Source of the DNA: Muribaculaceae bacterium
GTDB lineage: Bacteria; Bacteroidota; Bacteroidia; Bacteroidales; Muribaculaceae
Reading direction: 5' to 3'
NCBI GenBank assembly: GCA_016290325.1
Contig: JAEETL010000007.1
Span: 1-64,000, forward strand
DNA: 64,000 nt
Part shown: piece by piece, positions 1 through 64,000 of the stretch
How the letters are laid out: each line of letters begins with the position of its first letter
How positions within the stretch are numbered: position 1 is the stretch's first letter
Notes under the pieces: model-generated
Databases searched by the model: none
What the model was told of the DNA's origin: nothing
Seen by the model: only the letters and a program-made list of their open reading frames with translations
Translations under genes and position numbers: made by a program

Positions 1-352
1 CCGTGTTACTTTCCACGTTGAGTGACGTCAACTTGTTATATCCCAAATTGAGGTAAATCAGCTTGGTGTTGGCGCTCACGTCAATCGTGGTCAGATTATT
101 CGAGTAGAGATCCAATCTTTTCAATTGGGTAAAATACTGAACACCTGTCATGTCGGAAATGCCCTTGTAAGCCAGATTCAACGTGTCACGGGCATTGAGC
201 TGCGCCGTGGTGATAGTGCCGCTGGGATACTGGCCCTGCAGGTAGGAACGGAAGATCGCGTCAGGGAAGTTAGTGGCGTTGATAACCACGTCGGCACGGG
301 CTGCCAGCGATGCCAGCAGCACAGCCAATGAAAAGAGTAATAATTTCTTCAT
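1..352 (-). CDS. Secreted leucine-rich-repeat protein, C-terminus cut by window edge
   Basis: The reading frame starts at the ATG at 352 and runs off the left edge, leaving about 117 visible residues. It begins with a signal peptide (MKKLLLFSLAVLLASLAARA). A segment like the cap before bacterial LRRs follows, then two or more repeats of the form LxRLDLYSNNLTTIDVSANTxL and LIYLNLGYNKLTSLNV. This is the internalin/BspA-like LRR pattern seen in secreted Bacteroidetes surface proteins. Function cannot be named; such proteins usually bind proteins or glycans outside the cell. A consensus promoter lies just upstream (402-432). The missing C-terminus would show whether a secretion or anchoring domain is present. 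Confidence 0.85.
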   Translation of the reverse strand, partial: MKKLLLFSLAVLLASLAARADVVINATNFPDAIFRSYLQGQYPSGTITTAQLNARDTLNLAYKGISDMTGVQYFTQLKRLDLYSNNLTTIDVSANTKLIYLNLGYNKLTSLNVESNT

Positions 353-401
353 AGTCGTAATTTTTATGTGTTAATATAAGTTTAATTTTCAAGTTATGGC
401 G

Positions 402-432
402 CAAATATAATAACAATTTCTCATATTTCCAA
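402..432 (-). promoter_or_regulatory. Bacteroidetes-type promoter of the LRR gene
   Basis: On the minus strand TTG (432-430) is followed after exactly 20 bases by TATATTTG (409-402). This matches the Bacteroides primary-sigma consensus. Transcription would start about 45 bases before the ATG at 352. Confidence 0.75.
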
Positions 433-489
433 TAAAAATGAGGGCAACTTCAAATATATTTGTCCTACCCAGCCTACTGCTAGATTCCA

Positions 490-528
490 TAAAATCAAAG
501 AAGGCCCTATGGTGCACCACAGAGCCTT
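490..528 (-). terminator. Hairpin terminator downstream of nuoN
   Basis: Bases 501-528 form a nearly perfect palindrome. Read on the minus strand it is a continuous 14-bp stem with two G-U pairs; on the plus strand these become mismatches. CTTTGATTTT follows on the minus strand. The strand asymmetry points to termination of the leftward nuo-atp transcript. Confidence 0.7.
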
Positions 529-593
529 CCCGTCTACATGAAACAAATCTTCTTCTGCTTTGGTTATGCTAAATGATATCAGAAGTAATAATC

Positions 594-675
594 ATTTTAG
601 GCTTTAGGCTTTAGGTGTTAGGCTTTAGGTGTATGTACGCGGATGCCTCCTAAAACCTAAAGCCTAAAACCTTAT
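594..675. repeat. Heptad repeat cluster (CTTTAGG / CCTAAAG) in inverted orientation
   Basis: Five 7-base units (TTTTAGG, CTTTAGG, CTTTAGG, TGTTAGG, CTTTAGG) run from 594. After a short spacer, complementary units (CCTAAAA, CCTAAAG, CCTAAAA) run to about 669. The two arms can pair as a long stem. The cluster ends about 10 bases from the nuoN stop. The same heptads occur at 62672-62715 and in a short form at 52231-52247. Confidence 0.75.
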
Positions 676-683
676 ACTATCTA

Positions 684-2153
684 TCACTGGATAGCGGCGA
701 ACATGGCGCCGATGGCGTCAACCGCTCCGTTGATATAAGCATAGATACAGCTGATCAAGCCAATGAAGATCACACCCAGCACACACAGGATCATACCCGT
801 GCGCTCGGTCCAGTGGCTCTTGATGGTGGGAATCACGCAGTCGTCCTGACGCAGGAACATCGCCTTAACCACCAGCAAGTAGTAGTACAGGGAGATGATG
901 GTGTTGACCAACGCGATAAGTACCAGCGCATAGATGGCGACAGAGCCTTGATGGCAAGCGCCCACAAAGATGAAGAACTTGCTGAAGAAGCCTGCAAACG
1001 GAGGAATACCACCGAGCGAGAACATCGCCAGCATCATCGTGAAAGCGAGCCAGGGATTGGTCTTGAACAAGCCGTTATAGTCGTCCATGGTCACACGGCC
1101 GGTTTGACGCTCGATAGCAGCAATCACGCCAAAGGCGGCAAGGTTGCTGAAGATGTAAACCAGCACATAGTAGATCATCGAGGACATGCCCATCACATTG
1201 ACGGCAATGATGCCGAGCATGATGTAACCAGCCTGGGAAATCGACGAGAACGCCAGGAAGCGCTTGAGGTTGCGCTGACGCACGGCAAACAGGTTACCCA
1301 GCGTGATGGTGAGCACGATGATGGCATAGAGCATCCACTCCCACACCTGGGAATAGGCTGCACCAAACACCTGCACCAGAATTACCAGGAACGAGAAGGC
1401 TGCAGCGCCCTTGCTGATGACCGACAAGTAGCTGGTCACAGCCGTGGGCGAGCCCTGGTAAACGTCGGCTGTCCACAAGTGGAACGGCACGAGCGAGAGC
1501 TTGAAGCCCACACCTGCGATGACAAACGCCAAAGCGGCAATCAGCAACGCCGAATGGTTGCCAATGAGGGCAGTTGCAATCTCCTTGAAGTAGAGCGATC
1601 CGCTCATACCATAGACAAACGAGATGCCCAGCAGGAAAATCGCCGACGAGAAGATGGCGGTGAAGATGTACTTGGCCGCAGCCTCGTGGGACTCATAGTA
1701 TCGCTTCTCAAAGGCTGCCAGGGCAGCGATGGGCAGCGAAGCCGTCTCCAGACCGATGACAAACAGCAGGAAGTGGCGTGCCGAAATCATGAGGAACATG
1801 CCGAACAACGTCAACAGCGTCAACTCGTAGAACTCGCCGCGGCGAACGCTCACGAAGTCACTGTTGGTCCACTTCACGGCCTGCAGGAGCACCAGCAGCA
1901 CACCCACATTGAGGATGTTTTTCATCACCCATGTGGGGGCGTTGGACTCAAACATGCCGCCGAAGGCCTCACCAACGGCAGCGGGACAGCAAAAACAGTA
2001 TATCGTGTAGAGCGCCATCATGATGACCGTGAACACGGGCATGTAACGCTGAGTGCGCTCAGGCATGAAAGTGTCATAGATGAAAACAAGCAGGAAAACA
2101 AGCAACAGGCCAATTTCCTGAGGCATCAATAAGAATTGTGAATAATCCATCAT
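684..2153 (-). CDS. nuoN: NADH-quinone oxidoreductase subunit N
   Basis: This is an antiporter-like membrane subunit of respiratory Complex I, about 489 residues with around 14 hydrophobic helices. It contains the conserved proton-channel region with a Lys in helix 7 (VGFKLSLVPFHLWTADVYQG) and the GGIPPFAGFFSKFFIF motif. The frame extends to a TTG at 2168, but the first ATG is at 2153 (a second at 2150), so 2153 is used. It is the last gene of the nuo-atp cluster, 39 bases after nuoM, and is followed by heptad repeats and a hairpin terminator. NuoN, M and L are the three proton-pumping antiporter modules. Confidence 0.97.
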   Translation of the reverse strand: MMDYSQFLLMPQEIGLLLVFLLVFIYDTFMPERTQRYMPVFTVIMMALYTIYCFCCPAAVGEAFGGMFESNAPTWVMKNILNVGVLLVLLQAVKWTNSDFVSVRRGEFYELTLLTLFGMFLMISARHFLLFVIGLETASLPIAALAAFEKRYYESHEAAAKYIFTAIFSSAIFLLGISFVYGMSGSLYFKEIATALIGNHSALLIAALAFVIAGVGFKLSLVPFHLWTADVYQGSPTAVTSYLSVISKGAAAFSFLVILVQVFGAAYSQVWEWMLYAIIVLTITLGNLFAVRQRNLKRFLAFSSISQAGYIMLGIIAVNVMGMSSMIYYVLVYIFSNLAAFGVIAAIERQTGRVTMDDYNGLFKTNPWLAFTMMLAMFSLGGIPPFAGFFSKFFIFVGACHQGSVAIYALVLIALVNTIISLYYYLLVVKAMFLRQDDCVIPTIKSHWTERTGMILCVLGVIFIGLISCIYAYINGAVDAIGAMFAAIQ

Positions 2154-2192
2154 ATCTATCTTATGCAATTTTTATCAGGTTAAACACTTTCA

Positions 2193-3719
2193 TCACAAGG
2201 GCAGCGCAGCCTGCAATGCCTTAACGACGGGGTCAAAGCTGCTGCTGATAATGTTAATGAAGAAATTGGGGAAGCAACCGATGGCAGCTACAGCCAGAAT
2301 CAGCGTAGCTGTTGACAGGCGTTCCTCCCAGCTGGCATCGGTGAGCGTGCGGTGATGCTCATCCTGAACCTCGCCAAAGAGCAACTTGGCAACGACACGC
2401 AGGATGTAAACCGCCGTCACGACAATCGATGTGGTCGCCATGATGGTGAGCACGCGGTGGAAGGTGTCGGTGTGCTGGAACGAACCGAAGAAGATGGTCA
2501 TCTCGGCTGCGAAACCGCTCAAGAACGGCAGACCCAGCGATGCCAAACCGGCAATCACATAGCCCACGCCCAAATAAGGCATGATGTGCATCATACCACC
2601 CATGTCACGGATGTCACGCGTGTGGGTACGACCATAAATCATACCGATGAGAGCAAAGAACAGGGCCGTCATCAAACCGTGAGAGAGCATCTGCAATACA
2701 GCACCGGTCATCGCCGTGGTGTTGAACATGAGGATGGCAAACAGCACCATGCCGCAGTGACTCACCGACGAGTAAGCGTTGATGTACTTGAGGTCGGTCT
2801 GCACACATGCGCTCAACGCACCATAGACGATGCTGAAGCCCGTGAGCAGCAGGAAAATCCAAGCCAACTCATTGGCGGCAAACGGCATCAGGTAGATGGC
2901 GATGCGGAAGCAGCCATAACCACCAAGCTTCATCAGCACACCAGCGTGGAGCATCGACACCGCTGTGGGTGCCGAAGCGTGACCATCGGGAGACCATGTG
3001 TGGAACGGGAACATGGCACCCAACACGCCAAAGCCGACAAACGTCAACGGGAAGAGTACATATTGCCAACTGTGCGGAATCGCATCGTTATGGGCAATGT
3101 CCAGGATGTTCATCGTCAAGGGCTGACCCTCGGGGGCCGAATGGAAGTAGATACCAATCAGGCCAAGCATCAGGAAGGCAGAGCCACCCATCAGCATCAG
3201 CGTCAGCTTCATGGCACTATAGTTCTTGTTGCCGCTGCCCCACACACCAATCAGCAGGTACATGGGAATCAGTGCGACCTCATAGAACATGAACATCGTG
3301 AACAGGTCAATCGAGATAAAGAAGCCGAACACACCCGTGGACAGCAAGAAGAACCACATGAAGAACTGCTTAGGCAGCGGGTTCATCTTCCACGAGGCAA
3401 AAACGCCGGCAAACACGATAAACGCCGAGAGCAGGATCATCACCACGCTCACGCCATCAACACCAAGTGCCAGATGGACATTGAACGGGGCATACCACAT
3501 CACGTCGCTACGCAATATCATTTCGCTAGTATCGCCAGCGCCGCGGGCTTGCAGGAAGATGCTCACCAACCAAACGGCAAGCACCATGAGGGCGCATGCG
3601 CCCACTACAGCAACGGTCCTGATGGCCTTGATGCCGCGATTGCTGCACAGGGCCAGGCCTCCAAGCGTGAGCAGAGGCACGATCACAAAGTAAATCAGTA
3701 TATTATTGAAAAGTTCCAT
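2193..3719 (-). CDS. nuoM: NADH-quinone oxidoreductase subunit M
   Basis: A 508-residue polytopic membrane protein of the Mrp/NuoM family. It is one of the proton-translocating arms of Complex I. Diagnostic motifs are FYEVALIPMYLLIGVWG with the conserved helix-5 Glu, the Lys-bearing FHTWSPDGHASAPTAVSMLH loop, and LPFLSGFAAEMTIFFG. Length is normal for the family. It starts 35 bases after nuoL and lies in the conserved order L-M-N. No regulatory site is visible in the gaps, so it should be read from the operon promoter. Confidence 0.97.
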   Translation of the reverse strand: MELFNNILIYFVIVPLLTLGGLALCSNRGIKAIRTVAVVGACALMVLAVWLVSIFLQARGAGDTSEMILRSDVMWYAPFNVHLALGVDGVSVVMILLSAFIVFAGVFASWKMNPLPKQFFMWFFLLSTGVFGFFISIDLFTMFMFYEVALIPMYLLIGVWGSGNKNYSAMKLTLMLMGGSAFLMLGLIGIYFHSAPEGQPLTMNILDIAHNDAIPHSWQYVLFPLTFVGFGVLGAMFPFHTWSPDGHASAPTAVSMLHAGVLMKLGGYGCFRIAIYLMPFAANELAWIFLLLTGFSIVYGALSACVQTDLKYINAYSSVSHCGMVLFAILMFNTTAMTGAVLQMLSHGLMTALFFALIGMIYGRTHTRDIRDMGGMMHIMPYLGVGYVIAGLASLGLPFLSGFAAEMTIFFGSFQHTDTFHRVLTIMATTSIVVTAVYILRVVAKLLFGEVQDEHHRTLTDASWEERLSTATLILAVAAIGCFPNFFINIISSSFDPVVKALQAALPL

Positions 3720-3753
3720 TGTATATCCTTTCTATTTTGTCTAGACCGTTGAT

Positions 3754-5751
3754 TTAAAGTAATACACAAACCATTGTAATCGCTGCGAGCAGCAAGGCGC
3801 CCAGCAAGTACACATACACATAGGCCTGAATGCTACCCGACTGCAGGCGGCGGATGCCGAACGAGAGCGAGTTGGTCGCATCGGCCAGCAGGTTGAAGAA
3901 GCCGTCGATGATGTGGCGGTCAAACCAAGCAATGGGTACACAGATGGTCTGGAAAATCACCTTGTGGGTGATGAACTGATAGAGCTCGTCCATGTAGAAA
4001 CGCTTGTAGGAAGCGGTCCACAGGCCGCGCATCGCGTTGGCCATGCGCTCGGGCAGCGGGTTCTCCTTGCGGTACATTACCGTGGCCAGGCAGATACCCA
4101 CCAGGGCCACACCAATGCTCGAACCGGCAACTGTCCAGTCGATAGAGGTGTGAAGCGCGTGTCCGTCCCAAGTCACGAGGTCGTGGAAGGGAACGAAGCC
4201 CGCAACACACGAGATGGCTGCAAGGATAATCAGCGGCAACGTCATCGTCCAGGGCTGATCCTTGGGAGCGTGATGCTCATCGTGAACCTCATGTTTCTTC
4301 CAGAAGAAGATGAGGTAATAGATGCGGAACATGTAGAAGGCGGTCATGCAAGCCACCATCGACATCCACAGACCCCAGCCGAGTCCGCGATGATAGGCAG
4401 CCACGAGGATCTCGTCCTTACTGAAGAAGCCTGCAAACGGGGGAATACCCGCAATGGCCAAGCAGCCGATAAGGAAGCAGATGCTCGTGATGGGCATGAA
4501 CTTGTGCAGACCGTGCATCTTGTCGTTCTCATTGCTGTGAACGGCATGGATAATTGCACCGGCACACAGGAAGAGCAACGCCTTGAACATAGCGTGGGTG
4601 AACAGGTGGAACATCGACGCCATGTAACCCAGACCGTAACCCTCGTGAATCTCGATGAGTGAGTTCTCATTGGAGGAAACGGCCAGTGAGGTCATCATGA
4701 AGGCGATCTGCGAGATGGTCGAGAAGGCCAGCGCGCGCTTGATGTCGCTCTGGGTGCAGGCGATGGCAGCAGCATAGAATGCCGTGAACGCGCCGACCAC
4801 CAGGATGATGTTCATCGCACCCTGCACGAGCACATACAGCGGGAACAACCTTGCCACCAGGAACACACCAGCGACAACCATGGTCGCAGCATGGATCAAC
4901 GCCGATACGGGCGTGGGACCTTCCATCGCATCGGGCAGCCAGATGTGCAACGGGTACATCGCACTCTTACCAGCACCGCCAATAAAGATGAAGGTCAAAG
5001 CCCAAGCCATTACCGAGCAGCCCAAGAATGTGGCTCCACCGGCAGTGCTGATGGCGCTTTGAGCCGTCTCAAGGCTTCCTGACATCGTAGGACCGAACAC
5101 AAGCTGGTCAAAGTCGAAGGTCTTGGTATAGTAGCTCAAAATCATGACACCCAACAGGAAGAACAAGTCAGCCAAACGGGTGACGATAAACGCCTTCTTG
5201 TTGGCGTGATTAGCCGCAGGAGTCGAGTAATAGAAACCAATGAGCAGGTAGGACGAGAGACCCACCATCTCAAAGAAGACGAAAATCTGGAAAACATTGG
5301 TAGCCACCACAAGACCCAGCATCGAGAACGTGAACAACGCCAGGAAGGCATAGTAACGCTGGAATCCCTTCTCGGCGTTACCATCGTGGTCGCTCATGTA
5401 ACCCAAACTGTATAGGTGTACCATCAACGATACCGTGGTAATGACCACAAGCATCATCGCAGCGATGGGGTCAACCAGGACACCCATGCGCACCACCAGC
5501 GTATCGGTAAACGATAACCAGGCGGGATTGGCAACAACGACTGCCTGACGCACCCCGTCCACAATTTGGCCCTCACCGCTCCCGAAGAAGTAGGTCAGTG
5601 CTACGCCATAGGCCAGGATGGTATCGACAAGCATCGCCAGGACACCAATCACGCCAGTGATTTTTCTACCCATTTTCACCCCGACGAGTCCCAGGAACAG
5701 GAACATGAACAGGGGCAATGCTACAACTACTATTGCTAAATTCAGTGGCAT
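3754..5751 (-). CDS. nuoL: NADH-quinone oxidoreductase subunit L
   Basis: A 665-residue subunit that is the distal proton pump of Complex I and carries the long lateral helix at its C-terminus. Visible hallmarks are FEMVGLSSYLLIGFYY, the motif GGAGKSAMYPLHIWLPDAMEGPTPVSALIHAATMVVAGV, and GIPPFAGFFSKDEIL (each read in parts). An insertion rich in His, Glu and Asp (KKHEVHDEHHAPKDQ) lies in a loop near residue 490. NuoK ends only 5 bases upstream, which suggests coupled translation. Confidence 0.97.
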   Translation of the reverse strand: MPLNLAIVVVALPLFMFLFLGLVGVKMGRKITGVIGVLAMLVDTILAYGVALTYFFGSGEGQIVDGVRQAVVVANPAWLSFTDTLVVRMGVLVDPIAAMMLVVITTVSLMVHLYSLGYMSDHDGNAEKGFQRYYAFLALFTFSMLGLVVATNVFQIFVFFEMVGLSSYLLIGFYYSTPAANHANKKAFIVTRLADLFFLLGVMILSYYTKTFDFDQLVFGPTMSGSLETAQSAISTAGGATFLGCSVMAWALTFIFIGGAGKSAMYPLHIWLPDAMEGPTPVSALIHAATMVVAGVFLVARLFPLYVLVQGAMNIILVVGAFTAFYAAAIACTQSDIKRALAFSTISQIAFMMTSLAVSSNENSLIEIHEGYGLGYMASMFHLFTHAMFKALLFLCAGAIIHAVHSNENDKMHGLHKFMPITSICFLIGCLAIAGIPPFAGFFSKDEILVAAYHRGLGWGLWMSMVACMTAFYMFRIYYLIFFWKKHEVHDEHHAPKDQPWTMTLPLIILAAISCVAGFVPFHDLVTWDGHALHTSIDWTVAGSSIGVALVGICLATVMYRKENPLPERMANAMRGLWTASYKRFYMDELYQFITHKVIFQTICVPIAWFDRHIIDGFFNLLADATNSLSFGIRRLQSGSIQAYVYVYLLGALLLAAITMVCVLL

Positions 5752-5756
5752 AATCG

Positions 5757-6068
5757 TTAGAATTTCAGTTTAGTGATTTCGTTGATGTCCACCTTCTTGG
5801 CAATGCGGAACACATTGATGATGATGGCCAGGGCAAGCGCCGTCTCGGCTGCCGCGATAGCAATCGCGAACAGCGAGAAGAACATGCCGTCCATCTGTCC
5901 CGGGAACAAGTAGCGGTTAAACACAACAAAGTTGATATCGACCGAGTTAAGCATCAACTCCAGCGAGATCATGATGGCAATCATGTTCTTGCGGGTGATG
6001 AAGCCATAAACACCGCAGCCAAACATGATGAGGCTGGGGATGAGATACATAAATAATGTCAAATCCAT
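5757..6068 (-). CDS. nuoK: NADH-quinone oxidoreductase subunit K
   Basis: A small 103-residue subunit with three transmembrane helices, the normal NuoK size. It retains the membrane Glu residues of the family (MISLELMLNSVDINFVVFN and AIAAAETALALAII). These form part of the proton channel at the junction between the membrane arm and the quinone module. It lies 15 bases after nuoJ and 5 bases before nuoL. Confidence 0.97.
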   Translation of the reverse strand: MDLTLFMYLIPSLIMFGCGVYGFITRKNMIAIMISLELMLNSVDINFVVFNRYLFPGQMDGMFFSLFAIAIAAAETALALAIIINVFRIAKKVDINEITKLKF

Positions 6069-6083
6069 AACTACTCCATGTTT

Positions 6084-6599
6084 TTAGCGGCGACGGGCGA
6101 TAACCACACCTCCGATGATACAAGCCAATAACAACACACTGATGGCCTCAAAAGGCAACAGATAACCATACTTGTCGGTACTCAACAAGAACTGGCCGAT
6201 CTTCTCCATATTGATGTCCACCCCGCTGCTGAGCAGTTTGCCGGCAAAACCCGCATAACTGAACAAACCATAGCCACACAAAGCCACGCCACACAGGGCT
6301 GCCACCAACCCGAGGCAACGCCGTTGAGACGTTAACGCCTCGGCGCTTTTACCGGGTTGCTGGGTGAGCATGATGGCGAACACGAAAAGCACCAAAATGC
6401 CACCAGCGTAGACGGCGATTTGAACAGCTCCCAGGAACTGATAGTCCATCTGGAAGTAAATGATGGCTGTGGCAAACAGCACAAACAGCAGATAGGTTGC
6501 TGAGCGCAAAATCTTGCGCGTAGTAACCGTCAGCACCGAGAAAACGATGATGGCGATCGCAACGATAAAATACAAAATGATGTTACCTACTGATTCCAT
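6084..6599 (-). CDS. nuoJ: NADH-quinone oxidoreductase subunit J
   Basis: A 171-residue membrane subunit of Complex I with about five helices. The conserved third helix is visible as QIAVYAGGILVLFVFAIMLTQ, which in known structures contains the mobile pi-bulge. Its ATG shares one base with the nuoI stop codon (TAATG at 6601-6597), so translation is probably coupled. The C-terminus ends in a basic ARRR stretch. Confidence 0.96.
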   Translation of the reverse strand: MESVGNIILYFIVAIAIIVFSVLTVTTRKILRSATYLLFVLFATAIIYFQMDYQFLGAVQIAVYAGGILVLFVFAIMLTQQPGKSAEALTSQRRCLGLVAALCGVALCGYGLFSYAGFAGKLLSSGVDINMEKIGQFLLSTDKYGYLLPFEAISVLLLACIIGGVVIARRR

Positions 6600-7168
6600 T
6601 ATTCTTTATTTTCTTCTGGTTCTTGTTTCTTCTCGACCGGAGCAGGCTTTTCGGCCGGCTTTGCATCGGCCGGCGCAGCAGGCTTCTCAGCCGGTGCAGG
6701 AGCAGGAGCGGGTTCGTCCTTCTCGGGCAGGTAGTTGAGTTGCTTGTTGAGCTTCTCGCGCGTGAACACAGCCTGCTCAAAGTCGTTGCTGAACGCTATG
6801 GCATTGGTGGGACACACCTGCACACATAAACCGCAGAAGGTGCAACTGCCCAAGTCATACATGTACTTGTCCAGTTTCATTTTCTTCTTGCCGTTGGGCA
6901 GATCCACCATGCGCGTGTCGATGTGGATGGTCTGGTTGGGGCAGTTGCGCTCGCAGCTACGGCAAGCGATGCACTTGTGGTAACCGTTCTCATCATAGAT
7001 GAGCTCCAGCGTAGCCCTGAACCGCTCGGGAATCTTTAGCGTCGACCGGTTTTCGGGATATTGCTCGGTGACCTTGGGGGTCACCAGTTCCACTCCGGTC
7101 ACCTCCATGCCCTTAATCAGGCTATAAAAGCCTTTGAAGATTGAGACGAAATACTCCTTAATATTCAT
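6599..7168 (-). CDS. nuoI: NADH-quinone oxidoreductase subunit I (2x[4Fe-4S])
   Basis: This is the ferredoxin-like peripheral subunit that carries clusters N6a and N6b. Both cluster motifs are intact: CIACRSCERNCPNQ near residues 67-80 and CTFCGLCVQVCPTN near 109-122. After residue 150 it has a low-complexity tail of Pro, Ala, Lys and Glu (repeats of APAEKPAAPADAKPAEKPAP), which makes it longer than the core family. It is the first nuo gene after the inserted atp block, 37 bases downstream of atpG. It overlaps nuoJ by one base. Confidence 0.96.
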   Translation of the reverse strand: MNIKEYFVSIFKGFYSLIKGMEVTGVELVTPKVTEQYPENRSTLKIPERFRATLELIYDENGYHKCIACRSCERNCPNQTIHIDTRMVDLPNGKKKMKLDKYMYDLGSCTFCGLCVQVCPTNAIAFSNDFEQAVFTREKLNKQLNYLPEKDEPAPAPAPAEKPAAPADAKPAEKPAPVEKKQEPEENKE

Positions 7169-7205
7169 AATAAAACGTATAATCTTATAATCATTTCATG
7201 TTAAG

Positions 7206-8090
7206 TTAGCGCTCCACCTGTCCGCCCAAGATATCGAGCAACTCGGTGGTGATGCCCTGCTGACGCAGTTTATTGTACTCCAGCTGCAACTCATCGAGCA
7301 GTTCCTTGGCGTTATCGCTTGCCGCCTGCATGGCCATCACGCGTGCGCTCTGCTCGCTAGCGGCACTCTGGATGAACACATCCTGGAGCATCGACTTGAT
7401 GTGCAGGGGAAGCACGGTGTTGAAGATGGTGTTGGCGTCGGGCTCAAACAGGCAAGGGCTATTGGCAGCACGCGGATCGACGTTCTCGGCAAGTCCCTGA
7501 TAGCTCACTGGCAGCAACTGCTCACGCGTGAACACTTGCTTGCCCGTTGAGATGAAGTGCATGTAAAGCATCTCCACTCGGTCATAGGTGTGCTCCAGGA
7601 AACGGGTCTTCATCAAGTCGGTGAAGGCATACAGTGCCTCGCTGTCGCTACGGGTATTCAACGCCACTTTCTCCATCTGGATGTCACCCACGGCAATTTT
7701 GGTAACCGCCTTGGTCATCTTCTTACCCACAGGGATAATGGTGATGCCCACCTTATTACCAAACTGCTTGCGCACCTGATTGATACTGACGAGCAACTGC
7801 TTGAAAATGTTGACATTAAAACCGCCACACAAACCATCGTCGCTACCAAAGACAACCAGGGCGACACGCTCCACATCGCGGTTGACGATGAGTGGCGAGT
7901 CAAACTGCTGGTCGGTCACGAGCAAGTGACTGATGACGTGTTGCACCATCATGCGGTAGGGAGACAAACGTTGAAGTTGCCCGGTTGCCTTGCGCATCTT
8001 TGACGAGCTGATCATCTTCATGGCGCTCGTCGTCTTCTGCGTCGAAGCGACCGACCCTATTCGCGTCTTGAGTTCTCTTAATGTTGACAT
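7206..8090 (-). CDS. atpG: ATP synthase F1 subunit gamma
   Basis: The central rotor shaft of F1, 294 residues. The N-terminal helix (LRELKTRIGSVASTQKTTSAMKMISSSKMRKA) and C-terminal helix (KELLDELQLEYNKLRQQGITTELLDILGG) of the gamma coiled coil are clear. Between them lies the Rossmann-like segment with VVFGSDDGLCGGFN. It is the last gene of the atp block, 22 bases after atpA. The next gene, nuoI, follows after 37 bases with no visible terminator. Confidence 0.97.
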   Translation of the reverse strand: MSTLRELKTRIGSVASTQKTTSAMKMISSSKMRKATGQLQRLSPYRMMVQHVISHLLVTDQQFDSPLIVNRDVERVALVVFGSDDGLCGGFNVNIFKQLLVSINQVRKQFGNKVGITIIPVGKKMTKAVTKIAVGDIQMEKVALNTRSDSEALYAFTDLMKTRFLEHTYDRVEMLYMHFISTGKQVFTREQLLPVSYQGLAENVDPRAANSPCLFEPDANTIFNTVLPLHIKSMLQDVFIQSAASEQSARVMAMQAASDNAKELLDELQLEYNKLRQQGITTELLDILGGQVER

Positions 8091-8112
8091 CTTGCTAACC
8101 TATCTTGCTGGT

Positions 8113-9708
8113 TTAGTTGGCCGGAGCCTGAACGTACCTAGAAGTGATCTCGGCAGCGGCATCCTTGAGCTTAGTCATGACATCATCGTCGATCTTACCG
8201 CTACGCAACACATCGAGCACATCGGCCTGGTGCTTGCCCTGCAGGTACTGGATAAACAGTTTTTCAAACTCAGCGACCTTGTCCAGGGGCACATCTCGCA
8301 AGAGGCCGTTCACACCGCAATAGATGACAGCCACCTGTTCCTCGACCTTCATGGGCGTGTACTGGGGCTGGACGAGCAGACGCTCGTTCTTGCGGCCTGT
8401 ATCAATGGTACGGGCCGTAACGGGGTCAATATCACCGCCGAATTTGGTAAAGGCTTCCAACTCACGGTATTGCGCCTGAGCAATCTTGAGGGTACCAGCC
8501 ACTTTCTTCATACACTTGATTTGAGCGTTACCACCCACACGGGATACCGAGATACCCACGTTCACTGCCGGGCGAATACCCGAATTGAACAATGCGGTCT
8601 CAAGGTAAATCTGACCATCGGTAATCGAAATCACGTTAGTGGGGATATAGGCGCTCACGTCACCTGCCTGAGTCTCAATGATGGGCAACGCTGTGAGCGA
8701 ACCACCACCCTTAACAATGGGCTTTAGAGCCTCAGGGAGGTCATTCATCACGCTGGCCACGTCCTGATTCTCATTAATCTTAGCAGCACGCTCCAACAGA
8801 CGGCTGTGAAGGTAGAAGATATCGCCAGGATAAGCCTCACGACCAGATGGGCGCTTGAGGATCAGCGAAATCTCACGATAGGCCACCGCGTGTTTAGAAA
8901 GGTCGTCATAAATCACGAGCGCGTCGCGGCCGGTGTCACGGAAGTACTCGCCAATGGCAGCACCCGCAAAGGGGGCATAGTAACGCATTGAAGCCGAATC
9001 GGCAGCTGTAGCAGCCACAACGATGGTATAAGGCAAAGCGCCCGCCTCATCGAGTTTGTTGACCAATGCAGCAACAGTCGATGCCTTTTGGCCGATGGCG
9101 ACATAGATGCAGTATACCGGCTTGCCGGCTTCGTAATTAGCCCTCTGGTTAATGATGGTGTCCACCGCGATGGCAGTCTTACCGATCTGGCGGTCTCCAA
9201 TGATGAGCTCACGCTGGCCACGGCCGATGGGAATCATCGAGTCGATGGCTTTGAGGCCCGTTTGCAGCGGCTGATTCACCGGTTGACGGAAAATCACACC
9301 AGGAGCCTTGCGCTCCAACGGCAAACGCAGTTTTTCACCCTCAATGGGTCCCTTGCCGTCGATGGGCTTAGCGAGCACGTTGATCACGCGGCCCAGCAGG
9401 CCCTCACCCACCTCGATTGAGGCAATAGCGCCCGTGCGACGAACTTTCATGTTCTCGGTCACGGTATCCACCTCGTCGAGCAGGATGATACCCACATCGC
9501 TCTCCTCCAGGTTCATGGCCACGCCGGTCACGCCGTTCTCGAACTGCACGAGCTCGTTGGCCTCTACATTGTGCAGGCCATAGGCATGAGCCACGCCGTC
9601 GCCCACCTCAAGGACGGTACCTTCTTCCTCAAAGGCCACCTGTCTCTTGGCGATGTCCTCGACGAGCTGCTGTTTCAGTATATCAGATATTTCACTGGGA
9701 TTAATCAT
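8113..9708 (-). CDS. atpA: ATP synthase F1 subunit alpha
   Basis: The non-catalytic nucleotide-binding subunit of F1, 531 residues. It has the beta-barrel N-domain, the Walker A motif GDRQIGKT near residue 170, and the conserved VSRVGGNAQIKCMKKVAG segment near residue 375. Length matches Bacteroidetes AtpA. It follows atpH after 11 bases and precedes atpG by 22, in the usual delta-alpha-gamma order. Confidence 0.98.
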   Translation of the reverse strand: MINPSEISDILKQQLVEDIAKRQVAFEEEGTVLEVGDGVAHAYGLHNVEANELVQFENGVTGVAMNLEESDVGIILLDEVDTVTENMKVRRTGAIASIEVGEGLLGRVINVLAKPIDGKGPIEGEKLRLPLERKAPGVIFRQPVNQPLQTGLKAIDSMIPIGRGQRELIIGDRQIGKTAIAVDTIINQRANYEAGKPVYCIYVAIGQKASTVAALVNKLDEAGALPYTIVVAATAADSASMRYYAPFAGAAIGEYFRDTGRDALVIYDDLSKHAVAYREISLILKRPSGREAYPGDIFYLHSRLLERAAKINENQDVASVMNDLPEALKPIVKGGGSLTALPIIETQAGDVSAYIPTNVISITDGQIYLETALFNSGIRPAVNVGISVSRVGGNAQIKCMKKVAGTLKIAQAQYRELEAFTKFGGDIDPVTARTIDTGRKNERLLVQPQYTPMKVEEQVAVIYCGVNGLLRDVPLDKVAEFEKLFIQYLQGKHQADVLDVLRSGKIDDDVMTKLKDAAAEITSRYVQAPAN

Positions 9709-9719
9709 CTCTCGGAATA

Positions 9720-10265
9720 TTAATTTTTCTTTTGCAGTTGTAACCGCAATTCATTCAACTCTCTCTTTACTGACGCGTCAAGCACCAGCCCGTTGATTGC
9801 GACGGTGAAACCGCCTATCAGTTCGGGGTCTATCTTCTGCTCGATCTCGAGCGTCATTGCCCCCAGGCGCTTCTTAACGATGTCGGTAATGGCATTGACC
9901 TCGGCCTCGGGCATGGGGACGGCGGTGGTGATGACCACGTGGGCTATCTCATGGGCCTCGCGGTAGAGATCGACGTATGCGAGGGAAATCTTCTGCAGGT
10001 ACTCGGAGCGATTGTTTCGCACACACATCAGCAGGAACTTGTCCAGCGAGCTGCCGGGCCTACCGCCCGCGAGTTTGAGCATGAAGGCCCCCTTGGCCTC
10101 GTCAGAGATTTCGGGGTTGAGCACCGCGCGCTTGAGTTCGTCGATAGCGGTGTAACGGAAACTGAGCTTCTTCAGGAGCTCATAGATTTCCTCTGAGTCG
10201 CCGTTTTCAACGGCATACTTGTACAGCGCTTTGGCGTATCGGCGTGGGATTAGTCCGTCACTCAT
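9720..10265 (-). CDS. atpH: ATP synthase F1 subunit delta
   Basis: The stator subunit that joins the top of F1 to the b subunits, 181 residues. The N-terminus (LIPRRYAKALYKYAVENG) and the C-terminal signature (EIEQKIDPELIGGFTVAINGLVLDASVKRELNELR) are typical. It starts 6 bases after atpF ends. It is called by sequence signature, length and position between b and alpha. Confidence 0.95.
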   Translation of the reverse strand: MSDGLIPRRYAKALYKYAVENGDSEEIYELLKKLSFRYTAIDELKRAVLNPEISDEAKGAFMLKLAGGRPGSSLDKFLLMCVRNNRSEYLQKISLAYVDLYREAHEIAHVVITTAVPMPEAEVNAITDIVKKRLGAMTLEIEQKIDPELIGGFTVAINGLVLDASVKRELNELRLQLQKKN

Positions 10266-10271
10266 GATGCG

Positions 10272-10769
10272 TTAGTTTTTAGTCTCAACCTCACTCAAAT
10301 ATTGATCAACAAGCGCCTTTTGGGCATCGTCGCTGGCAATGTTGCGGCGAATCACCTTTTCGGCGATTTGCAGGGCCAGGTCACCCACCTCGGCGCGCAG
10401 TTGCTTCTCGGCCTCCTTGCGAGACTGCTCAAGCGAGACTTGGGCGGCCTCGGAAACCTTCTTGGCCTCGTCAGCAGCATCGCTACGGGCCTTCTCGATG
10501 AGCTCGTTGCGCATCTTGGTGGCCTCGCGCAGGATGTCGGCCTGCTGAGCGTGGGCCTCGGCAATCAACTTGTCGGCCTCGGCCTTGGCATTGTCAAGAT
10601 TGGATTTGGCTTCCTGTGCATAGGCTACACCCTTGTCAATCAAGTCAGCACGCTCCTCCATCGACTTGATGATGAAGGGCCATGCCCACTTGGCAAGAAT
10701 GCCAAAGAGGCACAGGAATGAGATAAACATCCAGAATGCCAGGCCAAATTCAGGCTTGAAAAGTTCCAT
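10272..10769 (-). CDS. atpF: ATP synthase Fo subunit b
   Basis: The peripheral stalk subunit, 165 residues. One N-terminal transmembrane helix (FGLAFWMFISFLCLFGILAKW) is followed by a long, charged, Ala- and Glu-rich coiled coil (EAKSNLDNAKAEADKLIAEA and onward). This is the standard b-subunit layout. There is a single b gene and no b' copy. It lies 25 bases after atpE and 6 bases before atpH. Confidence 0.96.
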   Translation of the reverse strand: MELFKPEFGLAFWMFISFLCLFGILAKWAWPFIIKSMEERADLIDKGVAYAQEAKSNLDNAKAEADKLIAEAHAQQADILREATKMRNELIEKARSDAADEAKKVSEAAQVSLEQSRKEAEKQLRAEVGDLALQIAEKVIRRNIASDDAQKALVDQYLSEVETKN

Positions 10770-10794
10770 CTAAGAAAACCGGTTAAAAGGGTTA

Positions 10795-11058
<264 letters not shown>

Positions 11059-11092
11059 TTATTATTTTATTTTGTTATTCTAATCAAATTTT

Positions 11093-12187
11093 TCAATCGG
11101 CATCACCGGCAGGAGCCTCGTCGTGGTGCTCATGCACATGGGCCATTGAGATGAACATGGTGGAAAGAATCGTGAACACATAGGCCTGGATAAAGCTTAC
11201 CAGAACATCAAGCAAGAGCATGAACAGCGACAGGAACACCGAGATCGGGGTCATCACGCCGCCCACGACTGTGTTGAACATACTGCCGAAAATGAAGATC
11301 AACAGCATGAACACGATCACTACCATGTGGCCACCCATCATGTTAGCGAAAAGACGAATCATGAGAGCGATGGGCTTGGTGAAGATGCCAAACAGCTCAA
11401 TAATCTGCATGAGGGGCACCGGCAGCTTGAGCGCTTTGGGTACCTCGGGCCAGAAAATCTCCTTCCAGTAGTGCTTTGTTCCCGTGAAGTTAGTTACCAG
11501 GAAAGTAAGCAATGCGAGCACTGCAGTAACCGCCAGATTGCCCGTAAGGTTAGCACCACCGGGGAAGATAACGATCAGTCCCAACAGGTTCATCGTGAGG
11601 ATAAAGAAGAATGCCGTGAGCAGGTAAGGCGCATATTTAGGAGCCTCCTTACCCATGATGGGGCGGATGGTATCGGTATAGACGAAGTCCACCACCAGTT
11701 CCAGCGCGGCAGTAAAGCGTCGCGGTGCCTTAAGCCCGTTTTTCTTGTACCAGTTACGCACCTTGAAGACCATGAGCAGCACCAAGAGCGCCGCAATGAT
11801 AATTCCAGCCACGTTTTTAGTGATTGACAAGTCAATGGGGCGGTACTGGCTGCCATCGGGCAATACCTGTACCACCTTGTTGTTGTAATCACCGCCCTTG
11901 GCAATCTGGAACCCATCATATTGCTCACCATGCTCGAGGTGGCTTGACATGAAGACATGCCACTTGTCGTCCTGAGCACGCACGATGACAGGTAACGGGA
12001 TGCGCTTGCTATGATTGAACGGCACCTCCCAGCCATAGGCATCGCCCAAGTGGTCGAAAATAATCTCTTGGGGGTTCACCTCGGAAGCCTCACCCTGATG
12101 GGCACTGTGGTGTGCCGCATCGGCATACCCTAGCGCCATGAGAGCGATGATGGCTACAGCGATGATTGCTGTGATTGCTTTCTTCAT
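11093..12187 (-). CDS. atpB: ATP synthase Fo subunit a with cleavable signal and periplasmic extension
   Basis: The stator channel subunit. The frame is open to 12286, but that overlaps atpC; the ATG at 12187 starts a clear signal peptide (MKKAITAIIAVAIIALMALG) and lies 10 bases after atpC, so it is chosen (364 residues). After the signal come about 90 soluble residues, then the helices of subunit a. The essential Arg lies in KPIALMIRLFANMMGGHM, and the final helices include LVSFIQAYVFTILSTMFISMA. The tail is His- and Asp-rich. The N-terminal extension matches Bacteroidetes AtpB as I know it, compared with about 270 residues in E. coli. Confidence 0.95.
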   Translation of the reverse strand: MKKAITAIIAVAIIALMALGYADAAHHSAHQGEASEVNPQEIIFDHLGDAYGWEVPFNHSKRIPLPVIVRAQDDKWHVFMSSHLEHGEQYDGFQIAKGGDYNNKVVQVLPDGSQYRPIDLSITKNVAGIIIAALLVLLMVFKVRNWYKKNGLKAPRRFTAALELVVDFVYTDTIRPIMGKEAPKYAPYLLTAFFFILTMNLLGLIVIFPGGANLTGNLAVTAVLALLTFLVTNFTGTKHYWKEIFWPEVPKALKLPVPLMQIIELFGIFTKPIALMIRLFANMMGGHMVVIVFMLLIFIFGSMFNTVVGGVMTPISVFLSLFMLLLDVLVSFIQAYVFTILSTMFISMAHVHEHHDEAPAGDAD

Positions 12188-12197
12188 AGTTTTGCGG

Positions 12198-12431
12198 TTA
12201 ATAAAGACACACCGACACCACATTATCCTTGACATCGGCCACACCGCCGTGAATGTCACGTTCGACGGTGTTGCCATCGACCACATAGCTCATGCGTCCC
12301 GCCTTGAGGGCTGCGATGAGCGCGGCATGGTTCTTGAGCACCTGAAACTGGCCCATAACACCTGGTAGTGTCACCTGGTCAACAGTGCCTTCAAACTCGA
12401 TTTGTTCAGCCGATATGATTTTGAGTGTCAT
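12198..12431 (-). CDS. atpC: ATP synthase F1 subunit epsilon, short form
   Basis: Only 77 residues, covering the N-terminal beta-sandwich (LKIISAEQIEFEGTVDQVTLPGVMGQFQVLKNHAALIAAL). The C-terminal two-helix domain that can inhibit ATP hydrolysis in other bacteria is absent, not broken: the frame ends cleanly and atpB follows. It lies 36 bases after atpD. Short epsilon subunits are known in Bacteroidetes, so this is likely the native form. Confidence 0.94.
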   Translation of the reverse strand: MTLKIISAEQIEFEGTVDQVTLPGVMGQFQVLKNHAALIAALKAGRMSYVVDGNTVERDIHGGVADVKDNVVSVCLY

Positions 12432-12467
12432 GTTATATATTTAAATAATGTATAACCTAATGCTGTT

Positions 12468-13970
<1,503 letters not shown>

Positions 13971-14018
13971 TCAATTATTGACTTTTTATTGTTGTGTTAT
14001 TGTTGTTAGATTGTAATA

Positions 14019-15101
14019 TCAGGCACCAAAGTACCAGCCCTTGGTGACGATAATGGCCATCACTACCAGGTTCACCAGGCCAATGGGCATGAGGTAACGC
14101 CACTCTAGCGCCAGCATCTGGTCGATGCGGACACGGGGGAACGACCAGCGGATCCACATGAAGATGAAGGTCATGAAAAAGGCCTTACCCAAGAACCATA
14201 CAACGCTGGGGATGTAGTCCATTACTGCGTTAAAGCCATCCCAACCGGAGATGTGCAACGGCATCCAGCCGCCCAAGAAGAGCAGCGCGGCGATACCCGA
14301 CACGATAAACAGGTTCAGATACTCGGCCAAGTAGAAGAAACCGAAGTGGATACCAGAATACTCGGTGTGGTAACCGGCGGTCAACTCGTGCTCAGCCTCG
14401 GGGAGGTCAAACGGGCCACGGTTGTTCTCGGCATTAGCGGCGATGATATAAATAATGAAGGCGAGGACGGCGGGCAGGTGACCTTTAAAGATGAACCAGC
14501 CGTCGGCCTGAGCCTCAACGATGCCTGTAACCGACATAGTGCCGGCCAAGCAAACGATTGTCAAGATGGAGATGCCACAGCTCAGCTCGTAGCTGATCAT
14601 CTGGGCACCACTACGCATTGCGCCAATGAGGGTATACTTGCTGTTACTTGCCCAACCAGCGAGCAGAATGCCCAGCACACCGATTGACGATACAGCAACG
14701 ATGAAGAACACACCGATGTTCATGTCAACAATTTGCAGACCCCTACCCCACGGCAGGCAAGCAAAGGTGAGCATCGAGGCAATGAGCACCAGATAGGGCG
14801 CCAACTTAAACAGGAACTTGTCAGTGTGCCACAGGGTAATCAACTCCTTCTGGAGAATCTTGATCACGTCAGCAAACACCTGGAGCAAACCCCACTTACC
14901 CACACGCATCGGGCCAAGACGGCACTGAATCCAACCGCAGACCTTGCGCTCGTAGAAGATGTAGAACATGGCGATGAGCGAATATGCCACCAGCAGGCCT
15001 ACAGCCACCAGCACACACTCGACGGTGGTGGTGAGCCATGCGGGCATGAAACGCATCAAGAACTCATGAATCCAATTTGTGACTATTCCGAAGTCAAACA
15101 T
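14019..15101 (-). CDS. nuoH: NADH-quinone oxidoreductase subunit H
   Basis: The membrane subunit that forms much of the quinone-binding chamber, 360 residues with about eight to nine helices. The conserved loop [21 protein letters not shown] and the segment [24 protein letters not shown] with its acidic residues are intact. NuoCD ends 45 bases upstream. In the usual nuo order the next gene would be nuoI; here eight atp genes come first. Confidence 0.97.
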
Positions 15102-15146
15102 ATCTTTATTCTTTTGTGGTTATGTTCGTTCTAATTAACTCGTTGT

Positions 15147-16781
15147 TTATCGGTCGATGTCAGGGATGACGAAGTCGAGCGATGCAGTGATAGTGATCAG
15201 GTCGGCAATCAGGTTGTCACGGCAAGTGAGGTCAACCACGCCGATAAGGTTGAAGCACGGCGACTGGAAATGAACGCGCACGGGCTTGGTATTACCGTCG
15301 CTCTCGATGTAAACGCCAAAGGCGCCGCGGCTAGCCTCAACCTGCTGGTACCAATGGCCAGCGGGCAATTTCATCACCTTGGGCACCTTGGGAGCGATAT
15401 ACTCGCCCTGGATACCCTCGGCCTCCAGCTTGTCACAAGCCTGGCGCAGGATCTTGATGCATTGCTCCATTTCCTTCATGCGCACCATGTAGCGGTCCAT
15501 CGAATCGCCATTCTGGTAAATCACCTCGTCAAAGTCAAACTCGTTGTACAATGAGTAAGGATGAGTCTTGCGCACATCACAGTGAACACCGCTGGCACGT
15601 CCCGACGGACCGGTGATGGCATAGTCGATAGCATCCTGCTTGTTCAGGATACCGACGCCAGTCATGCGGTTCACGGCAATAACGTTGCCCGTGAAGAGCT
15701 TGTGGTATTCCTTGAGGTTCTTTTCAATCACGTCACAGGCGTGGCGCACGTCCTTGATGAAGTCCTCATGCACATCGGCCACCACGCCGCCAATGGTGCT
15801 GTAGCTCATTGACATGCGGGCGCCGCAGGTGCGGTCAAAGATATCGTAAATCAACTCACGGTCGCGGAAACCATAGAAGAATGCCGTTGTGGCACCTTGG
15901 TCCATGGTCAAGCAACCATAGCTCAACAGGTGAGACGAGAGACGCATCAACTCGTCCATCATCAAGCGAATGAGTTCAGCGCGACGGGGCACCTCCAAGC
16001 CAAGGGCCTTCTCAATACACAAGCACATGCAGTGGCGGTTGATATGAGCGGCCATGTAGTCCATGCGCTCGGTATAGAGCAGCATTTGGGGATAGGTGAG
16101 GTCCTCACACATTTTCTCGATGCCGCGGTGGATGTAACCGCTCACGACATCAATCTTCTTAACCACCTCGCCGTCAAGGCTAGCGCGGTAGCGCATCACA
16201 CCATGGGTTGAAGGGTGCTGCGGGCCCACGTTGACGACATACTCGTCATCCTCAAATACCTTGCCGTCCACCTTTTTCACCTTGCCGTTCTCGTCCTCGA
16301 CCCAACGGCAAGTATAGTCCTCGCCCGTCTCGTCCTCGAGACGCAGGGGGTTGGTAGCGGGATCGTAGTCCTTGCGCAGGGGGTAACCCACCCAATCGTT
16401 GCGCAGGAACATGCGGCGCATATCAGGATGACCGATGAAGATGATGCCAAAGAAGTCATACACCTCGCGCTCCTGGAAGTTGGCCACGGGCCACAGGTCC
16501 ACCACCGAGTGCAACATTGGCTGCTCACGGTCGGGGGCGGTCACCTTGACGTGAATGACCTCCTGGGTATCGGTATTGGTTAAGTAATACACACATCCAC
16601 GGGCATCGGGCCACTCCATACCCACCACAGCGGTGAGGTAGTCAAAGTGCAACTGGGTCTTGAGGGCTTTTGCCAAATCGTGCCACTGCGCGTCAGCCAC
16701 GGTCACCAGCAGGAACTCGCCGGTGGTGTCGATTTGGGCCTGAGGGCACAACTGGGTGATTTTGTCTTGTATCTCTGCCAT
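15147..16781 (-). CDS. nuoCD: NADH-quinone oxidoreductase fused subunits C and D
   Basis: One 544-residue chain joins NuoC (about residues 1-180; motif REVYDFFGIIFIGHPDMRRMFL) to NuoD (about 185-544; motif VGPQHPSTHGVMRY). NuoD contributes to the quinone site; the conserved His of QHPSTHG is present, and the C-terminus ends LDFVIPDIDR as in other NuoD proteins. C-D fusion is known in several lineages, including Bacteroidetes and enterobacteria. It follows nuoB after 20 bases. Confidence 0.97.
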   Translation of the reverse strand: MAEIQDKITQLCPQAQIDTTGEFLLVTVADAQWHDLAKALKTQLHFDYLTAVVGMEWPDARGCVYYLTNTDTQEVIHVKVTAPDREQPMLHSVVDLWPVANFQEREVYDFFGIIFIGHPDMRRMFLRNDWVGYPLRKDYDPATNPLRLEDETGEDYTCRWVEDENGKVKKVDGKVFEDDEYVVNVGPQHPSTHGVMRYRASLDGEVVKKIDVVSGYIHRGIEKMCEDLTYPQMLLYTERMDYMAAHINRHCMCLCIEKALGLEVPRRAELIRLMMDELMRLSSHLLSYGCLTMDQGATTAFFYGFRDRELIYDIFDRTCGARMSMSYSTIGGVVADVHEDFIKDVRHACDVIEKNLKEYHKLFTGNVIAVNRMTGVGILNKQDAIDYAITGPSGRASGVHCDVRKTHPYSLYNEFDFDEVIYQNGDSMDRYMVRMKEMEQCIKILRQACDKLEAEGIQGEYIAPKVPKVMKLPAGHWYQQVEASRGAFGVYIESDGNTKPVRVHFQSPCFNLIGVVDLTCRDNLIADLITITASLDFVIPDIDR

Positions 16782-16801
16782 ATTTAATGGATTTTATCGG
16801 G

Positions 16802-17413
16802 TTATTTGGATTGTTCGGCCAGTGCCTTGCCGTCATACTTGAGGTCTGACAGTTTTTCCTTGCGGTTCACGCCGCCAAAGTACTTCTGCACTTTGATCTT
16901 GCGTTGCAACTGCATCAGGGCATAAAAGAATGCCTCGGGACGGGGCGGGCAGCCAGGGAGATAAACGTCAACGGGGATAATCTCGTCAACACCCTTGACC
17001 ACGCAGTAGCTGTTCTTGAACGGGCCGCCACTGACGGTGCATGAGCCACAAGCGATGACATACTTGGGCTCGGCCATCTGCTCATAGAGGCGCTTCAACG
17101 CGGGAGCCATGCGGTAGTTGATGGTACCCTGACACATGATGTAGTCGGCTTGGCGGGGGCTATTGCGGGCCACCTCAAAGCCGTAACGAGCCATGTCGTA
17201 ACGGGCAGCGCCCAGACACATGAACTCGATAGCGCAGCAGCTGGTACCGAAACACAACGGCCACAACGAGTTGCTCACACCCCAGTTCATCAACTGGTCC
17301 AGCTTGCCAACAATGATGTTGGTGCCGCCAGCGCGCAGTTGCTCTACCAGATTATCGATATACTCATTGTCCTTGAAGTCTTCATGCTTCATCGACTTGA
17401 TTTTCACTTCCAT
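16802..17413 (-). CDS. nuoB: NADH-quinone oxidoreductase subunit B (cluster N2)
   Basis: A 203-residue subunit that holds the terminal [4Fe-4S] cluster N2 beside the quinone site. The cluster ligands are visible: tandem Cys in FGTSCCAIEFM, Cys in ACGSCTVSGG and Cys in YLPGCPPRPEAF. The first 20 residues are a charged extension. It overlaps the end of nuoA by 10 bases, which supports one transcript and coupled translation. Confidence 0.97.
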   Translation of the reverse strand: MEVKIKSMKHEDFKDNEYIDNLVEQLRAGGTNIIVGKLDQLMNWGVSNSLWPLCFGTSCCAIEFMCLGAARYDMARYGFEVARNSPRQADYIMCQGTINYRMAPALKRLYEQMAEPKYVIACGSCTVSGGPFKNSYCVVKGVDEIIPVDVYLPGCPPRPEAFFYALMQLQRKIKVQKYFGGVNRKEKLSDLKYDGKALAEQSK

Positions 17414-17778
17414 CTCAACGCTCCTTTCTTCCAGGCATAAGCCAGACCTAAAACGAGAATAACAAGGAAAGTTCCCACAGCGAGCAGCGCCTGAGTGCCG
17501 ATGTTCTTACAGATGGTTGCCCAAGGGAACAGGAATACCGTTTCCACGTCAAACATCAGGAACAGGATGGCAAACAGGTAATAGCCCACATGATACTGGG
17601 CCATCGAATCGCCTCGGGTGGGAATACCGCACTCGAAAGGCTCACCTTTCTTCTCAGTGTAACTGCGCGGGCCTATGAGCCACGCGATAACCAGGGCACC
17701 GACCACCAGCAACACACCGGTCAATGCCGCCGTAATCGCTAAAGTCGTGCTCTGTACTCCGAAAATTGAAAAATCCAT
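17404..17778 (-). CDS. nuoA: NADH-quinone oxidoreductase subunit A
   Basis: A 124-residue, three-helix membrane subunit. The conserved loop KKGEPFECGIPTRGDSMAQYHVGYYLFAILFLMFDVETVFLFPW (read in parts) is intact, including the Cys that labels the open/closed states in other species. It is the first gene of the cluster; its leader is about 130 bases and starts at the promoter 17913-17943. No nuoE, nuoF or nuoG gene precedes it. Confidence 0.97.
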   Translation of the reverse strand: MDFSIFGVQSTTLAITAALTGVLLVVGALVIAWLIGPRSYTEKKGEPFECGIPTRGDSMAQYHVGYYLFAILFLMFDVETVFLFPWATICKNIGTQALLAVGTFLVILVLGLAYAWKKGALRWK

Positions 17779-17912
17779 AAAAGATGATTAGTATTTGTTT
17801 TGTTTAATTTTTGGCAGGTCTATTTATGAGTACATTTCAAAAGTCCCTACTGCACAACATCTTACACGCAAAGGGCGCGAACATATTGGCAGTAGAACCC
17901 TTAAACTCGGTG

Positions 17913-17943
17913 CAAATATACACATTTTTAATTAAACAGCCAA
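17913..17943 (-). promoter_or_regulatory. Promoter of the nuo-atp operon
   Basis: On the minus strand TTG (17943-17941) is followed after 20 bases by TATATTTG (17920-17913). Both elements and the spacing match the Bacteroides consensus. This is the only strong match I found for the 18-gene cluster. Confidence 0.8.
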
Positions 17944-18056
17944 CCTTTTTAGGCACCATTTTTCGCACTTGTTAACAAGTTAACACCCATATTATGCCCG
18001 AACTTTATTACCACTATTGTTTTTAGTGGTTGAAAACCAGATTTTTTAGGAACAAA

Positions 18057-18088
18057 TTGTTATAGTTGGGCATTTTTCATTATATTTG
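18057..18088 (+). promoter_or_regulatory. Promoter of the DUF169 gene
   Basis: TTG (18057-18059), 21 bases, TATATTTG (18081-18088). An in-frame ATG at 18086 lies inside the -7 box, so it cannot be in the transcript. This fixes the gene start at 18116. Confidence 0.75.
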
Positions 18089-18115
18089 CAAGTAATTACC
18101 AAAACATTGAGTATT

Positions 18116-18826
18116 ATGGACTTAAAAGGTTTTATAGAAAGTTATCGCGAGGCTTTCGGCGAGAACGCGCAGTTGCCCTTATTATTTGGTTACAGCAATC
18201 AGGAGATAGCCGACACGGCAAAGATTGGCGGATGCTTCTTCAAGGGGCTGCAAGCGGCACGTGAGGGCACGCCAATTAGCCTGAGTGCTGAGGTTATCGG
18301 CTGCGGAGGCGGCAAACTGTACACGGGCTTCAGCGACATGCCCGAACGGGTGCCCAAGTTTGTGTCTTTAACCGAGAAATATAAACGCTCGCCCGAGATG
18401 GTCGCCGACTATGTTAAGAGCCTCGAAATGCCCCGCTCCAGCAAGCCTTACCTGAATTTTGTCAGGGCCGATCAAGCCAAGTCATTAGACGGTTTTGAGG
18501 GTGTGATGTTCTATGCGTCGCCCGACATGCTTTCGGGCTTGTGTGGATGGGCTTTTTATGACACCAATGCGCCCGACGCCGTGGTGGCCCAATTCGGGTC
18601 AGGCTGCAGCACGGTTGTCTCGATGACCGTCGTCGAGAATGCCCGTCAGGGACACCGTTGTTTTCTGGGATTGTTCGACCCGTCGGTCCGTCCATGGGTG
18701 GGAAAAAATGAGCTGAGTTTCACTGTTCCAATGAGCCGCTTCACGGCGATGATGGAAACCATGCGGGATTGCTTTTTGTTCGGCTCCCATGCATGGGAAC
18801 GAGTGAAAGCCCGCATGCAGGAGTAA
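18116..18826 (+). CDS. DUF169 family protein
   Basis: A 236-residue soluble protein with no signal peptide. It resembles the DUF169 family: the central segment GFEGVMFYASPDMLSGLCGWAFYD, the Cys-containing GSGCSTVVSM and the late FTVPMSRFTAMM are typical. An early CGGGKLYTGF also fits. The biochemical role of the family is not known to me. The gene is transcribed away from nuoA and converges with the next gene. The start is taken after the promoter box, not at the earlier in-frame ATG. Confidence 0.85.
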   Translation: MDLKGFIESYREAFGENAQLPLLFGYSNQEIADTAKIGGCFFKGLQAAREGTPISLSAEVIGCGGGKLYTGFSDMPERVPKFVSLTEKYKRSPEMVADYVKSLEMPRSSKPYLNFVRADQAKSLDGFEGVMFYASPDMLSGLCGWAFYDTNAPDAVVAQFGSGCSTVVSMTVVENARQGHRCFLGLFDPSVRPWVGKNELSFTVPMSRFTAMMETMRDCFLFGSHAWERVKARMQE

Positions 18827-18871
18827 TATATTCTTAGTGCCTGGGAACTAGATCACTTAAAGGGTGCGTCC

Positions 18872-19531
18872 TCAGTAGATATTACCGCCATTTACCGAGG
18901 GGTTGTGGACCTTAATCTGGCCGATGGTGGTCTTTGCTCCATGACCAGGGTAAACGATGGTATCATCGGGGAACAACTGCAGGATATAGTCGATGGAATC
19001 CATCAACTGGTCATAGTTGCCGCCCGCCAGATTAGAGCTGCCGATATCGTCATCATATATCGTATCGCCCGAGAAAAGAATCTTAGCCTCCTCGCAATAA
19101 AAGAGCACCGAGCCTGGAGAATGGCCAGGCGTGTGGATAACCTTCAGCTTATGGTTCCCAAAGGGAATTTCCTCACCATCAGTGAGATAATGTTCGGGCA
19201 TGGGAATCTCGTAAGGGTATTTCTTGTAGATTTGGGCGATGCGAATCGGTAAGTGATCCTTCATGATCCACTCGTCATCCTTGTGGACCTCGGGCAACAA
19301 GCCGTAACGGTCACGTATCAGGTCGTTGCCATACAGGTGGTCATGATGGGCATGGGTTAGCAGCAGGCGCACGGGATGCAACCCCTCTGACTCGATGAAA
19401 CGGATAAAGCGCTCGCGCTCACCACGCTTATACACGCCGCAATCGATGATGACGGCTTGACGAGTCTCGTCCCATATAATATGGGTACACTCCTGAAAAG
19501 TGTTGACCATGAATTTCTGTACCTGTACCAT
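18872..19531 (-). CDS. Metallo-beta-lactamase-fold hydrolase (glyoxalase II-like)
   Basis: A 219-residue single-domain hydrolase. The metal-binding motif THAHHDHLYG is near residues 61-70; other ligands are His in VIHTPGHSPGS, Asp in FSGDTIYDDD and His in VYPGHG. This set fits the glyoxalase II / RNase Z-like superfamily that binds two metals. The substrate cannot be told from sequence; thioester or persulfide hydrolysis is possible. The frame extends upstream to a TTG at 19540, but the first ATG is at 19531. It converges with the DUF169 gene. Confidence 0.9.
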   Translation of the reverse strand: MVQVQKFMVNTFQECTHIIWDETRQAVIIDCGVYKRGERERFIRFIESEGLHPVRLLLTHAHHDHLYGNDLIRDRYGLLPEVHKDDEWIMKDHLPIRIAQIYKKYPYEIPMPEHYLTDGEEIPFGNHKLKVIHTPGHSPGSVLFYCEEAKILFSGDTIYDDDIGSSNLAGGNYDQLMDSIDYILQLFPDDTIVYPGHGAKTTIGQIKVHNPSVNGGNIY

Positions 19532-19700
19532 CTTTCTCAAGTTTATAAAAGGCTATGTGCCCTTTGCGACGCAAAATTAATCACCTTTAGCCACATACAG
19601 CGAAAAACGTTAGGGAAAAATGATTGTCACGCCCCCTAACCCGTCCGGCAAAGAAAAAAATCTGACTCGCTAAAATGTACGTTAAAACGGAAATTTGCAC

Positions 19701-19708
19701 TACCTTTG
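19701..19708 (+). promoter_or_regulatory. -7 box directly upstream of the TonB receptor ATG
   Basis: TACCTTTG matches TAnnTTTG. Only five bases separate it from the ATG at 19714, so transcription would start at or next to the start codon. I see no good TTG at the -33 position. Confidence 0.55.
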
Positions 19709-19713
19709 CAGCC

Positions 19714-21951
19714 ATGAAAAAAATGACGTCGATCCTATTATCTTGCCTGACGGCCATTGCGGCGGCAGCATCGCCAACCGATGCGCCCACTTTGTCGAGT
19801 GACACGCTGTCGCTGGGCGAGGTAACCGTTACGGCCATCAAGCAAGCTGCCGACTTGCGCACCCAGGCAACCGCCCTTACCGTCATCGGGCACAAGGATG
19901 CCGAGCGCAATCGTGTAGCATCGGCTAGGAACGGCTCAGAGATGGTGCCCAACCTGTTCATCCCCGATTATGGCAGCCGCATGACATCAACTGTCTATGT
20001 GCGTGGCATCGGCACGCGCATTGACCAACCCGCTATGGGTTTAACCATCGACAACGTACCGGTGATGACCAAGGAGAACTATGACTTTGACCTGATGGAC
20101 ATCACCCGAATAGAGGTGCTGCGCGGCCCGCAAAACACGCTGTACGGCCGAAACACGCTGGGCGGCATCATGAACGTCTATACGCTGTCACCGCTCAACT
20201 ACCAGGGCACACGAGCAATTGTAGAGGGAGCATCTCACGGCACTTGGCGCATGGGAGCAAGCCATTACCGGCTGTTGACCCAAAACCTGGCGATGTCGCT
20301 GTCAGCACAATACAACAGCACCAAGGGCGAGTTCACCAACTATCACAACGGCAAGCGATGTGACTGGGAACGCCAATTCAGTGCCCGTGCCAAACTGGAA
20401 TGGCATGGCAGTAATGGCTGGTATGCCGCCAATGTGCTATCAGTGGTAACCAGCCGACAAGGAGGTTACCCTTATGAGTGGGTTGAGACAGGAAGGATCG
20501 CTTATAACGACACGTGCTTCTACCGCCGCACATCGGTCATGGACGGCTTGATTGTGCGTAAACGCTTCGACCGCTTCACCCTGTCAAGCATCACCAGTTA
20601 CCAGTACATCGATGACAACATGACGCTCGACCAGGACTTCACCGAGCACGACTATTTCACTCTCACCCAGGCTCGCCGCGAGCACGCCATTACCCAAGAC
20701 ATTATCTTTCGCGGGCATGAGCAGCCTGAGGGTTACAACTGGCTCACGGGTATCAACGGCTTCTATCGCCGTTACCGCATGGACGCGCCGGTGGATTTCT
20801 ACGATTACGGTATCGCGCAGTTGATCGAGAAGCACGCCAATGACGCAATACCCGAGTACCCTATCGCGTGGGACACCCGCACGTTCCTGCTGGGCAGCTA
20901 TTTCACCAGCCCCAACTGGGGTGTTGCCCTGTATCACGATTCACAATACACTTGGGGGCAATGGACTTTCTCGGCTGGACTGCGATTGGACTACGAACAT
21001 GCGCGCCTGAACTACCGCAGCGTGACCCACACGGGCTACAGCATCCTTAATTGCAATACTGGCGAACTATTTGCCCACGAGCTTATTGACATTGACGACC
21101 ATGACACGCTTAACAAAGATTTCTTTGACTTGCTACCCAACGTGAGCGTGACGTGGCATCCCTGGCCCGGCAAGAATCACACCATCTATCTCGCCGCATC
21201 GCGAGGCAGCAAAGCTGGCGGCTTCAACACCCAGATGTTCAGCGACGTACTGCAACAGCGGTTGATGAAGATGATGGGCATAGGACTGCAGTATGACGTG
21301 GACAAAATGGTAGGCTACAAACCCGAGAAAGCTTGGAACTATGAGTTGGGCGGGCACTTTGAGTGCTGGGACGGACGTGTGCAGAGTGATATGGACATCT
21401 TCTTCATGGACTGCCGCGACCGCCAGCTTACCGTGTTCCCTCCTGGTACAACCACCGGGCGCATGATGACTAACGCTGGTAAGACCCACAGCCTGGGTGC
21501 TGAATTCGCCATGACCGTCAAGCCTACTGAGCGGACTCATTTAGCCATCAGTTACGGCTTCACCCATGCCACGTTTAAGGACTACAACGACGGTAAAAAT
21601 GACTATGAGGGTAAGCGTGTCCCTTACGCACCGATGCACACATTGTTTGCCGAGGCGGCCCACTCTATAAGCATTAATGGCGACACCAATAAGTTACTCA
21701 TGCTCGCTGCAAACGTTCGGGCCGCGGGCGATATCTATTGGAACGAGGCCAACACCCTGCAGCAACCGTTCTACGCCCTACTGGGAGCGTCAGTGACGTG
21801 GCAGCAACCACGATACAGTCTGCAGATGTGGGGCCGCAACCTGACCGACACCCAATACAAGACCTTCTATTTCGTGTCGATTCAGCACCACTTCCTGCAA
21901 CGCGGCCACGGCCGCATGCTGGGCGTTACCCTGCGCCTGACCCTTGATTGA
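19714..21951 (+). CDS. TonB-dependent outer-membrane receptor
   Basis: A 745-residue receptor with signal peptide (MKKMTSILLSCLTAIAAAASP). A TonB-box-like segment (SLGEVTVTA) follows, then the plug domain with VYVRGIGTRIDQPAMGLTIDNVPV and IEVLRGPQNTLYGRNTLGGIMNV, and a beta-barrel to the C-terminus. It lacks the carboxypeptidase-like N-domain of SusC proteins, so it belongs with siderophore, haem or cobalamin type receptors. No SusD follows; three small lipoproteins do. The frame is open upstream to 19675, but that start would lie before the promoter box. The ligand is unknown. Confidence 0.93.
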   Translation: MKKMTSILLSCLTAIAAAASPTDAPTLSSDTLSLGEVTVTAIKQAADLRTQATALTVIGHKDAERNRVASARNGSEMVPNLFIPDYGSRMTSTVYVRGIGTRIDQPAMGLTIDNVPVMTKENYDFDLMDITRIEVLRGPQNTLYGRNTLGGIMNVYTLSPLNYQGTRAIVEGASHGTWRMGASHYRLLTQNLAMSLSAQYNSTKGEFTNYHNGKRCDWERQFSARAKLEWHGSNGWYAANVLSVVTSRQGGYPYEWVETGRIAYNDTCFYRRTSVMDGLIVRKRFDRFTLSSITSYQYIDDNMTLDQDFTEHDYFTLTQARREHAITQDIIFRGHEQPEGYNWLTGINGFYRRYRMDAPVDFYDYGIAQLIEKHANDAIPEYPIAWDTRTFLLGSYFTSPNWGVALYHDSQYTWGQWTFSAGLRLDYEHARLNYRSVTHTGYSILNCNTGELFAHELIDIDDHDTLNKDFFDLLPNVSVTWHPWPGKNHTIYLAASRGSKAGGFNTQMFSDVLQQRLMKMMGIGLQYDVDKMVGYKPEKAWNYELGGHFECWDGRVQSDMDIFFMDCRDRQLTVFPPGTTTGRMMTNAGKTHSLGAEFAMTVKPTERTHLAISYGFTHATFKDYNDGKNDYEGKRVPYAPMHTLFAEAAHSISINGDTNKLLMLAANVRAAGDIYWNEANTLQQPFYALLGASVTWQQPRYSLQMWGRNLTDTQYKTFYFVSIQHHFLQRGHGRMLGVTLRLTLD

Positions 21952-22042
21952 GTCGAACGGTCATCCTTACTTAAATCAACCATATCCACCTCACCGTAGC
22001 CTAAAAATCAGAAAAAAAATTTTATGGATTGATTATTATTTG

Positions 22043-22050
22043 TAATTTTG
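22043..22050 (+). promoter_or_regulatory. -7 box upstream of first small lipoprotein
   Basis: TAATTTTG matches TAnnTTTG and lies 43 bases before the ATG at 22094. No TTG at the right spacing upstream, so confidence is moderate. Confidence 0.45.
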
Positions 22051-22093
22051 CACTTCTGTATAGAAATAATAACAACTAAAAAAGTACCAATTA

Positions 22094-22555
22094 ATGAAAA
22101 AATTGATTCCCGCGCTGCTTTTTGCAGCCCTGTTTTTAACCTTTGCCGCCTGTGGCGATGATAAGGACGAGCCTGAAGTGCCCAAGACCCAAAAACTCGA
22201 AAGCGAGCATGGTCAAGCCAACGACACCTATCTGATTTGGGACATCGACATGAATCAGGATTCCAGCAGTATTTATCTCTATAATGCCGTTTTCACTATC
22301 GGCGAGGCCACATCACCAGCGATGACCCTGCGCATCGACGCCCCTGTGACCGTTGACAAGAGCGGCAAGGTCTATACCTTAGCTGGCACCGGCATTATGG
22401 CTTATATGTTGCGCGGCACCACCTGGATGCCCATGCCTGGTGACGCCTACATGGTAAACAATCTGATCAGCACAGTCAACCCTGGGGCCAAGACCTACAC
22501 TATCTCGTTTGACTGCCACGGCGGACACTTCGAGAAAGAGGGCAAACTCCAGTAA
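22094..22555 (+). CDS. Small lipoprotein, first of three related genes
   Basis: A 153-residue protein with a lipoprotein signal (MKKLIPALLFAALFLTFAAC; Cys20) followed by an acidic DDKDEPE stretch, which in Bacteroidetes favours surface export. The body is predicted beta-rich. Its part IDAPVTVDKSGKVYTLAGTG and ending KTYTISFDCHGG align by eye with the C-terminal halves of the next two proteins (TPTQTGYKVTASS; QCLVFNGTFKCNG). I do not recognise a named family. It has its own -7 box and a terminator (22594-22629), so it can be expressed alone. Confidence 0.85.
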   Translation: MKKLIPALLFAALFLTFAACGDDKDEPEVPKTQKLESEHGQANDTYLIWDIDMNQDSSSIYLYNAVFTIGEATSPAMTLRIDAPVTVDKSGKVYTLAGTGIMAYMLRGTTWMPMPGDAYMVNNLISTVNPGAKTYTISFDCHGGHFEKEGKLQ

Positions 22556-22593
22556 CGACTGCCTTTTAACGAGATTTAAGATAAAAAACACGG

Positions 22594-22629
22594 CAAATGG
22601 TGCAACATTTCGGGGCACCATTTGTTTTT
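22594..22629 (+). terminator. Terminator after first small lipoprotein
   Basis: CAAATGGTGC (22594-22603) pairs perfectly with GCACCATTTG (22615-22624), followed by TTTTTC. Confidence 0.85.
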
Positions 22630-22634
22630 CTATA

Positions 22635-22642
22635 TATCTTTG
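22635..22642 (+). promoter_or_regulatory. -7 box upstream of second small lipoprotein
   Basis: TATCTTTG matches TAnnTTTG, 40 bases before the ATG at 22682 and right after the previous terminator. No clear TTG at -33. Confidence 0.5.
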
Positions 22643-22681
22643 CAGCCGAAAAATAGAACTTATTTTATATATAGAAGAATC

Positions 22682-23542
22682 ATGAAGAAGATTTTACTGT
22701 TGATTGCCGCCACCGTATTGCTCACGGGTGTTATCGCTTCCTGCGACAGCAGCGATGAGCCTGAGCGCGGTAACGGCGTGTTTATCGTCAACACTCCGAT
22801 GATCAACCACGTTGTCAATTTAAACACCGGTGAAGTGGTGGGTATTGCTTCGACATCTAATAAACTCACTATCGATACTGTGAACCACAAGGCATCGCTA
22901 GAACTTAATTACAACGATGGTAATGGTAACCAGACGCTTAAATTGAATGACATCACCGCAACTGCTAAACGATTGGGATTCTACACGCTGAGCATGTCAA
23001 GTGACCCCACTTTCAGTGGCTATGTGGATTTTAACGAGGGTTCAATGCGTTACAGGTACCAAACCGCTAACGGTCTGCGCATCATATCCACCCTGCGTGA
23101 GGTGTTCTTCCTCAAAACCCATAATGTGATCAGCTATCTGGACACGACCGAGGCCACAACAATGGAAAGCACCATGTATCAGTTCAACATCGACCCGGCT
23201 TCCCAAAAAGCTATTGTCAAGGTTATGGACATCGTTCATGCTAAAGCCAATGACATGAAGCGGTTTATCGACATTACGGCCACTAACGTGCCCTTCACTG
23301 TCACTACCAATGGCTACAGCATTGCTGCCGAGAACGTCAGAACCAACGCCAACTATATCGCGTTTACCGACTCCACTACCGGCACCAATGATAGAATCAA
23401 GAGCACCAACCAGTACCCCTTCAAGGTGTTTAATGCTACGATTGACCTGGTCAACGACCATCTTGAAGCCAACTACATGATTGGCGACAGCGCTATCGTA
23501 ACAGCCACAGGCCGCACCTATCCCGATTACTCTTCCTATTGA
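22682..23542 (+). CDS. Small lipoprotein, second of three related genes
   Basis: A 286-residue lipoprotein with signal peptide and lipobox (LLTGVIASC) followed by DSSDEPE. The frame is open from 22622, but the ATG at 22682 gives the signal peptide and lies after the promoter box, so it is chosen. The body is beta-rich with two similar halves. The segment GYVDFNEGSMRYRYQTANG corresponds to GIIDFDSGMMWYNESNPND of the next gene. No catalytic motif is visible. Probable role is a surface or periplasmic binding partner, possibly of the adjacent TonB receptor; that is inference from position only. Confidence 0.85.
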   Translation: MKKILLLIAATVLLTGVIASCDSSDEPERGNGVFIVNTPMINHVVNLNTGEVVGIASTSNKLTIDTVNHKASLELNYNDGNGNQTLKLNDITATAKRLGFYTLSMSSDPTFSGYVDFNEGSMRYRYQTANGLRIISTLREVFFLKTHNVISYLDTTEATTMESTMYQFNIDPASQKAIVKVMDIVHAKANDMKRFIDITATNVPFTVTTNGYSIAAENVRTNANYIAFTDSTTGTNDRIKSTNQYPFKVFNATIDLVNDHLEANYMIGDSAIVTATGRTYPDYSSY

Positions 23543-23569
23543 TAATCAATACACTAAATATTTATTAAA

Positions 23570-24379
23570 ATGAAAAAAACTTTTTATCTTTTTGCGTTGC
23601 TGTCACTTGTCTTGTTCTCATCTTGCAACAAAGATGACGACCCCGTCAGCAAATATACGCTTTATTCCACCATCAGCACCCGCTTGATCGATTCCAATGA
23701 CGGCTCAATCATTTACTCACAAAGCAAAGGCCAAGTTGAGTTCGATCAAATCAACATGACCATCAAGTTCATTTGTGCTTATAAGGACAAAGACGGCCTG
23801 AACCAGATGTTGACCTCGCCCGAATTGAAACTCGTTCCCTTAAAGGGCAATGCTTTCTATATGAGTAATGGTAGCCAAAACAGCAACGGATCATATCCTG
23901 GCATTATTGACTTTGATTCAGGCATGATGTGGTACAATGAGTCCAATCCCAATGACGGATCAACGGTTTACATGACGACCCAACTGCTGGGTTACTCTTA
24001 CACTACAACCATCATCACTAACCCCGAGAACAACGAATCTGGCAACCATCAGCAGTCGGCTTACGGGTTTACACTCGATTCACGCGGCGAGACTTGTGAT
24101 TTGATCATTAAAAACTTCAGCACTAACCTCAATGGTGTTGTTGATGCTCCCGAGCTCACTTATAAAGGCTTAACGGTAACGCCCACACAAACGGGCTATA
24201 AAGTTACCGCCTCGTCCGCCAGCCCAAGCACCTCTGCCCAGAGTTCCTCCACCAATAGCCTATACACGCTCACCGACGTAGAATTCAACATCTACCAGCA
24301 GTGCTTGGTATTCAATGGCACCTTCAAGTGCAACGGACTGAATTACAACGTATCAGGAAACCTCTTCCCCACTGAATAA
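23570..24379 (+). CDS. Small lipoprotein, third of three related genes
   Basis: A 269-residue lipoprotein: signal peptide, lipobox LVLFSSC, then NKDDD. It is similar in layout to the previous protein, with paired beta-rich halves and a Ser-rich linker (SASPSTSAQSSSTNS) before the last strands. It starts 27 bases after the previous gene with no promoter in the gap, so the two are probably co-transcribed. A strong terminator follows. Function unknown. Confidence 0.85.
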   Translation: MKKTFYLFALLSLVLFSSCNKDDDPVSKYTLYSTISTRLIDSNDGSIIYSQSKGQVEFDQINMTIKFICAYKDKDGLNQMLTSPELKLVPLKGNAFYMSNGSQNSNGSYPGIIDFDSGMMWYNESNPNDGSTVYMTTQLLGYSYTTTIITNPENNESGNHQQSAYGFTLDSRGETCDLIIKNFSTNLNGVVDAPELTYKGLTVTPTQTGYKVTASSASPSTSAQSSSTNSLYTLTDVEFNIYQQCLVFNGTFKCNGLNYNVSGNLFPTE

Positions 24380-24406
24380 TCAAACAGATACATAATCCCA
24401 TCTACT

Positions 24407-24448
24407 GTCATCCCCGATGTCCTCATCGACAACGGGGATGACTTTTTT
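24407..24448 (+). terminator. Strong terminator after the lipoprotein genes
   Basis: GTCATCCCCG (24407-24416) pairs perfectly with CGGGGATGAC (24433-24442) and is followed by six T. Confidence 0.92.
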
Positions 24449-24489
24449 ATTGGTGAAATTGCAAAAAAAAGCATAAAAAGAGGGTACAT

Positions 24490-24523
24490 TTGGTGCAGGT
24501 TGGCAAAATTATTGCTATCTTTG
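24490..24523 (+). promoter_or_regulatory. Promoter of the ECF sigma gene
   Basis: TTG (24490-24492), 23 bases, TATCTTTG (24516-24523). The -7 box is exact; the spacing is slightly long for the consensus. Confidence 0.5.
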
Positions 24524-24545
24524 AGGCTCAAAACAAAAAACTAGA

Positions 24546-25106
24546 ATGGCATCACACGAAAAATATGACGAGGCGGCTATAGTGGAGCAACTGCACGACC
24601 AGCGCACCTGCAAGGCGGCTTTTGGTAAAGTCATCGAGCACTACAGCTCTCAGCTCTACTGGCAAATACGCCGTATGGTCATCGACCACGATGATGCCAA
24701 CGACGTGTTACAGAACACGTTCATGAAGGCTTGGACCAATATCGACAACTTCCGTGGCGACGCCAAGCTATCGACCTGGCTCTACAAGATCGCCATTAAC
24801 GAGAGCATCACTTTTGTCAACAAGAAGAAGGTGATGAACCAGCTCTCACTGGACGATGACGAGAGTTTCCTGGTCAACCAACTGGAAAGCGACGTGTGGT
24901 TTGACGGCGACCAAGCCCAGATCAACCTGCAAAAGGCTATTGCCTCCCTTCCCGAGAAACAGCGCCTGGTGTTCAACCTGCGCTACTATGACGAGATGAA
25001 ATATGACCAGATGAGCGAGATCCTAGGCACCAGCGAGGGCGCTTTGAAGGCCTCATATCATCATGCCGTAAAAAAAATCGAACAGTTTTTAGGTGAAACA
25101 GAATAA
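24546..25106 (+). CDS. ECF-family RNA polymerase sigma factor
   Basis: A 186-residue sigma-70 family protein with only regions 2 and 4. Region 2 is about residues 25-95 (DANDVLQNTFMKAWTNIDNF and STWLYKIAINESI). Region 4 is about 125-182 (LPEKQRLVFNLRYYDEMKYD then the helix-turn-helix SEILGTSEGALKASYHHAVKK). ECF factors direct RNA polymerase to stress or envelope regulons. The gene is followed by a single-pass membrane protein and a Spy-like periplasmic protein, the usual layout of a sigma/anti-sigma/target module. The three genes end at paired terminators. Confidence 0.93.
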   Translation: MASHEKYDEAAIVEQLHDQRTCKAAFGKVIEHYSSQLYWQIRRMVIDHDDANDVLQNTFMKAWTNIDNFRGDAKLSTWLYKIAINESITFVNKKKVMNQLSLDDDESFLVNQLESDVWFDGDQAQINLQKAIASLPEKQRLVFNLRYYDEMKYDQMSEILGTSEGALKASYHHAVKKIEQFLGETE

Positions 25107-25159
25107 TTTTTATCATCACCCATTAAACTTTATTGACCTTCACTAGTCAAATAGGCGTT

Positions 25160-25564
25160 ATGAAACACGAAGACTCCACAATATTGAACAAATACGGTAA
25201 GAATCCGGGCTTTAAAGTGCCGGAGAATTACTTTGCTGATTTCAACCAGCGGATGACCGAGATGCTCCCTGATGTTGAGATCACACCGGTTGATGCCAAA
25301 CCCACGATGTGGCAACGCCTTAAACCCCTGGTTTACATGGCAGCTATGTTTGCAGGTGTGTGGTGCATGATGTCGGTGTTCAGCCACTTCTCCACTAGCA
25401 GCAATCTGCAAAGCGTGAGGGCGGTTGCCGAACAACTACACGACGACAATAACCTCGACGAGCTAATCATGAGCGGAATGGTAAGCGACTACGATATCCT
25501 CAGCTATGAGGACTCGGTGATGATGAGCAACGAGGAGAATATTTCTGACGAAATAGAAAAATAG
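25160..25564 (+). CDS. Single-pass membrane protein, putative anti-sigma factor
   Basis: A 134-residue protein with a soluble N-terminal part (about 1-57), one transmembrane helix near residues 60-80 (LVYMAAMFAGVWCMMSVFSHF) and a C-terminal, probably periplasmic, acidic tail. It lies 53 bases after the sigma gene. No zinc-binding ZAS motif (HxxxCxxC) is present, so the anti-sigma role is inferred from position and topology. The frame opens at 25133 but the ATG at 25160 starts a normal N-terminus. Confidence 0.8.
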   Translation: MKHEDSTILNKYGKNPGFKVPENYFADFNQRMTEMLPDVEITPVDAKPTMWQRLKPLVYMAAMFAGVWCMMSVFSHFSTSSNLQSVRAVAEQLHDDNNLDELIMSGMVSDYDILSYEDSVMMSNEENISDEIEK

Positions 25565-25585
25565 AGATTAAAGAGAATTTGCCCT

Positions 25586-26023
25586 ATGAAGAGAATAGTT
25601 TCAATACTGTTTTTTGCACTGGCTATCATATTTGCCTCACCGGCTCAGAACAGTCGCACCAAGTTCGCGACCGACATGTACCAGGCAAAGCATGAGATGA
25701 TCATTGAGGAATTGGGCCTCACCCCATCCCAGCAAAAACAGTTCATGCCGCTGTATGAACAGATGGAACGAGAGATCTATCAGGTGAACCGCAACGCTCG
25801 CGCGCTCGCCAACGAGGTCGATAAGAAGAAAAATCCCAGTGACCGTGACTACGAGGCAGCTGCATCAGCTCTGTCCAACACCCGTGTACAGGAAGGGGAG
25901 ATTGAAGCCAAATACTTTGACAAATTCTCTAAAATCCTCACTAAGAAACAGCTCTTTCAACTTAAAAAAGCCGAGGGTAAATTCACCCGCGAGATGCTTT
26001 CCAAAAAGAATAGCAAGAAATAA
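25586..26023 (+). CDS. Spy/CpxP-like periplasmic protein
   Basis: A 145-residue secreted protein (signal MKRIVSILFFALAIIFASPAQ) that is almost entirely helical and highly charged. It contains the LTxxQ-type motif (LGLTPSQQKQFMPLYEQM near residues 43-60) that marks Spy/CpxP-like chaperones and heavy-metal sensors. These bind unfolded or stressed envelope proteins. It lies 21 bases after the putative anti-sigma gene and is likely both output and feedback of the sigma module. Confidence 0.8.
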   Translation: MKRIVSILFFALAIIFASPAQNSRTKFATDMYQAKHEMIIEELGLTPSQQKQFMPLYEQMEREIYQVNRNARALANEVDKKKNPSDRDYEAAASALSNTRVQEGEIEAKYFDKFSKILTKKQLFQLKKAEGKFTREMLSKKNSKK

Positions 26024-26032
26024 CACAACCAT

Positions 26033-26063
26033 AAAAACTCACGTTGAGATACGTGAGTTTTTT
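26033..26063 (+). terminator. Terminator after the sigma module (first)
   Basis: AAAAACTCACGT (26033-26044) pairs with ACGTGAGTTTTTT from 26051. The A- and T-flanked stem could work on both strands. Confidence 0.85.
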
Positions 26064-26101
26064 ACATGACAAAACGCGCATTTTTACCGTACCTAAATAG
26101 C

Positions 26102-26137
26102 ACGTGGACCAATTTATGGCCCACGTTATTTTTTATT
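26102..26137 (+). terminator. Second hairpin terminator after the sigma module
   Basis: ACGTGG-CCA (26102-26111) pairs with TGG-CCACGT (26117-26126) with one mismatch, followed by TATTTTTTATT. Confidence 0.7.
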
Positions 26138-26339
26138 ACCACCAGAGCCCACAAAGCGAACACTTCTCTTGATAGACAATCACACTAGTCAGGCTAGCTA
26201 CAAGCGATCGCACCATGCCGCTGTGCAAATAATCCAGCCCCATATTTGACTCCATTAGGCAATACATCAAACTACCATTCAATACCCTCCAAATGAAACT
26301 GAAACGGCGACTGCTCTCGCAGTCGCCGTCAATTCTCAT
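26136..26339 (-). other. Doubtful 67-codon open frame
   Basis: An ATG-started frame encodes MRIDGDCESSRRFSFIWRVL and onward with no domain I recognise. Its first 12 codons lie inside the strong hairpin at 26304-26329, and no promoter box lies upstream on the minus strand. It may be a chance frame over a structured element. Recorded because the surrounding region is otherwise empty. Confidence 0.2.
26304..26329. repeat. Perfect 11-bp inverted repeat (GC-rich hairpin)
   Basis: ACGGCGACTGC (26304-26314), loop TCTC, GCAGTCGCCGT (26319-26329). It is not followed by a T-run on either strand, so it does not look like a terminator. Its GC content stands out in an AT-rich region. Confidence 0.85.
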
Positions 26340-26727
26340 GTCTTATTCATAAATTGCTTGCGTTAATAATTTGGGATAGACTTAAGGTCGGGCTTAAATA
26401 ATCATTTAATCAACATTAACTACCATCAAAGATTTTCGTTTCCAAATCAAACATCATTATTCATCATTTAAGCACAAAGAATTTATATGATATTTGAATA
26501 ATTCGCTAGTGAAATTTTTGATGTCACAAAATTACGTTTCCAAGGCCTATTGTATTATAAAAAACAACAAAAACCATTTGTAGGAGTTGTCGTTTTTTGA
26601 CCAAAAACTTGTCAAAAAATGACCAACAAATAATATAATCACATGATTTACAGCGCGATGTGGTTACAAATTCAATTCAACCATCAAGAATCAAAAAAAT
26701 CCATATCCGTAGTTAGTCAACAACAGC

Positions 26728-26764
26728 AAAAAGTTTCCAGGCTTGACTAAGCAAACCTGGAAAC
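26728..26764 (-). terminator. Terminator of the amylase gene
   Basis: On the minus strand GTTTCCAGG (26764-26756) pairs with CCTGGAAAC (26741-26733), followed by TTTTTG. Confidence 0.85.
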
Positions 26765-26795
26765 AATCTATAATTTGTTGAACGATAGCGATGAG

Positions 26796-29700
26796 TTATC
26801 GCCACGTACCTAACAGCATGTAGTCAATGATTCCTGACACATCAGAAATATTAATCCTGCCGTCCAAGTCTGCATCTGCATTAGATGCATTAATATTGCC
26901 AGTATTAACCGAGAGCAAGTAGTCAATAAGATCTGTCACATCGTTGATGTTTACAAAGCCGTCCCCATCCACATCACCACGCAGGTAAGGCACTGGCTCA
27001 GTCCATTTGTCAACGACAAGCACGCCACCAGCTAGATAGAGTGTCAGGTTGTACTTGCCAACAGGAATCCTAAAGGAGTTGGTACCAGCGACAACCGGCA
27101 GCTGAGTGCCCAAACGTGCCTCATTGATGAGATAGTTGTTGGTTGTTGCGCCCATTCGGTCATTGACGATCTCGTCCCAAGTCGATCCCAGCGACTTGGT
27201 GAAGCTAAAGTAGCTGTAACCGCCATACGGATCAACAAAGTCAATAGTGGCTGTGTATTTCTCACCATTAGTGGTGGTCATCTCAATGCCATTATTGGGA
27301 GCCCAACCCGCTGTATTGATATTACCAAGCACATACACTTTCTCGTAACTATCGGGACCCGCGCCGGCATACTGCTCGGTCACGTCAATATAGGTATCGG
27401 CTGACGTATAGTTGAAAGTCGACAACTCGCTGTTGGGATAGATGAAGAAGGCATCGCGAGTCACCAGAATGGTCGATGTCTGGTTCTCGAAACCGGAATT
27501 GCCATTGTTGAAGATGACATTTACCTCGTCGGCATCAACATGCAGGCAATACCACTCGATATCATTAATAGTCACCTTATCCAGGGCACTGATGGCCTGA
27601 CCGGGCCAGTTGTTACCTGTCACACTACCCTCTTCGGTCCATGCCCATACGCTGGCATTGGCCATCGAAGTCTTGACATACACATTGATGCCGGTAGTTG
27701 CAGCATCGGTAATCGTATAAATGTAGCTCTCCACATTCTCGACCATACTGCCATTGACAACGCCCACCTTGAGGGTCGTATTCTCGGTAAATGTAAACGC
27801 GGTCGATGAAGTGATGGTGGCACTTGCAAGAGTCGGGATGCTACCATCGGTCGTGTAAACCAGCGTAGTGCCGTTGCGGCTGGGAGCGACTGTCAGATTA
27901 ACGCTACCAACATAATTGCCAGCCTGCTTGCTTACCACGGGATAGCCCAGGATGCTGCCATCCTTGCTCACATGGCGCCAGTCGATGCCACTGCTGATGA
28001 ACAGATTGTAAGCGTCACCGCCCTGCACGAGTTCATAGCCCGCGGGAGTGCCATTCATTACAGCGTAGCCCACCTGCAGGTACAGATTGCCGCGTGTTCC
28101 TTGAGTCTCCAAGATGTAGCCGCCATTGCTCTCCTGCTGGGTGAGAATAGCGCTCTGATTGTGGACACCGGCCGCATGGCGTGCGCGGATACAGTTCTGA
28201 ATCTCGTTGGGATACACATTATAATGCTTATAGAGGATACAGGGTGTACCAGGCATTGTCAAGATGAACGCGTTGGCAGCCATCACGTTAGTCTTCAGGC
28301 AGTCATAATTAGTGCTTTGGCCCGTGTCATGGTTGTCAACAAAGGTTACCGAGTAACGCTGATAGTTGGGGTCAGCAGCCAGGCCCTTGTCGTTAAGGGC
28401 GCTCCATGTACCACCGGCAAAGGCGCTCTGAATCGGGTACTTCAACGCGAAGTCAAACACAGCGGTTTGGATGCGATTGTCCTGCTTGGTCTCGTTAAGC
28501 CACCAACGCAGGGTCTCGGCATTGCCGTCCCAATACTCGCCCACCGAGAATTTGGGCTGGGATGCGGCATTATACAAGCCTGTATAATAACCAGAATAAC
28601 CCTTGCTCATGTCATAGCGGAAGCCATCGTAGCCAAATTCGTCGATGAGGAACTTCTGGTAGGTTTTGACGTTCTTCTGCACATTAGCGCTAGTGTGGTC
28701 CAGATCGCGGCTGCCGTCAAAGTTCTCGCCCTCGTCGGCAGCACCCGTGGCAGCATAGCCGGCAGCCACACACTCATCGGTGCGGCAGATGTCGGCCAGA
28801 CTCCAGGTCATGCTATAATTTTCCCCAGTAACAGGACCTGTCACTGTTTCATTGGCAAAGTCCACCCAACCGGTTTTACCGCTCTTGTGGTTGATGACCA
28901 TGTCCATGATTACGCTTGTATTATGGCTATGGAACGAGTCAATCATGTCGCGCAGCTGCGTCTCGGTACCGAAGCAAGTGTTATGCTTCAACCAGTAAAC
29001 GGGCATATAACCCATACTCTCGGCAGTTCCATTTGCATCTAAGCTACCAGAATTGGGCACCCACATCACGTCAAAGTACTGACCCAGTTCCTGTACCCTG
29101 TCACTCAACGCGTTCCAACGTGTCGCCTTATAGCTGTCCCAATAGAAGCCCTGGAGCATCACACCGCCAAACATCGCGGGCCAGCCCCTACCAGCAACAG
29201 GACCTCCGCCACTATCGCGTGTGATGACACAATTGCGGCCGCTCACGTCGACAGTAATCGTATAAGTGCCTGCAGGAATGCGGAAGGCCACATCAATGTT
29301 CTCGCCGAAGCCATTCAACAAGATGTTCTCCCCAAGTGTTGTCGAGGTCACCCAATAGTTACCCTCGCTCACGGGAGTCAGGCGATAACCACGAATGCCA
29401 TCCCAGTCATCACTGTCGCTTCCCAACATAGAGGTAAAGGAGAAATAGCTAACGTTAGCATCCTCCTCGGCATTCTCGCCGTTGAATGTCACCTGGGCAG
29501 TAAAGATATAGCCATCGGTAGTGCTCATCTCGACGCCCACGCTGGGATCCCAACTATTGCCGTTGGCTTCGCCCAGGATGAACAGGTGCCCGGTCATGGG
29601 ATCGATAGGCTCGACACCCTCGCCAGTGATCTTGAAGCGCTTGTTGATCGTGTCAAAGACGAAAACATATTCCGAACCATTGCCCGTAAAATAATAGGCT

Positions 29701-30035
29701 CCATGGTCACCAGCCTTCTGAGCTGCCGTCCACGTACCATCAACAGGTACTTGCTGGTCACCACCGGTAGGGCCATAACGATATGCACTATTGAACGTGT
29801 CCCAGTCGTCGGCCGACGAAGCGAGACCGTCGGCAAAAACGAAATACACCTTACCGCTGATGGTCGTCGTGTAGTTGTACGTACCGTCGGCCTTGGCGTT
29901 CATCCTAACACCGCCGGCTGGGTTCCACCCGCCAAACGGTCCATCGCCCACAATATACATCTGGGCAGAGGCTTGCAATGTCATCAACGACACCACAAGC
30001 GCAAGAAACAATCTAAGCGTTTTTTTCATAATCAT
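26796..30035 (-). CDS. Secreted multi-modular GH13 alpha-amylase with C-terminal dockerin
   Basis: A 1079-residue secreted enzyme (signal about 1-25). Modules in order: two SusE/F-like starch-binding beta-sandwiches (about 26-135, 146-270), the GH13 catalytic barrel (about 285-720), a chitobiase-like C-terminal module (TLVYTTDGSIPT), a starch-binding domain (INVYVKTSMANASVWAW), another SusE-like module, and a type I dockerin (last 65 residues; calcium loops DVDGDGFVNINDV and DADLDGRINISDV). Catalytic residues are Asp475 (GFRYDM), Glu500 (SVGEYW) and Asp570 (VDNHD). It hydrolyses alpha-1,4-glucans such as starch. It stands alone with its own terminator; no susC/susD lies beside it. A second ATG two codons in (30029) may be the true start. 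Confidence 0.95.
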   Translation of the reverse strand: MIMKKTLRLFLALVVSLMTLQASAQMYIVGDGPFGGWNPAGGVRMNAKADGTYNYTTTISGKVYFVFADGLASSADDWDTFNSAYRYGPTGGDQQVPVDGTWTAAQKAGDHGAYYFTGNGSEYVFVFDTINKRFKITGEGVEPIDPMTGHLFILGEANGNSWDPSVGVEMSTTDGYIFTAQVTFNGENAEEDANVSYFSFTSMLGSDSDDWDGIRGYRLTPVSEGNYWVTSTTLGENILLNGFGENIDVAFRIPAGTYTITVDVSGRNCVITRDSGGGPVAGRGWPAMFGGVMLQGFYWDSYKATRWNALSDRVQELGQYFDVMWVPNSGSLDANGTAESMGYMPVYWLKHNTCFGTETQLRDMIDSFHSHNTSVIMDMVINHKSGKTGWVDFANETVTGPVTGENYSMTWSLADICRTDECVAAGYAATGAADEGENFDGSRDLDHTSANVQKNVKTYQKFLIDEFGYDGFRYDMSKGYSGYYTGLYNAASQPKFSVGEYWDGNAETLRWWLNETKQDNRIQTAVFDFALKYPIQSAFAGGTWSALNDKGLAADPNYQRYSVTFVDNHDTGQSTNYDCLKTNVMAANAFILTMPGTPCILYKHYNVYPNEIQNCIRARHAAGVHNQSAILTQQESNGGYILETQGTRGNLYLQVGYAVMNGTPAGYELVQGGDAYNLFISSGIDWRHVSKDGSILGYPVVSKQAGNYVGSVNLTVAPSRNGTTLVYTTDGSIPTLASATITSSTAFTFTENTTLKVGVVNGSMVENVESYIYTITDAATTGINVYVKTSMANASVWAWTEEGSVTGNNWPGQAISALDKVTINDIEWYCLHVDADEVNVIFNNGNSGFENQTSTILVTRDAFFIYPNSELSTFNYTSADTYIDVTEQYAGAGPDSYEKVYVLGNINTAGWAPNNGIEMTTTNGEKYTATIDFVDPYGGYSYFSFTKSLGSTWDEIVNDRMGATTNNYLINEARLGTQLPVVAGTNSFRIPVGKYNLTLYLAGGVLVVDKWTEPVPYLRGDVDGDGFVNINDVTDLIDYLLSVNTGNINASNADADLDGRINISDVSGIIDYMLLGTWR

Positions 30036-30117
30036 TATTCTTTAGAGTTATATTGAGAATGTTTGGTTTGTCTTAATAGGCAAATACATCATGGGCAAGA
30101 TGCTTGTATTATTGTCC

Positions 30118-30125
30118 CAAAATTA
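30118..30125 (-). promoter_or_regulatory. -7 box upstream of the amylase
   Basis: Minus-strand TAATTTTG lies about 83 bases before the amylase ATG. No TTG at a suitable distance, so this is tentative. Confidence 0.4.
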
Positions 30126-30262
30126 GTGATTTCTATTCATTTAAACCCCTCTCTTGCAAGCATTCAGTCCCAAAAAATCAACGCAAACGATTGCACTGGT
30201 CATCAGCATCAGCCTAAAACCGAAAACACCGCAAAAAACAAGATAAATAGTTAAAAAAGCAG

Positions 30263-30270
30263 TACCTTTG
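30263..30270 (+). promoter_or_regulatory. -7 box upstream of the HAD phosphatase
   Basis: TACCTTTG matches TAnnTTTG, 21 bases before the ATG at 30292. The leader would be under 20 bases. Confidence 0.5.
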
Positions 30271-30291
30271 TAGCAATAAATAAAGTGAGAC

Positions 30292-30960
30292 ATGAAGAAA
30301 TTGGTAATTTTTGACCTTGACGGCACATTGCTCAACACCATCGAGGACTTGGGACAAGCAGCCAACTATGCCCTTGAGCGCAACGGCTATGCCACTCATA
30401 GTATGGCGAGTTACCCCTATTTTGTGGGCAATGGCGTCAGGCGGCTGATGACGCGTGTCTTGCCCGAGGATGCCCGTGATGACGAGACCGTTGACCGCGT
30501 ACTGGGAGACTTCCTTGAGTATTATGACGAGCATTGCACCGATTACACCAAGCCTTATAACGGAATGCCAGAATTGTTGCAGGACCTGCGTGACATGGGT
30601 GTAGCCATGGCTGTTGCCAGCAACAAGTATCAGAAAGCCGTCGATAAAATCATCCCTCACTACTATCCTGATATCCCATTCATCGCCATCGAGGGACACC
30701 GCGAGGGCGTGAACGTCAAGCCTGATCCCAGTGTGGTGTTTGCCATCCTTGCCCAAGCCAAGACGGCAAAAGCCGATACGCTCTACATTGGAGACAGCGG
30801 TGTGGACATGGAAACGGCCCGCAGGGCATGTGTTGACGCCGTGGGCGTGACATGGGGTTTCCGCAGCAAGAAAGAGCTGGTTGAGTACCATGCCGACGCT
30901 ATCGTCAATAACCCTGTTGACATCCTAACAATTGTTGAAAACGGCATCACCATCTCCTAA
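30292..30960 (+). CDS. gph: HAD-family phosphatase, phosphoglycolate-phosphatase-like
   Basis: A 222-residue cytosolic HAD hydrolase. Motif I is FDLDGTLLNT (nucleophile and acid/base Asp), motif II is the Ser/Asn in AVASNKYQ, motif III is the Lys in NVKPDP, and motif IV is GDSGVDMETA. A helical cap follows motif I. The pattern and size fit Gph-like enzymes that dephosphorylate 2-phosphoglycolate or related small phosphates; the substrate is not certain. The next gene starts 13 bases downstream, so the two are probably one transcript. Confidence 0.88.
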   Translation: MKKLVIFDLDGTLLNTIEDLGQAANYALERNGYATHSMASYPYFVGNGVRRLMTRVLPEDARDDETVDRVLGDFLEYYDEHCTDYTKPYNGMPELLQDLRDMGVAMAVASNKYQKAVDKIIPHYYPDIPFIAIEGHREGVNVKPDPSVVFAILAQAKTAKADTLYIGDSGVDMETARRACVDAVGVTWGFRSKKELVEYHADAIVNNPVDILTIVENGITIS

Positions 30961-30973
30961 AACAGACTAGAAC

Positions 30974-32659
30974 ATGAACTGGCTTTCAGATTTATTTATC
31001 GGCAATAGTGTCGCCCACACCATCCTCATTTATGCCATTGTCATTGCGATTGGTGTCATGCTGGGCAATGTCAAGATCTTCGGCATCTCGCTGGGAGCGA
31101 CCTTTGTGCTCTTTTGCGGTATTCTCGTCGGCCACTTGGGCGTGACCGTCGATGGTGCCACCCTCAAGTTCATACAGGAGTTTGGCCTCATCCTTTTCAT
31201 TTTCTCCATCGGTTTACAAGTGGGTCCCAGCTTTTTCTCCTCGTTAAAGCAAGAGGGTCTCCAACTCAATGGCGTCGCGATGCTTATCGTGGCTCTTAAC
31301 GTCGTTGTGGCTTTCGCCATCTATTTCATCGCGGGCAATATCTCCATCACCGACCTTGTGGGCGTGATGAGCGGAGCTGTGACCAACACGCCCGGACTGG
31401 GTGCCGCCCAGCAGGCCCTCATCGAGACCGCGGGCGATCGCGCCGGTGATCTCAACGAGTCGATGTCCCTGGGATATGCCGCAGCCTATCCCCTTGGCGT
31501 CGTGGGTATTATCCTGTCAATGGTACTCCTCAAAGTCATCTTCAAAATCAACGTTGACAAGGAGGTCGAGGACATCGAGCACGAGAAGGAGGCCAGCCAA
31601 CTCAAGCCCCACGTCATCACTTATCAGGTGACCAACAAGCTCATCTATGATATCCCCGTGACGCGCCTGCATGCCATCATTGACCACAATTTCACCATCT
31701 CGCGAATGAAGCGCGAGGACGGCACCGTTGAGATACCCCAAGGCGAGACCATCATCCGCAAGGACGACGTGCTGCGCATCGTCATGAGCGCCCATGACCA
31801 GGACATTTTCGATGCCATTATCGGGCCTCACGTGGACTTTGACTGGCAACTCGAGACCGAGCCCAAGGGCATCGTCAGCAAGCGCATCGTAATCACCCAA
31901 AGCGAGCTTAACGGCCGCAAAATCGGCTCCATTCGCCTGCACGAGGGCTACAAGGTCAATGTCACCCGCGTCTATCGCGCTGGCGTTGAACTCCTTGCCA
32001 GCCCCAACCTGTCGCTGCAGATTGGCGACCGACTCACTGTCGTCGGTCGTGAGGAGGATGTTGACCGTCTGGGCAAGCGCATGGGCAACTCCTATAAGCG
32101 ACTGGATCACCCCAAGCTGTTCACGATGTTCATCGGCATCGTGCTGGGTATTATCGTGGGATCCATTCCCATCATGCTGCCCGGCATGTCGGTGCCCATG
32201 AAACTTGGTCTCGCGGGTGGACCGCTCATTGTCGCCATCCTCATCGGCCGCTATGGCTACAAGGCCAAACTGGTTACCTATACCAGCAATGCTGCCAGCC
32301 TCATGCTGCGTGAGTTGGGTCTGTGCCTGTTCCTCGCCTCGGTGGGCATCGCCGCTGGTGGCCGTTTCGTCGAGACCATCTTGAGCGCCAATGGTTTGAC
32401 ATGGGTACTCTATGGCTTCCTCATCACTATCATCCCGCTGATGATTGCTGTTATCGTGGCACGCGGCAAACTCCGGCTCAACTACTGCACCATTATGGGC
32501 CTCGTTGCAGGTGCCACCACCGACCCGCCCGCATTAGGCTACGCTAACAACACAGCTGGCAACGATGCTCCCGCCGTAGCCTATGCCACGGTCTATCCTT
32601 TGACTATGTTCATGCGCGTCTTGATCGCCGAGCTCATCATCATCTTTGCTGTCGCCTAG
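30974..32659 (+). CDS. AspT/YidE/YbjL-type transporter with two TrkA-C domains
   Basis: A 561-residue inner-membrane protein with two hydrophobic blocks (about 1-190 and 375-561) around a soluble middle part with two TrkA-C (RCK-C) domains (about 210-290 and 295-375). Both blocks carry the family signatures: GAVTNTPGLGAAQQA in the first and GATTDPPALGYANN in the second. The aspartate:alanine exchanger family (AAE) has this layout. The substrate is unknown; TrkA-C domains often bind nucleotides and may gate transport. It follows the HAD gene and ends at a hairpin terminator. Confidence 0.9.
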   Translation: MNWLSDLFIGNSVAHTILIYAIVIAIGVMLGNVKIFGISLGATFVLFCGILVGHLGVTVDGATLKFIQEFGLILFIFSIGLQVGPSFFSSLKQEGLQLNGVAMLIVALNVVVAFAIYFIAGNISITDLVGVMSGAVTNTPGLGAAQQALIETAGDRAGDLNESMSLGYAAAYPLGVVGIILSMVLLKVIFKINVDKEVEDIEHEKEASQLKPHVITYQVTNKLIYDIPVTRLHAIIDHNFTISRMKREDGTVEIPQGETIIRKDDVLRIVMSAHDQDIFDAIIGPHVDFDWQLETEPKGIVSKRIVITQSELNGRKIGSIRLHEGYKVNVTRVYRAGVELLASPNLSLQIGDRLTVVGREEDVDRLGKRMGNSYKRLDHPKLFTMFIGIVLGIIVGSIPIMLPGMSVPMKLGLAGGPLIVAILIGRYGYKAKLVTYTSNAASLMLRELGLCLFLASVGIAAGGRFVETILSANGLTWVLYGFLITIIPLMIAVIVARGKLRLNYCTIMGLVAGATTDPPALGYANNTAGNDAPAVAYATVYPLTMFMRVLIAELIIIFAVA

Positions 32660-32690
32660 CGACAATGAAAAAGATAAGAATTCAATAACA

Positions 32691-32726
32691 AGAGAATGGG
32701 ATATTGCTCCCGTTCTCTTTGTTTTT
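32691..32726 (+). terminator. Terminator between convergent transporter and tamL
   Basis: AGAGAATGGGA (32691-32701) pairs with TCCCGTTCTCT (32708-32718) with one T-G pair, followed by TTTGTTTTT. It overlaps the tamL stop region. Confidence 0.8.
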
Positions 32727-35061
32727 AGAAAGGGTAGCCCACGGAGAAGTGGAACTCGCTGTCGCGCTTGAAGCTGGGTGAGAACAGGGGCCAGTGGTCT
32801 TGACCGCTGGCAGGATTATGAGCCTTCATACCCATATCCACACGGACAAGGAAATACTTGAAGTCCAAGCGGATACCCGCACCATAAGCCGCTGCTATCT
32901 GCTCATAGAACTTGTTGAACTTGAACACACCGCCAGGCTGATCCTCATAGTCCTTGATCGTCCAGATGTTGCCCGCATCAAGGAACAAACCCAGTTCAAC
33001 GACCCAGAACAGTTTGGCGCGGTACTCGAGATTCACGTCAAAACGGATATCACCACACTGGTAAATAAAGTTGGAAAGGGAGTTGTTACTGTTATAGCTG
33101 CCGGGACCCAGAGTGCGCACACCCCAACCGCGAACGCTATTGGCACCGCCGCTGTAGAAACGTTTCTCAAAAGGCAAGACGTCGCTGTTGCCATAGGGTA
33201 TTGCTATGCCCGCTCCCACATGGAAAGCAACCGATTGGCGACGGTCAATGTTATGGGTGAAAGAATAGTCGGCATCGGCCTTGATATACTGTGAATAGCG
33301 GATGCCCAAAGACTTGTAGCTGCCATCGTCGTCAGCCTTTTGACCCGAAATCTTAGACATCGCATAGAGCAGATTGCCCGCGGTCTCGGCATTAGCCCTT
33401 ATAGTGAACACATTGCGCTGGAAGCGGCCCATCTGCAGCACACTAAGCTCAGCCTTGTTGGTGCGGTAAAAATTATAGCCCATCCTCATGATGAGGTGGT
33501 CCTGATAACTATACAGCAACAAAGGATTGGTGATGCGATCAAAAAACTCATCATTAAACTTGGGAACACTGATAAAACTCAAGTCAAACAGAGTGATAGT
33601 ATGGGACAAACGGCGATGACGCTCGGTCCACTGGTATCGCCATGCGCCACCAGCAATAACGCGTGTGTACTCGGGGCGGGCCTGATAATCAAAATTAACC
33701 GTAAAAGCCGTTGAAGCCTGTATCTTACGCTTAAACGAGCTCTTGAGGAACGGGAACATGAACTTGGGGAAAGTCAGGCCGAGCTCAGTCGAATACTCGC
33801 TATAATTATCGTTAATCAGGCCTCCAATATTGCCCGATATGCTCTCATAGGAAGCCTTGAGCTTGGCGCTTAATACCTCGGCACCCTTGAATATGTTGCG
33901 GTGCTCATAATCCAAGACGACACCAAAACCCAAATCCCCCTCGCTGTTGGTACCCTCAAGCGAGGCCGAGATGGTCTGGGACTTATCGGGCTGCAGCAAT
34001 ACGAAAGCATCGACCATGAGCACACCATCCACATCGCCCACAGGCCTCACGTCGATACTGATCGACTTGATCACGTTGAGGCGACCCAACGCGCGATAGG
34101 TACGGTTGATGGCCTCTACATTATATAGAGAGCCCGGCTCAATGTAGTTACACTCGTCTAGCGTCTCGGTTCTCAAGTAATCATCCTCGCCCACAAAGAC
34201 CTTCACGCCGCTCTTCATGTTCACCGTGTCCACGCCCCAGTAACCACCTTGCATGGCCACAGGGTCATAACTCATCACATAGGTGACATTGCGCACATAA
34301 AACGGCGCGTGCTGCGTGTAATAGGGCATACGCTCATTACGGTACGGGTCACGTCCGTTAAGCGTGAGGTCCACATCGTAGGAATTGGCCGCCGTATCGG
34401 CCATGAATGTGATATATTCCTTGTTGAAGGCATAATATCCTTTATTGCGCAGATCCTCAGTAATACTTTGACGCCACTCTTCCAGCTTGTTATAGTCCAA
34501 CAAATCGCCTGGATGAACCGAAAATTTCGCCGAGTCGGCAAGAATGACCTCGCGCAATGACTCATCGGGAATATCATAGTCAATGGAACGGATGCGATAA
34601 GGCTCACCCAGCGTAATGTCATAATCGATTTTGGCTTTTCGTTTCACGCTGTCTGCTTTGACTCGGTAAGTGACCGAGTTTTTCATATAGCCACGGTTTT
34701 TCAATGCCGTGCTTAGCTGATCGGCACTAGCCAGCATGAGCGTGCTATCATAGAGTACGGGAGGAGTACCGACGCGCTGAATCCACTTGTTGAACCAGTT
34801 ATTGGGATCCTTGCCCGAGAGGTTATAGATGGCCAGTTGCAGTTTGAGACCTCCCAGCACGCGGTGGTTAGCGTTCTGCCGCAAGTAATTATACAGCTGT
34901 GACGTCTCTACGTTGCTCTGAGGGTCATTGATATTGATTTTTACCTTGTCAAGCAGCATTTGTCCTTCAGGCACATGCTTAGTCGAGGAGCACGACACGA
35001 GTGCCCCCACCAACAACAATGTCCAAAGTGGACCAATCAATATCCTTGTTGCCCGACCCAT
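32725..35061 (-). CDS. tamL: TamL, lipidated TamA/BamA-family outer-membrane protein
   Basis: A 778-residue Omp85-family protein. The N-terminus is a lipoprotein signal (lipobox LVGALVSC) and not a plain signal peptide, which defines the Bacteroidetes TamL form. POTRA-like repeats follow (about 30-380), then a 16-strand-type barrel. The conserved loop-6 motif is RFYSGGANSVRGWGVRTLGPG and the last residue is Phe (HFSVGYPF). The role is insertion or assembly of envelope components, normally with TamB; tamB is not beside it. A GTG at 35064 precedes the ATG at 35061; the ATG is used. It is the last gene of a nine-gene minus-strand run. Confidence 0.92.
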   Translation of the reverse strand: MGRATRILIGPLWTLLLVGALVSCSSTKHVPEGQMLLDKVKININDPQSNVETSQLYNYLRQNANHRVLGGLKLQLAIYNLSGKDPNNWFNKWIQRVGTPPVLYDSTLMLASADQLSTALKNRGYMKNSVTYRVKADSVKRKAKIDYDITLGEPYRIRSIDYDIPDESLREVILADSAKFSVHPGDLLDYNKLEEWRQSITEDLRNKGYYAFNKEYITFMADTAANSYDVDLTLNGRDPYRNERMPYYTQHAPFYVRNVTYVMSYDPVAMQGGYWGVDTVNMKSGVKVFVGEDDYLRTETLDECNYIEPGSLYNVEAINRTYRALGRLNVIKSISIDVRPVGDVDGVLMVDAFVLLQPDKSQTISASLEGTNSEGDLGFGVVLDYEHRNIFKGAEVLSAKLKASYESISGNIGGLINDNYSEYSTELGLTFPKFMFPFLKSSFKRKIQASTAFTVNFDYQARPEYTRVIAGGAWRYQWTERHRRLSHTITLFDLSFISVPKFNDEFFDRITNPLLLYSYQDHLIMRMGYNFYRTNKAELSVLQMGRFQRNVFTIRANAETAGNLLYAMSKISGQKADDDGSYKSLGIRYSQYIKADADYSFTHNIDRRQSVAFHVGAGIAIPYGNSDVLPFEKRFYSGGANSVRGWGVRTLGPGSYNSNNSLSNFIYQCGDIRFDVNLEYRAKLFWVVELGLFLDAGNIWTIKDYEDQPGGVFKFNKFYEQIAAAYGAGIRLDFKYFLVRVDMGMKAHNPASGQDHWPLFSPSFKRDSEFHFSVGYPF

Positions 35062-35095
35062 CACTTTTCAATCATCGGTAGTTACAGATCTGGCC

Positions 35096-36700
35096 TTAGT
35101 CTCTCTCAAAGAAATTGCGCTGAGCTTTATCTATTGCCAACTCGAAATCAGGTTTAGTGCGCAATGACTTGAGGTTGAGCGCCGATAATTCGTCATATTT
35201 CAACTTGTACAGGCTTCCGTAGCCATTGTCGAGCGCTTTCTGGAGATAGTTGATGGCACTAAAGTCGTCTCCCCTCAATGCCATAAAGATGGCAGCATAA
35301 TAGTAGTTTTCGCCGCCGGGCATATTGACCGAAGTCACTTTTTGGAGCCATCTGAACGCCTCATTATCACGTCCTTGTTCACTATAAGCAAATCCTTTCA
35401 TGTTCTCAATATCATCACTCAACATGGCGAGCACGTTCAAGTCTTTATCGAGCAGTTTGGTTTTATTTAGACGCTTGAATAACATGGCACGCGTGATCAG
35501 AGCCTCGGCATCGGCCGGTGCATTGGCTACTGCCGCATTGAGGTATCCCAGCGCATCATTGTCTTTGCCCTGATTAATCAGCAAGTTGGCCTTAGCCACA
35601 AGCATAGGCACATACTGTGGAGCAAAATCTGAGCATCGTTCTAGAGCCTTCATGGCCGCCTCAAAGTTCCCACCATCACCTGCATTGAACTCGGCAAGTG
35701 ACTTGACAAGGTAAAACTCAGGCTGCTCAGGAGACATCTCAAGCGCCTTATCCACATTCATAATAGCCTCATCATAACGAGCAAGTTCAACACAACACTT
35801 GGCAATGTTATAATATACCGATGGACTCTCATACAGGTGGTTTCGCTTGATGAAATTCAAATCCCTCAATGCCTGACCATAATGGCAATGGTCAACAGCA
35901 ATGCTCGCCCTCAGATAACGATACATGCCGTTATCGTTGGTTTTATTGGCCAGATCGTCCAGTGAACCCATCACTTGGTCATAGTGAGTGTCACTCAATT
36001 CAAAAAGCCGCTCGGCGGCATTGCCACCATCACCTACCGCCATACCAGTCAGCAGGTCCTGTATCGCAGAATTAACATCTCCCTGACGGATATAGATGTC
36101 AGCCCGGTTCACATAGACTTGGGGCTCGGTGCGGAAAATCTTTACTGCCTTATCCACCTGTTCCAACGCGGCTTGAGGATGATTGCGTTGTTGTTCCACT
36201 TGAGCCAATCCATACATGGCGTCATAGTTCATGGATTCAGCGTTTAGAATCTTTTTAAAGGCTTTCTCGGCAGCGTCCAGCCTACCTGCCTTGAGGTTTG
36301 CCTTGGCTATCATATCGGTGCAAGCCAGTGACTTAGGCTGTAATTCCTGAGCTAGCTGCAGGTCAGCAAGCTCGCTTGCATAATCCTCTCTGGCTTCACT
36401 GATGCGGGCGCGCAAGATGTGCTCGTCAAAACGCAACTCACGATCCTTTTTGGGCGTAAGTAACATCGCCTGATTCACATCGGCCAATGCAGCCGTGTAT
36501 TCTCCATTGTAATAGTGCTGATGGGCACGAGCAAACAAGGTGTTATAATCATTGGGATCCTTGGCGAGCTGTTCATCATACACTTTCATCACGGCATTGG
36601 TGATCTTGTCCCTGAGAACATCATCACTGCTTTGGGCAACCGATATAGTGGCATACAAAGCAATGATAAGCGACACGCTAATCAATCTTCTAATACTCAT
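35096..36700 (-). CDS. Secreted tetratricopeptide-repeat protein
   Basis: A 534-residue protein with a signal peptide (MSIRRLISVSLIIALYATISVAQ) and about a dozen TPR units from residue 50 to the end, for example TLFARAHQHYYNGEYTAALADVNQAM and PSVYYNIAKCCVELARYDEAIMNVDKAL. It is probably a periplasmic scaffold. It sits 22 bases after kdsA and 34 before tamL, so a role in envelope assembly is plausible but inferred. The frame opens at a TTG (36712); the first ATG at 36700 gives the signal peptide. Confidence 0.88.
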   Translation of the reverse strand: MSIRRLISVSLIIALYATISVAQSSDDVLRDKITNAVMKVYDEQLAKDPNDYNTLFARAHQHYYNGEYTAALADVNQAMLLTPKKDRELRFDEHILRARISEAREDYASELADLQLAQELQPKSLACTDMIAKANLKAGRLDAAEKAFKKILNAESMNYDAMYGLAQVEQQRNHPQAALEQVDKAVKIFRTEPQVYVNRADIYIRQGDVNSAIQDLLTGMAVGDGGNAAERLFELSDTHYDQVMGSLDDLANKTNDNGMYRYLRASIAVDHCHYGQALRDLNFIKRNHLYESPSVYYNIAKCCVELARYDEAIMNVDKALEMSPEQPEFYLVKSLAEFNAGDGGNFEAAMKALERCSDFAPQYVPMLVAKANLLINQGKDNDALGYLNAAVANAPADAEALITRAMLFKRLNKTKLLDKDLNVLAMLSDDIENMKGFAYSEQGRDNEAFRWLQKVTSVNMPGGENYYYAAIFMALRGDDFSAINYLQKALDNGYGSLYKLKYDELSALNLKSLRTKPDFELAIDKAQRNFFERD

Positions 36701-36721
36701 AGTTAATTGCAATATAAAGCT

Positions 36722-37540
36722 TTATACAATTTTATCTATTTGGTTGATGGCCTCCTTGAGGCTGGTTAAACGTTTCAGCAGGCCCTCAAGTAAATCCAAC
36801 CGCAGCATATTGGCGCCATCGCTCTTGGCCTGGGACGGGTCTTGATGGGTTTCCAGGAAAAGACCATCGGCACCTGCGGCAATAGCAGTGCGTGCCAAAG
36901 TCTCGATAAGCTCAGGACGTCCTCCGGTCACTCCCCCACCCTGGTTGGGCTGCTGCAGCGAGTGCGTAATATCGACAATGACTGGCGCGAAAGCCTGCAT
37001 CACCGGCACTCCACGGAAGTCCACCACAAGGTCCTGATATCCGAAGGTTGTGCCGCGTTCAGTAATCATCACCTCATCATTACCAGCATCGCGCACCTTT
37101 TGAACGGCAAATCGCATAGACTCGGGAGCCAGGAATTGCCCCTTCTTGATGTTCACCAAGCGGCCAGTGTGGGCAGCAGCAACCAACAAGTCGGTCTGTC
37201 GGCACAGGAAAGCGGGAATCTGCAGCACATCGACAAACTCGGCGGCGATATCGGCCTCAACCGGCTCATGGATATCGGTTACAACCGGAATTTTGAATGT
37301 CTCACCCACCTTACGCAGGATTTTCAGCGCTTTCTCGTCACCAATACCAGTGAACGAATCCATACGCGAACGATTAGCCTTGCGGTAACTGCCCTTGAAC
37401 ACATAAGGGATATCCAGCTCCTGGGTGATCTTGAGTGCTTTCTCGGCAATATCCATCGCCATCTCCTCGCCCTCGATGACACAGGGTCCAGCGAGCAGGA
37501 AAAAGTTGTGTCGTGGCGATGACAATAGTTGTTTCAACAT
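36722..37540 (-). CDS. kdsA: 3-deoxy-8-phosphooctulonate synthase (KDO-8-P synthase)
   Basis: A 272-residue enzyme that joins phosphoenolpyruvate and arabinose-5-phosphate to make KDO-8-phosphate for LPS. Signatures are LAGPCVIEGE, FKGSYRKANRSR, TERGTTFGYQDLVVDFRG and DITHSLQQPN. The Cys in AGPCVIE is the metal ligand of metal-dependent (class II) enzymes; E. coli has Asn there. It follows rsmE by 25 bases in the same run. Confidence 0.96.
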   Translation of the reverse strand: MLKQLLSSPRHNFFLLAGPCVIEGEEMAMDIAEKALKITQELDIPYVFKGSYRKANRSRMDSFTGIGDEKALKILRKVGETFKIPVVTDIHEPVEADIAAEFVDVLQIPAFLCRQTDLLVAAAHTGRLVNIKKGQFLAPESMRFAVQKVRDAGNDEVMITERGTTFGYQDLVVDFRGVPVMQAFAPVIVDITHSLQQPNQGGGVTGGRPELIETLARTAIAAGADGLFLETHQDPSQAKSDGANMLRLDLLEGLLKRLTSLKEAINQIDKIV

Positions 37541-37565
37541 ATTTCGATGTAATGTGTTATAATTA

Positions 37566-38288
37566 TCAGTATTTGTTTCTCATATCCAGCACATGGAGGG
37601 CAGCGACGGCCATCATGCCGGCTGTCTCGGTGCGCAAGCGGCTCTCTCCCAGCGTTACCGGCAAATAACCGGCAGCGGTAGCAGCCTCCACTTCTTCGGG
37701 GCTGAAGTCACCCTCAGGGCCGATGAGCACTAGTGCATCTTTTCCCGGCTGGTAAACATCAGCGAGGGTACGCCGCTCTTCTCGAGGCAACATTTCGTCA
37801 CAATAGGCGATACAACAAGTGCCCTTAAAGGGCTCTGCCAGCACCTGCTCCATCGGTGTCATCTCGTCAAGTCGGGGAAGCGTCGCTTTGAGCGATTGCT
37901 TCATGGCCGAAACCATTATTTTGCGAAGGCGTTCGGTTTTGAGCACCGTACGCTCGCTATTATGGCACCTAAGCGGAATAATGCGGTCCACACCCATCTC
38001 CACGCTTTTCTCCACTAACCATTCCATGCGGTCAAGATTCTTTGTAGGCGCGACGCCTAGCACAATCTGATGCCCCCAGTGAGGGGGTTGATTTTGCTTG
38101 TCCAGCACCTCGACAGCACACCGCTTGGGGTGTGCCATCGCGATGCGGCAAGTGTATAGGTTTCCGTTCCCGTCCACCACCTCGATGGTAGAGCCCTCGC
38201 CCATACGCAACACCTTGACGCAGTGCTTGGAATCCTCCTCGCCCAGCGTCAATGTGTCGGCTATGTCAGGACAGTAGAAACGGTGCAT
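37566..38288 (-). CDS. rsmE: 16S rRNA (uracil-1498-N3)-methyltransferase
   Basis: A 240-residue SPOUT-class methyltransferase. The N-terminal PUA-like part is about 1-70 and the knot domain follows. Signatures are VDRIIPLRCHNSERTV, LVLIGPEGDFSPEEVEAA and TLGESRLRTETAGMMAVAAL near the C-terminus. It methylates U1498 of 16S rRNA. It lies 6 bases after the permease gene. Confidence 0.94.
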   Translation of the reverse strand: MHRFYCPDIADTLTLGEEDSKHCVKVLRMGEGSTIEVVDGNGNLYTCRIAMAHPKRCAVEVLDKQNQPPHWGHQIVLGVAPTKNLDRMEWLVEKSVEMGVDRIIPLRCHNSERTVLKTERLRKIMVSAMKQSLKATLPRLDEMTPMEQVLAEPFKGTCCIAYCDEMLPREERRTLADVYQPGKDALVLIGPEGDFSPEEVEAATAAGYLPVTLGESRLRTETAGMMAVAALHVLDMRNKY

Positions 38289-38294
38289 CTCTCC

Positions 38295-39617
38295 TTATTT
38301 GCTCTCGCGTACGTGTTTGTACTTGAACAGGAACATGAACGACACGGCCACAACAAGGGCAAACGCGGCGAAAATGTACCAAGCGGTGCTCCAGCTGGTA
38401 GCGGTATTGCCCACCAGGAAGCCATCGTCGGTCCAGTGGCACAGGCTGTTGACAATCGCACCAGCAGCCAGGGTGCCGATGGTGGCGCCCAAACCGTTGG
38501 TCATCAACATGAACAGACCCTGAGCCGAAGCCTTGATGTTGGGATCACATTCCTTGTCAACGAAGATACCGCCCGAGACATTGAAGAAGTCAAATGCCAC
38601 TCCATAAACCAGGCAAGACAGCACAATCAGGATGACACCAGGCCATGCGGGATTACCGGCACCGAAGAAGCCGAACCTCAATACCCAAGCGAACATGGCG
38701 ATGAGCATCACCACCTTGATGCCGTAACGCTTCAGGAAGAACGGGATGAGCAGGATGCATAACGCCTCGGCAATCTGTGAGAGCGACACGAGCATCGTGG
38801 CATTGTTAGCGCCAAAGGTATCGGCCATTGCGGGATCACTCTTGAAATGGGTCAGATAGGGGGTGGCAAAGCCGTTGGTCACCTGAAGTGACATACCCAA
38901 TAATGCCGAGAAGATGAAGAACAGGGCCATCTTCTTGGTCTTGAACAGCTTAAAGGCGTTCAAACCCAGCGATTCGACAAGCGACTGAGATTCTTTCTTC
39001 ACCAGCTTGCACTGCGGCAAGGTCATGCAGTACATGAACAGCACGAAGCTCAACAGGCCAGATACCATGAACTGCATATAGGTGTACTGGAACTTGTTAG
39101 CGTTCTCGCCAAGTGTGAAGCTAAAACTACCACCGTCAAGCACGGCACAATTCACGAACCACATCGTGGCGATAAAGCCAATCGTGCCAAACACGCGGAT
39201 GGGCGGGAAGTCCTTCTCGGTATCCATGCCATTGTCCTTAAGCAAAGTAAAGGCAACAGTGTTGGACAAGGCCAGAGTAGGCATGTAGAATGCGACACTC
39301 AACGTGTAAATCGTGATGAATGCCATCTTATTAGGCTCGGGATTGGTCATGCCCATATAGGCCAGAGCAATCATCGCCATACCTGCAATCAAATGGCAAA
39401 TGCCCAATAGACGTTGGGGTTGGATGTACTTGTCAGCCACAATGCCCATCAGTGTAGGCATGAAGATTGACACGATGCCCTGAATAGCATAGAACAATGA
39501 AATCTCGGTGCCCATGCCAGCACGTCCCAGATAGTTGCCCATGCAAGTCAGGTAAGCGCCCCACACGGCAAACTCCAGGAAATTCATCACAATGAGTCTT
39601 AACTTTAAATTCTTCAT
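38295..39617 (-). CDS. MFS nucleoside permease (NupG/XapB-like)
   Basis: A 440-residue inner-membrane transporter with 12 helices. The start KLRLIVMNFLEFAVWGAYLTCMGNYL and the motif MPTLMGIVADKYI are typical of nucleoside:H+ symporters of the NHS family. Conserved GVAFDFFNVSGGIFVDKE lies in the second half. It most likely imports nucleosides. It lies in the mnmA-to-tamL run, 54 bases after the bifunctional-nuclease gene. Confidence 0.88.
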   Translation of the reverse strand: MKNLKLRLIVMNFLEFAVWGAYLTCMGNYLGRAGMGTEISLFYAIQGIVSIFMPTLMGIVADKYIQPQRLLGICHLIAGMAMIALAYMGMTNPEPNKMAFITIYTLSVAFYMPTLALSNTVAFTLLKDNGMDTEKDFPPIRVFGTIGFIATMWFVNCAVLDGGSFSFTLGENANKFQYTYMQFMVSGLLSFVLFMYCMTLPQCKLVKKESQSLVESLGLNAFKLFKTKKMALFFIFSALLGMSLQVTNGFATPYLTHFKSDPAMADTFGANNATMLVSLSQIAEALCILLIPFFLKRYGIKVVMLIAMFAWVLRFGFFGAGNPAWPGVILIVLSCLVYGVAFDFFNVSGGIFVDKECDPNIKASAQGLFMLMTNGLGATIGTLAAGAIVNSLCHWTDDGFLVGNTATSWSTAWYIFAAFALVVAVSFMFLFKYKHVRESK

Positions 39618-39671
39618 CTTGAATCGTTATTTTTAATATGTATAATCTGCAAAATTAATAAAAAAGGGTAA

Positions 39672-40268
39672 TCACTCTCCACTTTGCTGCGGATTAGTTT
39701 TGCGGGCGATGATTTTTTGGATTTTGGCCGCGCGTTCATACTGCTCCTTATCCACATAGTGCTGCATGCGCTGCTCCAACTTCTCCACAGGCAGGTCCTC
39801 AAGACGAACGTGGCGCTGCGCCTTGTAATTGCCGTCCTGACGCCACTCATAGCTGGTGAGTGACATCACGTCGGGCGTAGTGTATATTGGGGCACCGGTG
39901 CGCAGGGCGATAGCGATCGCGTCGCTCGTGCGGGCATCAATATCCACCTCAACCTTACCATCAGTCAAGTGAAGCATCGAGGCAAACACGCCCTCCTTGA
40001 AACTATAGATGGTCACCCGTTTAAGTTCAACGCCATAGGCATGGAACATGCTGACGAACAGGTCATGAGTCAACGGCCTCGACGGCATTACCTGCTCGAG
40101 ATGCACGGCAATAGACTGTGCCTCGGCAGCCCCCACAACGATGGGTATGCGCCTTGCTTCGTCGGGCGTACTGTCGGCATTTTCCAGCAACAACGCATAG
40201 GCACCGGCCTGAACCTCGCTGCGTGTGATGCCCAGCACTTTCAACTCTATCAAATCGTTATTATCCAT
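39672..40268 (-). CDS. Bifunctional nuclease family (DUF151) protein
   Basis: A 198-residue protein. The core (about 1-135) has the DUF151 features: LKVLGITRSEVQAGAYALLLE, RRIPIVVGAAEAQSIAVHLE and VDIDARTSDAIAIALRTGAPIY. A C-terminal UvrB/C-type helical motif (KLEQRMQHYVDKEQYERAAKIQKI) ends the protein. Family members have been reported as DNases/RNases; the role here is not known. The frame runs up to a TTG at 40289 inside mnmA; the first ATG is 40268. Confidence 0.88.
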   Translation of the reverse strand: MDNNDLIELKVLGITRSEVQAGAYALLLENADSTPDEARRIPIVVGAAEAQSIAVHLEQVMPSRPLTHDLFVSMFHAYGVELKRVTIYSFKEGVFASMLHLTDGKVEVDIDARTSDAIAIALRTGAPIYTTPDVMSLTSYEWRQDGNYKAQRHVRLEDLPVEKLEQRMQHYVDKEQYERAAKIQKIIARKTNPQQSGE

Positions 40269-40285
40269 ATATCGCTTTATTTCAG

Positions 40286-41350
40286 TCAATTAGTTATTAT
40301 GCCGCTACCATAGCACAAATGGCCACTTGCGTCATAAATGACGGCAAACTGGCCTGGAGCAATGCCTTGAACGTCCTCCGCGCTATCGATGACCCATTGA
40401 CGGTCACCAATGCGGGTAAACTTGCCTCTCATGATATGGGGCGTGTGGCGGTTTTTAAACATGATATCAACCGATCCTTCAACACCCTCCCAAGGATTGC
40501 CCGAGATGAAGTGCATCTCATCAAGCCTGAGCGTGCGGCCATATTGCTTGTCGGTTCCATAACCGTTTGAGACGTAGATAACGTTCTCATCCACATTCTT
40601 GCGTACTACATACCATGGTCCACCACTCAGTCCCAGGCCCTTGCGCTGACCAATGGTGTGGAACCAGTAGCCGCGGTGCTGACCCAGTTTGCGACCCGTT
40701 TCCAATTCGATGATGGGGCCAGGCCGCTCGCCCAAGTGACGACGGATGAAGTCATTATAGTCAATTTGCCCCAAGAAGCAGATACCCTGACTGTCGCGAC
40801 GGTGGGCATTGGGCAAATGAGCCGCTTCGGCAATGCGCCGCACCTCTTCCTTGGGTAGCGAGCCTATCGGGAACATGACATGTTTGAGTTGGTCGTAGGT
40901 GATCTGCGCCAGAAAATCGGTTTGATCCTTGACGGGATCGACTGCAGTGGCCAAATATTTCACGCCATCAACTACCTCAGTCGTAGCATAATGTCCCGTG
41001 GCAGTCATGTCAAAATCTTTCCCCCAACGCTCCTCAAAAAAGCCAAACTTAATCATGCGGTTGCACATCATGTCAGGATTAGGCGTGAGGCCGGCTTTGA
41101 CAGTGCGCAAGGCATATTCCATCACATGGTCCCAATACTCCTCATGCAACGACACCACCTCTAACGGCAGGCCATAACGATGGGCGATGAGGGTACACAT
41201 CTCAATATCTTCCTCGGCACTGCAATCGCCCTCATCATTATCCATTCCGATGCGGATGTAAAACAGGTGCAAGTCCTCGCCCTGCTCCTTAAGCTGGTGA
41301 ACGACGACCGCGCTATCAACGCCTCCTGATATGAGTACTGCAATTGCCAT
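40286..41350 (-). CDS. mnmA: tRNA-specific 2-thiouridylase
   Basis: A 354-residue ATP-pyrophosphatase that makes 2-thiouridine at position 34 of Lys, Glu and Gln tRNAs. The PP-loop is [10 protein letters not shown]. The two catalytic cysteines are in [12 protein letters not shown] and SQGICFLGQ. The tRNA-binding segment [11 protein letters not shown] and the C-terminal barrel are present. It is shorter at the N-terminus than many MnmA proteins, but all key residues are there. It lies 19 bases after the DoxX gene. Confidence 0.94.
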
Positions 41351-41369
41351 ACAATTAAAATCCAGTCAG

Positions 41370-41855
41370 TTATGCTTTATCGAGCACCTCTTCCTCAACG
41401 GGGCTCTCAGTAAAATGGGCTGCGATGATATAGTCCAGTGAAATCTTTCCTGGTCCCGACAAGAGCATGAAAATGAAAATGCCGATGAACATCACAGGGT
41501 AACCAGGCTGAAAGTTGTATAGTTGGTCAGTTACCGACGCCTCAGAAGACATGATGACATTCTCGGCAACCAGCATCATCCCCAACGGGAAAAGCACAGC
41601 CAGGCGCGTGAGCAGACCCAGCATGATGCACACCGCGCACAGCATTTCGACAATGACCAGCGCGGTAACCGAGGCCTCGGGCGACATACCCATGAAACCG
41701 TTAAAAGTGGGCACGATCTGGTCAAAATTCAACATCTGGCGGATGCACAACTGCAAGAACATGATACCCGTGAACAGGCGCAGGAACAAACGCGACAGGT
41801 TACTGTAGGTGTGCCCCACACTATAAAGAAACAGGTTTTTGAAAAAATTAGTCAT
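41370..41855 (-). CDS. DoxX family membrane protein
   Basis: A 161-residue, four-helix inner-membrane protein. LFLRLFTGIMFL, the long second helix LVIVEMLCAVCIMLGLLTRLAVLFPLGMMLV (in parts) and PVMFIGIFIFMLLSGPGKISLDY fit the DoxX/DoxD-like family. Members are often linked to respiratory or thiol chemistry; no specific role can be given. It starts 3 bases after the preceding gene, so coupled translation is likely. Confidence 0.85.
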   Translation of the reverse strand: MTNFFKNLFLYSVGHTYSNLSRLFLRLFTGIMFLQLCIRQMLNFDQIVPTFNGFMGMSPEASVTALVIVEMLCAVCIMLGLLTRLAVLFPLGMMLVAENVIMSSEASVTDQLYNFQPGYPVMFIGIFIFMLLSGPGKISLDYIIAAHFTESPVEEEVLDKA

Positions 41856-41858
41856 AAT

Positions 41859-42761
41859 CTAGTCAAATAAATAGTTGGGGTTCACAGCCGACATCAGCCC
41901 CTCGACCGAAAGGCTCTTATTGACGATGGTGCGCTGCTCATCAAGCACATAGCAACAAGGAAAAGCGCGCAAGTCCAACTGTTTGAGCAAGTCAGCATTA
42001 CAACCCACAATCCAGTTGTTGGCATATCCAGCTGCAACAGTCGCCCATTCGGAGGTGTACTTATTCATGCTTAGGCACACCAACGTGGAATTACCTGAAT
42101 CCAACAGAGCATTCAGGGCCACATCGGTGCTCAGGCGAAGGCGCCCAATGGTACTATCGGTACTGTCATCAACAAACAACAGCAAATAACTCTTTGCGGG
42201 AAATTCGCTTAACCTCCGCTTAACGCCATCGGTATCGATGAATTCAAAATCCAGTGTTGCTCCCACCTGAACAGCATTGATGCGAGCCAGTTGGGCACCA
42301 TAATGATCACGTACGTCCTTAGGCAACTTCTTGGATGAGGCAAGCGCCTTGGCAAATGCCACATACACCTCATCGCTCCAATACTCAGCCTCGGTTCCAT
42401 ACAGCGCGCGCTCAGCCACCTCGCCCACCCTTTGCAGGTTAGAGGTATTAGATTGTGCTTTGTTCACAAAATCACGCACGGTTGACATGACAACATTGCG
42501 ATGTCCGTAGCGGAAAAAATCCACGAAATCTCTAAAGGTGTTCTCAAACGTCTCTAAATCTTTAATGGGCTTGCTGATGTCATAGTTATCCCAAAAGTGG
42601 GTAATGATATAATTGCAGCGGGCCTCAAGCGTGGAGCAGGTGTCAGGAGCCATTGGATAGGCAAACAGGGTACCCGGCAACTGCTCGGCAAGCTGCCCCT
42701 GAGCTGATAATCGCAAACCAGCCAACATCAATGCGATGATTATCAGAGTAATACGTCTCAT
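41859..42761 (-). CDS. Secreted thioredoxin-fold protein (DUF5106-like)
   Basis: A 300-residue protein with a signal peptide (MRRITLIIIALMLAGLRLSAQ). The N-terminal helical half resembles DUF5106. The second half (about 160-300) looks like a thioredoxin/AhpC fold (VGATLDFEFIDTDGVKRRL, YLLLFVDDS, FPCCYVLDEQRTIVNK). The CxxC active site expected after the first strand is missing (DDSTDST in its place), so redox activity is doubtful. It is the first gene of the nine-gene run; I see no consensus promoter upstream. Confidence 0.75.
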   Translation of the reverse strand: MRRITLIIIALMLAGLRLSAQGQLAEQLPGTLFAYPMAPDTCSTLEARCNYIITHFWDNYDISKPIKDLETFENTFRDFVDFFRYGHRNVVMSTVRDFVNKAQSNTSNLQRVGEVAERALYGTEAEYWSDEVYVAFAKALASSKKLPKDVRDHYGAQLARINAVQVGATLDFEFIDTDGVKRRLSEFPAKSYLLLFVDDSTDSTIGRLRLSTDVALNALLDSGNSTLVCLSMNKYTSEWATVAAGYANNWIVGCNADLLKQLDLRAFPCCYVLDEQRTIVNKSLSVEGLMSAVNPNYLFD

Positions 42762-43021
42762 TTCCAGTTATACTTTAACTTTCTGTTATTATTTAACCTG
42801 CTAAATTACTATAAATGCGTCAAATTGTAATGCTTCACGACCCCAAAAATCTTAGCACTTCAACATTTTTTCACATAAAACGATTCCAAGTGGCAACAAC
42901 ATGCAATATCATCCAATAAGCAGCTAATGAAAAACCGCCATTTCGCACTTTTACCATGAGAGAAACAGCGTTACTATAGATATTATTCATCCACGACAAA
43001 AGCATTGGCAGCATATGGACA

Positions 43022-43135
43022 GATAAAACACAAAATGGCCGGAAACGCGATTAGGTTTCCAGCCATCTATCATTACGCTTCTTGGGGTTTTCAAGCGTCA
43101 GTAATTCATCATGAGGGTCAAAAATTTTGATGCAC
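43022..43135 (-). ncRNA. Candidate small RNA with terminator
   Basis: On the minus strand a TAATTTTG box at 43142-43135 precedes a short stretch with the hairpin ACGCTT (43098-43093 region) / AAGCGT (43080-43075). A second hairpin, ATGGC-GGAAAC / GTTTCC-GCCAT (43066-43035), follows with one wobble pair, then TTTTGTGTTTTATC. Only a four-codon frame is present. No -33 TTG is found, so this is a tentative call. Confidence 0.3.
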
Positions 43136-43424
43136 AAAATTACAGCCAGTAATAATCCTAAAATTATGAAAAACGCCGAAAATCGTTTGGATAATTTGTT
43201 TTTTTTGACCTAAAACTTGTGTTTTTTTAACCAACAAACACCATAAATTATTTAAAGACAATATATTACAAAATCAAACGCCAACTATACTTTTCTACTA
43301 TTCCTTTTTACAAACATGTTATTTCTACACGTCAAGTATGGAAGAGCAGAAAACCCATTTGCATCTCCTCAAGACATATGGACTCATTTATTAATGCTAT
43401 AGATCGTGTTCTCATGAGACACCA

Positions 43425-43455
43425 GAAAAGCAGCCGGCCCTCTAGGACCGGCTGC
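43425..43455 (-). terminator. Terminator after the PAS gene
   Basis: GCAGCCGG (43430-43437) pairs with CCGGCTGC (43448-43455); on the minus strand it is followed by TTTTCTGG. Confidence 0.8.
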
Positions 43456-43508
43456 CATTATAACAAAGGAAAAATAATTGCGGATTCTTACAATAGCATT
43501 TTAAGGGA

Positions 43509-43871
43509 TTAGGACCTGACGTAGTGGGGCATTTCCTGGGGGATGACCATGGAGATCTCGACCATGCCGCGGACATTGCCGTCGCTATCGCGCCATGGAG
43601 TCTGGTAAATCATCTTCTTAACGCCCTGCTTGTCAATGGTGTAGCAGTTGACGGTGTCGGTGGCGATCATGTGGCGAATTTTCTCCTGGGACTTCGCGCT
43701 GTGGCAGGGCATCATGTTCTGGCCCAGCATGGTGCGTCCGTCCTTATCAAAGGTGGCCCTCGACCGCTCGTTCATAAAAATCACTTTCCCCTCCAGGTCA
43801 CTCACGGTGATGGCACAATGGGTTCCCTCGGCCCAAGCGAGGGCTTCGTTGATGATATCTTGCTCGTTCAT
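43509..43871 (-). CDS. Stand-alone PAS-domain protein
   Basis: A 120-residue protein that is a single PAS domain with no output domain. The fold is visible from AITVSDLEGKVIFMNERSRATF to VRGMVEISMVIPQE. The segment MMPCHSAKSQEKIRHMI resembles the CHPPKS segment in the PAS part of DUF438 proteins. It may sense a small ligand or redox state; the Cys-His pair is worth testing as a cofactor site. It starts 12 bases after the 2-hydroxyacid dehydrogenase gene, in one transcript closed by the hairpin at 43425-43455. Confidence 0.85.
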   Translation of the reverse strand: MNEQDIINEALAWAEGTHCAITVSDLEGKVIFMNERSRATFDKDGRTMLGQNMMPCHSAKSQEKIRHMIATDTVNCYTIDKQGVKKMIYQTPWRDSDGNVRGMVEISMVIPQEMPHYVRS

Positions 43872-43883
43872 TGGTATTTAAGT

Positions 43884-44846
43884 TTATCGGTTAACGACAT
43901 TGACGGGTTTGCCGTCGAGATAGGCTGCGACGTTGCTGGTGATGACGTCCATCAGGCGCACGCGGGCCTCGAAGCTGGTCCAGCCGATGTGAGGCGTGAG
44001 ATAGCAGTTGCGGGCCGTGAGCAGGGGATGGTCGGCTGCGGGCGGTTCGACACTGGTGCAGTCCACGGCGGCGGCATAGAGGTGCCCGCTGTTCAGCGCG
44101 TCAGCCAGTGCTTGCTCATCGATGAGCGCACCACGGGCCATATTGAGCACGATGGAGCCCTTCTTCATCATGGCCAAGCGCTCGGCATTGATCATGCCAG
44201 TCGTTTCGGCGTTAAGCGGACAGTGCAGGGTGAGCACGTCGCTGGTGCGCATCAGGTGTTCCAGATTATCGGCCTTGAGGATGCCCTCGGGCAATTGGTC
44301 GGGAGTCTTGCTGGTAAATGCCATCACGCGCATATTCATCGCTTGGGCGATGCGGGCCACGGCGCTGCCGATGTTGCCCATACCCACGACACCCATCTGC
44401 TTGCCAGCCAACTCAATAAGCGGAGTATTGAAATAGGCGTAGCTGCCGCAGTTGGTCCACTTCAGGTCACGGGCCTCGTCGGTGTAATGCTGGGGCTGCC
44501 AGCAAATGTTAAGCAAGTGGGCAATGGTCAATTGAGCCACGCTGTCGGTGCTGTAGGCCGGCACGTTGGTCACCACAATACCACGACGGCTAGCCTCGGC
44601 AATATCAGCGACGTTGAATCCCGTCGCCATCACACCGATATACTTCAAATCGGGCAGTTGGGCAATGGCATCAGCGGTGATAGGAACTTTGTTGGTCAGC
44701 ACCATCTCGGCCCCTTGACAACGCTCGACCACAGTGTCGGCGGTGCCGAAGTCATAAATGTCACAGGGGGCAAGTGCCCTCATCGGTTCCCACGACAGGT
44801 CGCCAGGATTGCCGGCATAACCGTCAAGAATGACTATTTTTCTCAT
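43884..44846 (-). CDS. D-2-hydroxyacid dehydrogenase (glycerate dehydrogenase-like)
   Basis: A 320-residue NAD-dependent enzyme. The nucleotide site is GVVGMGNIGSAVARIAQAM. The catalytic triad is Arg in NMARGALIDEQAL, Glu in CTSVEPPAADHPL and His in LTPHIGWTS. The sequence is closest by eye to hydroxypyruvate/glycerate dehydrogenases, which interconvert D-glycerate and hydroxypyruvate; other 2-keto acids are possible. It has a consensus promoter (44890-44919) divergent from the HU genes and is followed by the PAS gene. Confidence 0.9.
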   Translation of the reverse strand: MRKIVILDGYAGNPGDLSWEPMRALAPCDIYDFGTADTVVERCQGAEMVLTNKVPITADAIAQLPDLKYIGVMATGFNVADIAEASRRGIVVTNVPAYSTDSVAQLTIAHLLNICWQPQHYTDEARDLKWTNCGSYAYFNTPLIELAGKQMGVVGMGNIGSAVARIAQAMNMRVMAFTSKTPDQLPEGILKADNLEHLMRTSDVLTLHCPLNAETTGMINAERLAMMKKGSIVLNMARGALIDEQALADALNSGHLYAAAVDCTSVEPPAADHPLLTARNCYLTPHIGWTSFEARVRLMDVITSNVAAYLDGKPVNVVNR

Positions 44847-44889
44847 AAATCTTAAAATTTTTCAGTCTATAGGGTATTTTATCACGTCA

Positions 44890-44919
44890 CAAAATTAAAA
44901 GAAAAATGCCGAATAACAA
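44890..44919 (-). promoter_or_regulatory. Promoter of the hydroxyacid dehydrogenase-PAS pair
   Basis: On the minus strand TTG (44919-44917), 19 bases, TAATTTTG (44897-44890). The initiation site would be about 40 bases before the ATG. Confidence 0.72.
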
Positions 44920-44929
44920 AAAATATCGT

Positions 44930-44937
44930 TAATTTTG
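44930..44937 (+). promoter_or_regulatory. -7 box of the HU gene pair
   Basis: TAATTTTG lies 25 bases before the ATG at 44963 and back to back with the divergent promoter. No TTG at -33 is seen. Confidence 0.5.
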
Positions 44938-44962
44938 CGGATTGTAAAATAAAGGATTTCCT

Positions 44963-45235
44963 ATGGATAATAAGAAACTGGTTGAGACTGTCGCCTCGAA
45001 TATGGGCCGCACAACCCAAGACATCAACAAGCTAATCGAAGCTTTCGCTGGCGTTTTGCGCACTCGCTGTGGCGAGATGGATAGTGTGATTGTGCCCGGT
45101 TTTGGCACCTTTGAACCCAAAAAACGCAACGAGCGTGTCATGCAACATCCCAAAACGGGCAAGCGCATGCTCGTTCCGCCCAAGATTGTGCTCGGTTTCA
45201 AGGTAAGCAATGTGCTCAAGGCTAAACTCAAGTGA
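44963..45235 (+). CDS. HU/IHF family DNA-binding protein
   Basis: A 90-residue nucleoid protein with the complete HU fold. The N-terminal helices (KKLVETVASNMGRTTQDINKLI), the GFGTFEPKKRNER turn and the DNA-binding arm (QHPKTGKRMLVPPKIVLGFK) are all visible. It probably binds DNA as a dimer. It is followed after 19 bases by a second HU-type gene that carries a membrane anchor, so the two may form heterodimers; that is inference. Confidence 0.93.
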   Translation: MDNKKLVETVASNMGRTTQDINKLIEAFAGVLRTRCGEMDSVIVPGFGTFEPKKRNERVMQHPKTGKRMLVPPKIVLGFKVSNVLKAKLK

Positions 45236-45240
45236 AAAAG

Positions 45241-45254
45241 AAAGGAGAAAGAGC
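45241..45254 (+). promoter_or_regulatory. Shine-Dalgarno site of the HU-LysM gene
   Basis: AAAGGAGAAAGAGC directly precedes the ATG at 45255. A purine-rich GGAG is unusual in this window and fixes the start there, although the frame is open from 45210. Confidence 0.7.
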
Positions 45255-46415
45255 ATGAACACAAAAATCACATTTGTCGAGCTCGTGGACATGATTGCCG
45301 AGTCCACCTCAACCACCAAGCGGGTATGCGAACTATTCGTCAAGGAATTGTTCGCTACGGTCTCTCAAGCGCTTATTGACGGCGAACAAGTTAAAATCAA
45401 GGGCATAGGGACCTTTAAGGTAGCCCGAATGAAACCCCGCAAGGGCGTAGATGTCAACACAGGCGAGCCCATTCAAATCGAGAGCCACAACAAATTGACT
45501 TTCACACCCGACAAATCATTAGCCGAAGCCATCAACCAGCCCTTCGCCCAATTTGAAACCGTTGTGCTGGACGATGACGTTACCGACGAGAAATTGGCAG
45601 CAATCGACGAGGAACACCCCTCAGCCATTCCCGAGACACCAATTATCACCAATGACATTGGCGGCACGCTGGCAGATGAATTCCCAGAGTTCCATGAGCC
45701 TCTTCCTGCCACCGAACCCGACGAATTCTTTGTGCCCGAGCCCATTGGTTCACCAAAACCGGTCCAAGAGGAAAAGCAAAAACTGGAACCCGCTCCCGAA
45801 CCTGAGCCTGAGCCCGAGCCCATGCCAGCTAAGGTAATAGAGCCCGAACCCGTAGCGGTAGAGTCTGAACCAGTAAAAACCGCTGAGCCCAAACCAGTAA
45901 AACCAGTTCTGGAGGAGCCCGAGCCAGTTGACAACTTCTATCGTCCCGAACCCCGCAACGTTTACACGCCTACCCAAGAGCAAATCGACAGCGCGTCAGC
46001 CAGGTCCAAACTCAAGCGTTGGTTATGGGCATTGCTCGCAGCACTTGTACTAGGCATCCTAGGATGGCTCATTTTTGGCGGAAGCGATAATGGCAATAAG
46101 CAAAATGCGGAATCATCACAAGAAGTCGCTCCAGTTGACAGCGATGCCACCACGGTTGAAGCATCGTCGGTCATCACCGACACCGTCACTTCAAAGATTG
46201 TGCTGAGCACCCTCTCTGACAGGTACTATGACAGCCCCTGGTTCTGGGTATATATCTACGAGGAGAACAAGAATATCATTTCTGACCCCAACAACGTGAA
46301 ACCCGGAACGATTGTCGTCATCCCACCTGCCGAGAAATATGGTATTGACGCCAATGATCCCGCAAGCCTCAAGAAAGCCCAGCGCCTGTCTTGGGAGATT
46401 CTTAAGGGCAAATAA
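45255..46415 (+). CDS. HU-domain / transmembrane / LysM fusion protein
   Basis: A 386-residue protein with an unusual layout. Residues 1-92 are an HU domain (FVELVDMIAESTSTTKRVCE; GIGTFKVARMKPRKG; arm HNKLTFTPDKSLAEAI). About 95-250 is an acidic, Pro- and Glu-rich linker with repeated EP and KP pairs. Residues 256-274 are one transmembrane helix (WLWALLAALVLGILGWLIF) after a basic KLKR. Residues about 318-358 form a LysM-like domain (STLSDRYYDSPWFWVYIYEE and GTIVVIPP). By the positive-inside rule the HU part is cytoplasmic and LysM periplasmic. The protein could tie the nucleoid to peptidoglycan. The HU and anchor parts are seen; the tether role is inferred. Confidence 0.9.
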   Translation: MNTKITFVELVDMIAESTSTTKRVCELFVKELFATVSQALIDGEQVKIKGIGTFKVARMKPRKGVDVNTGEPIQIESHNKLTFTPDKSLAEAINQPFAQFETVVLDDDVTDEKLAAIDEEHPSAIPETPIITNDIGGTLADEFPEFHEPLPATEPDEFFVPEPIGSPKPVQEEKQKLEPAPEPEPEPEPMPAKVIEPEPVAVESEPVKTAEPKPVKPVLEEPEPVDNFYRPEPRNVYTPTQEQIDSASARSKLKRWLWALLAALVLGILGWLIFGGSDNGNKQNAESSQEVAPVDSDATTVEASSVITDTVTSKIVLSTLSDRYYDSPWFWVYIYEENKNIISDPNNVKPGTIVVIPPAEKYGIDANDPASLKKAQRLSWEILKGK

Positions 46416-46510
46416 GCGATAGCCATCACTATATATTATAATGTGATGACATACATAGAACAGTGCCGCTAAATAACAATTGCAGCACCTAAGGTCTTAT
46501 TATTGAATGA

Positions 46511-47632
46511 TTAAAAACGGTTGATGATGTCGGCAATAGCGCGGGCATCATCGATTGTCAAGGGCGGTGCGATAGGCAGTGAGACCACCTCGGCGGCAAG
46601 GCGCTCGGTTATTGGCAATGATAGATGTGATAAATCCTTGTAACAAGGCTGACGATGAGGCGGAGTGGCATAATGGATGTCGCTACCCACGCCATTGGCA
46701 GTGAGATAGGAACGGAAGTCGTCGCGCTCCTGAACACGCACTACATACTGATGCCAAATCTGCCTCATTCCCTCAAAAATAACGGGAGTTTTCACACGGG
46801 GATTAGTAATGCATCGGTCATAGACGCGGGCAATCGCGGCACGCTCGTCATTTTCCTGCTCCAAATAACGCAGTTTCACCCTGAGCATGGCTGCTTGAAT
46901 CTCGTCAACACGACAGTTATAACCCAGATAAATATTATGATAGCGACGGTCAGAACCGTAATTGGCCAGAGCCCTGACGGTATCGGCCAAAACGTCGTCA
47001 TTGGTTGTTACAGCTCCCGTATCTCCCAGCGCCCCCAGGTTCTTGGTGGGATAGAAGCTGTTACCGGCAGCATCGCCTAGTCCACCCGTGACGAATGTGC
47101 CGTGCAATCCAGCCACATCGCTTGCTGCACCAATGGCTTGGGCATTATCCTCGATGATGAGCAAATCATGGTCACGGGCCACCTGCATCAAGCCAGAATC
47201 CCAGCATGGAGTACCATAGAGATGCACTGGCATAATAGCACGAGTGCGGTCGGTAATGAGGCTCTCGATGAGGCAGGAATCCATGTTCAGCGTATCCTCA
47301 CGCGGCTCGCACAGCACCGGAACCAATCCGTTGTCACTGACAGCTAGCACAGTCGCCACATAGGTGTTTGCCGGAACGATGACCTCGTCACCCTCATGCA
47401 GACGGCCCAATTCCTTGTAAGCCCGCAAAATGAGTTTAAGGGCATCCAGCCCATTGCTCACACCGATGCAGTGCTTGACCTGGCACAACGCAGCAATCTC
47501 TTGTTCCAGCTGTTTAGTTTGTTCGCCACGCAGGTAGCGTCCTCCTTCAATCACCTCACAGGCAGCCGCCTTGAGTTCATCCATGTAAGGGGCATTGGCA
47601 AGAGCCAGATCAAGAAAAGGATATTGCTTCAT
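46511..47632 (-). CDS. DegT/DnrJ/EryC1 sugar aminotransferase (FdtB-like)
   Basis: A 373-residue PLP-dependent aminotransferase. The catalytic Lys is in GNSFYPTKNLGALGDTGAV, the PLP-binding Asp in LLIIEDNAQAIGA, and the sugar-site Asn/Arg in GYNCRVDEIQAAML. Next to FdtA-like isomerases and RmlA, the likely reaction is transamination of dTDP-3-keto-6-deoxyhexose to a 3-amino sugar (Fuc3N or Qui3N). It is the last gene of the operon, 16 bases after the second cupin. It would feed O-antigen, capsule or S-layer glycan synthesis. Confidence 0.9.
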   Translation of the reverse strand: MKQYPFLDLALANAPYMDELKAAACEVIEGGRYLRGEQTKQLEQEIAALCQVKHCIGVSNGLDALKLILRAYKELGRLHEGDEVIVPANTYVATVLAVSDNGLVPVLCEPREDTLNMDSCLIESLITDRTRAIMPVHLYGTPCWDSGLMQVARDHDLLIIEDNAQAIGAASDVAGLHGTFVTGGLGDAAGNSFYPTKNLGALGDTGAVTTNDDVLADTVRALANYGSDRRYHNIYLGYNCRVDEIQAAMLRVKLRYLEQENDERAAIARVYDRCITNPRVKTPVIFEGMRQIWHQYVVRVQERDDFRSYLTANGVGSDIHYATPPHRQPCYKDLSHLSLPITERLAAEVVSLPIAPPLTIDDARAIADIINRF

Positions 47633-47648
47633 CTTAGTTGGAGTTTCT

Positions 47649-48092
47649 TTATTCTTTGGATTTATGTTTCAGTTCCAGGAACTTGTCATAGTCTCTCACA
47701 TAATCGGCCTCATCAAAATGGTGGGAGTTGAGCACCAGACACACTGAACCCGAAGAGAAATTGTGCAACCGGTTCCAGATGCCAGGAACGACCAGCAGTC
47801 CTTGATAAGGGCGGTTAAGCGTGTAAGTGAACTGGTCATTGCCGTCATCTATGGTCACATCAAAGCTGCCGCTGATGGCGACAATGAACTGCTGGCTCGT
47901 GTGATGGCTGTGACCACCCCGCTCTACCCCACCAGGCACATCATAGATATAGAATGTGCGCTGAACGTCAAACGGCAGTTCAACTCCGTTATCCACAACA
48001 GTGAGGTTTCCATTTTCATGATGGTGCCTGTTGAGACTGATGATGCGGCAATCATTAATGCGCGCCACGCTGTGTGCATTGTTTTTGTCCAT
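47649..48092 (-). CDS. dTDP-4-keto-6-deoxyhexose 3,4-ketoisomerase (FdtA-like cupin), His-x-His intact
   Basis: A 147-residue WxcM/FdtA-family cupin. The sheet segments FYIYDVPGGVERGGHSHHTS and FIVAISGSFDVTIDDG are typical. The active-site pair HxH is present (GGHSHH), matching the two catalytic histidines of FdtA. The frame extends to a GTG at 48110, but the ATG at 48092 has GGAGG nearby upstream. It follows the previous stop by one base (TGATATG), so translation is coupled. The expected product is dTDP-3-keto-6-deoxyhexose for the aminotransferase. Confidence 0.88.
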   Translation of the reverse strand: MDKNNAHSVARINDCRIISLNRHHHENGNLTVVDNGVELPFDVQRTFYIYDVPGGVERGGHSHHTSQQFIVAISGSFDVTIDDGNDQFTYTLNRPYQGLLVVPGIWNRLHNFSSGSVCLVLNSHHFDEADYVRDYDKFLELKHKSKE

Positions 48093-48093
48093 A

Positions 48094-48522
48094 TCAACGT
48101 TCCTCCCCACGCTTTAACTCCTTAAACAATTCAAAATCCTCGATGTAGTCTTCGGGAGCATAATGGGTGCTGGAAAGCACCAATGCCACCGAGTTGGTCG
48201 AGAAATTGTCGATGTGACGCCACACCATATTTGGCACATATAGCCCTATCTGCGGACGCGCAAGATGGAACGTCTGTTCCTGCTTGCCGTCATTGACCAC
48301 CACATCAAAGCTACCGCTCAACGACACGATGAACTCCTGCTGTTCCTTAAAAGCATGGCCATCACGCCACATGCCACTGGGTACGTCGTAAATCCAGTAG
48401 TTGCGTTTCACCTCAAATGGCACATGCATTCCGCTCTCAATGAACGTCAGGTTGCCCCGAGGGTCATTGATTTTAGGCAGTTCGATGAGATGGACCTCGT
48501 TAATTTTATCTTTTAAGTCCAT
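48094..48522 (-). CDS. FdtA-like cupin paralogue with altered active site
   Basis: A 142-residue protein closely related to the next gene (same [20 protein letters not shown] and [16 protein letters not shown] layout). The second histidine of the HxH pair is Phe here (GHAF). Loss of one catalytic residue suggests a different reaction, a different stereochemistry or a non-catalytic partner subunit. It overlaps the end of rmlA by 17 bases and is coupled to the next cupin through TGATATG. Fold and family are clear; activity is not. Confidence 0.85.
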
Positions 48523-49393
48523 TTTGGGCTAGTCGGATGAGATATTGTCCATATTGGTTCTTTTTCATCGGCTCAGCTAGTGCCAGCAGCTGATCGGCAT
48601 CAATCCACCCTTTACGGAAGGCAATCTCCTCCAACGCTGCCACTTGGACACCTTGCATATTGACAATGGTGCCGATGAAGTTAGACGCATCGGCCATAGA
48701 GTCGCTGGTACCGGTATCCAACCATGCGAAGCCACGACCTAGTGTCTGCACATAAACCCTATCCTGAGAGAGGAACTTCTGGTTGACCGTTGTAATTTCC
48801 AGCTCACCGCGTGCGCTTGGCTTGATATGCTTGGCAATTTCCACGACATCATTGGGATAGAAGTATAGGCCTGTCACGGCAAAGTTGCTCTTTGGATGCG
48901 CGGGTTTCTCCTCAAGGCTGATTGCCTTGCCTTGCTCGTCAAACTCCACAACGCCGAAACGCTCTGGATCCCTTACGGCATAGGCCCACAGGGTGCACAC
49001 GTTCTCTCGTTCGGTGCGCTCGACAGCGTCAATCAGCATCCGTGTGAAGCTCTGGCCATAAAAGATATTGTCACCCAAAACAAGGCACGCGCTGTCCTTG
49101 CCGACGAACTCCTCGCCAATAATGAACGCCTGGGCAAGTCCCTCGGGGCGAGGCTGCTCGGCATACTCAAACCGCACGCCTAATTCCTCACCGCTCCCCA
49201 ACAGCCTGCGGAACATGGGCAAGTCCTGAGGGGTCGAGATAATCAAGATTTCGCGGATGCCAGCAAGCATCAGCACCGAAATCGGATAATAAACCATCGG
49301 CTTGTCATAGATGGGTATCAATTGCTTTGATATACCTTTGGTCACCGGGTAAAGCCTTGTTCCAGAGCCTCCCGCAAGTACAATTCCTTTCAT
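48506..49393 (-). CDS. rmlA: Glucose-1-phosphate thymidylyltransferase
   Basis: A 295-residue nucleotidyltransferase that makes dTDP-glucose from dTTP and glucose-1-phosphate. The N-terminal signature is [20 protein letters not shown], followed by [26 protein letters not shown] and [15 protein letters not shown] are also conserved. The frame is open to 49444, but the ATG at 49393 begins the signature directly. It is the first gene of the amino-sugar operon. rmlB, needed for the next step, is not in the window and must be elsewhere. Confidence 0.95.
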
Positions 49394-49736
49394 AGTCGGT
49401 AATAAAGATTTGTTGTCTGTTTGTTTTATTGGGCGAAGATACAAAGATTTTCATAACGCACCAAGCATTGGGGAGGAAAAATTGGTTAACTCATGACGAC
49501 TTCCTGTTAATCGCCGCCCCAAAACGGCCTTATGAATTATAAGCGACAGGGGCGAATGGACGAAAAATCGTCGTTTTTCGGACCAAAAGTGTCAAAAATT
49601 CTAAATCGGGCTGAATAAATCGAAAATTTGTTACCGATAAATAGTGCAGACGTGACAAATTTACAGTACTTTTGTGCCCTGAAAAAGATTGTTTAATCGT
49701 TTATACAAACCATATAATATTATAATATTTCTAAAA
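49394..49736. other. Divergent intergenic region rmlA / PPi-PFK
   Basis: About 340 bases. It has CGCCCC (49514-49519 region) / GGGGCG (about 49549-49554), then GACGA-AAAA-TCGTC with CGAAAAA/TTTTTCG as alternative pairing (49558-49580). The block that follows (to about 49605) resembles the AT-rich repeats at 26586 and 43199. The PFK -7 box is at 49667-49674. No gene is seen. Confidence 0.55.
49667..49674 (+). promoter_or_regulatory. -7 box of the PFK gene
   Basis: TACTTTTG matches TAnnTTTG, 62 bases before the ATG at 49737. It excludes the earlier in-frame ATG at 49689 less strongly, but that start would add a hydrophobic non-family N-terminus. Confidence 0.5.
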
Positions 49737-51395
49737 ATGACTGACAACAAGAGTTTAATGGAGAACATGAGGCTGACATACAGGCCCAAGCTGCCCGTCA
49801 CCCTCAGGTGCCCCGTACGCGCAATCGAGGGAGAACCCACAGAGTCGGTGGCCGACCAAGAGGCCATCAAGTCACTCTTCCCCTGCACCTATGGCATGCC
49901 GCAGTTGACCTTTGAACGCGATGATTCGGCCATGCCGCCCGAGAAGCCCTTCAACGTGGGTGTAATCCTGAGCGGCGGTCAGGCTCCCGGCGGTCACAAT
50001 GTGATTTGTGGCCTGTATGATGGTATTAAGGCTTTGAACAAGTATTGCCGCTTGTACGGTTTCCTTGGCGGACCTAACGGTCTTGTCAAGCACCGCTACA
50101 TTGAGATCACTGGCGACATGATTGAAGAGTACCGCAACACTGGTGGTTTTGACCTTATCGGCTCGGGCCGCACCAAGCTGGAAAAGCCCGAACAGTTTGA
50201 GGCCGGTTTGCAGATCCTGCGCGAACTCAAGATTACGGCGCTGGTAATCATCGGTGGTGACGACAGCAACACCAATGCCGCCATCCTGGCCGAGTACTAC
50301 AAGGCTCACGATTCAGGTGTGCAGGTTATCGGTGTCCCCAAGACCATCGACGGTGACCTCAAGAACGAGCACATTGAGATTTCGTTCGGTTTTGACACAG
50401 CAACCAAGGTTTACAGTGAGCTCATCGGCAACGTTGCCCGAGACTGTAATTCAGCCAAGAAATACTGGCACTTCATGAAGCTCATGGGACGCTCAGCGTC
50501 ACACATCGCCCTGGAGTGCGCCTTGCAGACCCGCCCCAACTACTGCATTATCAGCGAGGAGGTTGAAGCTAAGGAAAAGACCCTGCACGACATCGCCGAG
50601 GAGATTGCCACTATCGTTGTCAAGCGCCATGATATGGGTATGGACTACGGTACTGTCCTCGTCCCCGAGGGCATCGTGGAGTTCGTTCCCACCATGAAGA
50701 AGCTCATCTCTGAGCTCAACGAGATGCTGACCAAATTCCCCGAGATCTCAAATCTGCGTGAAATGGAGCAGAACAACTTCGTGCGCGAGCATCTGTCCGA
50801 GGAGAACCGCGTCGTTTACGACTCACTGCCCGAGGAAGTTGCACGCCAGCTGGCGTTGGACCGCGACGAGCACGGCAACGTGATGGTATCCCAGATCGAG
50901 AGCGAGCGTCTGCTCAGCAGCATGGTAGCCCATGTGCTTGACATGCGTGCCGAGGCCGGCGAGATTGAACGCATCAAGTTCAAGACTCAGCATCACTTCT
51001 TTGGTTACGAGGGACGTGCATCCTTCCCCTCCAACTTTGATGCAGACTACTGCTACTCGCTAGGTTACAACGCTTCTCACCTCATCTTTGTGGGCGCCAC
51101 CGGTTACATGTCGGCCATCACCCACCTGGGACGCAAGGCTCAGGATTGGGTTGCCTGCGGTGTGCCCATCACCATGATGATGAACATGGAACGTCGTTCC
51201 GGTAAGGACAAGCCCGTTATCCGCAAGGCTATGGTGGACCTCGAGGGTGCTCCCTTCAAGCACTTTGTCGAGAACCGCGACAAGTGGGCGCTCGAGACGT
51301 GCTACATCTATCCCGGCCCCATCCAGTTCTTCGGCCCCGAGGAATTGGTTGACAAGACTTCCTACACGCTGTTCTTTGAGCAGTTCGGCAAGTAA
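49737..51395 (+). CDS. pfp: Pyrophosphate-dependent 6-phosphofructokinase (long form)
   Basis: A 552-residue cytosolic enzyme of glycolysis and gluconeogenesis. It phosphorylates fructose-6-phosphate with pyrophosphate. The phosphate-binding start is GGQAPGGHNVICGLYDG. The motif GGDDSNTNAA has Asp where ATP enzymes have Gly, and PKTIDGDLKN carries the Lys used for pyrophosphate specificity. The size fits the long bacterial/plant-type Pfp group. The gene stands alone, with its own -7 box and a GC-rich terminator. Confidence 0.95.
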   Translation: MTDNKSLMENMRLTYRPKLPVTLRCPVRAIEGEPTESVADQEAIKSLFPCTYGMPQLTFERDDSAMPPEKPFNVGVILSGGQAPGGHNVICGLYDGIKALNKYCRLYGFLGGPNGLVKHRYIEITGDMIEEYRNTGGFDLIGSGRTKLEKPEQFEAGLQILRELKITALVIIGGDDSNTNAAILAEYYKAHDSGVQVIGVPKTIDGDLKNEHIEISFGFDTATKVYSELIGNVARDCNSAKKYWHFMKLMGRSASHIALECALQTRPNYCIISEEVEAKEKTLHDIAEEIATIVVKRHDMGMDYGTVLVPEGIVEFVPTMKKLISELNEMLTKFPEISNLREMEQNNFVREHLSEENRVVYDSLPEEVARQLALDRDEHGNVMVSQIESERLLSSMVAHVLDMRAEAGEIERIKFKTQHHFFGYEGRASFPSNFDADYCYSLGYNASHLIFVGATGYMSAITHLGRKAQDWVACGVPITMMMNMERRSGKDKPVIRKAMVDLEGAPFKHFVENRDKWALETCYIYPGPIQFFGPEELVDKTSYTLFFEQFGK

Positions 51396-51469
51396 CAACA
51401 CTGTGGCTTATCGTCAAGGGACGTCCCCTAACGACAATAAGTATATCGTTTAACTTCTAAACAGCTTGC

Positions 51470-51504
51470 TCCCCGCCCCAGGTTAATTTGGAGGCGGGGA
51501 TTTT
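51470..51504 (+). terminator. Terminator of the PFK gene
   Basis: TCCCCGCC (51470-51477) pairs with GGCGGGGA (51493-51500), extended by CCA/TGG, then TTTT. Just upstream (51406-51442) a second fold with the palindrome GGGACGTCCC is possible. Confidence 0.9.
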
Positions 51505-51618
51505 GCTTACAATGTTCCACACCAGTCACATCGTGCAATAAAGGACCGGCATTCTCGTTTATTGATTAGATTTGTCACATTATTAATTATTAGATAACAA
51601 CAAAAAAAGAATACTGAT

Positions 51619-52227
51619 ATGTTCTCAGGAATCGTAGAAGAAGCCGCGCGCGTCGTGGCATTGCGTAAGGACGGCGGCAACCTACACATCACCCTCAAGT
51701 GCTCTTTCACCAACGAGTTGAAGATTGATCAGAGCGTGTCGCACAATGGCGTGTGCCTCACCGTAGTTGAACTGCCTGGCGACGGCACCTATACCGTCAC
51801 CGCCATTCAGGAGACGCTTGATCGCAGCAACCTGGGCCTACTCAAGGTGGGTGACGAGGTGAACGTCGAGCGCTCGATGCTTATCGAGGGACGGCTTGAC
51901 GGCCACATCGTGCAGGGCCATGTTGATCAGACGGCCATCTGCACCGATGTCAAAGAGGTGGACGGCAGTCACTACTTCACCTTCAAGTATGAGGTGGCAC
52001 CCGAGATGGCCCGCAAAGGCTATGTCACTGTCGAGAAAGGCAGCGTGACGGTCAACGGAGTATCGCTCACCGTGTGCAACAGCGAGCGCGACAGCTTCCA
52101 GGTCGCCATCATCCCTTATACCCGCGAGATCACCAACTTCCATTGCATTGAGGTGGGGACTGTGGTTAATCTGGAGTTTGACATCATCGGCAAGTACCTT
52201 GCCCGCCTGATGGAGTTCGCACTGTAA
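51619..52227 (+). CDS. ribE: Riboflavin synthase alpha subunit
   Basis: A 202-residue enzyme that dismutates two 6,7-dimethyl-8-ribityllumazine molecules to riboflavin. The start MFSGIVEEAA is characteristic. The two lumazine-binding repeats are about 1-97 and 98-195, with SHNGVCLTVVE and TVNGVSLTVCN in matching places. It stands without other rib genes. I found no FMN riboswitch-like structure in the 220 bases upstream. A short form of the heptad repeat follows the stop. Confidence 0.96.
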   Translation: MFSGIVEEAARVVALRKDGGNLHITLKCSFTNELKIDQSVSHNGVCLTVVELPGDGTYTVTAIQETLDRSNLGLLKVGDEVNVERSMLIEGRLDGHIVQGHVDQTAICTDVKEVDGSHYFTFKYEVAPEMARKGYVTVEKGSVTVNGVSLTVCNSERDSFQVAIIPYTREITNFHCIEVGTVVNLEFDIIGKYLARLMEFAL

Positions 52228-52230
52228 TAA

Positions 52231-52247
52231 GGACTAAAGCCTAAGGC
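52231..52247 (+). repeat. Short copy of the heptad repeat after ribE
   Basis: ACTAAAG-CCTAAGG-CC begins four bases after the ribE stop. Same unit as at 594-675 and 62672-62715, with only two full units. Confidence 0.5.
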
Positions 52248-52253
52248 CTCATT

Positions 52254-52748
52254 ATGAAGAAGATAGGCGTCATCAGTGATACCCACGCCTGGTGGGACGA
52301 CCGCTACGCTCAGCATTTCGCCGACTGTGACGAGATATGGCATGCCGGTGACATCGGTAGCGACGAACTGGCCGACAAGCTGGAAGCCATCGCACCCGTG
52401 TTCCGCGCGGTGTGCGGCAACGTGGATGGCGCGTCATTGCGCCGCCGCTATAAGGAGATGGAAATCTTTGAGGTCGAGGGCGTCAAGGTGGTGATGACCC
52501 ACATAGGAGGTTATCCGGGCAAGTATGCCCCTGGCATAAGGCAGCGGCTCGAATTGTCCAAGCCTAAACTGTTTGTGTGCGGCCATAGCCACATTCTTAA
52601 AGTGATGCCCGACCGTGCACTGGGATGCCTCGTCGTCAATCCGGGTGCCGCCGGCGTGCAAGGCTGGCAAGTGGTGCGCACGCTCGTTACCCTCACACTG
52701 GATCAGGGCAACATCACCCATGCCCAAGTCATTGAATTAGCAAAATAA
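52254..52748 (+). CDS. YfcE/MJ0936-type metallophosphoesterase
   Basis: A 164-residue phosphodiesterase of the calcineurin-like superfamily. All metal motifs are present: GVISDTHAWW, IWHAGDIG, GNVDG, MTHIGG and VCGHSHI. Small members of this family cleave phosphodiesters such as cyclic nucleotides or artificial substrates; the natural substrate is unknown. It starts 26 bases after ribE and could share its transcript. Confidence 0.92.
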   Translation: MKKIGVISDTHAWWDDRYAQHFADCDEIWHAGDIGSDELADKLEAIAPVFRAVCGNVDGASLRRRYKEMEIFEVEGVKVVMTHIGGYPGKYAPGIRQRLELSKPKLFVCGHSHILKVMPDRALGCLVVNPGAAGVQGWQVVRTLVTLTLDQGNITHAQVIELAK

Positions 52749-52803
52749 GCGAAGCGCCAAGAGTTCTTTGCTTGATTAGTGAATTTGTAACAGAGTAAAG
52801 TCA

Positions 52804-53307
52804 ATGAAGAAAAAGACATTATATACTATTGTGGCCCTCGTTTTGGCGTCAGTAATGATGACGTCCTGCCACAGCAGCGAGAAGAACTACCGCGAGGCTT
52901 ATGAGAAAGCCGCCGAACGGCGCAAGACGGGCATCGGGGCCGAAACCTACGCCAAGATTGAGGCCGAGCGGCAACGTTATACCCACGTGATCAACGGCGA
53001 CAGCGTGCGCATGGTCTATGTCAACGCCAATGTCGCCATCGACTCGACCGATGCGGTTAGTCCCTACAATGTCGTGGTCGCCACTTTCTCCCAGCGCTTG
53101 AACGCCCAAAGTTACCGCGACCGCTTGCGCGAGGAATGCGGCTTTAAGGGCAGCTATGTGCTGTTCGGCGGTCCCGACAAGCAATATTATGTGGTCCTGC
53201 AAGGTTTTGATGACAAGGAGAAGGCTGCTGCCCTACTCCATGACATCGACAAGAAAGTGTGCCTCAAGATTCTAGAGCCACTTCCCTGGATCCTACGCAG
53301 GCTATAA
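52804..53307 (+). CDS. SPOR-domain lipoprotein
   Basis: A 167-residue lipoprotein (signal MKKKTLYTIVALVLASVMMTSC). The middle is charged and helical. The C-terminal 75 residues form a SPOR domain (YNVVVATFSQRLNAQSYRDRL to YYVVLQGFDDKEKAAALLHDI). SPOR domains bind denuded glycan strands of septal peptidoglycan, so a role in cell division or wall remodelling is likely. It is followed by a hairpin shared with the convergent efp gene. Confidence 0.92.
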   Translation: MKKKTLYTIVALVLASVMMTSCHSSEKNYREAYEKAAERRKTGIGAETYAKIEAERQRYTHVINGDSVRMVYVNANVAIDSTDAVSPYNVVVATFSQRLNAQSYRDRLREECGFKGSYVLFGGPDKQYYVVLQGFDDKEKAAALLHDIDKKVCLKILEPLPWILRRL

Positions 53308-53333
53308 ACGAACACATCAATGAATAAAATGAA

Positions 53334-53366
53334 CGAGGGGCGCTTCATGCGTCCCTCGCTATATTT
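53334..53366. terminator. Bidirectional terminator between SPOR gene and efp
   Basis: CGAGGGGCGC (53334-53343) pairs with GCGTCCCTCG (53349-53358) with one wobble. T-rich sequence follows on both strands. Confidence 0.75.
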
Positions 53367-53388
53367 TGATAGATGTGATATCGCTTGT

Positions 53389-53952
53389 TTAGCGCACGCG
53401 GCCAACGTAGCTGCCGTCGCGGGTGTCAACCTCAATGATCTCGTCGGTGTCGATGAACAGGGGCACGCGTACGGTGGCGCCAGTCTCGACGGTGGCGGGC
53501 TTGAGGGTGTTGGTAGCGGTATCGCCTTTCACGCCGGGCTCAGTGTAAGTGATCTTGAGCTGGGTCTTGATGGGCATCTCGGCAAAGAGCACGGTCTCGG
53601 TCGAAGCGTCGCTGACAACTTCAACGATATCGCCTTCCTTCATATAGTCGGCGCCAGTGATGAGGTTCTTGTCGATAGGAATCTGCTCAAAAGTCTCGTT
53701 ATTCATAAACATGGCATCGTTGCCATCCATGTAGAGGTACTGATAGGGGCGACGCTCAACGCGCACGTCCTCGAGCTTCTCACCGATATTGAAGCGGCGC
53801 TCCAGTACGCGGCCATCAACGACGTTTTTGAGTTTGGTGCGCATAAAGGTGTTACCCTTACCGGGCTTTACATGCAGGAATTCGATGCAGAAATACAGAT
53901 CGCCATCCAAGCGGATGCAGGTTCCGTTCTTGATGTCTTGAGCATTAATCAT
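53389..53952 (-). CDS. efp: Elongation factor P
   Basis: A 187-residue translation factor that rescues ribosomes stalled at polyproline. The KOW-like N-domain carries the tip loop [13 protein letters not shown], whose Lys is the modified residue in many species. OB domains 2 and 3 follow (ending [27 protein letters not shown] in parts). It has a very good promoter (54014-54043) divergent from rpmH. Confidence 0.97.
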
Positions 53953-54013
53953 AATTGTAGTGCTATAATTATATTTTATGTGAATATTGTTTGTTCTCAG
54001 TCGTTTGAGAGTG

Positions 54014-54043
54014 CAAAATTAGTGATTTTGAGAAAAAAAGCAA
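54014..54043 (-). promoter_or_regulatory. Promoter of efp
   Basis: On the minus strand TTG (54043-54041, within TTTTTG), 19 bases, TAATTTTG (54021-54014). Confidence 0.78.
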
Positions 54044-54071
54044 AAAGTTTTCTGCAAAAATGCATTTGGAT

Positions 54072-54102
54072 TTGTGTATTTTGAAAAAAAGGACTAATTT
54101 TG
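54072..54102 (+). promoter_or_regulatory. Promoter of rpmH
   Basis: TTG (54072-54074, within TTTG), 20 bases, TAATTTTG (54095-54102). This is one of the best consensus matches in the window, as expected for a ribosomal gene. Confidence 0.82.
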
Positions 54103-54154
54103 CACCGCATTTTGCGAAAATTTTTCGGAACGAACTAAAAAACAGAGATAAACA

Positions 54155-54307
54155 ATGAAAAGAACATTCCAACCCTCGAACCGTAAGAAAGCCAACAAGC
54201 ATGGCTTCCGTAGTCGCATGCGCACCGCCGATGGCCGCAAGGTTCTTGCCCGTCGCCGCGCTAAGGGTCGTTACAGCCTCACTGTTAGCGATACCGTCTA
54301 CAAGTAA
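54155..54307 (+). CDS. rpmH: 50S ribosomal protein L34
   Basis: A 50-residue basic protein, [20 protein letters not shown] and onward, with the universal L34 core [19 protein letters not shown]. The C-terminal tail [11 protein letters not shown] is a Bacteroidetes-type extension. It has its own strong promoter and a hairpin after the stop. No dnaA or rnpA lies next to it, unlike the classical origin arrangement. Confidence 0.97.
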
Positions 54308-54359
54308 TCCCCTGTAAAGGGTTGCCGAGAGTATAATCTAGGCACTTTAACCGCATCAA

Positions 54360-54396
54360 GCCGTTATGGTCACTCGAGACCGTAACGGCATTTGTT
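54360..54396 (+). terminator. Terminator of rpmH
   Basis: GCCGTTATGGTC (54360-54371) pairs with GACCGTAACGGC (54378-54389) with one T-G pair, followed by ATTTGTTG. Confidence 0.72.
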
Positions 54397-54608
54397 GCGT
54401 TATGCATCATCATGGCTAATGGGAAATGTACCAGGTAAGATATTGAAACAACAAGTCATTCTTAATTATTGTATTTCATTCTTTATCAGCCAGTTATTAA
54501 CTATTATTAGTTTTGACATGAGGTGCTATGCTATAACAAGTAATATAGTTTTCTTTCACCCTTCACTCATAATATGATTCTGTCTGCCATCTTTTTACAC
54601 TAAATATC

Positions 54609-54639
54609 TTGCTTTTTTATAGACGATGTCGTATCTTTG
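54609..54639 (+). promoter_or_regulatory. Promoter of the GH108 muramidase
   Basis: TTG (54609-54611), 20 bases, TATCTTTG (54632-54639). A normal host-type promoter, 52 bases before the ATG. Confidence 0.78.
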
Positions 54640-54691
54640 TAAAATCATTAGCCATTAGTTAAACCATTATTAATTACTAAAACTTAAAACA

Positions 54692-55234
54692 ATGGAAAGA
54701 ATTGAAAAGTATGGCATATTTTGCCGCAGTTGGGAAGGTGGTTTCGCCAACCATCCTAGCGACCCTGGAGGAGCGACAATGAAGGGAGTCACATTAGCAA
54801 CCTATCGCGCTTACTGCAGAGCAAAGGGATATAAAAGACCGTCTGTAGAAGATTTAAAGAAAATCTCAGACAAAACCTGGAACGCGGTCCTGCGTTGGGG
54901 TTATTGGGGCAAAATTAAAGCCGACCAAATTGACGATGAATGGGTAGCCTATATATTCGTCGATTGGGTATGGATGAGTGGAACTGGATACATTCGTCTC
55001 GTTCAGCGACGCCTAGGTTTAACGGATGACGGTATTATCGGTCCTAAATCTCTAGCTAAAATCAACTCCATGAACGGTGAGGAATTGTTTAACCTCATCT
55101 GGAATGAGAGGAAAGCTCATTTTGAACGCATCGGGACTGGCAAGAAAGCTGTCTTCTTAAAAGGATGGATGAGGCGCCTTAACAGCATCCATTATGGCTA
55201 TCTGGTGCCCAACGGAGGCAAGAAATTGGAATAA
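54692..55234 (+). CDS. GH108 family muramidase (phage-type lysozyme)
   Basis: A 180-residue protein. The N-terminal GH108 domain (about 1-95) has the catalytic Glu in SWEGGFANHPSDPGGATMKG and the pattern YWGKIKADQIDDEWVAYIFVD. The C-terminal part (about 100-180) is the paired peptidoglycan-binding domain (RLVQRRLGLTDDGIIGPKSL). These enzymes cut the glycan backbone of peptidoglycan and usually act in phage lysis. No signal peptide, holin or other phage gene is adjacent, and a host-type promoter drives it. It may be a domesticated phage enzyme. Confidence 0.92.
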   Translation: MERIEKYGIFCRSWEGGFANHPSDPGGATMKGVTLATYRAYCRAKGYKRPSVEDLKKISDKTWNAVLRWGYWGKIKADQIDDEWVAYIFVDWVWMSGTGYIRLVQRRLGLTDDGIIGPKSLAKINSMNGEELFNLIWNERKAHFERIGTGKKAVFLKGWMRRLNSIHYGYLVPNGGKKLE

Positions 55235-55270
55235 CCTTTCATTGATGCAATGAGTACTTAGCCTTCCCAC

Positions 55271-55825
55271 CTAGATAGACTTGATGGGACGGCAAGGGTT
55301 ACCGACAGCAACGGTGTTGGACGGAATGTCATGAGTGACAACCGATCCAGCACCGATTGTTACATTATCACCTATCGTCACGCCCGCCAGGATAATCACT
55401 CCGCCACCAATCCACACGTTGTCGCCGATGGTCACCGCCCGGGCCCACTCCAGTCGCGCGTTGCGCTCAACAGGGTCAGTGCTGTGGCATGCGGTATATA
55501 TGCCCACGTTAGGCCCCACGAAGCAGTCATCACCGATGGTCACTCGGGCTTCGTCAAGAACAGTGAAATTAAAGTTAGCAAAAAACCGCTTGCCCACGCT
55601 GATGTGCTGACCATAGTCGCAGTAGAACGGTTGGTTAATGAGGATATTGTCATCACCCACATGCCCCAGCAGTCCTTTCAGCATCTCAAGGCGGCCCTTA
55701 GTATCGCTCGGCGAGAGCTGGTTATAGCGATGGATCACTTCTTTGGTCTCGTTCAGTTCCCTGAGCAGCTGCTCGTCGCGGGCATCATAGTATTCGCCCG
55801 ACAGCATTTTCTCTTTCTCGGTCAT
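55271..55825 (-). CDS. Sugar O-acetyltransferase (Maa/LacA/NodL family)
   Basis: A 184-residue left-handed beta-helix acetyltransferase. The N-terminal Mac domain (MTEKEKMLSGEYYDARDEQL) and hexapeptide repeats (VTIGDNVWIGGGVIILAGVT, IGDNVTIGAGSVVTHD) are clear. The catalytic His is in GIYTACHSTDP. It transfers acetyl from acetyl-CoA to a sugar such as maltose, galactoside or an exported glycan. The frame is open to 55882, but the ATG at 55825 gives the family start. Confidence 0.92.
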   Translation of the reverse strand: MTEKEKMLSGEYYDARDEQLLRELNETKEVIHRYNQLSPSDTKGRLEMLKGLLGHVGDDNILINQPFYCDYGQHISVGKRFFANFNFTVLDEARVTIGDDCFVGPNVGIYTACHSTDPVERNARLEWARAVTIGDNVWIGGGVIILAGVTIGDNVTIGAGSVVTHDIPSNTVAVGNPCRPIKSI

Positions 55826-55843
55826 GATGAATCTGTTTTTCCG

Positions 55844-55851
55844 CAAAGTTA
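55844..55851 (-). promoter_or_regulatory. -7 box of the sugar O-acetyltransferase
   Basis: Minus-strand TAACTTTG lies 18 bases upstream of the ATG at 55825. A TTG 16 bases further up (55870-55868) is closer than the consensus spacing. Confidence 0.45.
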
Positions 55852-56277
55852 CAAGAAATCTCCCGTTCAAGCCATCCCCCACCCGATTTTTCCATATCTA
55901 CTCCAAATAAAAAGGCATATAGATCATAAAACAGGATATGTTTAGTTGTCCCATAGGCCAGTTAACAGGATGAATATAAAAGATCTAAAGGACCTTGGGA
56001 TGATATAGCAATTCTATTGGTTATTCAACGAGATGATATAGGCATTATCGCGGACCTTTAAGTAAAAAAATAAATCAGCACTACCCTCCCGAGCCATGCT
56101 GACAATCTTGTTTAACCCTAAAAAACCTCCAAAAATTATGAGTTCGAAGAGTGATTTACAAATATCATGCCAAACTCAATTTCAAATCTCGCAAAAACTT
56201 TAAAAAAAACTAAATCCACCGAAATTAATAACAACGGCAGATTTAGCGATTATGATTTGATATTGATTTCCAACACA
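55852..56277. other. Intergenic region between acetyltransferase and fcl
   Basis: About 420 AT-rich bases downstream of fcl. I see no gene, no strong hairpin and no repeat in it. Confidence 0.5.
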
Positions 56278-57348
56278 TTAGTTGTCTAGGTACCAACGGT
56301 AGAGGGCGGGGACTCCGTCCTCGAGTTCCATAATGTGATGCCAGCCCAGGGTATGCAGGCGGCTCACGTCGGTGAGTTTGCGCAGGGTGCCGTCGGGCTT
56401 GGTGGTGTCCCATTCGATGATGCCCTGGTAACCCACGGTGGTCTTGACTAGTTCTGCGAGCTGACGGATGGTAACTTCCTTGCCGCTGCCGATGTTGATG
56501 TGACAGTTGCGCACCTCGTCACCCGTGCCGCGCACATCTTCCCAGTCGATGTGTTCCAGGCAATAGACGCTGGCGTCAGCCATATCCTCACTCCAAAGGA
56601 ATTCCCTTATCGGGGCTCCACTGCCCCACAGCCTGAGTCTATCGGGCAAGATGCCGTATTTTTCAAGTGTAGCTAATATCTGTTCCTCGATGGCATTTCC
56701 ATTGACGTGCTCCACAGGGCGGCGGGCGAAATCCTCACGAATGCCTTCCATGTCTCCCTCGTTGAGCAGCCGCGCCAGGTGCATCTTCCTGATCATGGCA
56801 GGCATAACGTGGCTAGTCTCAAGGTCGAAGTTGTCGCGCGGTCCGTACAGGTTAGTGGGCATGACAGCAATGAAGTTGGTGCCATATTGCAGGTTAAAGC
56901 TCTCGCACATCTTCAGGCCCGCAATCTTAGCGATGGCGTAGGGCTCGTTAGTGTATTCCAGCGGCGACATGAGCAAGGCGTTCTCGCCGATGGGCTGAGG
57001 TGCCTCACGCGGGTAAATGCAGGTACTCCCCAGGAACAGCAACTTCCCTACCCCATGCCGCCAGCTCTCGCCAATGACATTCTGCTGGATGGCAAGGTTC
57101 TGGTAGATGAAATCGGCGCGATACTTTAAATTGGCCATGATGCCGCCCACATGGGCAGCTGCCAGCACGACCACCTCGGGCTGCTCCTGATCAAAAAAAC
57201 GCTTCACCGCAACAGCATCCATCAGGTCCAGTTCATGGTGTGTGCGCCCGACGAGGTTGGTATATCCTTTTCGTTGCAGGGCGTTCCAGATGGCGCTACC
57301 CACAAGGCCACGATGGCCCGCAACGTATATTTTTGAGTCTTTTTCCAT
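56278..57348 (-). CDS. fcl: GDP-L-fucose synthase
   Basis: A 356-residue short-chain dehydrogenase (epimerase and reductase) that converts GDP-4-keto-6-deoxymannose to GDP-L-fucose. The NADP site is VAGHRGLVGSAIW; the catalytic Ser is in FLGSTCIYP and the YxxxK pair in YAIAKIAGLKM. The His in HVMPAMIRK is also conserved. It is slightly longer than E. coli Fcl (321). It follows gmd by 45 bases. Confidence 0.96.
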   Translation of the reverse strand: MEKDSKIYVAGHRGLVGSAIWNALQRKGYTNLVGRTHHELDLMDAVAVKRFFDQEQPEVVVLAAAHVGGIMANLKYRADFIYQNLAIQQNVIGESWRHGVGKLLFLGSTCIYPREAPQPIGENALLMSPLEYTNEPYAIAKIAGLKMCESFNLQYGTNFIAVMPTNLYGPRDNFDLETSHVMPAMIRKMHLARLLNEGDMEGIREDFARRPVEHVNGNAIEEQILATLEKYGILPDRLRLWGSGAPIREFLWSEDMADASVYCLEHIDWEDVRGTGDEVRNCHINIGSGKEVTIRQLAELVKTTVGYQGIIEWDTTKPDGTLRKLTDVSRLHTLGWHHIMELEDGVPALYRWYLDN

Positions 57349-57393
57349 GATAAATCAGATGTTACTGAAATAACGTATCTAAGAGGGCAACGA

Positions 57394-58476
57394 TTATTGT
57401 AGGTGGTAGATTTTCTTGATGTGTTGCAAGTCGTGCTCGACCATGATGCGGACCAAGTCGTCAAACGACGTCTTGTGCGGGTTCCAGCCCAGCTTTTCTT
57501 TTGCTTTTGTGGGATTACCCAAGAGTTGGTCCACCTCGGCGGGACGGAAGTATTTGGGATCCACCTCGACAAGCACCTTGCCCGTGGCTTTATCAATACC
57601 CTTCTCGTCAATGCCCTCGCCCTGCCACTCCAGCTCGATGCCAGCATAGTGGAACGCCAACGTGCAAAATTCCCTCACCGAGTGATATTCACCAGTGGCA
57701 ATCACGAAGTCATCGGGCTCGGGCTGCTGCATGATGAGCCACATGCACTCCACATAGTCACGGGCATAGCCCCAGTCACGCAAGGCATTGAGGTTGCCCA
57801 AGTATAGCTTATCCTGCAAGCCATGAACGATGCGGGCAGCGGCAACGGTGATCTTACGCGTCACAAAAGTCTCGCCCCGGCGCTCGCTCTCATGGTTAAA
57901 CAGAATACCGTTAGCACAGAACATGCCATAGCTCTCACGGTAGTTTTTCATGATCCAGAACGAGTACAGCTTAGCACAGCCATAGGGGCTGCGGGGATAG
58001 AACGGGGTGGTCTCGCTCTGGGGCACCTCCTGCACCTTGCCATACAACTCGCTGGTGCTCGCCTGATAGATGCGCGTGATCTTTTCCAGACCGGCGATGC
58101 GCACCGCCTCGATGAGGCGCAACGTGCCAACGGCGTCGGTCTCAGCCGTATATTCGGGAACGTCAAACGACACTTTCACATGGCTTTGTGCCGCCAGGTT
58201 ATATATTTCATCTGGCTTGATTTTCTCAATGATGCGGATGAGCGAACTGCTGTCGGTCATGTCGCCATAGTGCAGGTTGATAAGGCGCCGCTGCTTCATG
58301 TCGCGCACCCACTCGTCGAGGTATAGATGCTCAATGCGGCCTGTGTTAAAGCTGCTACTGCGGCGCAGGATGCCGTGGACCTCATAGCCCTTGTCCAACA
58401 GGAATTCTGCCAAATAGGAGCCGTCCTGGCCCGTAATGCCCGTGATGAGGGCGACTCGCTGGTTTTTATCGTTCAT
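57394..58476 (-). CDS. gmd: GDP-mannose 4,6-dehydratase
   Basis: A 360-residue SDR enzyme that converts GDP-mannose to GDP-4-keto-6-deoxymannose. The cofactor site is [20 protein letters not shown], with the catalytic Thr/Glu in [16 protein letters not shown] and YxxxK in [12 protein letters not shown]. It starts 4 bases after upxY, so transcription and translation are tightly linked to that regulator. With fcl it supplies GDP-fucose for surface glycans, which some Bacteroidales use to coat themselves. Confidence 0.97.
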
Positions 58477-58480
58477 TGTG

Positions 58481-59065
58481 TTATAATGCGTTATCTAGTG
58501 TTGGTTGTTCATCGTCAGGAAGTTTCTCAATCATCGACGGATGGACGTAGGTTGAAGCCACGGCCACGACACCCTGGATGTTGATGAGCACACGGCGATC
58601 GCCCTTCAAGCGCACAAAGATGCCCTCTGCGCCCTGAAAAGGCCCTCCAATAATGCGCACTCGCTCACCCTTGGAAAAGTCACCGGGATCGGGAGTCAAA
58701 TAAATGAGTTTTTCCTCATAGGTGCCTGCTACCCTGATAAAATTCTCCATCTCGCGGTTTGGCACCGTGATGGGCTTGTGTGTCTCACGGTTCATGATAT
58801 AGCGGATGGGCAAGGCGGTCGTGCGCTTATACTCGGTCATCTCACTCGGCTTTAGCTTGATAAAGATGAGGTTATGGACGCTGGGCACAAGACGCTTGAC
58901 CATCACACCATTACGTTCCTCGCGCCGGTATTGCATGGGCACAAAACACTCGATGCCACGAGCATCCAGGTCGTCCTTGACCTTAAGCTCACGGTTGTAG
59001 GTGACGCGGATGGCATACCACTGCGCAACTTCGGGTGCCTTTTTCTTGATGACTCTCACTTCCAT
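58481..59065 (-). CDS. UpxY-family transcription antitermination factor
   Basis: A 194-residue NusG paralogue. The NGN domain (about 14-110: [30 protein letters not shown]) and C-terminal KOW domain (about 130-180: [23 protein letters not shown]) are clear. UpxY proteins head capsule operons in Bacteroides and keep RNA polymerase from stopping in the long leader. Here it leads a short operon with gmd and fcl. A -7 box sits 6 bases before its ATG, and an inverted-repeat element lies 96 bases upstream. Confidence 0.92.
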
Positions 59066-59070
59066 GAGTG

Positions 59071-59078
59071 CAAAGGTA
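59071..59078 (-). promoter_or_regulatory. -7 box next to the upxY ATG
   Basis: Minus-strand TACCTTTG lies five bases before the ATG at 59065, which would give a nearly leaderless mRNA. No TTG at consensus spacing; the nearest is 25 bases up. Confidence 0.45.
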
Positions 59079-59160
59079 GTGCAAAATTCCGATTAAGCGA
59101 GAACAATGAGGGTTTATTCTCATTGTCGAGTGTGAGGGATTTATCCAACCCGAATACAGT

Positions 59161-59339
59161 GGGGCTGTGTCATAATTTGTCTGCTGGAATTATAACCGCC
59201 CTTCGGGCGGGACATTAAAACAAATTTTGAATTAAAATTAGAACAAATAAAATTTTTATTTAATTTTTTAAATAATTTGTTTAAATTTCTCGGCCATAGG
59301 CCGATATATGTAGCGACATTGCAATTATGACACAGTCTC
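59161..59339. mobile_element. 179-bp element with inverted termini (MITE-like or invertible segment)
   Basis: The left end GGGGCTGTGTCATAATT (59161-59177) and the right end, read on the other strand, GAGACTGTGTCATAATT (59339-59323), match in 15 of 17 bases. Inside are two small GC-rich hairpins, CCGCCC-TTC-GGGCGG (about 59198-59212) near one end and CGGCC-ATA-GGCCG (about 59291-59303) near the other. Between them lies a very AT-rich core with AAACAAATT/AATTTGTTT pairing. No ORF. The termini resemble transposase-recognised ends. CTCATTGTnGAG occurs on both sides (59119-59130 and 59337-59348). Confidence 0.7.
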
Positions 59340-59453
59340 ATTGTTGAGGTGGCACTTACCTAAGGCCACAGGTCAAAGGTAAGGAAAATTTCACAATCAA
59401 GTACAATTCAGGATAAATCCACGTTATTAATATAACTAACACCAAACTATCTC

Positions 59454-60005
59454 ATGGCAAAAGAAATCAAGAAATGGACCACGCTCGAGAGTCGCTACAT
59501 CATCCAGCGACCCTGGCTCACCGCCCGTGTCGACAAAGTGCAACTACCCGACGGGCGCATCAACCCCGAGCACTATGTGCTAGAGTACCCCGAGTGGGTC
59601 AACGTCATCGCGATCACCCGCGAGGGACTGTTTGTCATGGTGCGCCAGTACCGTCATGCCATGGACGTGGTGCTCGATGAGCTGTGTGCCGGTGTGATGG
59701 AACAGGGCGAAACGCCCTTGCAGGCGGCCCAGCGCGAACTACTTGAGGAAACGGGCTACGGTGGTGGTCAATGGCGCGAAATTATGACCGTGGGACAGAA
59801 TCCCAGCATATGTGACAACATCACCCACTGCTACCTGGCCGAGGGCGTGGAACGCGTCAGTGACCAACAACTCGATGCCGGTGAGGACATCGCCGTGCTG
59901 CTGCTCACGCGCGACGAGATTGAGGCGATGCTACGAGAGAACCGCCAGCTGCAGGCGCTCATGGCAGCACCCATGTGGCGCTATCTCGCCGAGCACCCAA
60001 GATAA
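59454..60005 (+). CDS. NUDIX hydrolase (ADP-ribose pyrophosphatase-like)
   Basis: A 183-residue enzyme. The NUDIX box is complete: GVMEQGETPLQAAQREL followed by LEETGYGG, near residues 80-104. The upstream strands (YVLEYPEWVNVIAITREG) and downstream GQNPSICDNITHCYLA fit ADP-sugar pyrophosphatases, which hydrolyse ADP-ribose or similar nucleotide sugars. It stands alone, transcribed away from the upxY operon, and ends at a hairpin shared with the flavodoxin gene. Confidence 0.92.
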   Translation: MAKEIKKWTTLESRYIIQRPWLTARVDKVQLPDGRINPEHYVLEYPEWVNVIAITREGLFVMVRQYRHAMDVVLDELCAGVMEQGETPLQAAQRELLEETGYGGGQWREIMTVGQNPSICDNITHCYLAEGVERVSDQQLDAGEDIAVLLLTRDEIEAMLRENRQLQALMAAPMWRYLAEHPR

Positions 60006-60010
60006 AACAA

Positions 60011-60050
60011 TTCGGAGCCCTCAAAACCGTTGAGAACTCCGATGTTTTTT
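60011..60050. terminator. Terminator between NUDIX and flavodoxin genes
   Basis: CGGAG/CTCCG and inner CTCAA/TTGAG stems (60013-60041) with a two-base internal loop, followed by GTTTTTT on the plus strand. The flavodoxin stop lies at the edge. Confidence 0.8.
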
Positions 60051-60879
60051 AGCGAACCACCTTGGTAAAGACGGGAGCCTTGTCTTTCTCGACTAAGACA
60101 TAGACTTTGATTTCACTGGCAGGAGGCATGTCGGGTTTGTTCTCGCGCGGCATGTCCATCGCGGTAAACTCGTACTCGATGCCCTCGGCGATTGCGCGTG
60201 ACGCAACGGTCTTAGCCTTGGCGTTAAGCATCGGATAGCCGTTAACGGCGGCATCAAAGATGGCTGCCTCCTCGGCACTCACGGGATGCTGCTCGGGGAA
60301 ATCCTCGGGCAGGACATAAGCACCCTCTATAAACCCGCCAACCGTCAGGAACTGCTCAACCTCCTCGGGAACAGCATCCATGCGAGCGGCACGCACGCCG
60401 TAACCGGGCAGAATCATGGCATTGGGCTCAGCCTTGGCCAAGTCCTTCACACTCGACTCCAATCCACCGCTACCGAAGGTGCAGAACGGCACCACTTTCT
60501 TGTCGCTCAAATCCACTTTCTCCAACAAGGAGGCAATGGGGGGAGCATAAGTGCCAAACCAAATGGGATAGCCGATGAAAATCCAGTCATAATCGGCGAC
60601 ATTTGACTTCAAGGGCTTGATCTCGGGCAGGATGCCCTTCTCGCGGTCGGCTTTGCAGCGGTCAATCGTAGCCTGGAACGCGGTGTCATAGGGCTCTTCG
60701 AGCGTGATTTCCTCAATGTCGGCATTGAGGCGCGTGGCGATTTCCTGAGCCACGGTCTTGGTGTTCGATGTCTGGGAGTAATACAATACCAGCACCTTGG
60801 GCGTCTCTTTCTTTTGAGTGCACGAAACGACCACCATCAAAGCAACTGCAGCGAGCACGATAAATTTCAAAAATTTCAT
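60049..60879 (-). CDS. Flavodoxin-domain lipoprotein
   Basis: A 276-residue protein with a lipoprotein signal (MKFLKFIVLAAVALMVVVSC). The flavodoxin domain (about 28-185) has the FMN phosphate loop VLYYSQTSNTKTVAQEIA and the WIFIGYPIWFGTYAPP strand-loop. About 90 more residues follow with no known domain. It may act as an exported electron carrier or reductase. The frame extends to a TTG (60894); the ATG at 60879 is used. It follows the transglutaminase-like gene by 47 bases. Confidence 0.87.
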   Translation of the reverse strand: MKFLKFIVLAAVALMVVVSCTQKKETPKVLVLYYSQTSNTKTVAQEIATRLNADIEEITLEEPYDTAFQATIDRCKADREKGILPEIKPLKSNVADYDWIFIGYPIWFGTYAPPIASLLEKVDLSDKKVVPFCTFGSGGLESSVKDLAKAEPNAMILPGYGVRAARMDAVPEEVEQFLTVGGFIEGAYVLPEDFPEQHPVSAEEAAIFDAAVNGYPMLNAKAKTVASRAIAEGIEYEFTAMDMPRENKPDMPPASEIKVYVLVEKDKAPVFTKVVR

Positions 60880-60926
60880 AAAGTTGGGATTCAATATAAT
60901 GGTTAATGATTAAAGTAGATTTCTTT

Positions 60927-61853
60927 TTACTGGTTCGGTGCCGCCCAGAAGCGGGCCGCATCGGTCGTGACAATGTCCAAGGAATCTTTGCTAAACGGTT
61001 CAAAATGCTCGGGAACAATCACGATATCCCCTCTCCCGAAATCCTTATTATCTGTATGATCGCGGTCTTCCTGATAGAAATGCAAGGTTTCCCAGCATGA
61101 GAACCAGTAGGTGTTCTTGGCCATGTAGCAATAGTAATAGTCGTGCCTGGTCGTCCCTTTCTCGAAGCCTGGATACATCACCATCTGCTCGCCGGCGGCA
61201 TACTTCTCGCGCATCTCCAACAGGCTGAGTGGAGTGCCTTCTTTATCGGTACAATAATGGCCGTCCATATCCGAGTCAATGAAAGCCCATTTGCCCAAAT
61301 CAGGGAGCCACACCTCATTCACTACATGGCAGTCCTCGTCGTCCTTGTCTTGGGGCAGACAGGTCACATATCTTGCCGTCAATCCAGCGGCTTGCATCAA
61401 CTCATAATTGAGGATGGCGTGCATGCGACAGTTAAAGCCAGGATTCACTTCCTGTGAATATTTCCACAGGTCAATAGCATTGGGATGTTCAGGACGATTA
61501 TAGGGTTGGTCGTGAGGAATATTGGTAGCCACAAATTTAGAGATGGCCAGCGCCTTTTCCCAAGTCGTGGCATCAGGGCCATAAAGCGTATCCAGCTTGA
61601 AGTAGTTCATGATCTCCTGGGCACGTGCCGAGTCACTGACTGCAGAAAACTGATACTGCACAGTATCGGCCTTGAACGATGACTGCTTAAGCAATTCAAT
61701 CTTATCGGCCTCAGAAGTCACAACCTCATTCTCCACAATGTTGAAATAATAACTTGGGGTGGTCATCAAATAACAAAACGCAATCGTCGCCAGCAATCCG
61801 ATTACGGCAAAAATACCCACAATTGTGCGAAAAAAATACTTCCAAAATTTCAT
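60927..61853 (-). CDS. Transglutaminase-like membrane-anchored protein
   Basis: A 308-residue protein with an N-terminal transmembrane helix (FFRTIVGIFAVIGLLATIAFCYL) and an extracytoplasmic transglutaminase-like domain (about 105-240). The Cys-His-Asp triad is visible: NPGFNCRMHAILNYE, DEDCHVVNEVWL and WAFIDSDMDG. Bacterial members are mostly proteases or amidases and not cross-linkers; the substrate is unknown. It lies between radC and the flavodoxin gene on the same strand. Confidence 0.87.
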   Translation of the reverse strand: MKFWKYFFRTIVGIFAVIGLLATIAFCYLMTTPSYYFNIVENEVVTSEADKIELLKQSSFKADTVQYQFSAVSDSARAQEIMNYFKLDTLYGPDATTWEKALAISKFVATNIPHDQPYNRPEHPNAIDLWKYSQEVNPGFNCRMHAILNYELMQAAGLTARYVTCLPQDKDDEDCHVVNEVWLPDLGKWAFIDSDMDGHYCTDKEGTPLSLLEMREKYAAGEQMVMYPGFEKGTTRHDYYYCYMAKNTYWFSCWETLHFYQEDRDHTDNKDFGRGDIVIVPEHFEPFSKDSLDIVTTDAARFWAAPNQ

Positions 61854-61898
61854 ACAATAAAAAGCTTATTGTTATTGTGATTGTTCTATAATCGATCA

Positions 61899-62624
61899 TT
61901 ACAATAGCTTGCCGTGGTCGTTGTAGCTGTAGTAGCGGTCACCGCGGCACACGATCAAGTGGTCAACCAGCTGGATGTCCATGACTTTGCAGGCTTGGTG
62001 GACACGCTCGGTCAGGCGGTCATCCTGCATGCTGGGCTTGGGGTTGTCGCTGGGATGGTTATGGGCGAGGATGATGCCCGATGACAGGCGCTCGATGGCG
62101 GGCCGCATAATCATCTTGATGTCGGCGACGGTCATCGCCGTGCCGCCGCTGCTCACCCTCACGCATTCCTCGACCTGCTTGGCATGGTTGAGCAAAATGA
62201 CCAGCATCTCCTCGTGGTCAAGGTGCTCCATGCGCGAGCGCAGGTACTGGTAGGCGTCCTCGCTGCTCGTGATTTTGAAGCGCTCCTGGAATTCCTCCTG
62301 CTGGTAGCGGCGCGCCAGTTCCAGCGCGGCAAGGATCTCAATGGCCTTGACCTCGCCGATGCCGTGGTAGTTCTTCACCAAGTTGTTGATGCCCTTGCGG
62401 GCAATTTGGTAAAGTTTGCCCTCGTTATCGCGCAGGATGCGCTGGCACAAGTCGACCACCGACTCGCCCGGCGTGCCCACCCTCAGCAGGATGGCCAGCA
62501 GCTCAGCAGTGGACAAGCTGGCGAAGCCGTGCTTCTTGGCTTTCTCACGCGGGCGGTCTTCCTCAGGGATCGTGTCCTTGATATTGCGCGACACAACTGG
62601 CTTGCTATTATCTTTCTCCTCCAT
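61899..62624 (-). CDS. radC: RadC family JAB-domain protein
   Basis: A 241-residue protein. A helix-hairpin-helix region (about 25-110: LLAILLRVGTPGESVVDLCQ; YHGIGEVKAIEILAALELARR) is followed by the JAB/MPN metalloprotease-like domain (about 120-241). The zinc motif is ILAHNHPSDNPKPS with an upstream Glu. RadC was once called a repair protein; its true function is unsettled. It lies 90 bases after the glycosyltransferase gene. Confidence 0.93.
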   Translation of the reverse strand: MEEKDNSKPVVSRNIKDTIPEEDRPREKAKKHGFASLSTAELLAILLRVGTPGESVVDLCQRILRDNEGKLYQIARKGINNLVKNYHGIGEVKAIEILAALELARRYQQEEFQERFKITSSEDAYQYLRSRMEHLDHEEMLVILLNHAKQVEECVRVSSGGTAMTVADIKMIMRPAIERLSSGIILAHNHPSDNPKPSMQDDRLTERVHQACKVMDIQLVDHLIVCRGDRYYSYNDHGKLL

Positions 62625-62636
62625 TGTCGATGTGAC

Positions 62637-62715
62637 GGATATAACAGTTGGGACGGATATAACGGGTCATTCCTAAAGCCTAAAGCCTAAAGCCTAACAC
62701 CTAAAACCTAAAGCC
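62637..62715. repeat. Heptad repeat (CCTAAAG) and a short direct repeat
   Basis: Six or more units CCTAAAG, CCTAAAG, CCTAAAG, CCTAACA, CCTAAAA, CCTAAAG run from 62672 to about 62713. The TAG stop of the glycosyltransferase gene falls inside the last partial unit. Next to it GACGGATATAAC occurs twice, 18 bases apart (about 62634-62663). Confidence 0.8.
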
Positions 62716-63710
62716 TACTTCCCTTTGCGCATCGCTACCTCCTCGTTAATATCACGGCCGTGCCCCAACAGGATTTTCCACACATAGGCCCTGATGAAGC
62801 CCCAGCCGTAGCTGCACAACTGGGTGAAACTCGTTGCTACAGCCAGGCAGGCAATTTTCAGGTTTCGGGTCTCGATCAGTGCAGCTACCCACAACATAGC
62901 GGCATAGAGCAGGATGGGCAGCAGGAACCACCACTTCCACAACGACAGCAACAACAGCAATGCGCAACCGATGGTAAATACGGCGGGCAGGCAATGCACG
63001 GCCTTGAGGCTGTCAGGATAGAGCAGTTTCAAGGTGATGCGCGACATGCCGAAGACGTAGGTCTGGCGCGCAAACTTCTGGAGGCTCGTGCGGCGCTTGT
63101 GATAAACAAACGCGGGACGGATGAGGCGGATGTCATATCCCGCCTGGCGCACGCGCGTACTCATGTCGATGTCCTCACTGAACATCTCGCGGAAACCTCC
63201 CACTTTCTCATACACTTCTCTTGAGTAGCCCATGTTGAACGAGCGGGGCACGAATTTCTCCATCTGCACCTTGCCGCCACGGATGCCACCCGTGGTCAGG
63301 AAAGAAGTCATCGAGAAAGAGATGGCCTTCTGCACATCGGTAAAATCATCGCTCGCCGCATCGGGACCGCCAAAACACGGCACGAACTCCCGCGCCAGTT
63401 CACGGCCCAACGTCTTGAAATAATCGGGCGGAATCACACAGTCGCTGTCAAAAAACACGAAATACTGCCCCGTAGCGTGCTCCAGACCATAGTTGCGGGC
63501 AATGGAGCGCCCCTCGTTAGCTTTATAAAAGTAGCGCAGGTCCAACTCGCTGCTATACCTCAATGCGATATCCTCGCACGGGTCGGTCGAGCCGTCCTCC
63601 ACTAGAATGATTTCAAAATCCTTGTCGGTCTGTTGCGTCAGGCTGCGCAGCAGGTCCTCTACCTCGTCACGACGGTTATACACCGGTACTATCACTGAAA
63701 AATAAGGCAT
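62715..63710 (-). CDS. Family 2 glycosyltransferase with membrane segments
   Basis: A 331-residue GT-A enzyme. The start MPYFSVIVPVYNRRDEVEDL, the EDGSTDPCEDIAL loop, the DSDCVIPPDYF metal-binding motif and FSEDIDMSTRVRQAGYDIRL with its catalytic Asp are classic GT2. About residues 235-315 hold two to three membrane helices (VFTIGCALLLLLSLW; LLPILLYAAMLWVAAL). It probably builds a lipid-linked or exported glycan at the inner membrane; donor and acceptor are unknown. It has the best-matched promoter in its region. Confidence 0.92.
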   Translation of the reverse strand: MPYFSVIVPVYNRRDEVEDLLRSLTQQTDKDFEIILVEDGSTDPCEDIALRYSSELDLRYFYKANEGRSIARNYGLEHATGQYFVFFDSDCVIPPDYFKTLGRELAREFVPCFGGPDAASDDFTDVQKAISFSMTSFLTTGGIRGGKVQMEKFVPRSFNMGYSREVYEKVGGFREMFSEDIDMSTRVRQAGYDIRLIRPAFVYHKRRTSLQKFARQTYVFGMSRITLKLLYPDSLKAVHCLPAVFTIGCALLLLLSLWKWWFLLPILLYAAMLWVAALIETRNLKIACLAVATSFTQLCSYGWGFIRAYVWKILLGHGRDINEEVAMRKGK

Positions 63711-63738
63711 TTCAATTCTGACTTTTGCAATTACCCCA

Positions 63739-63770
63739 CAAAATTAGTGCAAGTCGAAAATAATGGCAAA
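63739..63770 (-). promoter_or_regulatory. Promoter of the glycosyltransferase gene
   Basis: On the minus strand TTTG (63770-63767), 20 bases, TAATTTTG (63746-63739), about 30 bases before the ATG. The spacer contains CGACTTGCAC, which is repeated in the copy at 63837-63872. Confidence 0.82.
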
Positions 63771-63836
63771 AAAAAGAGAAAAAAACTGCCTGCATTTTTT
63801 CTCATGAGGTTGCCATTGTTGAGGCGCAGCCTAATT

Positions 63837-63872
63837 CAACATTAGTGCAAGTCGAGTGGAATGCCAAATTTA
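63837..63872 (-). promoter_or_regulatory. Second promoter-like copy with conserved spacer
   Basis: Minus strand TTTGGCATT, then CGACTTGCACTAAT and GTTG. It copies the module at 63739-63770 (TTTGCCATT, CGACTTGCACTAAT, TTTG), but its -7 box is TAATGTTG with one mismatch. Confidence 0.5.
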
Positions 63873-63977
63873 TCCAAAATTACAATTTTTGCCACGTTAA
63901 GACCCTGAAACGACCCAAAAACTATCATCAATCAGTAAAAAACCATCTATCAATGACGGTAACATTATTTTTCTTGT

Positions 63978-63985
63978 TATTTTTG
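63978..63985 (+). promoter_or_regulatory. Possible -7 box of a gene beyond the right edge
   Basis: TATTTTTG matches TAnnTTTG and points to the right. No TTG at the right spacing. Confidence 0.35.
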
Positions 63986-64000
63986 CAAATGTCTTAACCT

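Follow-up and report, generated by a model that had tools for sequence, protein, structure and literature searches.

A complete ATP synthase operon nested within the complex I operon in Muribaculaceae and related Bacteroidales families

To our knowledge, it is unusual for a single operon to code for two distinct membrane machines. The family S24-7 ('Ca. Homeothermaceae') is taken here to be the Muribaculaceae. An F-type ATP synthase integrated within the complex I locus was reported in 26 of 30 S24-7 genomes, and complex I of this family comprises 11 of the 14 subunits, without NuoEFG (Ormerod et al. 2016, PMC4936053). The nesting itself is thus already published for the family; the section on the locus gives the integration in one sentence without an insertion point, and does not treat distribution outside the family, origin or regulatory signals. 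One genome in that survey, H5 (85% complete), has neither complex I nor ATP synthase. Bacteroides fragilis has a headless 11-subunit NUO, whose operon likewise lacks nuoEFG (PMC7002350). Given that its genes carry ten consecutive tags (BF638R_0841-0850), atp genes are presumably absent from within it. The eight-gene order beta-epsilon-a-c-b-delta-alpha-gamma of our locus is identical to that of the minor complete atp transcription unit of Bacteroides/Prevotella, which is treated as an atp unit in a paper whose main text does not contain the words nuo or NADH (PMC5709465). Full-text searches of open-access literature, a scope outside which most subscription journals fall, gave no report of the nesting in other families. 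What is new here are the gene-exact junctions, the spread over seven families, the apparent single origin and the regulatory anatomy.

Gene content of the nested locus

The window, that is the whole 64,000-nucleotide stretch of DNA that was analysed, comes from a Muribaculaceae genome in 86 contigs that is 92% complete. As in the S24-7 locus (PMC4936053), ATP synthase genes lie within the complex I locus of a family member and NuoEFG are lacking. Eighteen genes on the - strand occupy positions 17778-684 of the window in the order nuoA-B-CD-H / atpD-C-B-E-F-H-A-G / nuoI-J-K-L-M-N, and each ORF matched the expected NCBIfam subunit family. The gene order in the preliminary description was thereby confirmed at all coordinates, as was its complete atp operon between nuoH and nuoI. 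The genes are as follows (ORF and NCBIfam match throughout).

17404..17778, - strand: nuoA
16802..17413, - strand: nuoB
15147..16781, - strand: nuoCD fusion
14019..15101, - strand: nuoH
12468..13967, - strand: atpD (beta)
12198..12431, - strand: atpC (epsilon), 77 aa, N-terminal domain only
11093..12187, - strand: atpB (a), start re-examined and most likely corrected from 12286 to 12187
10795..11043, - strand: atpE (c), without Na+ signature in the c-subunit alignment
10272..10769, - strand: atpF (b)
9720..10265, - strand: atpH (delta)
8113..9708, - strand: atpA (alpha)
7206..8090, - strand: atpG (gamma)
6599..7168, - strand: nuoI
6084..6599, - strand: nuoJ
5757..6068, - strand: nuoK
3754..5751, - strand: nuoL
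2193..3719, - strand: nuoM
684..2168, - strand: nuoN

The atpB start was moved from the first ATG (12286) because the sequence from M34 looks, by eye, like a signal peptide and because the longer form would overlap atpC by 89 nt. The short epsilon subunit was considered as a special trait and rejected, given that lengths of about 77-80 aa were also found in 22 of 24 non-nested relatives (90 and 108 aa in the others).

The complex I genes constitute a headless set (nuoA, B, C, D, H, I, J, K, L, M and N, with C and D fused), and nuoE, nuoF and nuoG are absent among the 18 genes. The proton pump of the preliminary description needs qualifying, since the locus lacks nuoEFG. A search of the genome (about 92% complete) for the NuoF-type domain PF01512 gave one match, a 635-aa protein on a different contig that we take to be a hydrogenase-type subunit; an iron-sulfur protein gene comes after it.

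All eight subunits of the F-type ATP synthase (a, b, c, alpha, beta, gamma, delta and epsilon) are encoded at the locus, and no other rotary ATPase was found in this genome. The Na+ signature of c subunits consists of a Gln in helix 1 and a Ser or Thr after the Glu in helix 2. As read from the alignment with the Na+ ring 1yce, the c subunit keeps the ion-binding carboxylate and has Ile for the Gln and Gly after the Glu. This suggests an H+-type enzyme with H+ coupling.

Distribution and origin of the nesting

The gene-neighbourhood search that the preliminary description had proposed was run, and nuoH and atpD were adjacent in 88 of the 89 sampled genomes of the window's family. This sample covers 26 genera, and un-nesting was seen in none of the 88; the sole exception (G239) had no NuoH match and an AtpD fragment only. 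With this recurrence, which includes a genome in one contig (G276), the order is the product neither of chance nor of misassembly. In the order sample, adjacency was found in 11 of the 53 genomes in which both NuoH and AtpD were strong, and these 11 were every sampled member of seven families. The complete 18-gene order was present in all ten fetched nested genomes of this sample besides the window's own, and no un-nesting was observed in the 8 sampled genomes from the six families other than the window's. Outside the seven families, nuoH runs directly into nuoI in 25/25 fetched genomes. Among the findings that the preliminary description named as refuting were an order common across Bacteroidales or one already described. 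The nesting is already described for the family (PMC4936053); it is not common across the order, having been found under seven of the 113 family labels sampled there.

Independent gains elsewhere in the phylum were considered and rejected, since no NuoH and AtpD lay side by side among the matches listed for a sample of 138 genomes (NuoH match at E <= 1e-40 in 124; window's genome the sole member of its order; adjacency taken from coordinates by eye). The matches listed omit the best NuoH place of G292, G307, G347 and G362 and some second copies, and in the closest pair among them (G427) the two genes are on opposite strands with about 6.8 kb between them.

In the nuo tree the 13 nested genomes included fell into a single clade (support 1.0), and the nested genomes were also one clade in the atp tree (0.993 versus family f99 plus outgroups), with which a second atp tree agreed. 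Given this single clade, one insertion in the common ancestor of the seven families would be the simplest history. The position of f99 differed, as it grouped with families f9, f56 and f21 in the nuo tree and next to the nested clade in the atp tree. Secondary un-nesting in f99 was rejected: none of its 9 genomes with NuoH was nested (24 sampled, by eye) and the nuo genes were uninterrupted in these 9. Since f99 is non-nested and branches outside the clade of nested genomes, it is simpler to assume that the two operons were separate ancestrally.

Regulatory signals along the locus

The following features were identified outside the genes.

17913..17943, - strand: Bacteroidetes-type promoter-like site TTG-N20-TATATTTG (sequence; also listed by a generic sigma-70 scan)
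17779..17912, - strand: nuoA leader, about 130 nt, with conserved stem arms 17897-17889 and 17853-17845 and a ACCTGCCAAAAATTA motif (34-locus alignment)
13968..14018, - strand: nuoH-atpD junction, 51 nt, no hairpin or promoter motif (sequence, hairpin and promoter scans)
7169..7205, - strand: atpG-nuoI junction, 37 nt, no strong hairpin (sequence, folding)
498..531, - strand: terminator-like hairpin after nuoN, 15 pairs followed by a T-rich stretch (terminator scan)

The promoter-like site coincides with the promoter proposed earlier. Related loci were scanned over 250 nt upstream with one motif, which we take to be the Bacteroidetes promoter consensus; gene starts in this survey, as in those of terminators, spacer length and spacer folding, were tblastn estimates. 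The motif was found ahead of nuoA in 48/84 loci (the strict motif was missing in the other 36/84), ahead of atpD in 1/90 and ahead of nuoI in 1/76. The generic sigma-70 scan of positions 300-18200 gave 29 sites versus 14.8 expected, several of them on the - strand within the operon, including one inside nuoH at 14384-14355, about 390 nt before atpD. On the - strand of the window, no such site came closer than 250 nt to either atpD or nuoI.

The leader stem covaries, as counted directly for the named helix across 34 aligned loci, the structure having been chosen after viewing the sequences. These leaders were chosen by eye from 84, omitting L014 (rearranged leader) and more distant loci. RNAalifold returned five pairs only (-1.1 kcal/mol), which we attribute to shifting of the stem arms by the aligner, and no Rfam family matched in the leader.

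The hairpin at 531-498 was the strongest terminator-like one on the - strand, remaining candidates having at most 8 pairs, and the scan found no terminator-like site in either atp/nuo junction of the window; the single terminator placed near 490-528 in the preliminary description is in keeping with this. Across loci, terminator-like sites were found after nuoH in 1/90, after atpG in 3/76 and after nuoN in 6/11, and after atpE in 22/77 versus 8 in shuffled controls. Unlike the window, part of the relatives have a strongly folded atpG-nuoI spacer of 80-201 nt (z <= -3 in 10/76 junctions, MFE <= -15 kcal/mol in 23/76), which is terminator-like in three relatives including L119 and L120 by the scan and in L065 and L068 by eye. 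In such relatives nuoI-N could be attenuated or processed at this hairpin.

Codon adaptation was compared using as reference nine ribosomal-protein genes chosen by eye from L176. Differential codon bias as a sign of unequal expression was not found, nuo (0.646) and atp (0.635) being alike (p = 0.76); together they exceeded the 29 other predicted ORFs of the window (median 0.578, p = 0.003). These signals indicate that nuo and atp are likely made as one polycistron. They fit the one upstream promoter and one terminator suggested earlier, but a ratio of pump to synthase fixed by the nesting is not supported. The subunit numbers needed differ between complex I and ATP synthase, and several relatives, unlike the window, have strong atpG-nuoI hairpins.

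Interpretation of the nesting

We consider it very probable that the locus is a fused respiratory operon, stable throughout its clade, that arose by one ancestral insertion of atp into nuo and is co-transcribed from the nuoA promoter. In an ancestor common to the seven families, a headless complex I operon of ten genes would have received a ready-made eight-gene atp operon exactly between its nuoH and nuoI, and would have retained it since. The promoter ahead of nuoA, followed by the structured leader, would start a polycistron of about 17 kb that yields an 11-subunit complex I without the NADH module, drawing its electrons from some donor, and an H+-type F1Fo ATP synthase. Levels of the two complexes would rise and fall together, with subunit ratios set by translation and RNA processing, not by the nesting.

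The fragmented source genome (86 contigs, 92% complete) might raise the concern of a metagenome-assembly artefact, but this was rejected as having a negligible chance, since independent assemblies share the nuoH-atpD junction: of 80 named loci drawn from several projects, 78 have it directly, and it occurs in the one-contig genome G276 and accords with the published survey (PMC4936053). It is improbable that nuoA-H, atpD-G and nuoI-N are three separate transcription units whose promoters lie within the genes upstream or belong to a different sigma-factor class. The hairpins in the atpG-nuoI spacer of some relatives and the generic sigma-70-like sites within the operon (e.g. 14384-14355) would fit such units, and the motif scan covered one consensus and 250 nt; against them are the spacers of 51 and 37 nt, the rarity of the motif ahead of atpD and nuoI, the lack of terminator-like sites at both window junctions and the similar codon adaptation.

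We lean against the possibility that the nesting is a neutral accident of insertion, which would bring no benefit from co-expression and would persist only because splitting two needed operons is rarely tolerated. Drift with low rearrangement would equally give a single origin followed by inheritance, and the nuoH-atpD junction can accommodate an LRR-type gene of 716 aa, as in L040 (L038 begins the same insert). The absence of un-nesting from 88 of 89 family genomes in 26 genera and from 8 genomes of the other six families may, as raw counts, speak against neutrality, and a selective reason for retention would be conceivable.

A bolder extension of the fused-operon reading, conceivable but held only tentatively at somewhat short of an even chance, is a leader-controlled energy regulon as a derived trait of the seven families, in which the promoter and covarying leader govern both machines and a lineage-specific hairpin after atpG tunes the distal membrane arm. 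If so, complex I and ATP synthase could form an obligate pair, always gained, tuned and lost jointly. In this gut lineage the locus links the genes for a respiratory pump with the ATP synthase genes, which hints, on genetic grounds, at a role of headless complex I in energy conservation via ATP synthase. Nesting also makes joint loss predictable (cf. H5, PMC4936053), and it provides a clean gene-order marker for one Bacteroidales clade.

Distribution of the nested gene order

The window comprises bases 1-64000 of a 93.7-kb contig from a genome of 2.93 Mb in 86 contigs, and contains the following gene run:

17778 to 684, minus strand: 18 consecutive genes, nuoA, nuoB, nuoCD, nuoH, atpD, C, B, E, F, H, A, G, nuoI, J, K, L, M, N

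Each of these genes matched its own subunit among the NCBIfam families, which bears out the nested nuo/atp order of the preliminary description; the gene coordinates reported there were also correct, except that atpB most likely starts at 12187. The genome yielded a single F-type ATP synthase, with PF00006 matching atpA, atpD and, on a different contig, a 698-codon frame that by its size is presumably Rho. Between nuoN and a terminator-like hairpin, 594-668 carries short AGGCTTTAGG-type repeats and an inverted copy.

When 80 named relatives were surveyed by tblastn for nuoH/atpD and atpG/nuoI order, atpD directly followed nuoH in 78 (77 strictly, plus locus L052, in which the nuoH start is absent) and atpG was followed by nuoI in 65, the others being too short or unscored. 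In the two exceptions, loci L038 and L040, nuoH was followed on the operon strand by an LRR/BspA-like gene, its type judged by eye:

L040:11139-13289, plus strand: LRR/BspA-like gene, 716 aa, dockerin-like end; atpD is next
L038:2349-3605, plus strand: LRR/BspA-like gene after nuoH; the sequence ends within the insert

The gene-neighbourhood comparison across Bacteroidales proposed earlier gave nuoH-atpD adjacency in 88/89 genomes of a family sample (at least 90% complete, 26 genera), with 22-176 nt between the matches; in the sole miss, G239, a NuoH match was absent and AtpD was just a fragment. An order sample of 148 genomes (113 family labels) included 57 with a strong NuoH match; a strong AtpD match was also present in 53 of these, and the pair was adjacent in 11 of the 53. 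These 11 genomes were every sampled member of seven nested families, f1 (the window's family, 3 genomes), f19 (2), f25 (2), f57, f64, f83 and f102 (1 each), and the full 18-gene order was present in all ten that were fetched besides the window's own. The family label of the window's genus is that of the depositors, and genus-mates have been deposited as Muribaculaceae, Prevotellaceae or Porphyromonadaceae.

Outside the seven families, nuoH ran straight into nuoI in 25/25 genomes fetched; atpD was located elsewhere in 23 of them, and G087 and G116 were without strong AtpD. Families f9, f17, f27, f38 and f99 had the identical eight-gene atp order at a separate site. Seven atp genes were seen in f21 (in G080 no atpG was found next to atpA, and in G189 the gene was cut off), and several other non-nested families had atpD-atpC without the remaining atp genes in the fetched stretch. 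In the phylum sample, no adjacent NuoH/AtpD pair was found among the matches listed. Among those matches, judged by eye, nuoH and atpD lay on opposite strands, separated by about 7-13 kb, in nine genomes of other classes (G414, G321, G341, G325, G352, G364, G360 (f127), G422 (f145) and G427 (f139)), and a nuo/atp neighbourhood may therefore be recurrent in the phylum.

The preliminary description had left open whether the nesting was already described. One sentence in the available text of Ormerod et al. 2016 (PMC4936053) describes it for the S24-7 family, and within the family it is therefore not novel; the literature searched gave no mention of its spread over seven families or of a single origin. 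By comparison, the nuo genes of B. fragilis are ten consecutive tags in the accessible part of PMC7002350. In that of PMC5709465, Bacteroides and Prevotella are described as having a minor unit with the same atp order as the window. The observation is correct and, given the relatives, largely ordinary.

Origin of the nesting

Two trees were built on concatenated proteins, one for nuo (37 taxa) and one for atp (28 taxa). The 13 nested genomes formed one clade in both, f83 splitting off first; support for this clade was 1.0 with nuo, and the atp tree gave 0.993 for nested versus f99 plus outgroups. The simplest account is that a ready-made atp operon was inserted once between nuoH and nuoI. In G159, an f99 genome, the two operons are convergent on the same contig about 13 kb apart, a spacing that would make a short-range move of the atp operon into nuo easier, but in G449 the distance is about 70 kb; such a move is speculation.

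Nesting was found in 0/9 f99 genomes with NuoH, and f99 was placed differently by the two trees. AtpD was 75-77% like the window's in the nine genomes with NuoH. In the 15 without NuoH it was 69-70% in 10 and strong AtpD was absent in 5; two fetched genomes of those ten had just atpD-atpC in the stretch. Within this family the atp operon may have undergone replacement or transfer.

Transcription signals and the nuoA leader

The remaining interest is whether one transcript and its leader govern both machines. The Bacteroidetes promoter motif (250 nt upstream of each gene scanned) was found upstream of nuoA in 48/84 loci, atpD in 1/90, nuoI in 1/76 and every other gene in at most 3. The one strong terminator-like site in the window was 3' of nuoN, and none was found in its nuoH-atpD or atpG-nuoI junction. 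Codon adaptation was similar for nuo and atp genes, and higher than for 29 other window ORFs. Motif position, terminator placement and codon adaptation are consistent with one polycistron across the nested locus.

Against one polycistron, or a fixed ratio of pump to synthase, a generic sigma-70 scan gave 29 sites versus 14.8 expected, some within the operon, and terminator-like sites occurred at most 110 nt 3' of atpE in 22/77 nested loci versus 8 in shuffled controls. The atpG-nuoI spacer had the most strong hairpins of any junction (10/76 at z <= -3, 23/76 at MFE <= -15; nuoH-atpD, 1/88 and 5/88), and none in the window itself. Strong stem-loops, some followed by T-runs, were seen in spacers of 80-201 nt in 11 relatives (L037, L039, L041, L046, L047, L065, L068, L078, L117, L119 and L120). 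The atpG-nuoI hairpins could act as weak terminators, mark sites of RNA processing or form stems that protect the RNA.

The leader was conserved in 34 chosen loci (the window and 33 relatives), with a conserved ACCTGCCAAAAATTA motif directly upstream of nuoA:

17779-17912, minus strand: nuoA leader of about 130 nt, downstream of the promoter

In a nine-pair stem, 81.3% of cells were paired (74.9% in shuffles, 33-60% when slid), with 25 two-sided changes versus 12.6 in shuffles. Since this stem was picked after inspection and the automatic fold did not give it, the covariation of the helix is suggestive only. The leader is a candidate regulatory RNA. No Rfam family matched the leader; the sole weak match was below threshold and at another place.

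Composition of the two machines

The epsilon subunit (12198-12431) measured 77-79 aa across 81 nested loci; in 22/24 non-nested relatives it was about 77-80 aa, and in the other two 90 and 108 aa. Its C-terminal domain is therefore absent in nearly all order members sampled. Aligned with 1yce, the c subunit departs from the Na+ signature at two positions, and the ATP synthase is therefore likely H+-coupled. The complex I locus was without nuoEFG. For Prevotella bryantii, the available text of PMC6560451 suggests that headless complex I may help turn a Na+ gradient into a H+ gradient. The most plausible role of the locus would be to supply a headless, ion-pumping complex I together with the ATP synthase. 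The single NuoF-type domain match in the genome was at a separate place:

L134:913-2820 (G000:C29): NuoF-like 635-aa protein with ferredoxin-like ends; an iron-sulfur protein gene is next, at 2835-3515

Going by architecture, this pair presumably resembles a bifurcating [FeFe]-hydrogenase set.
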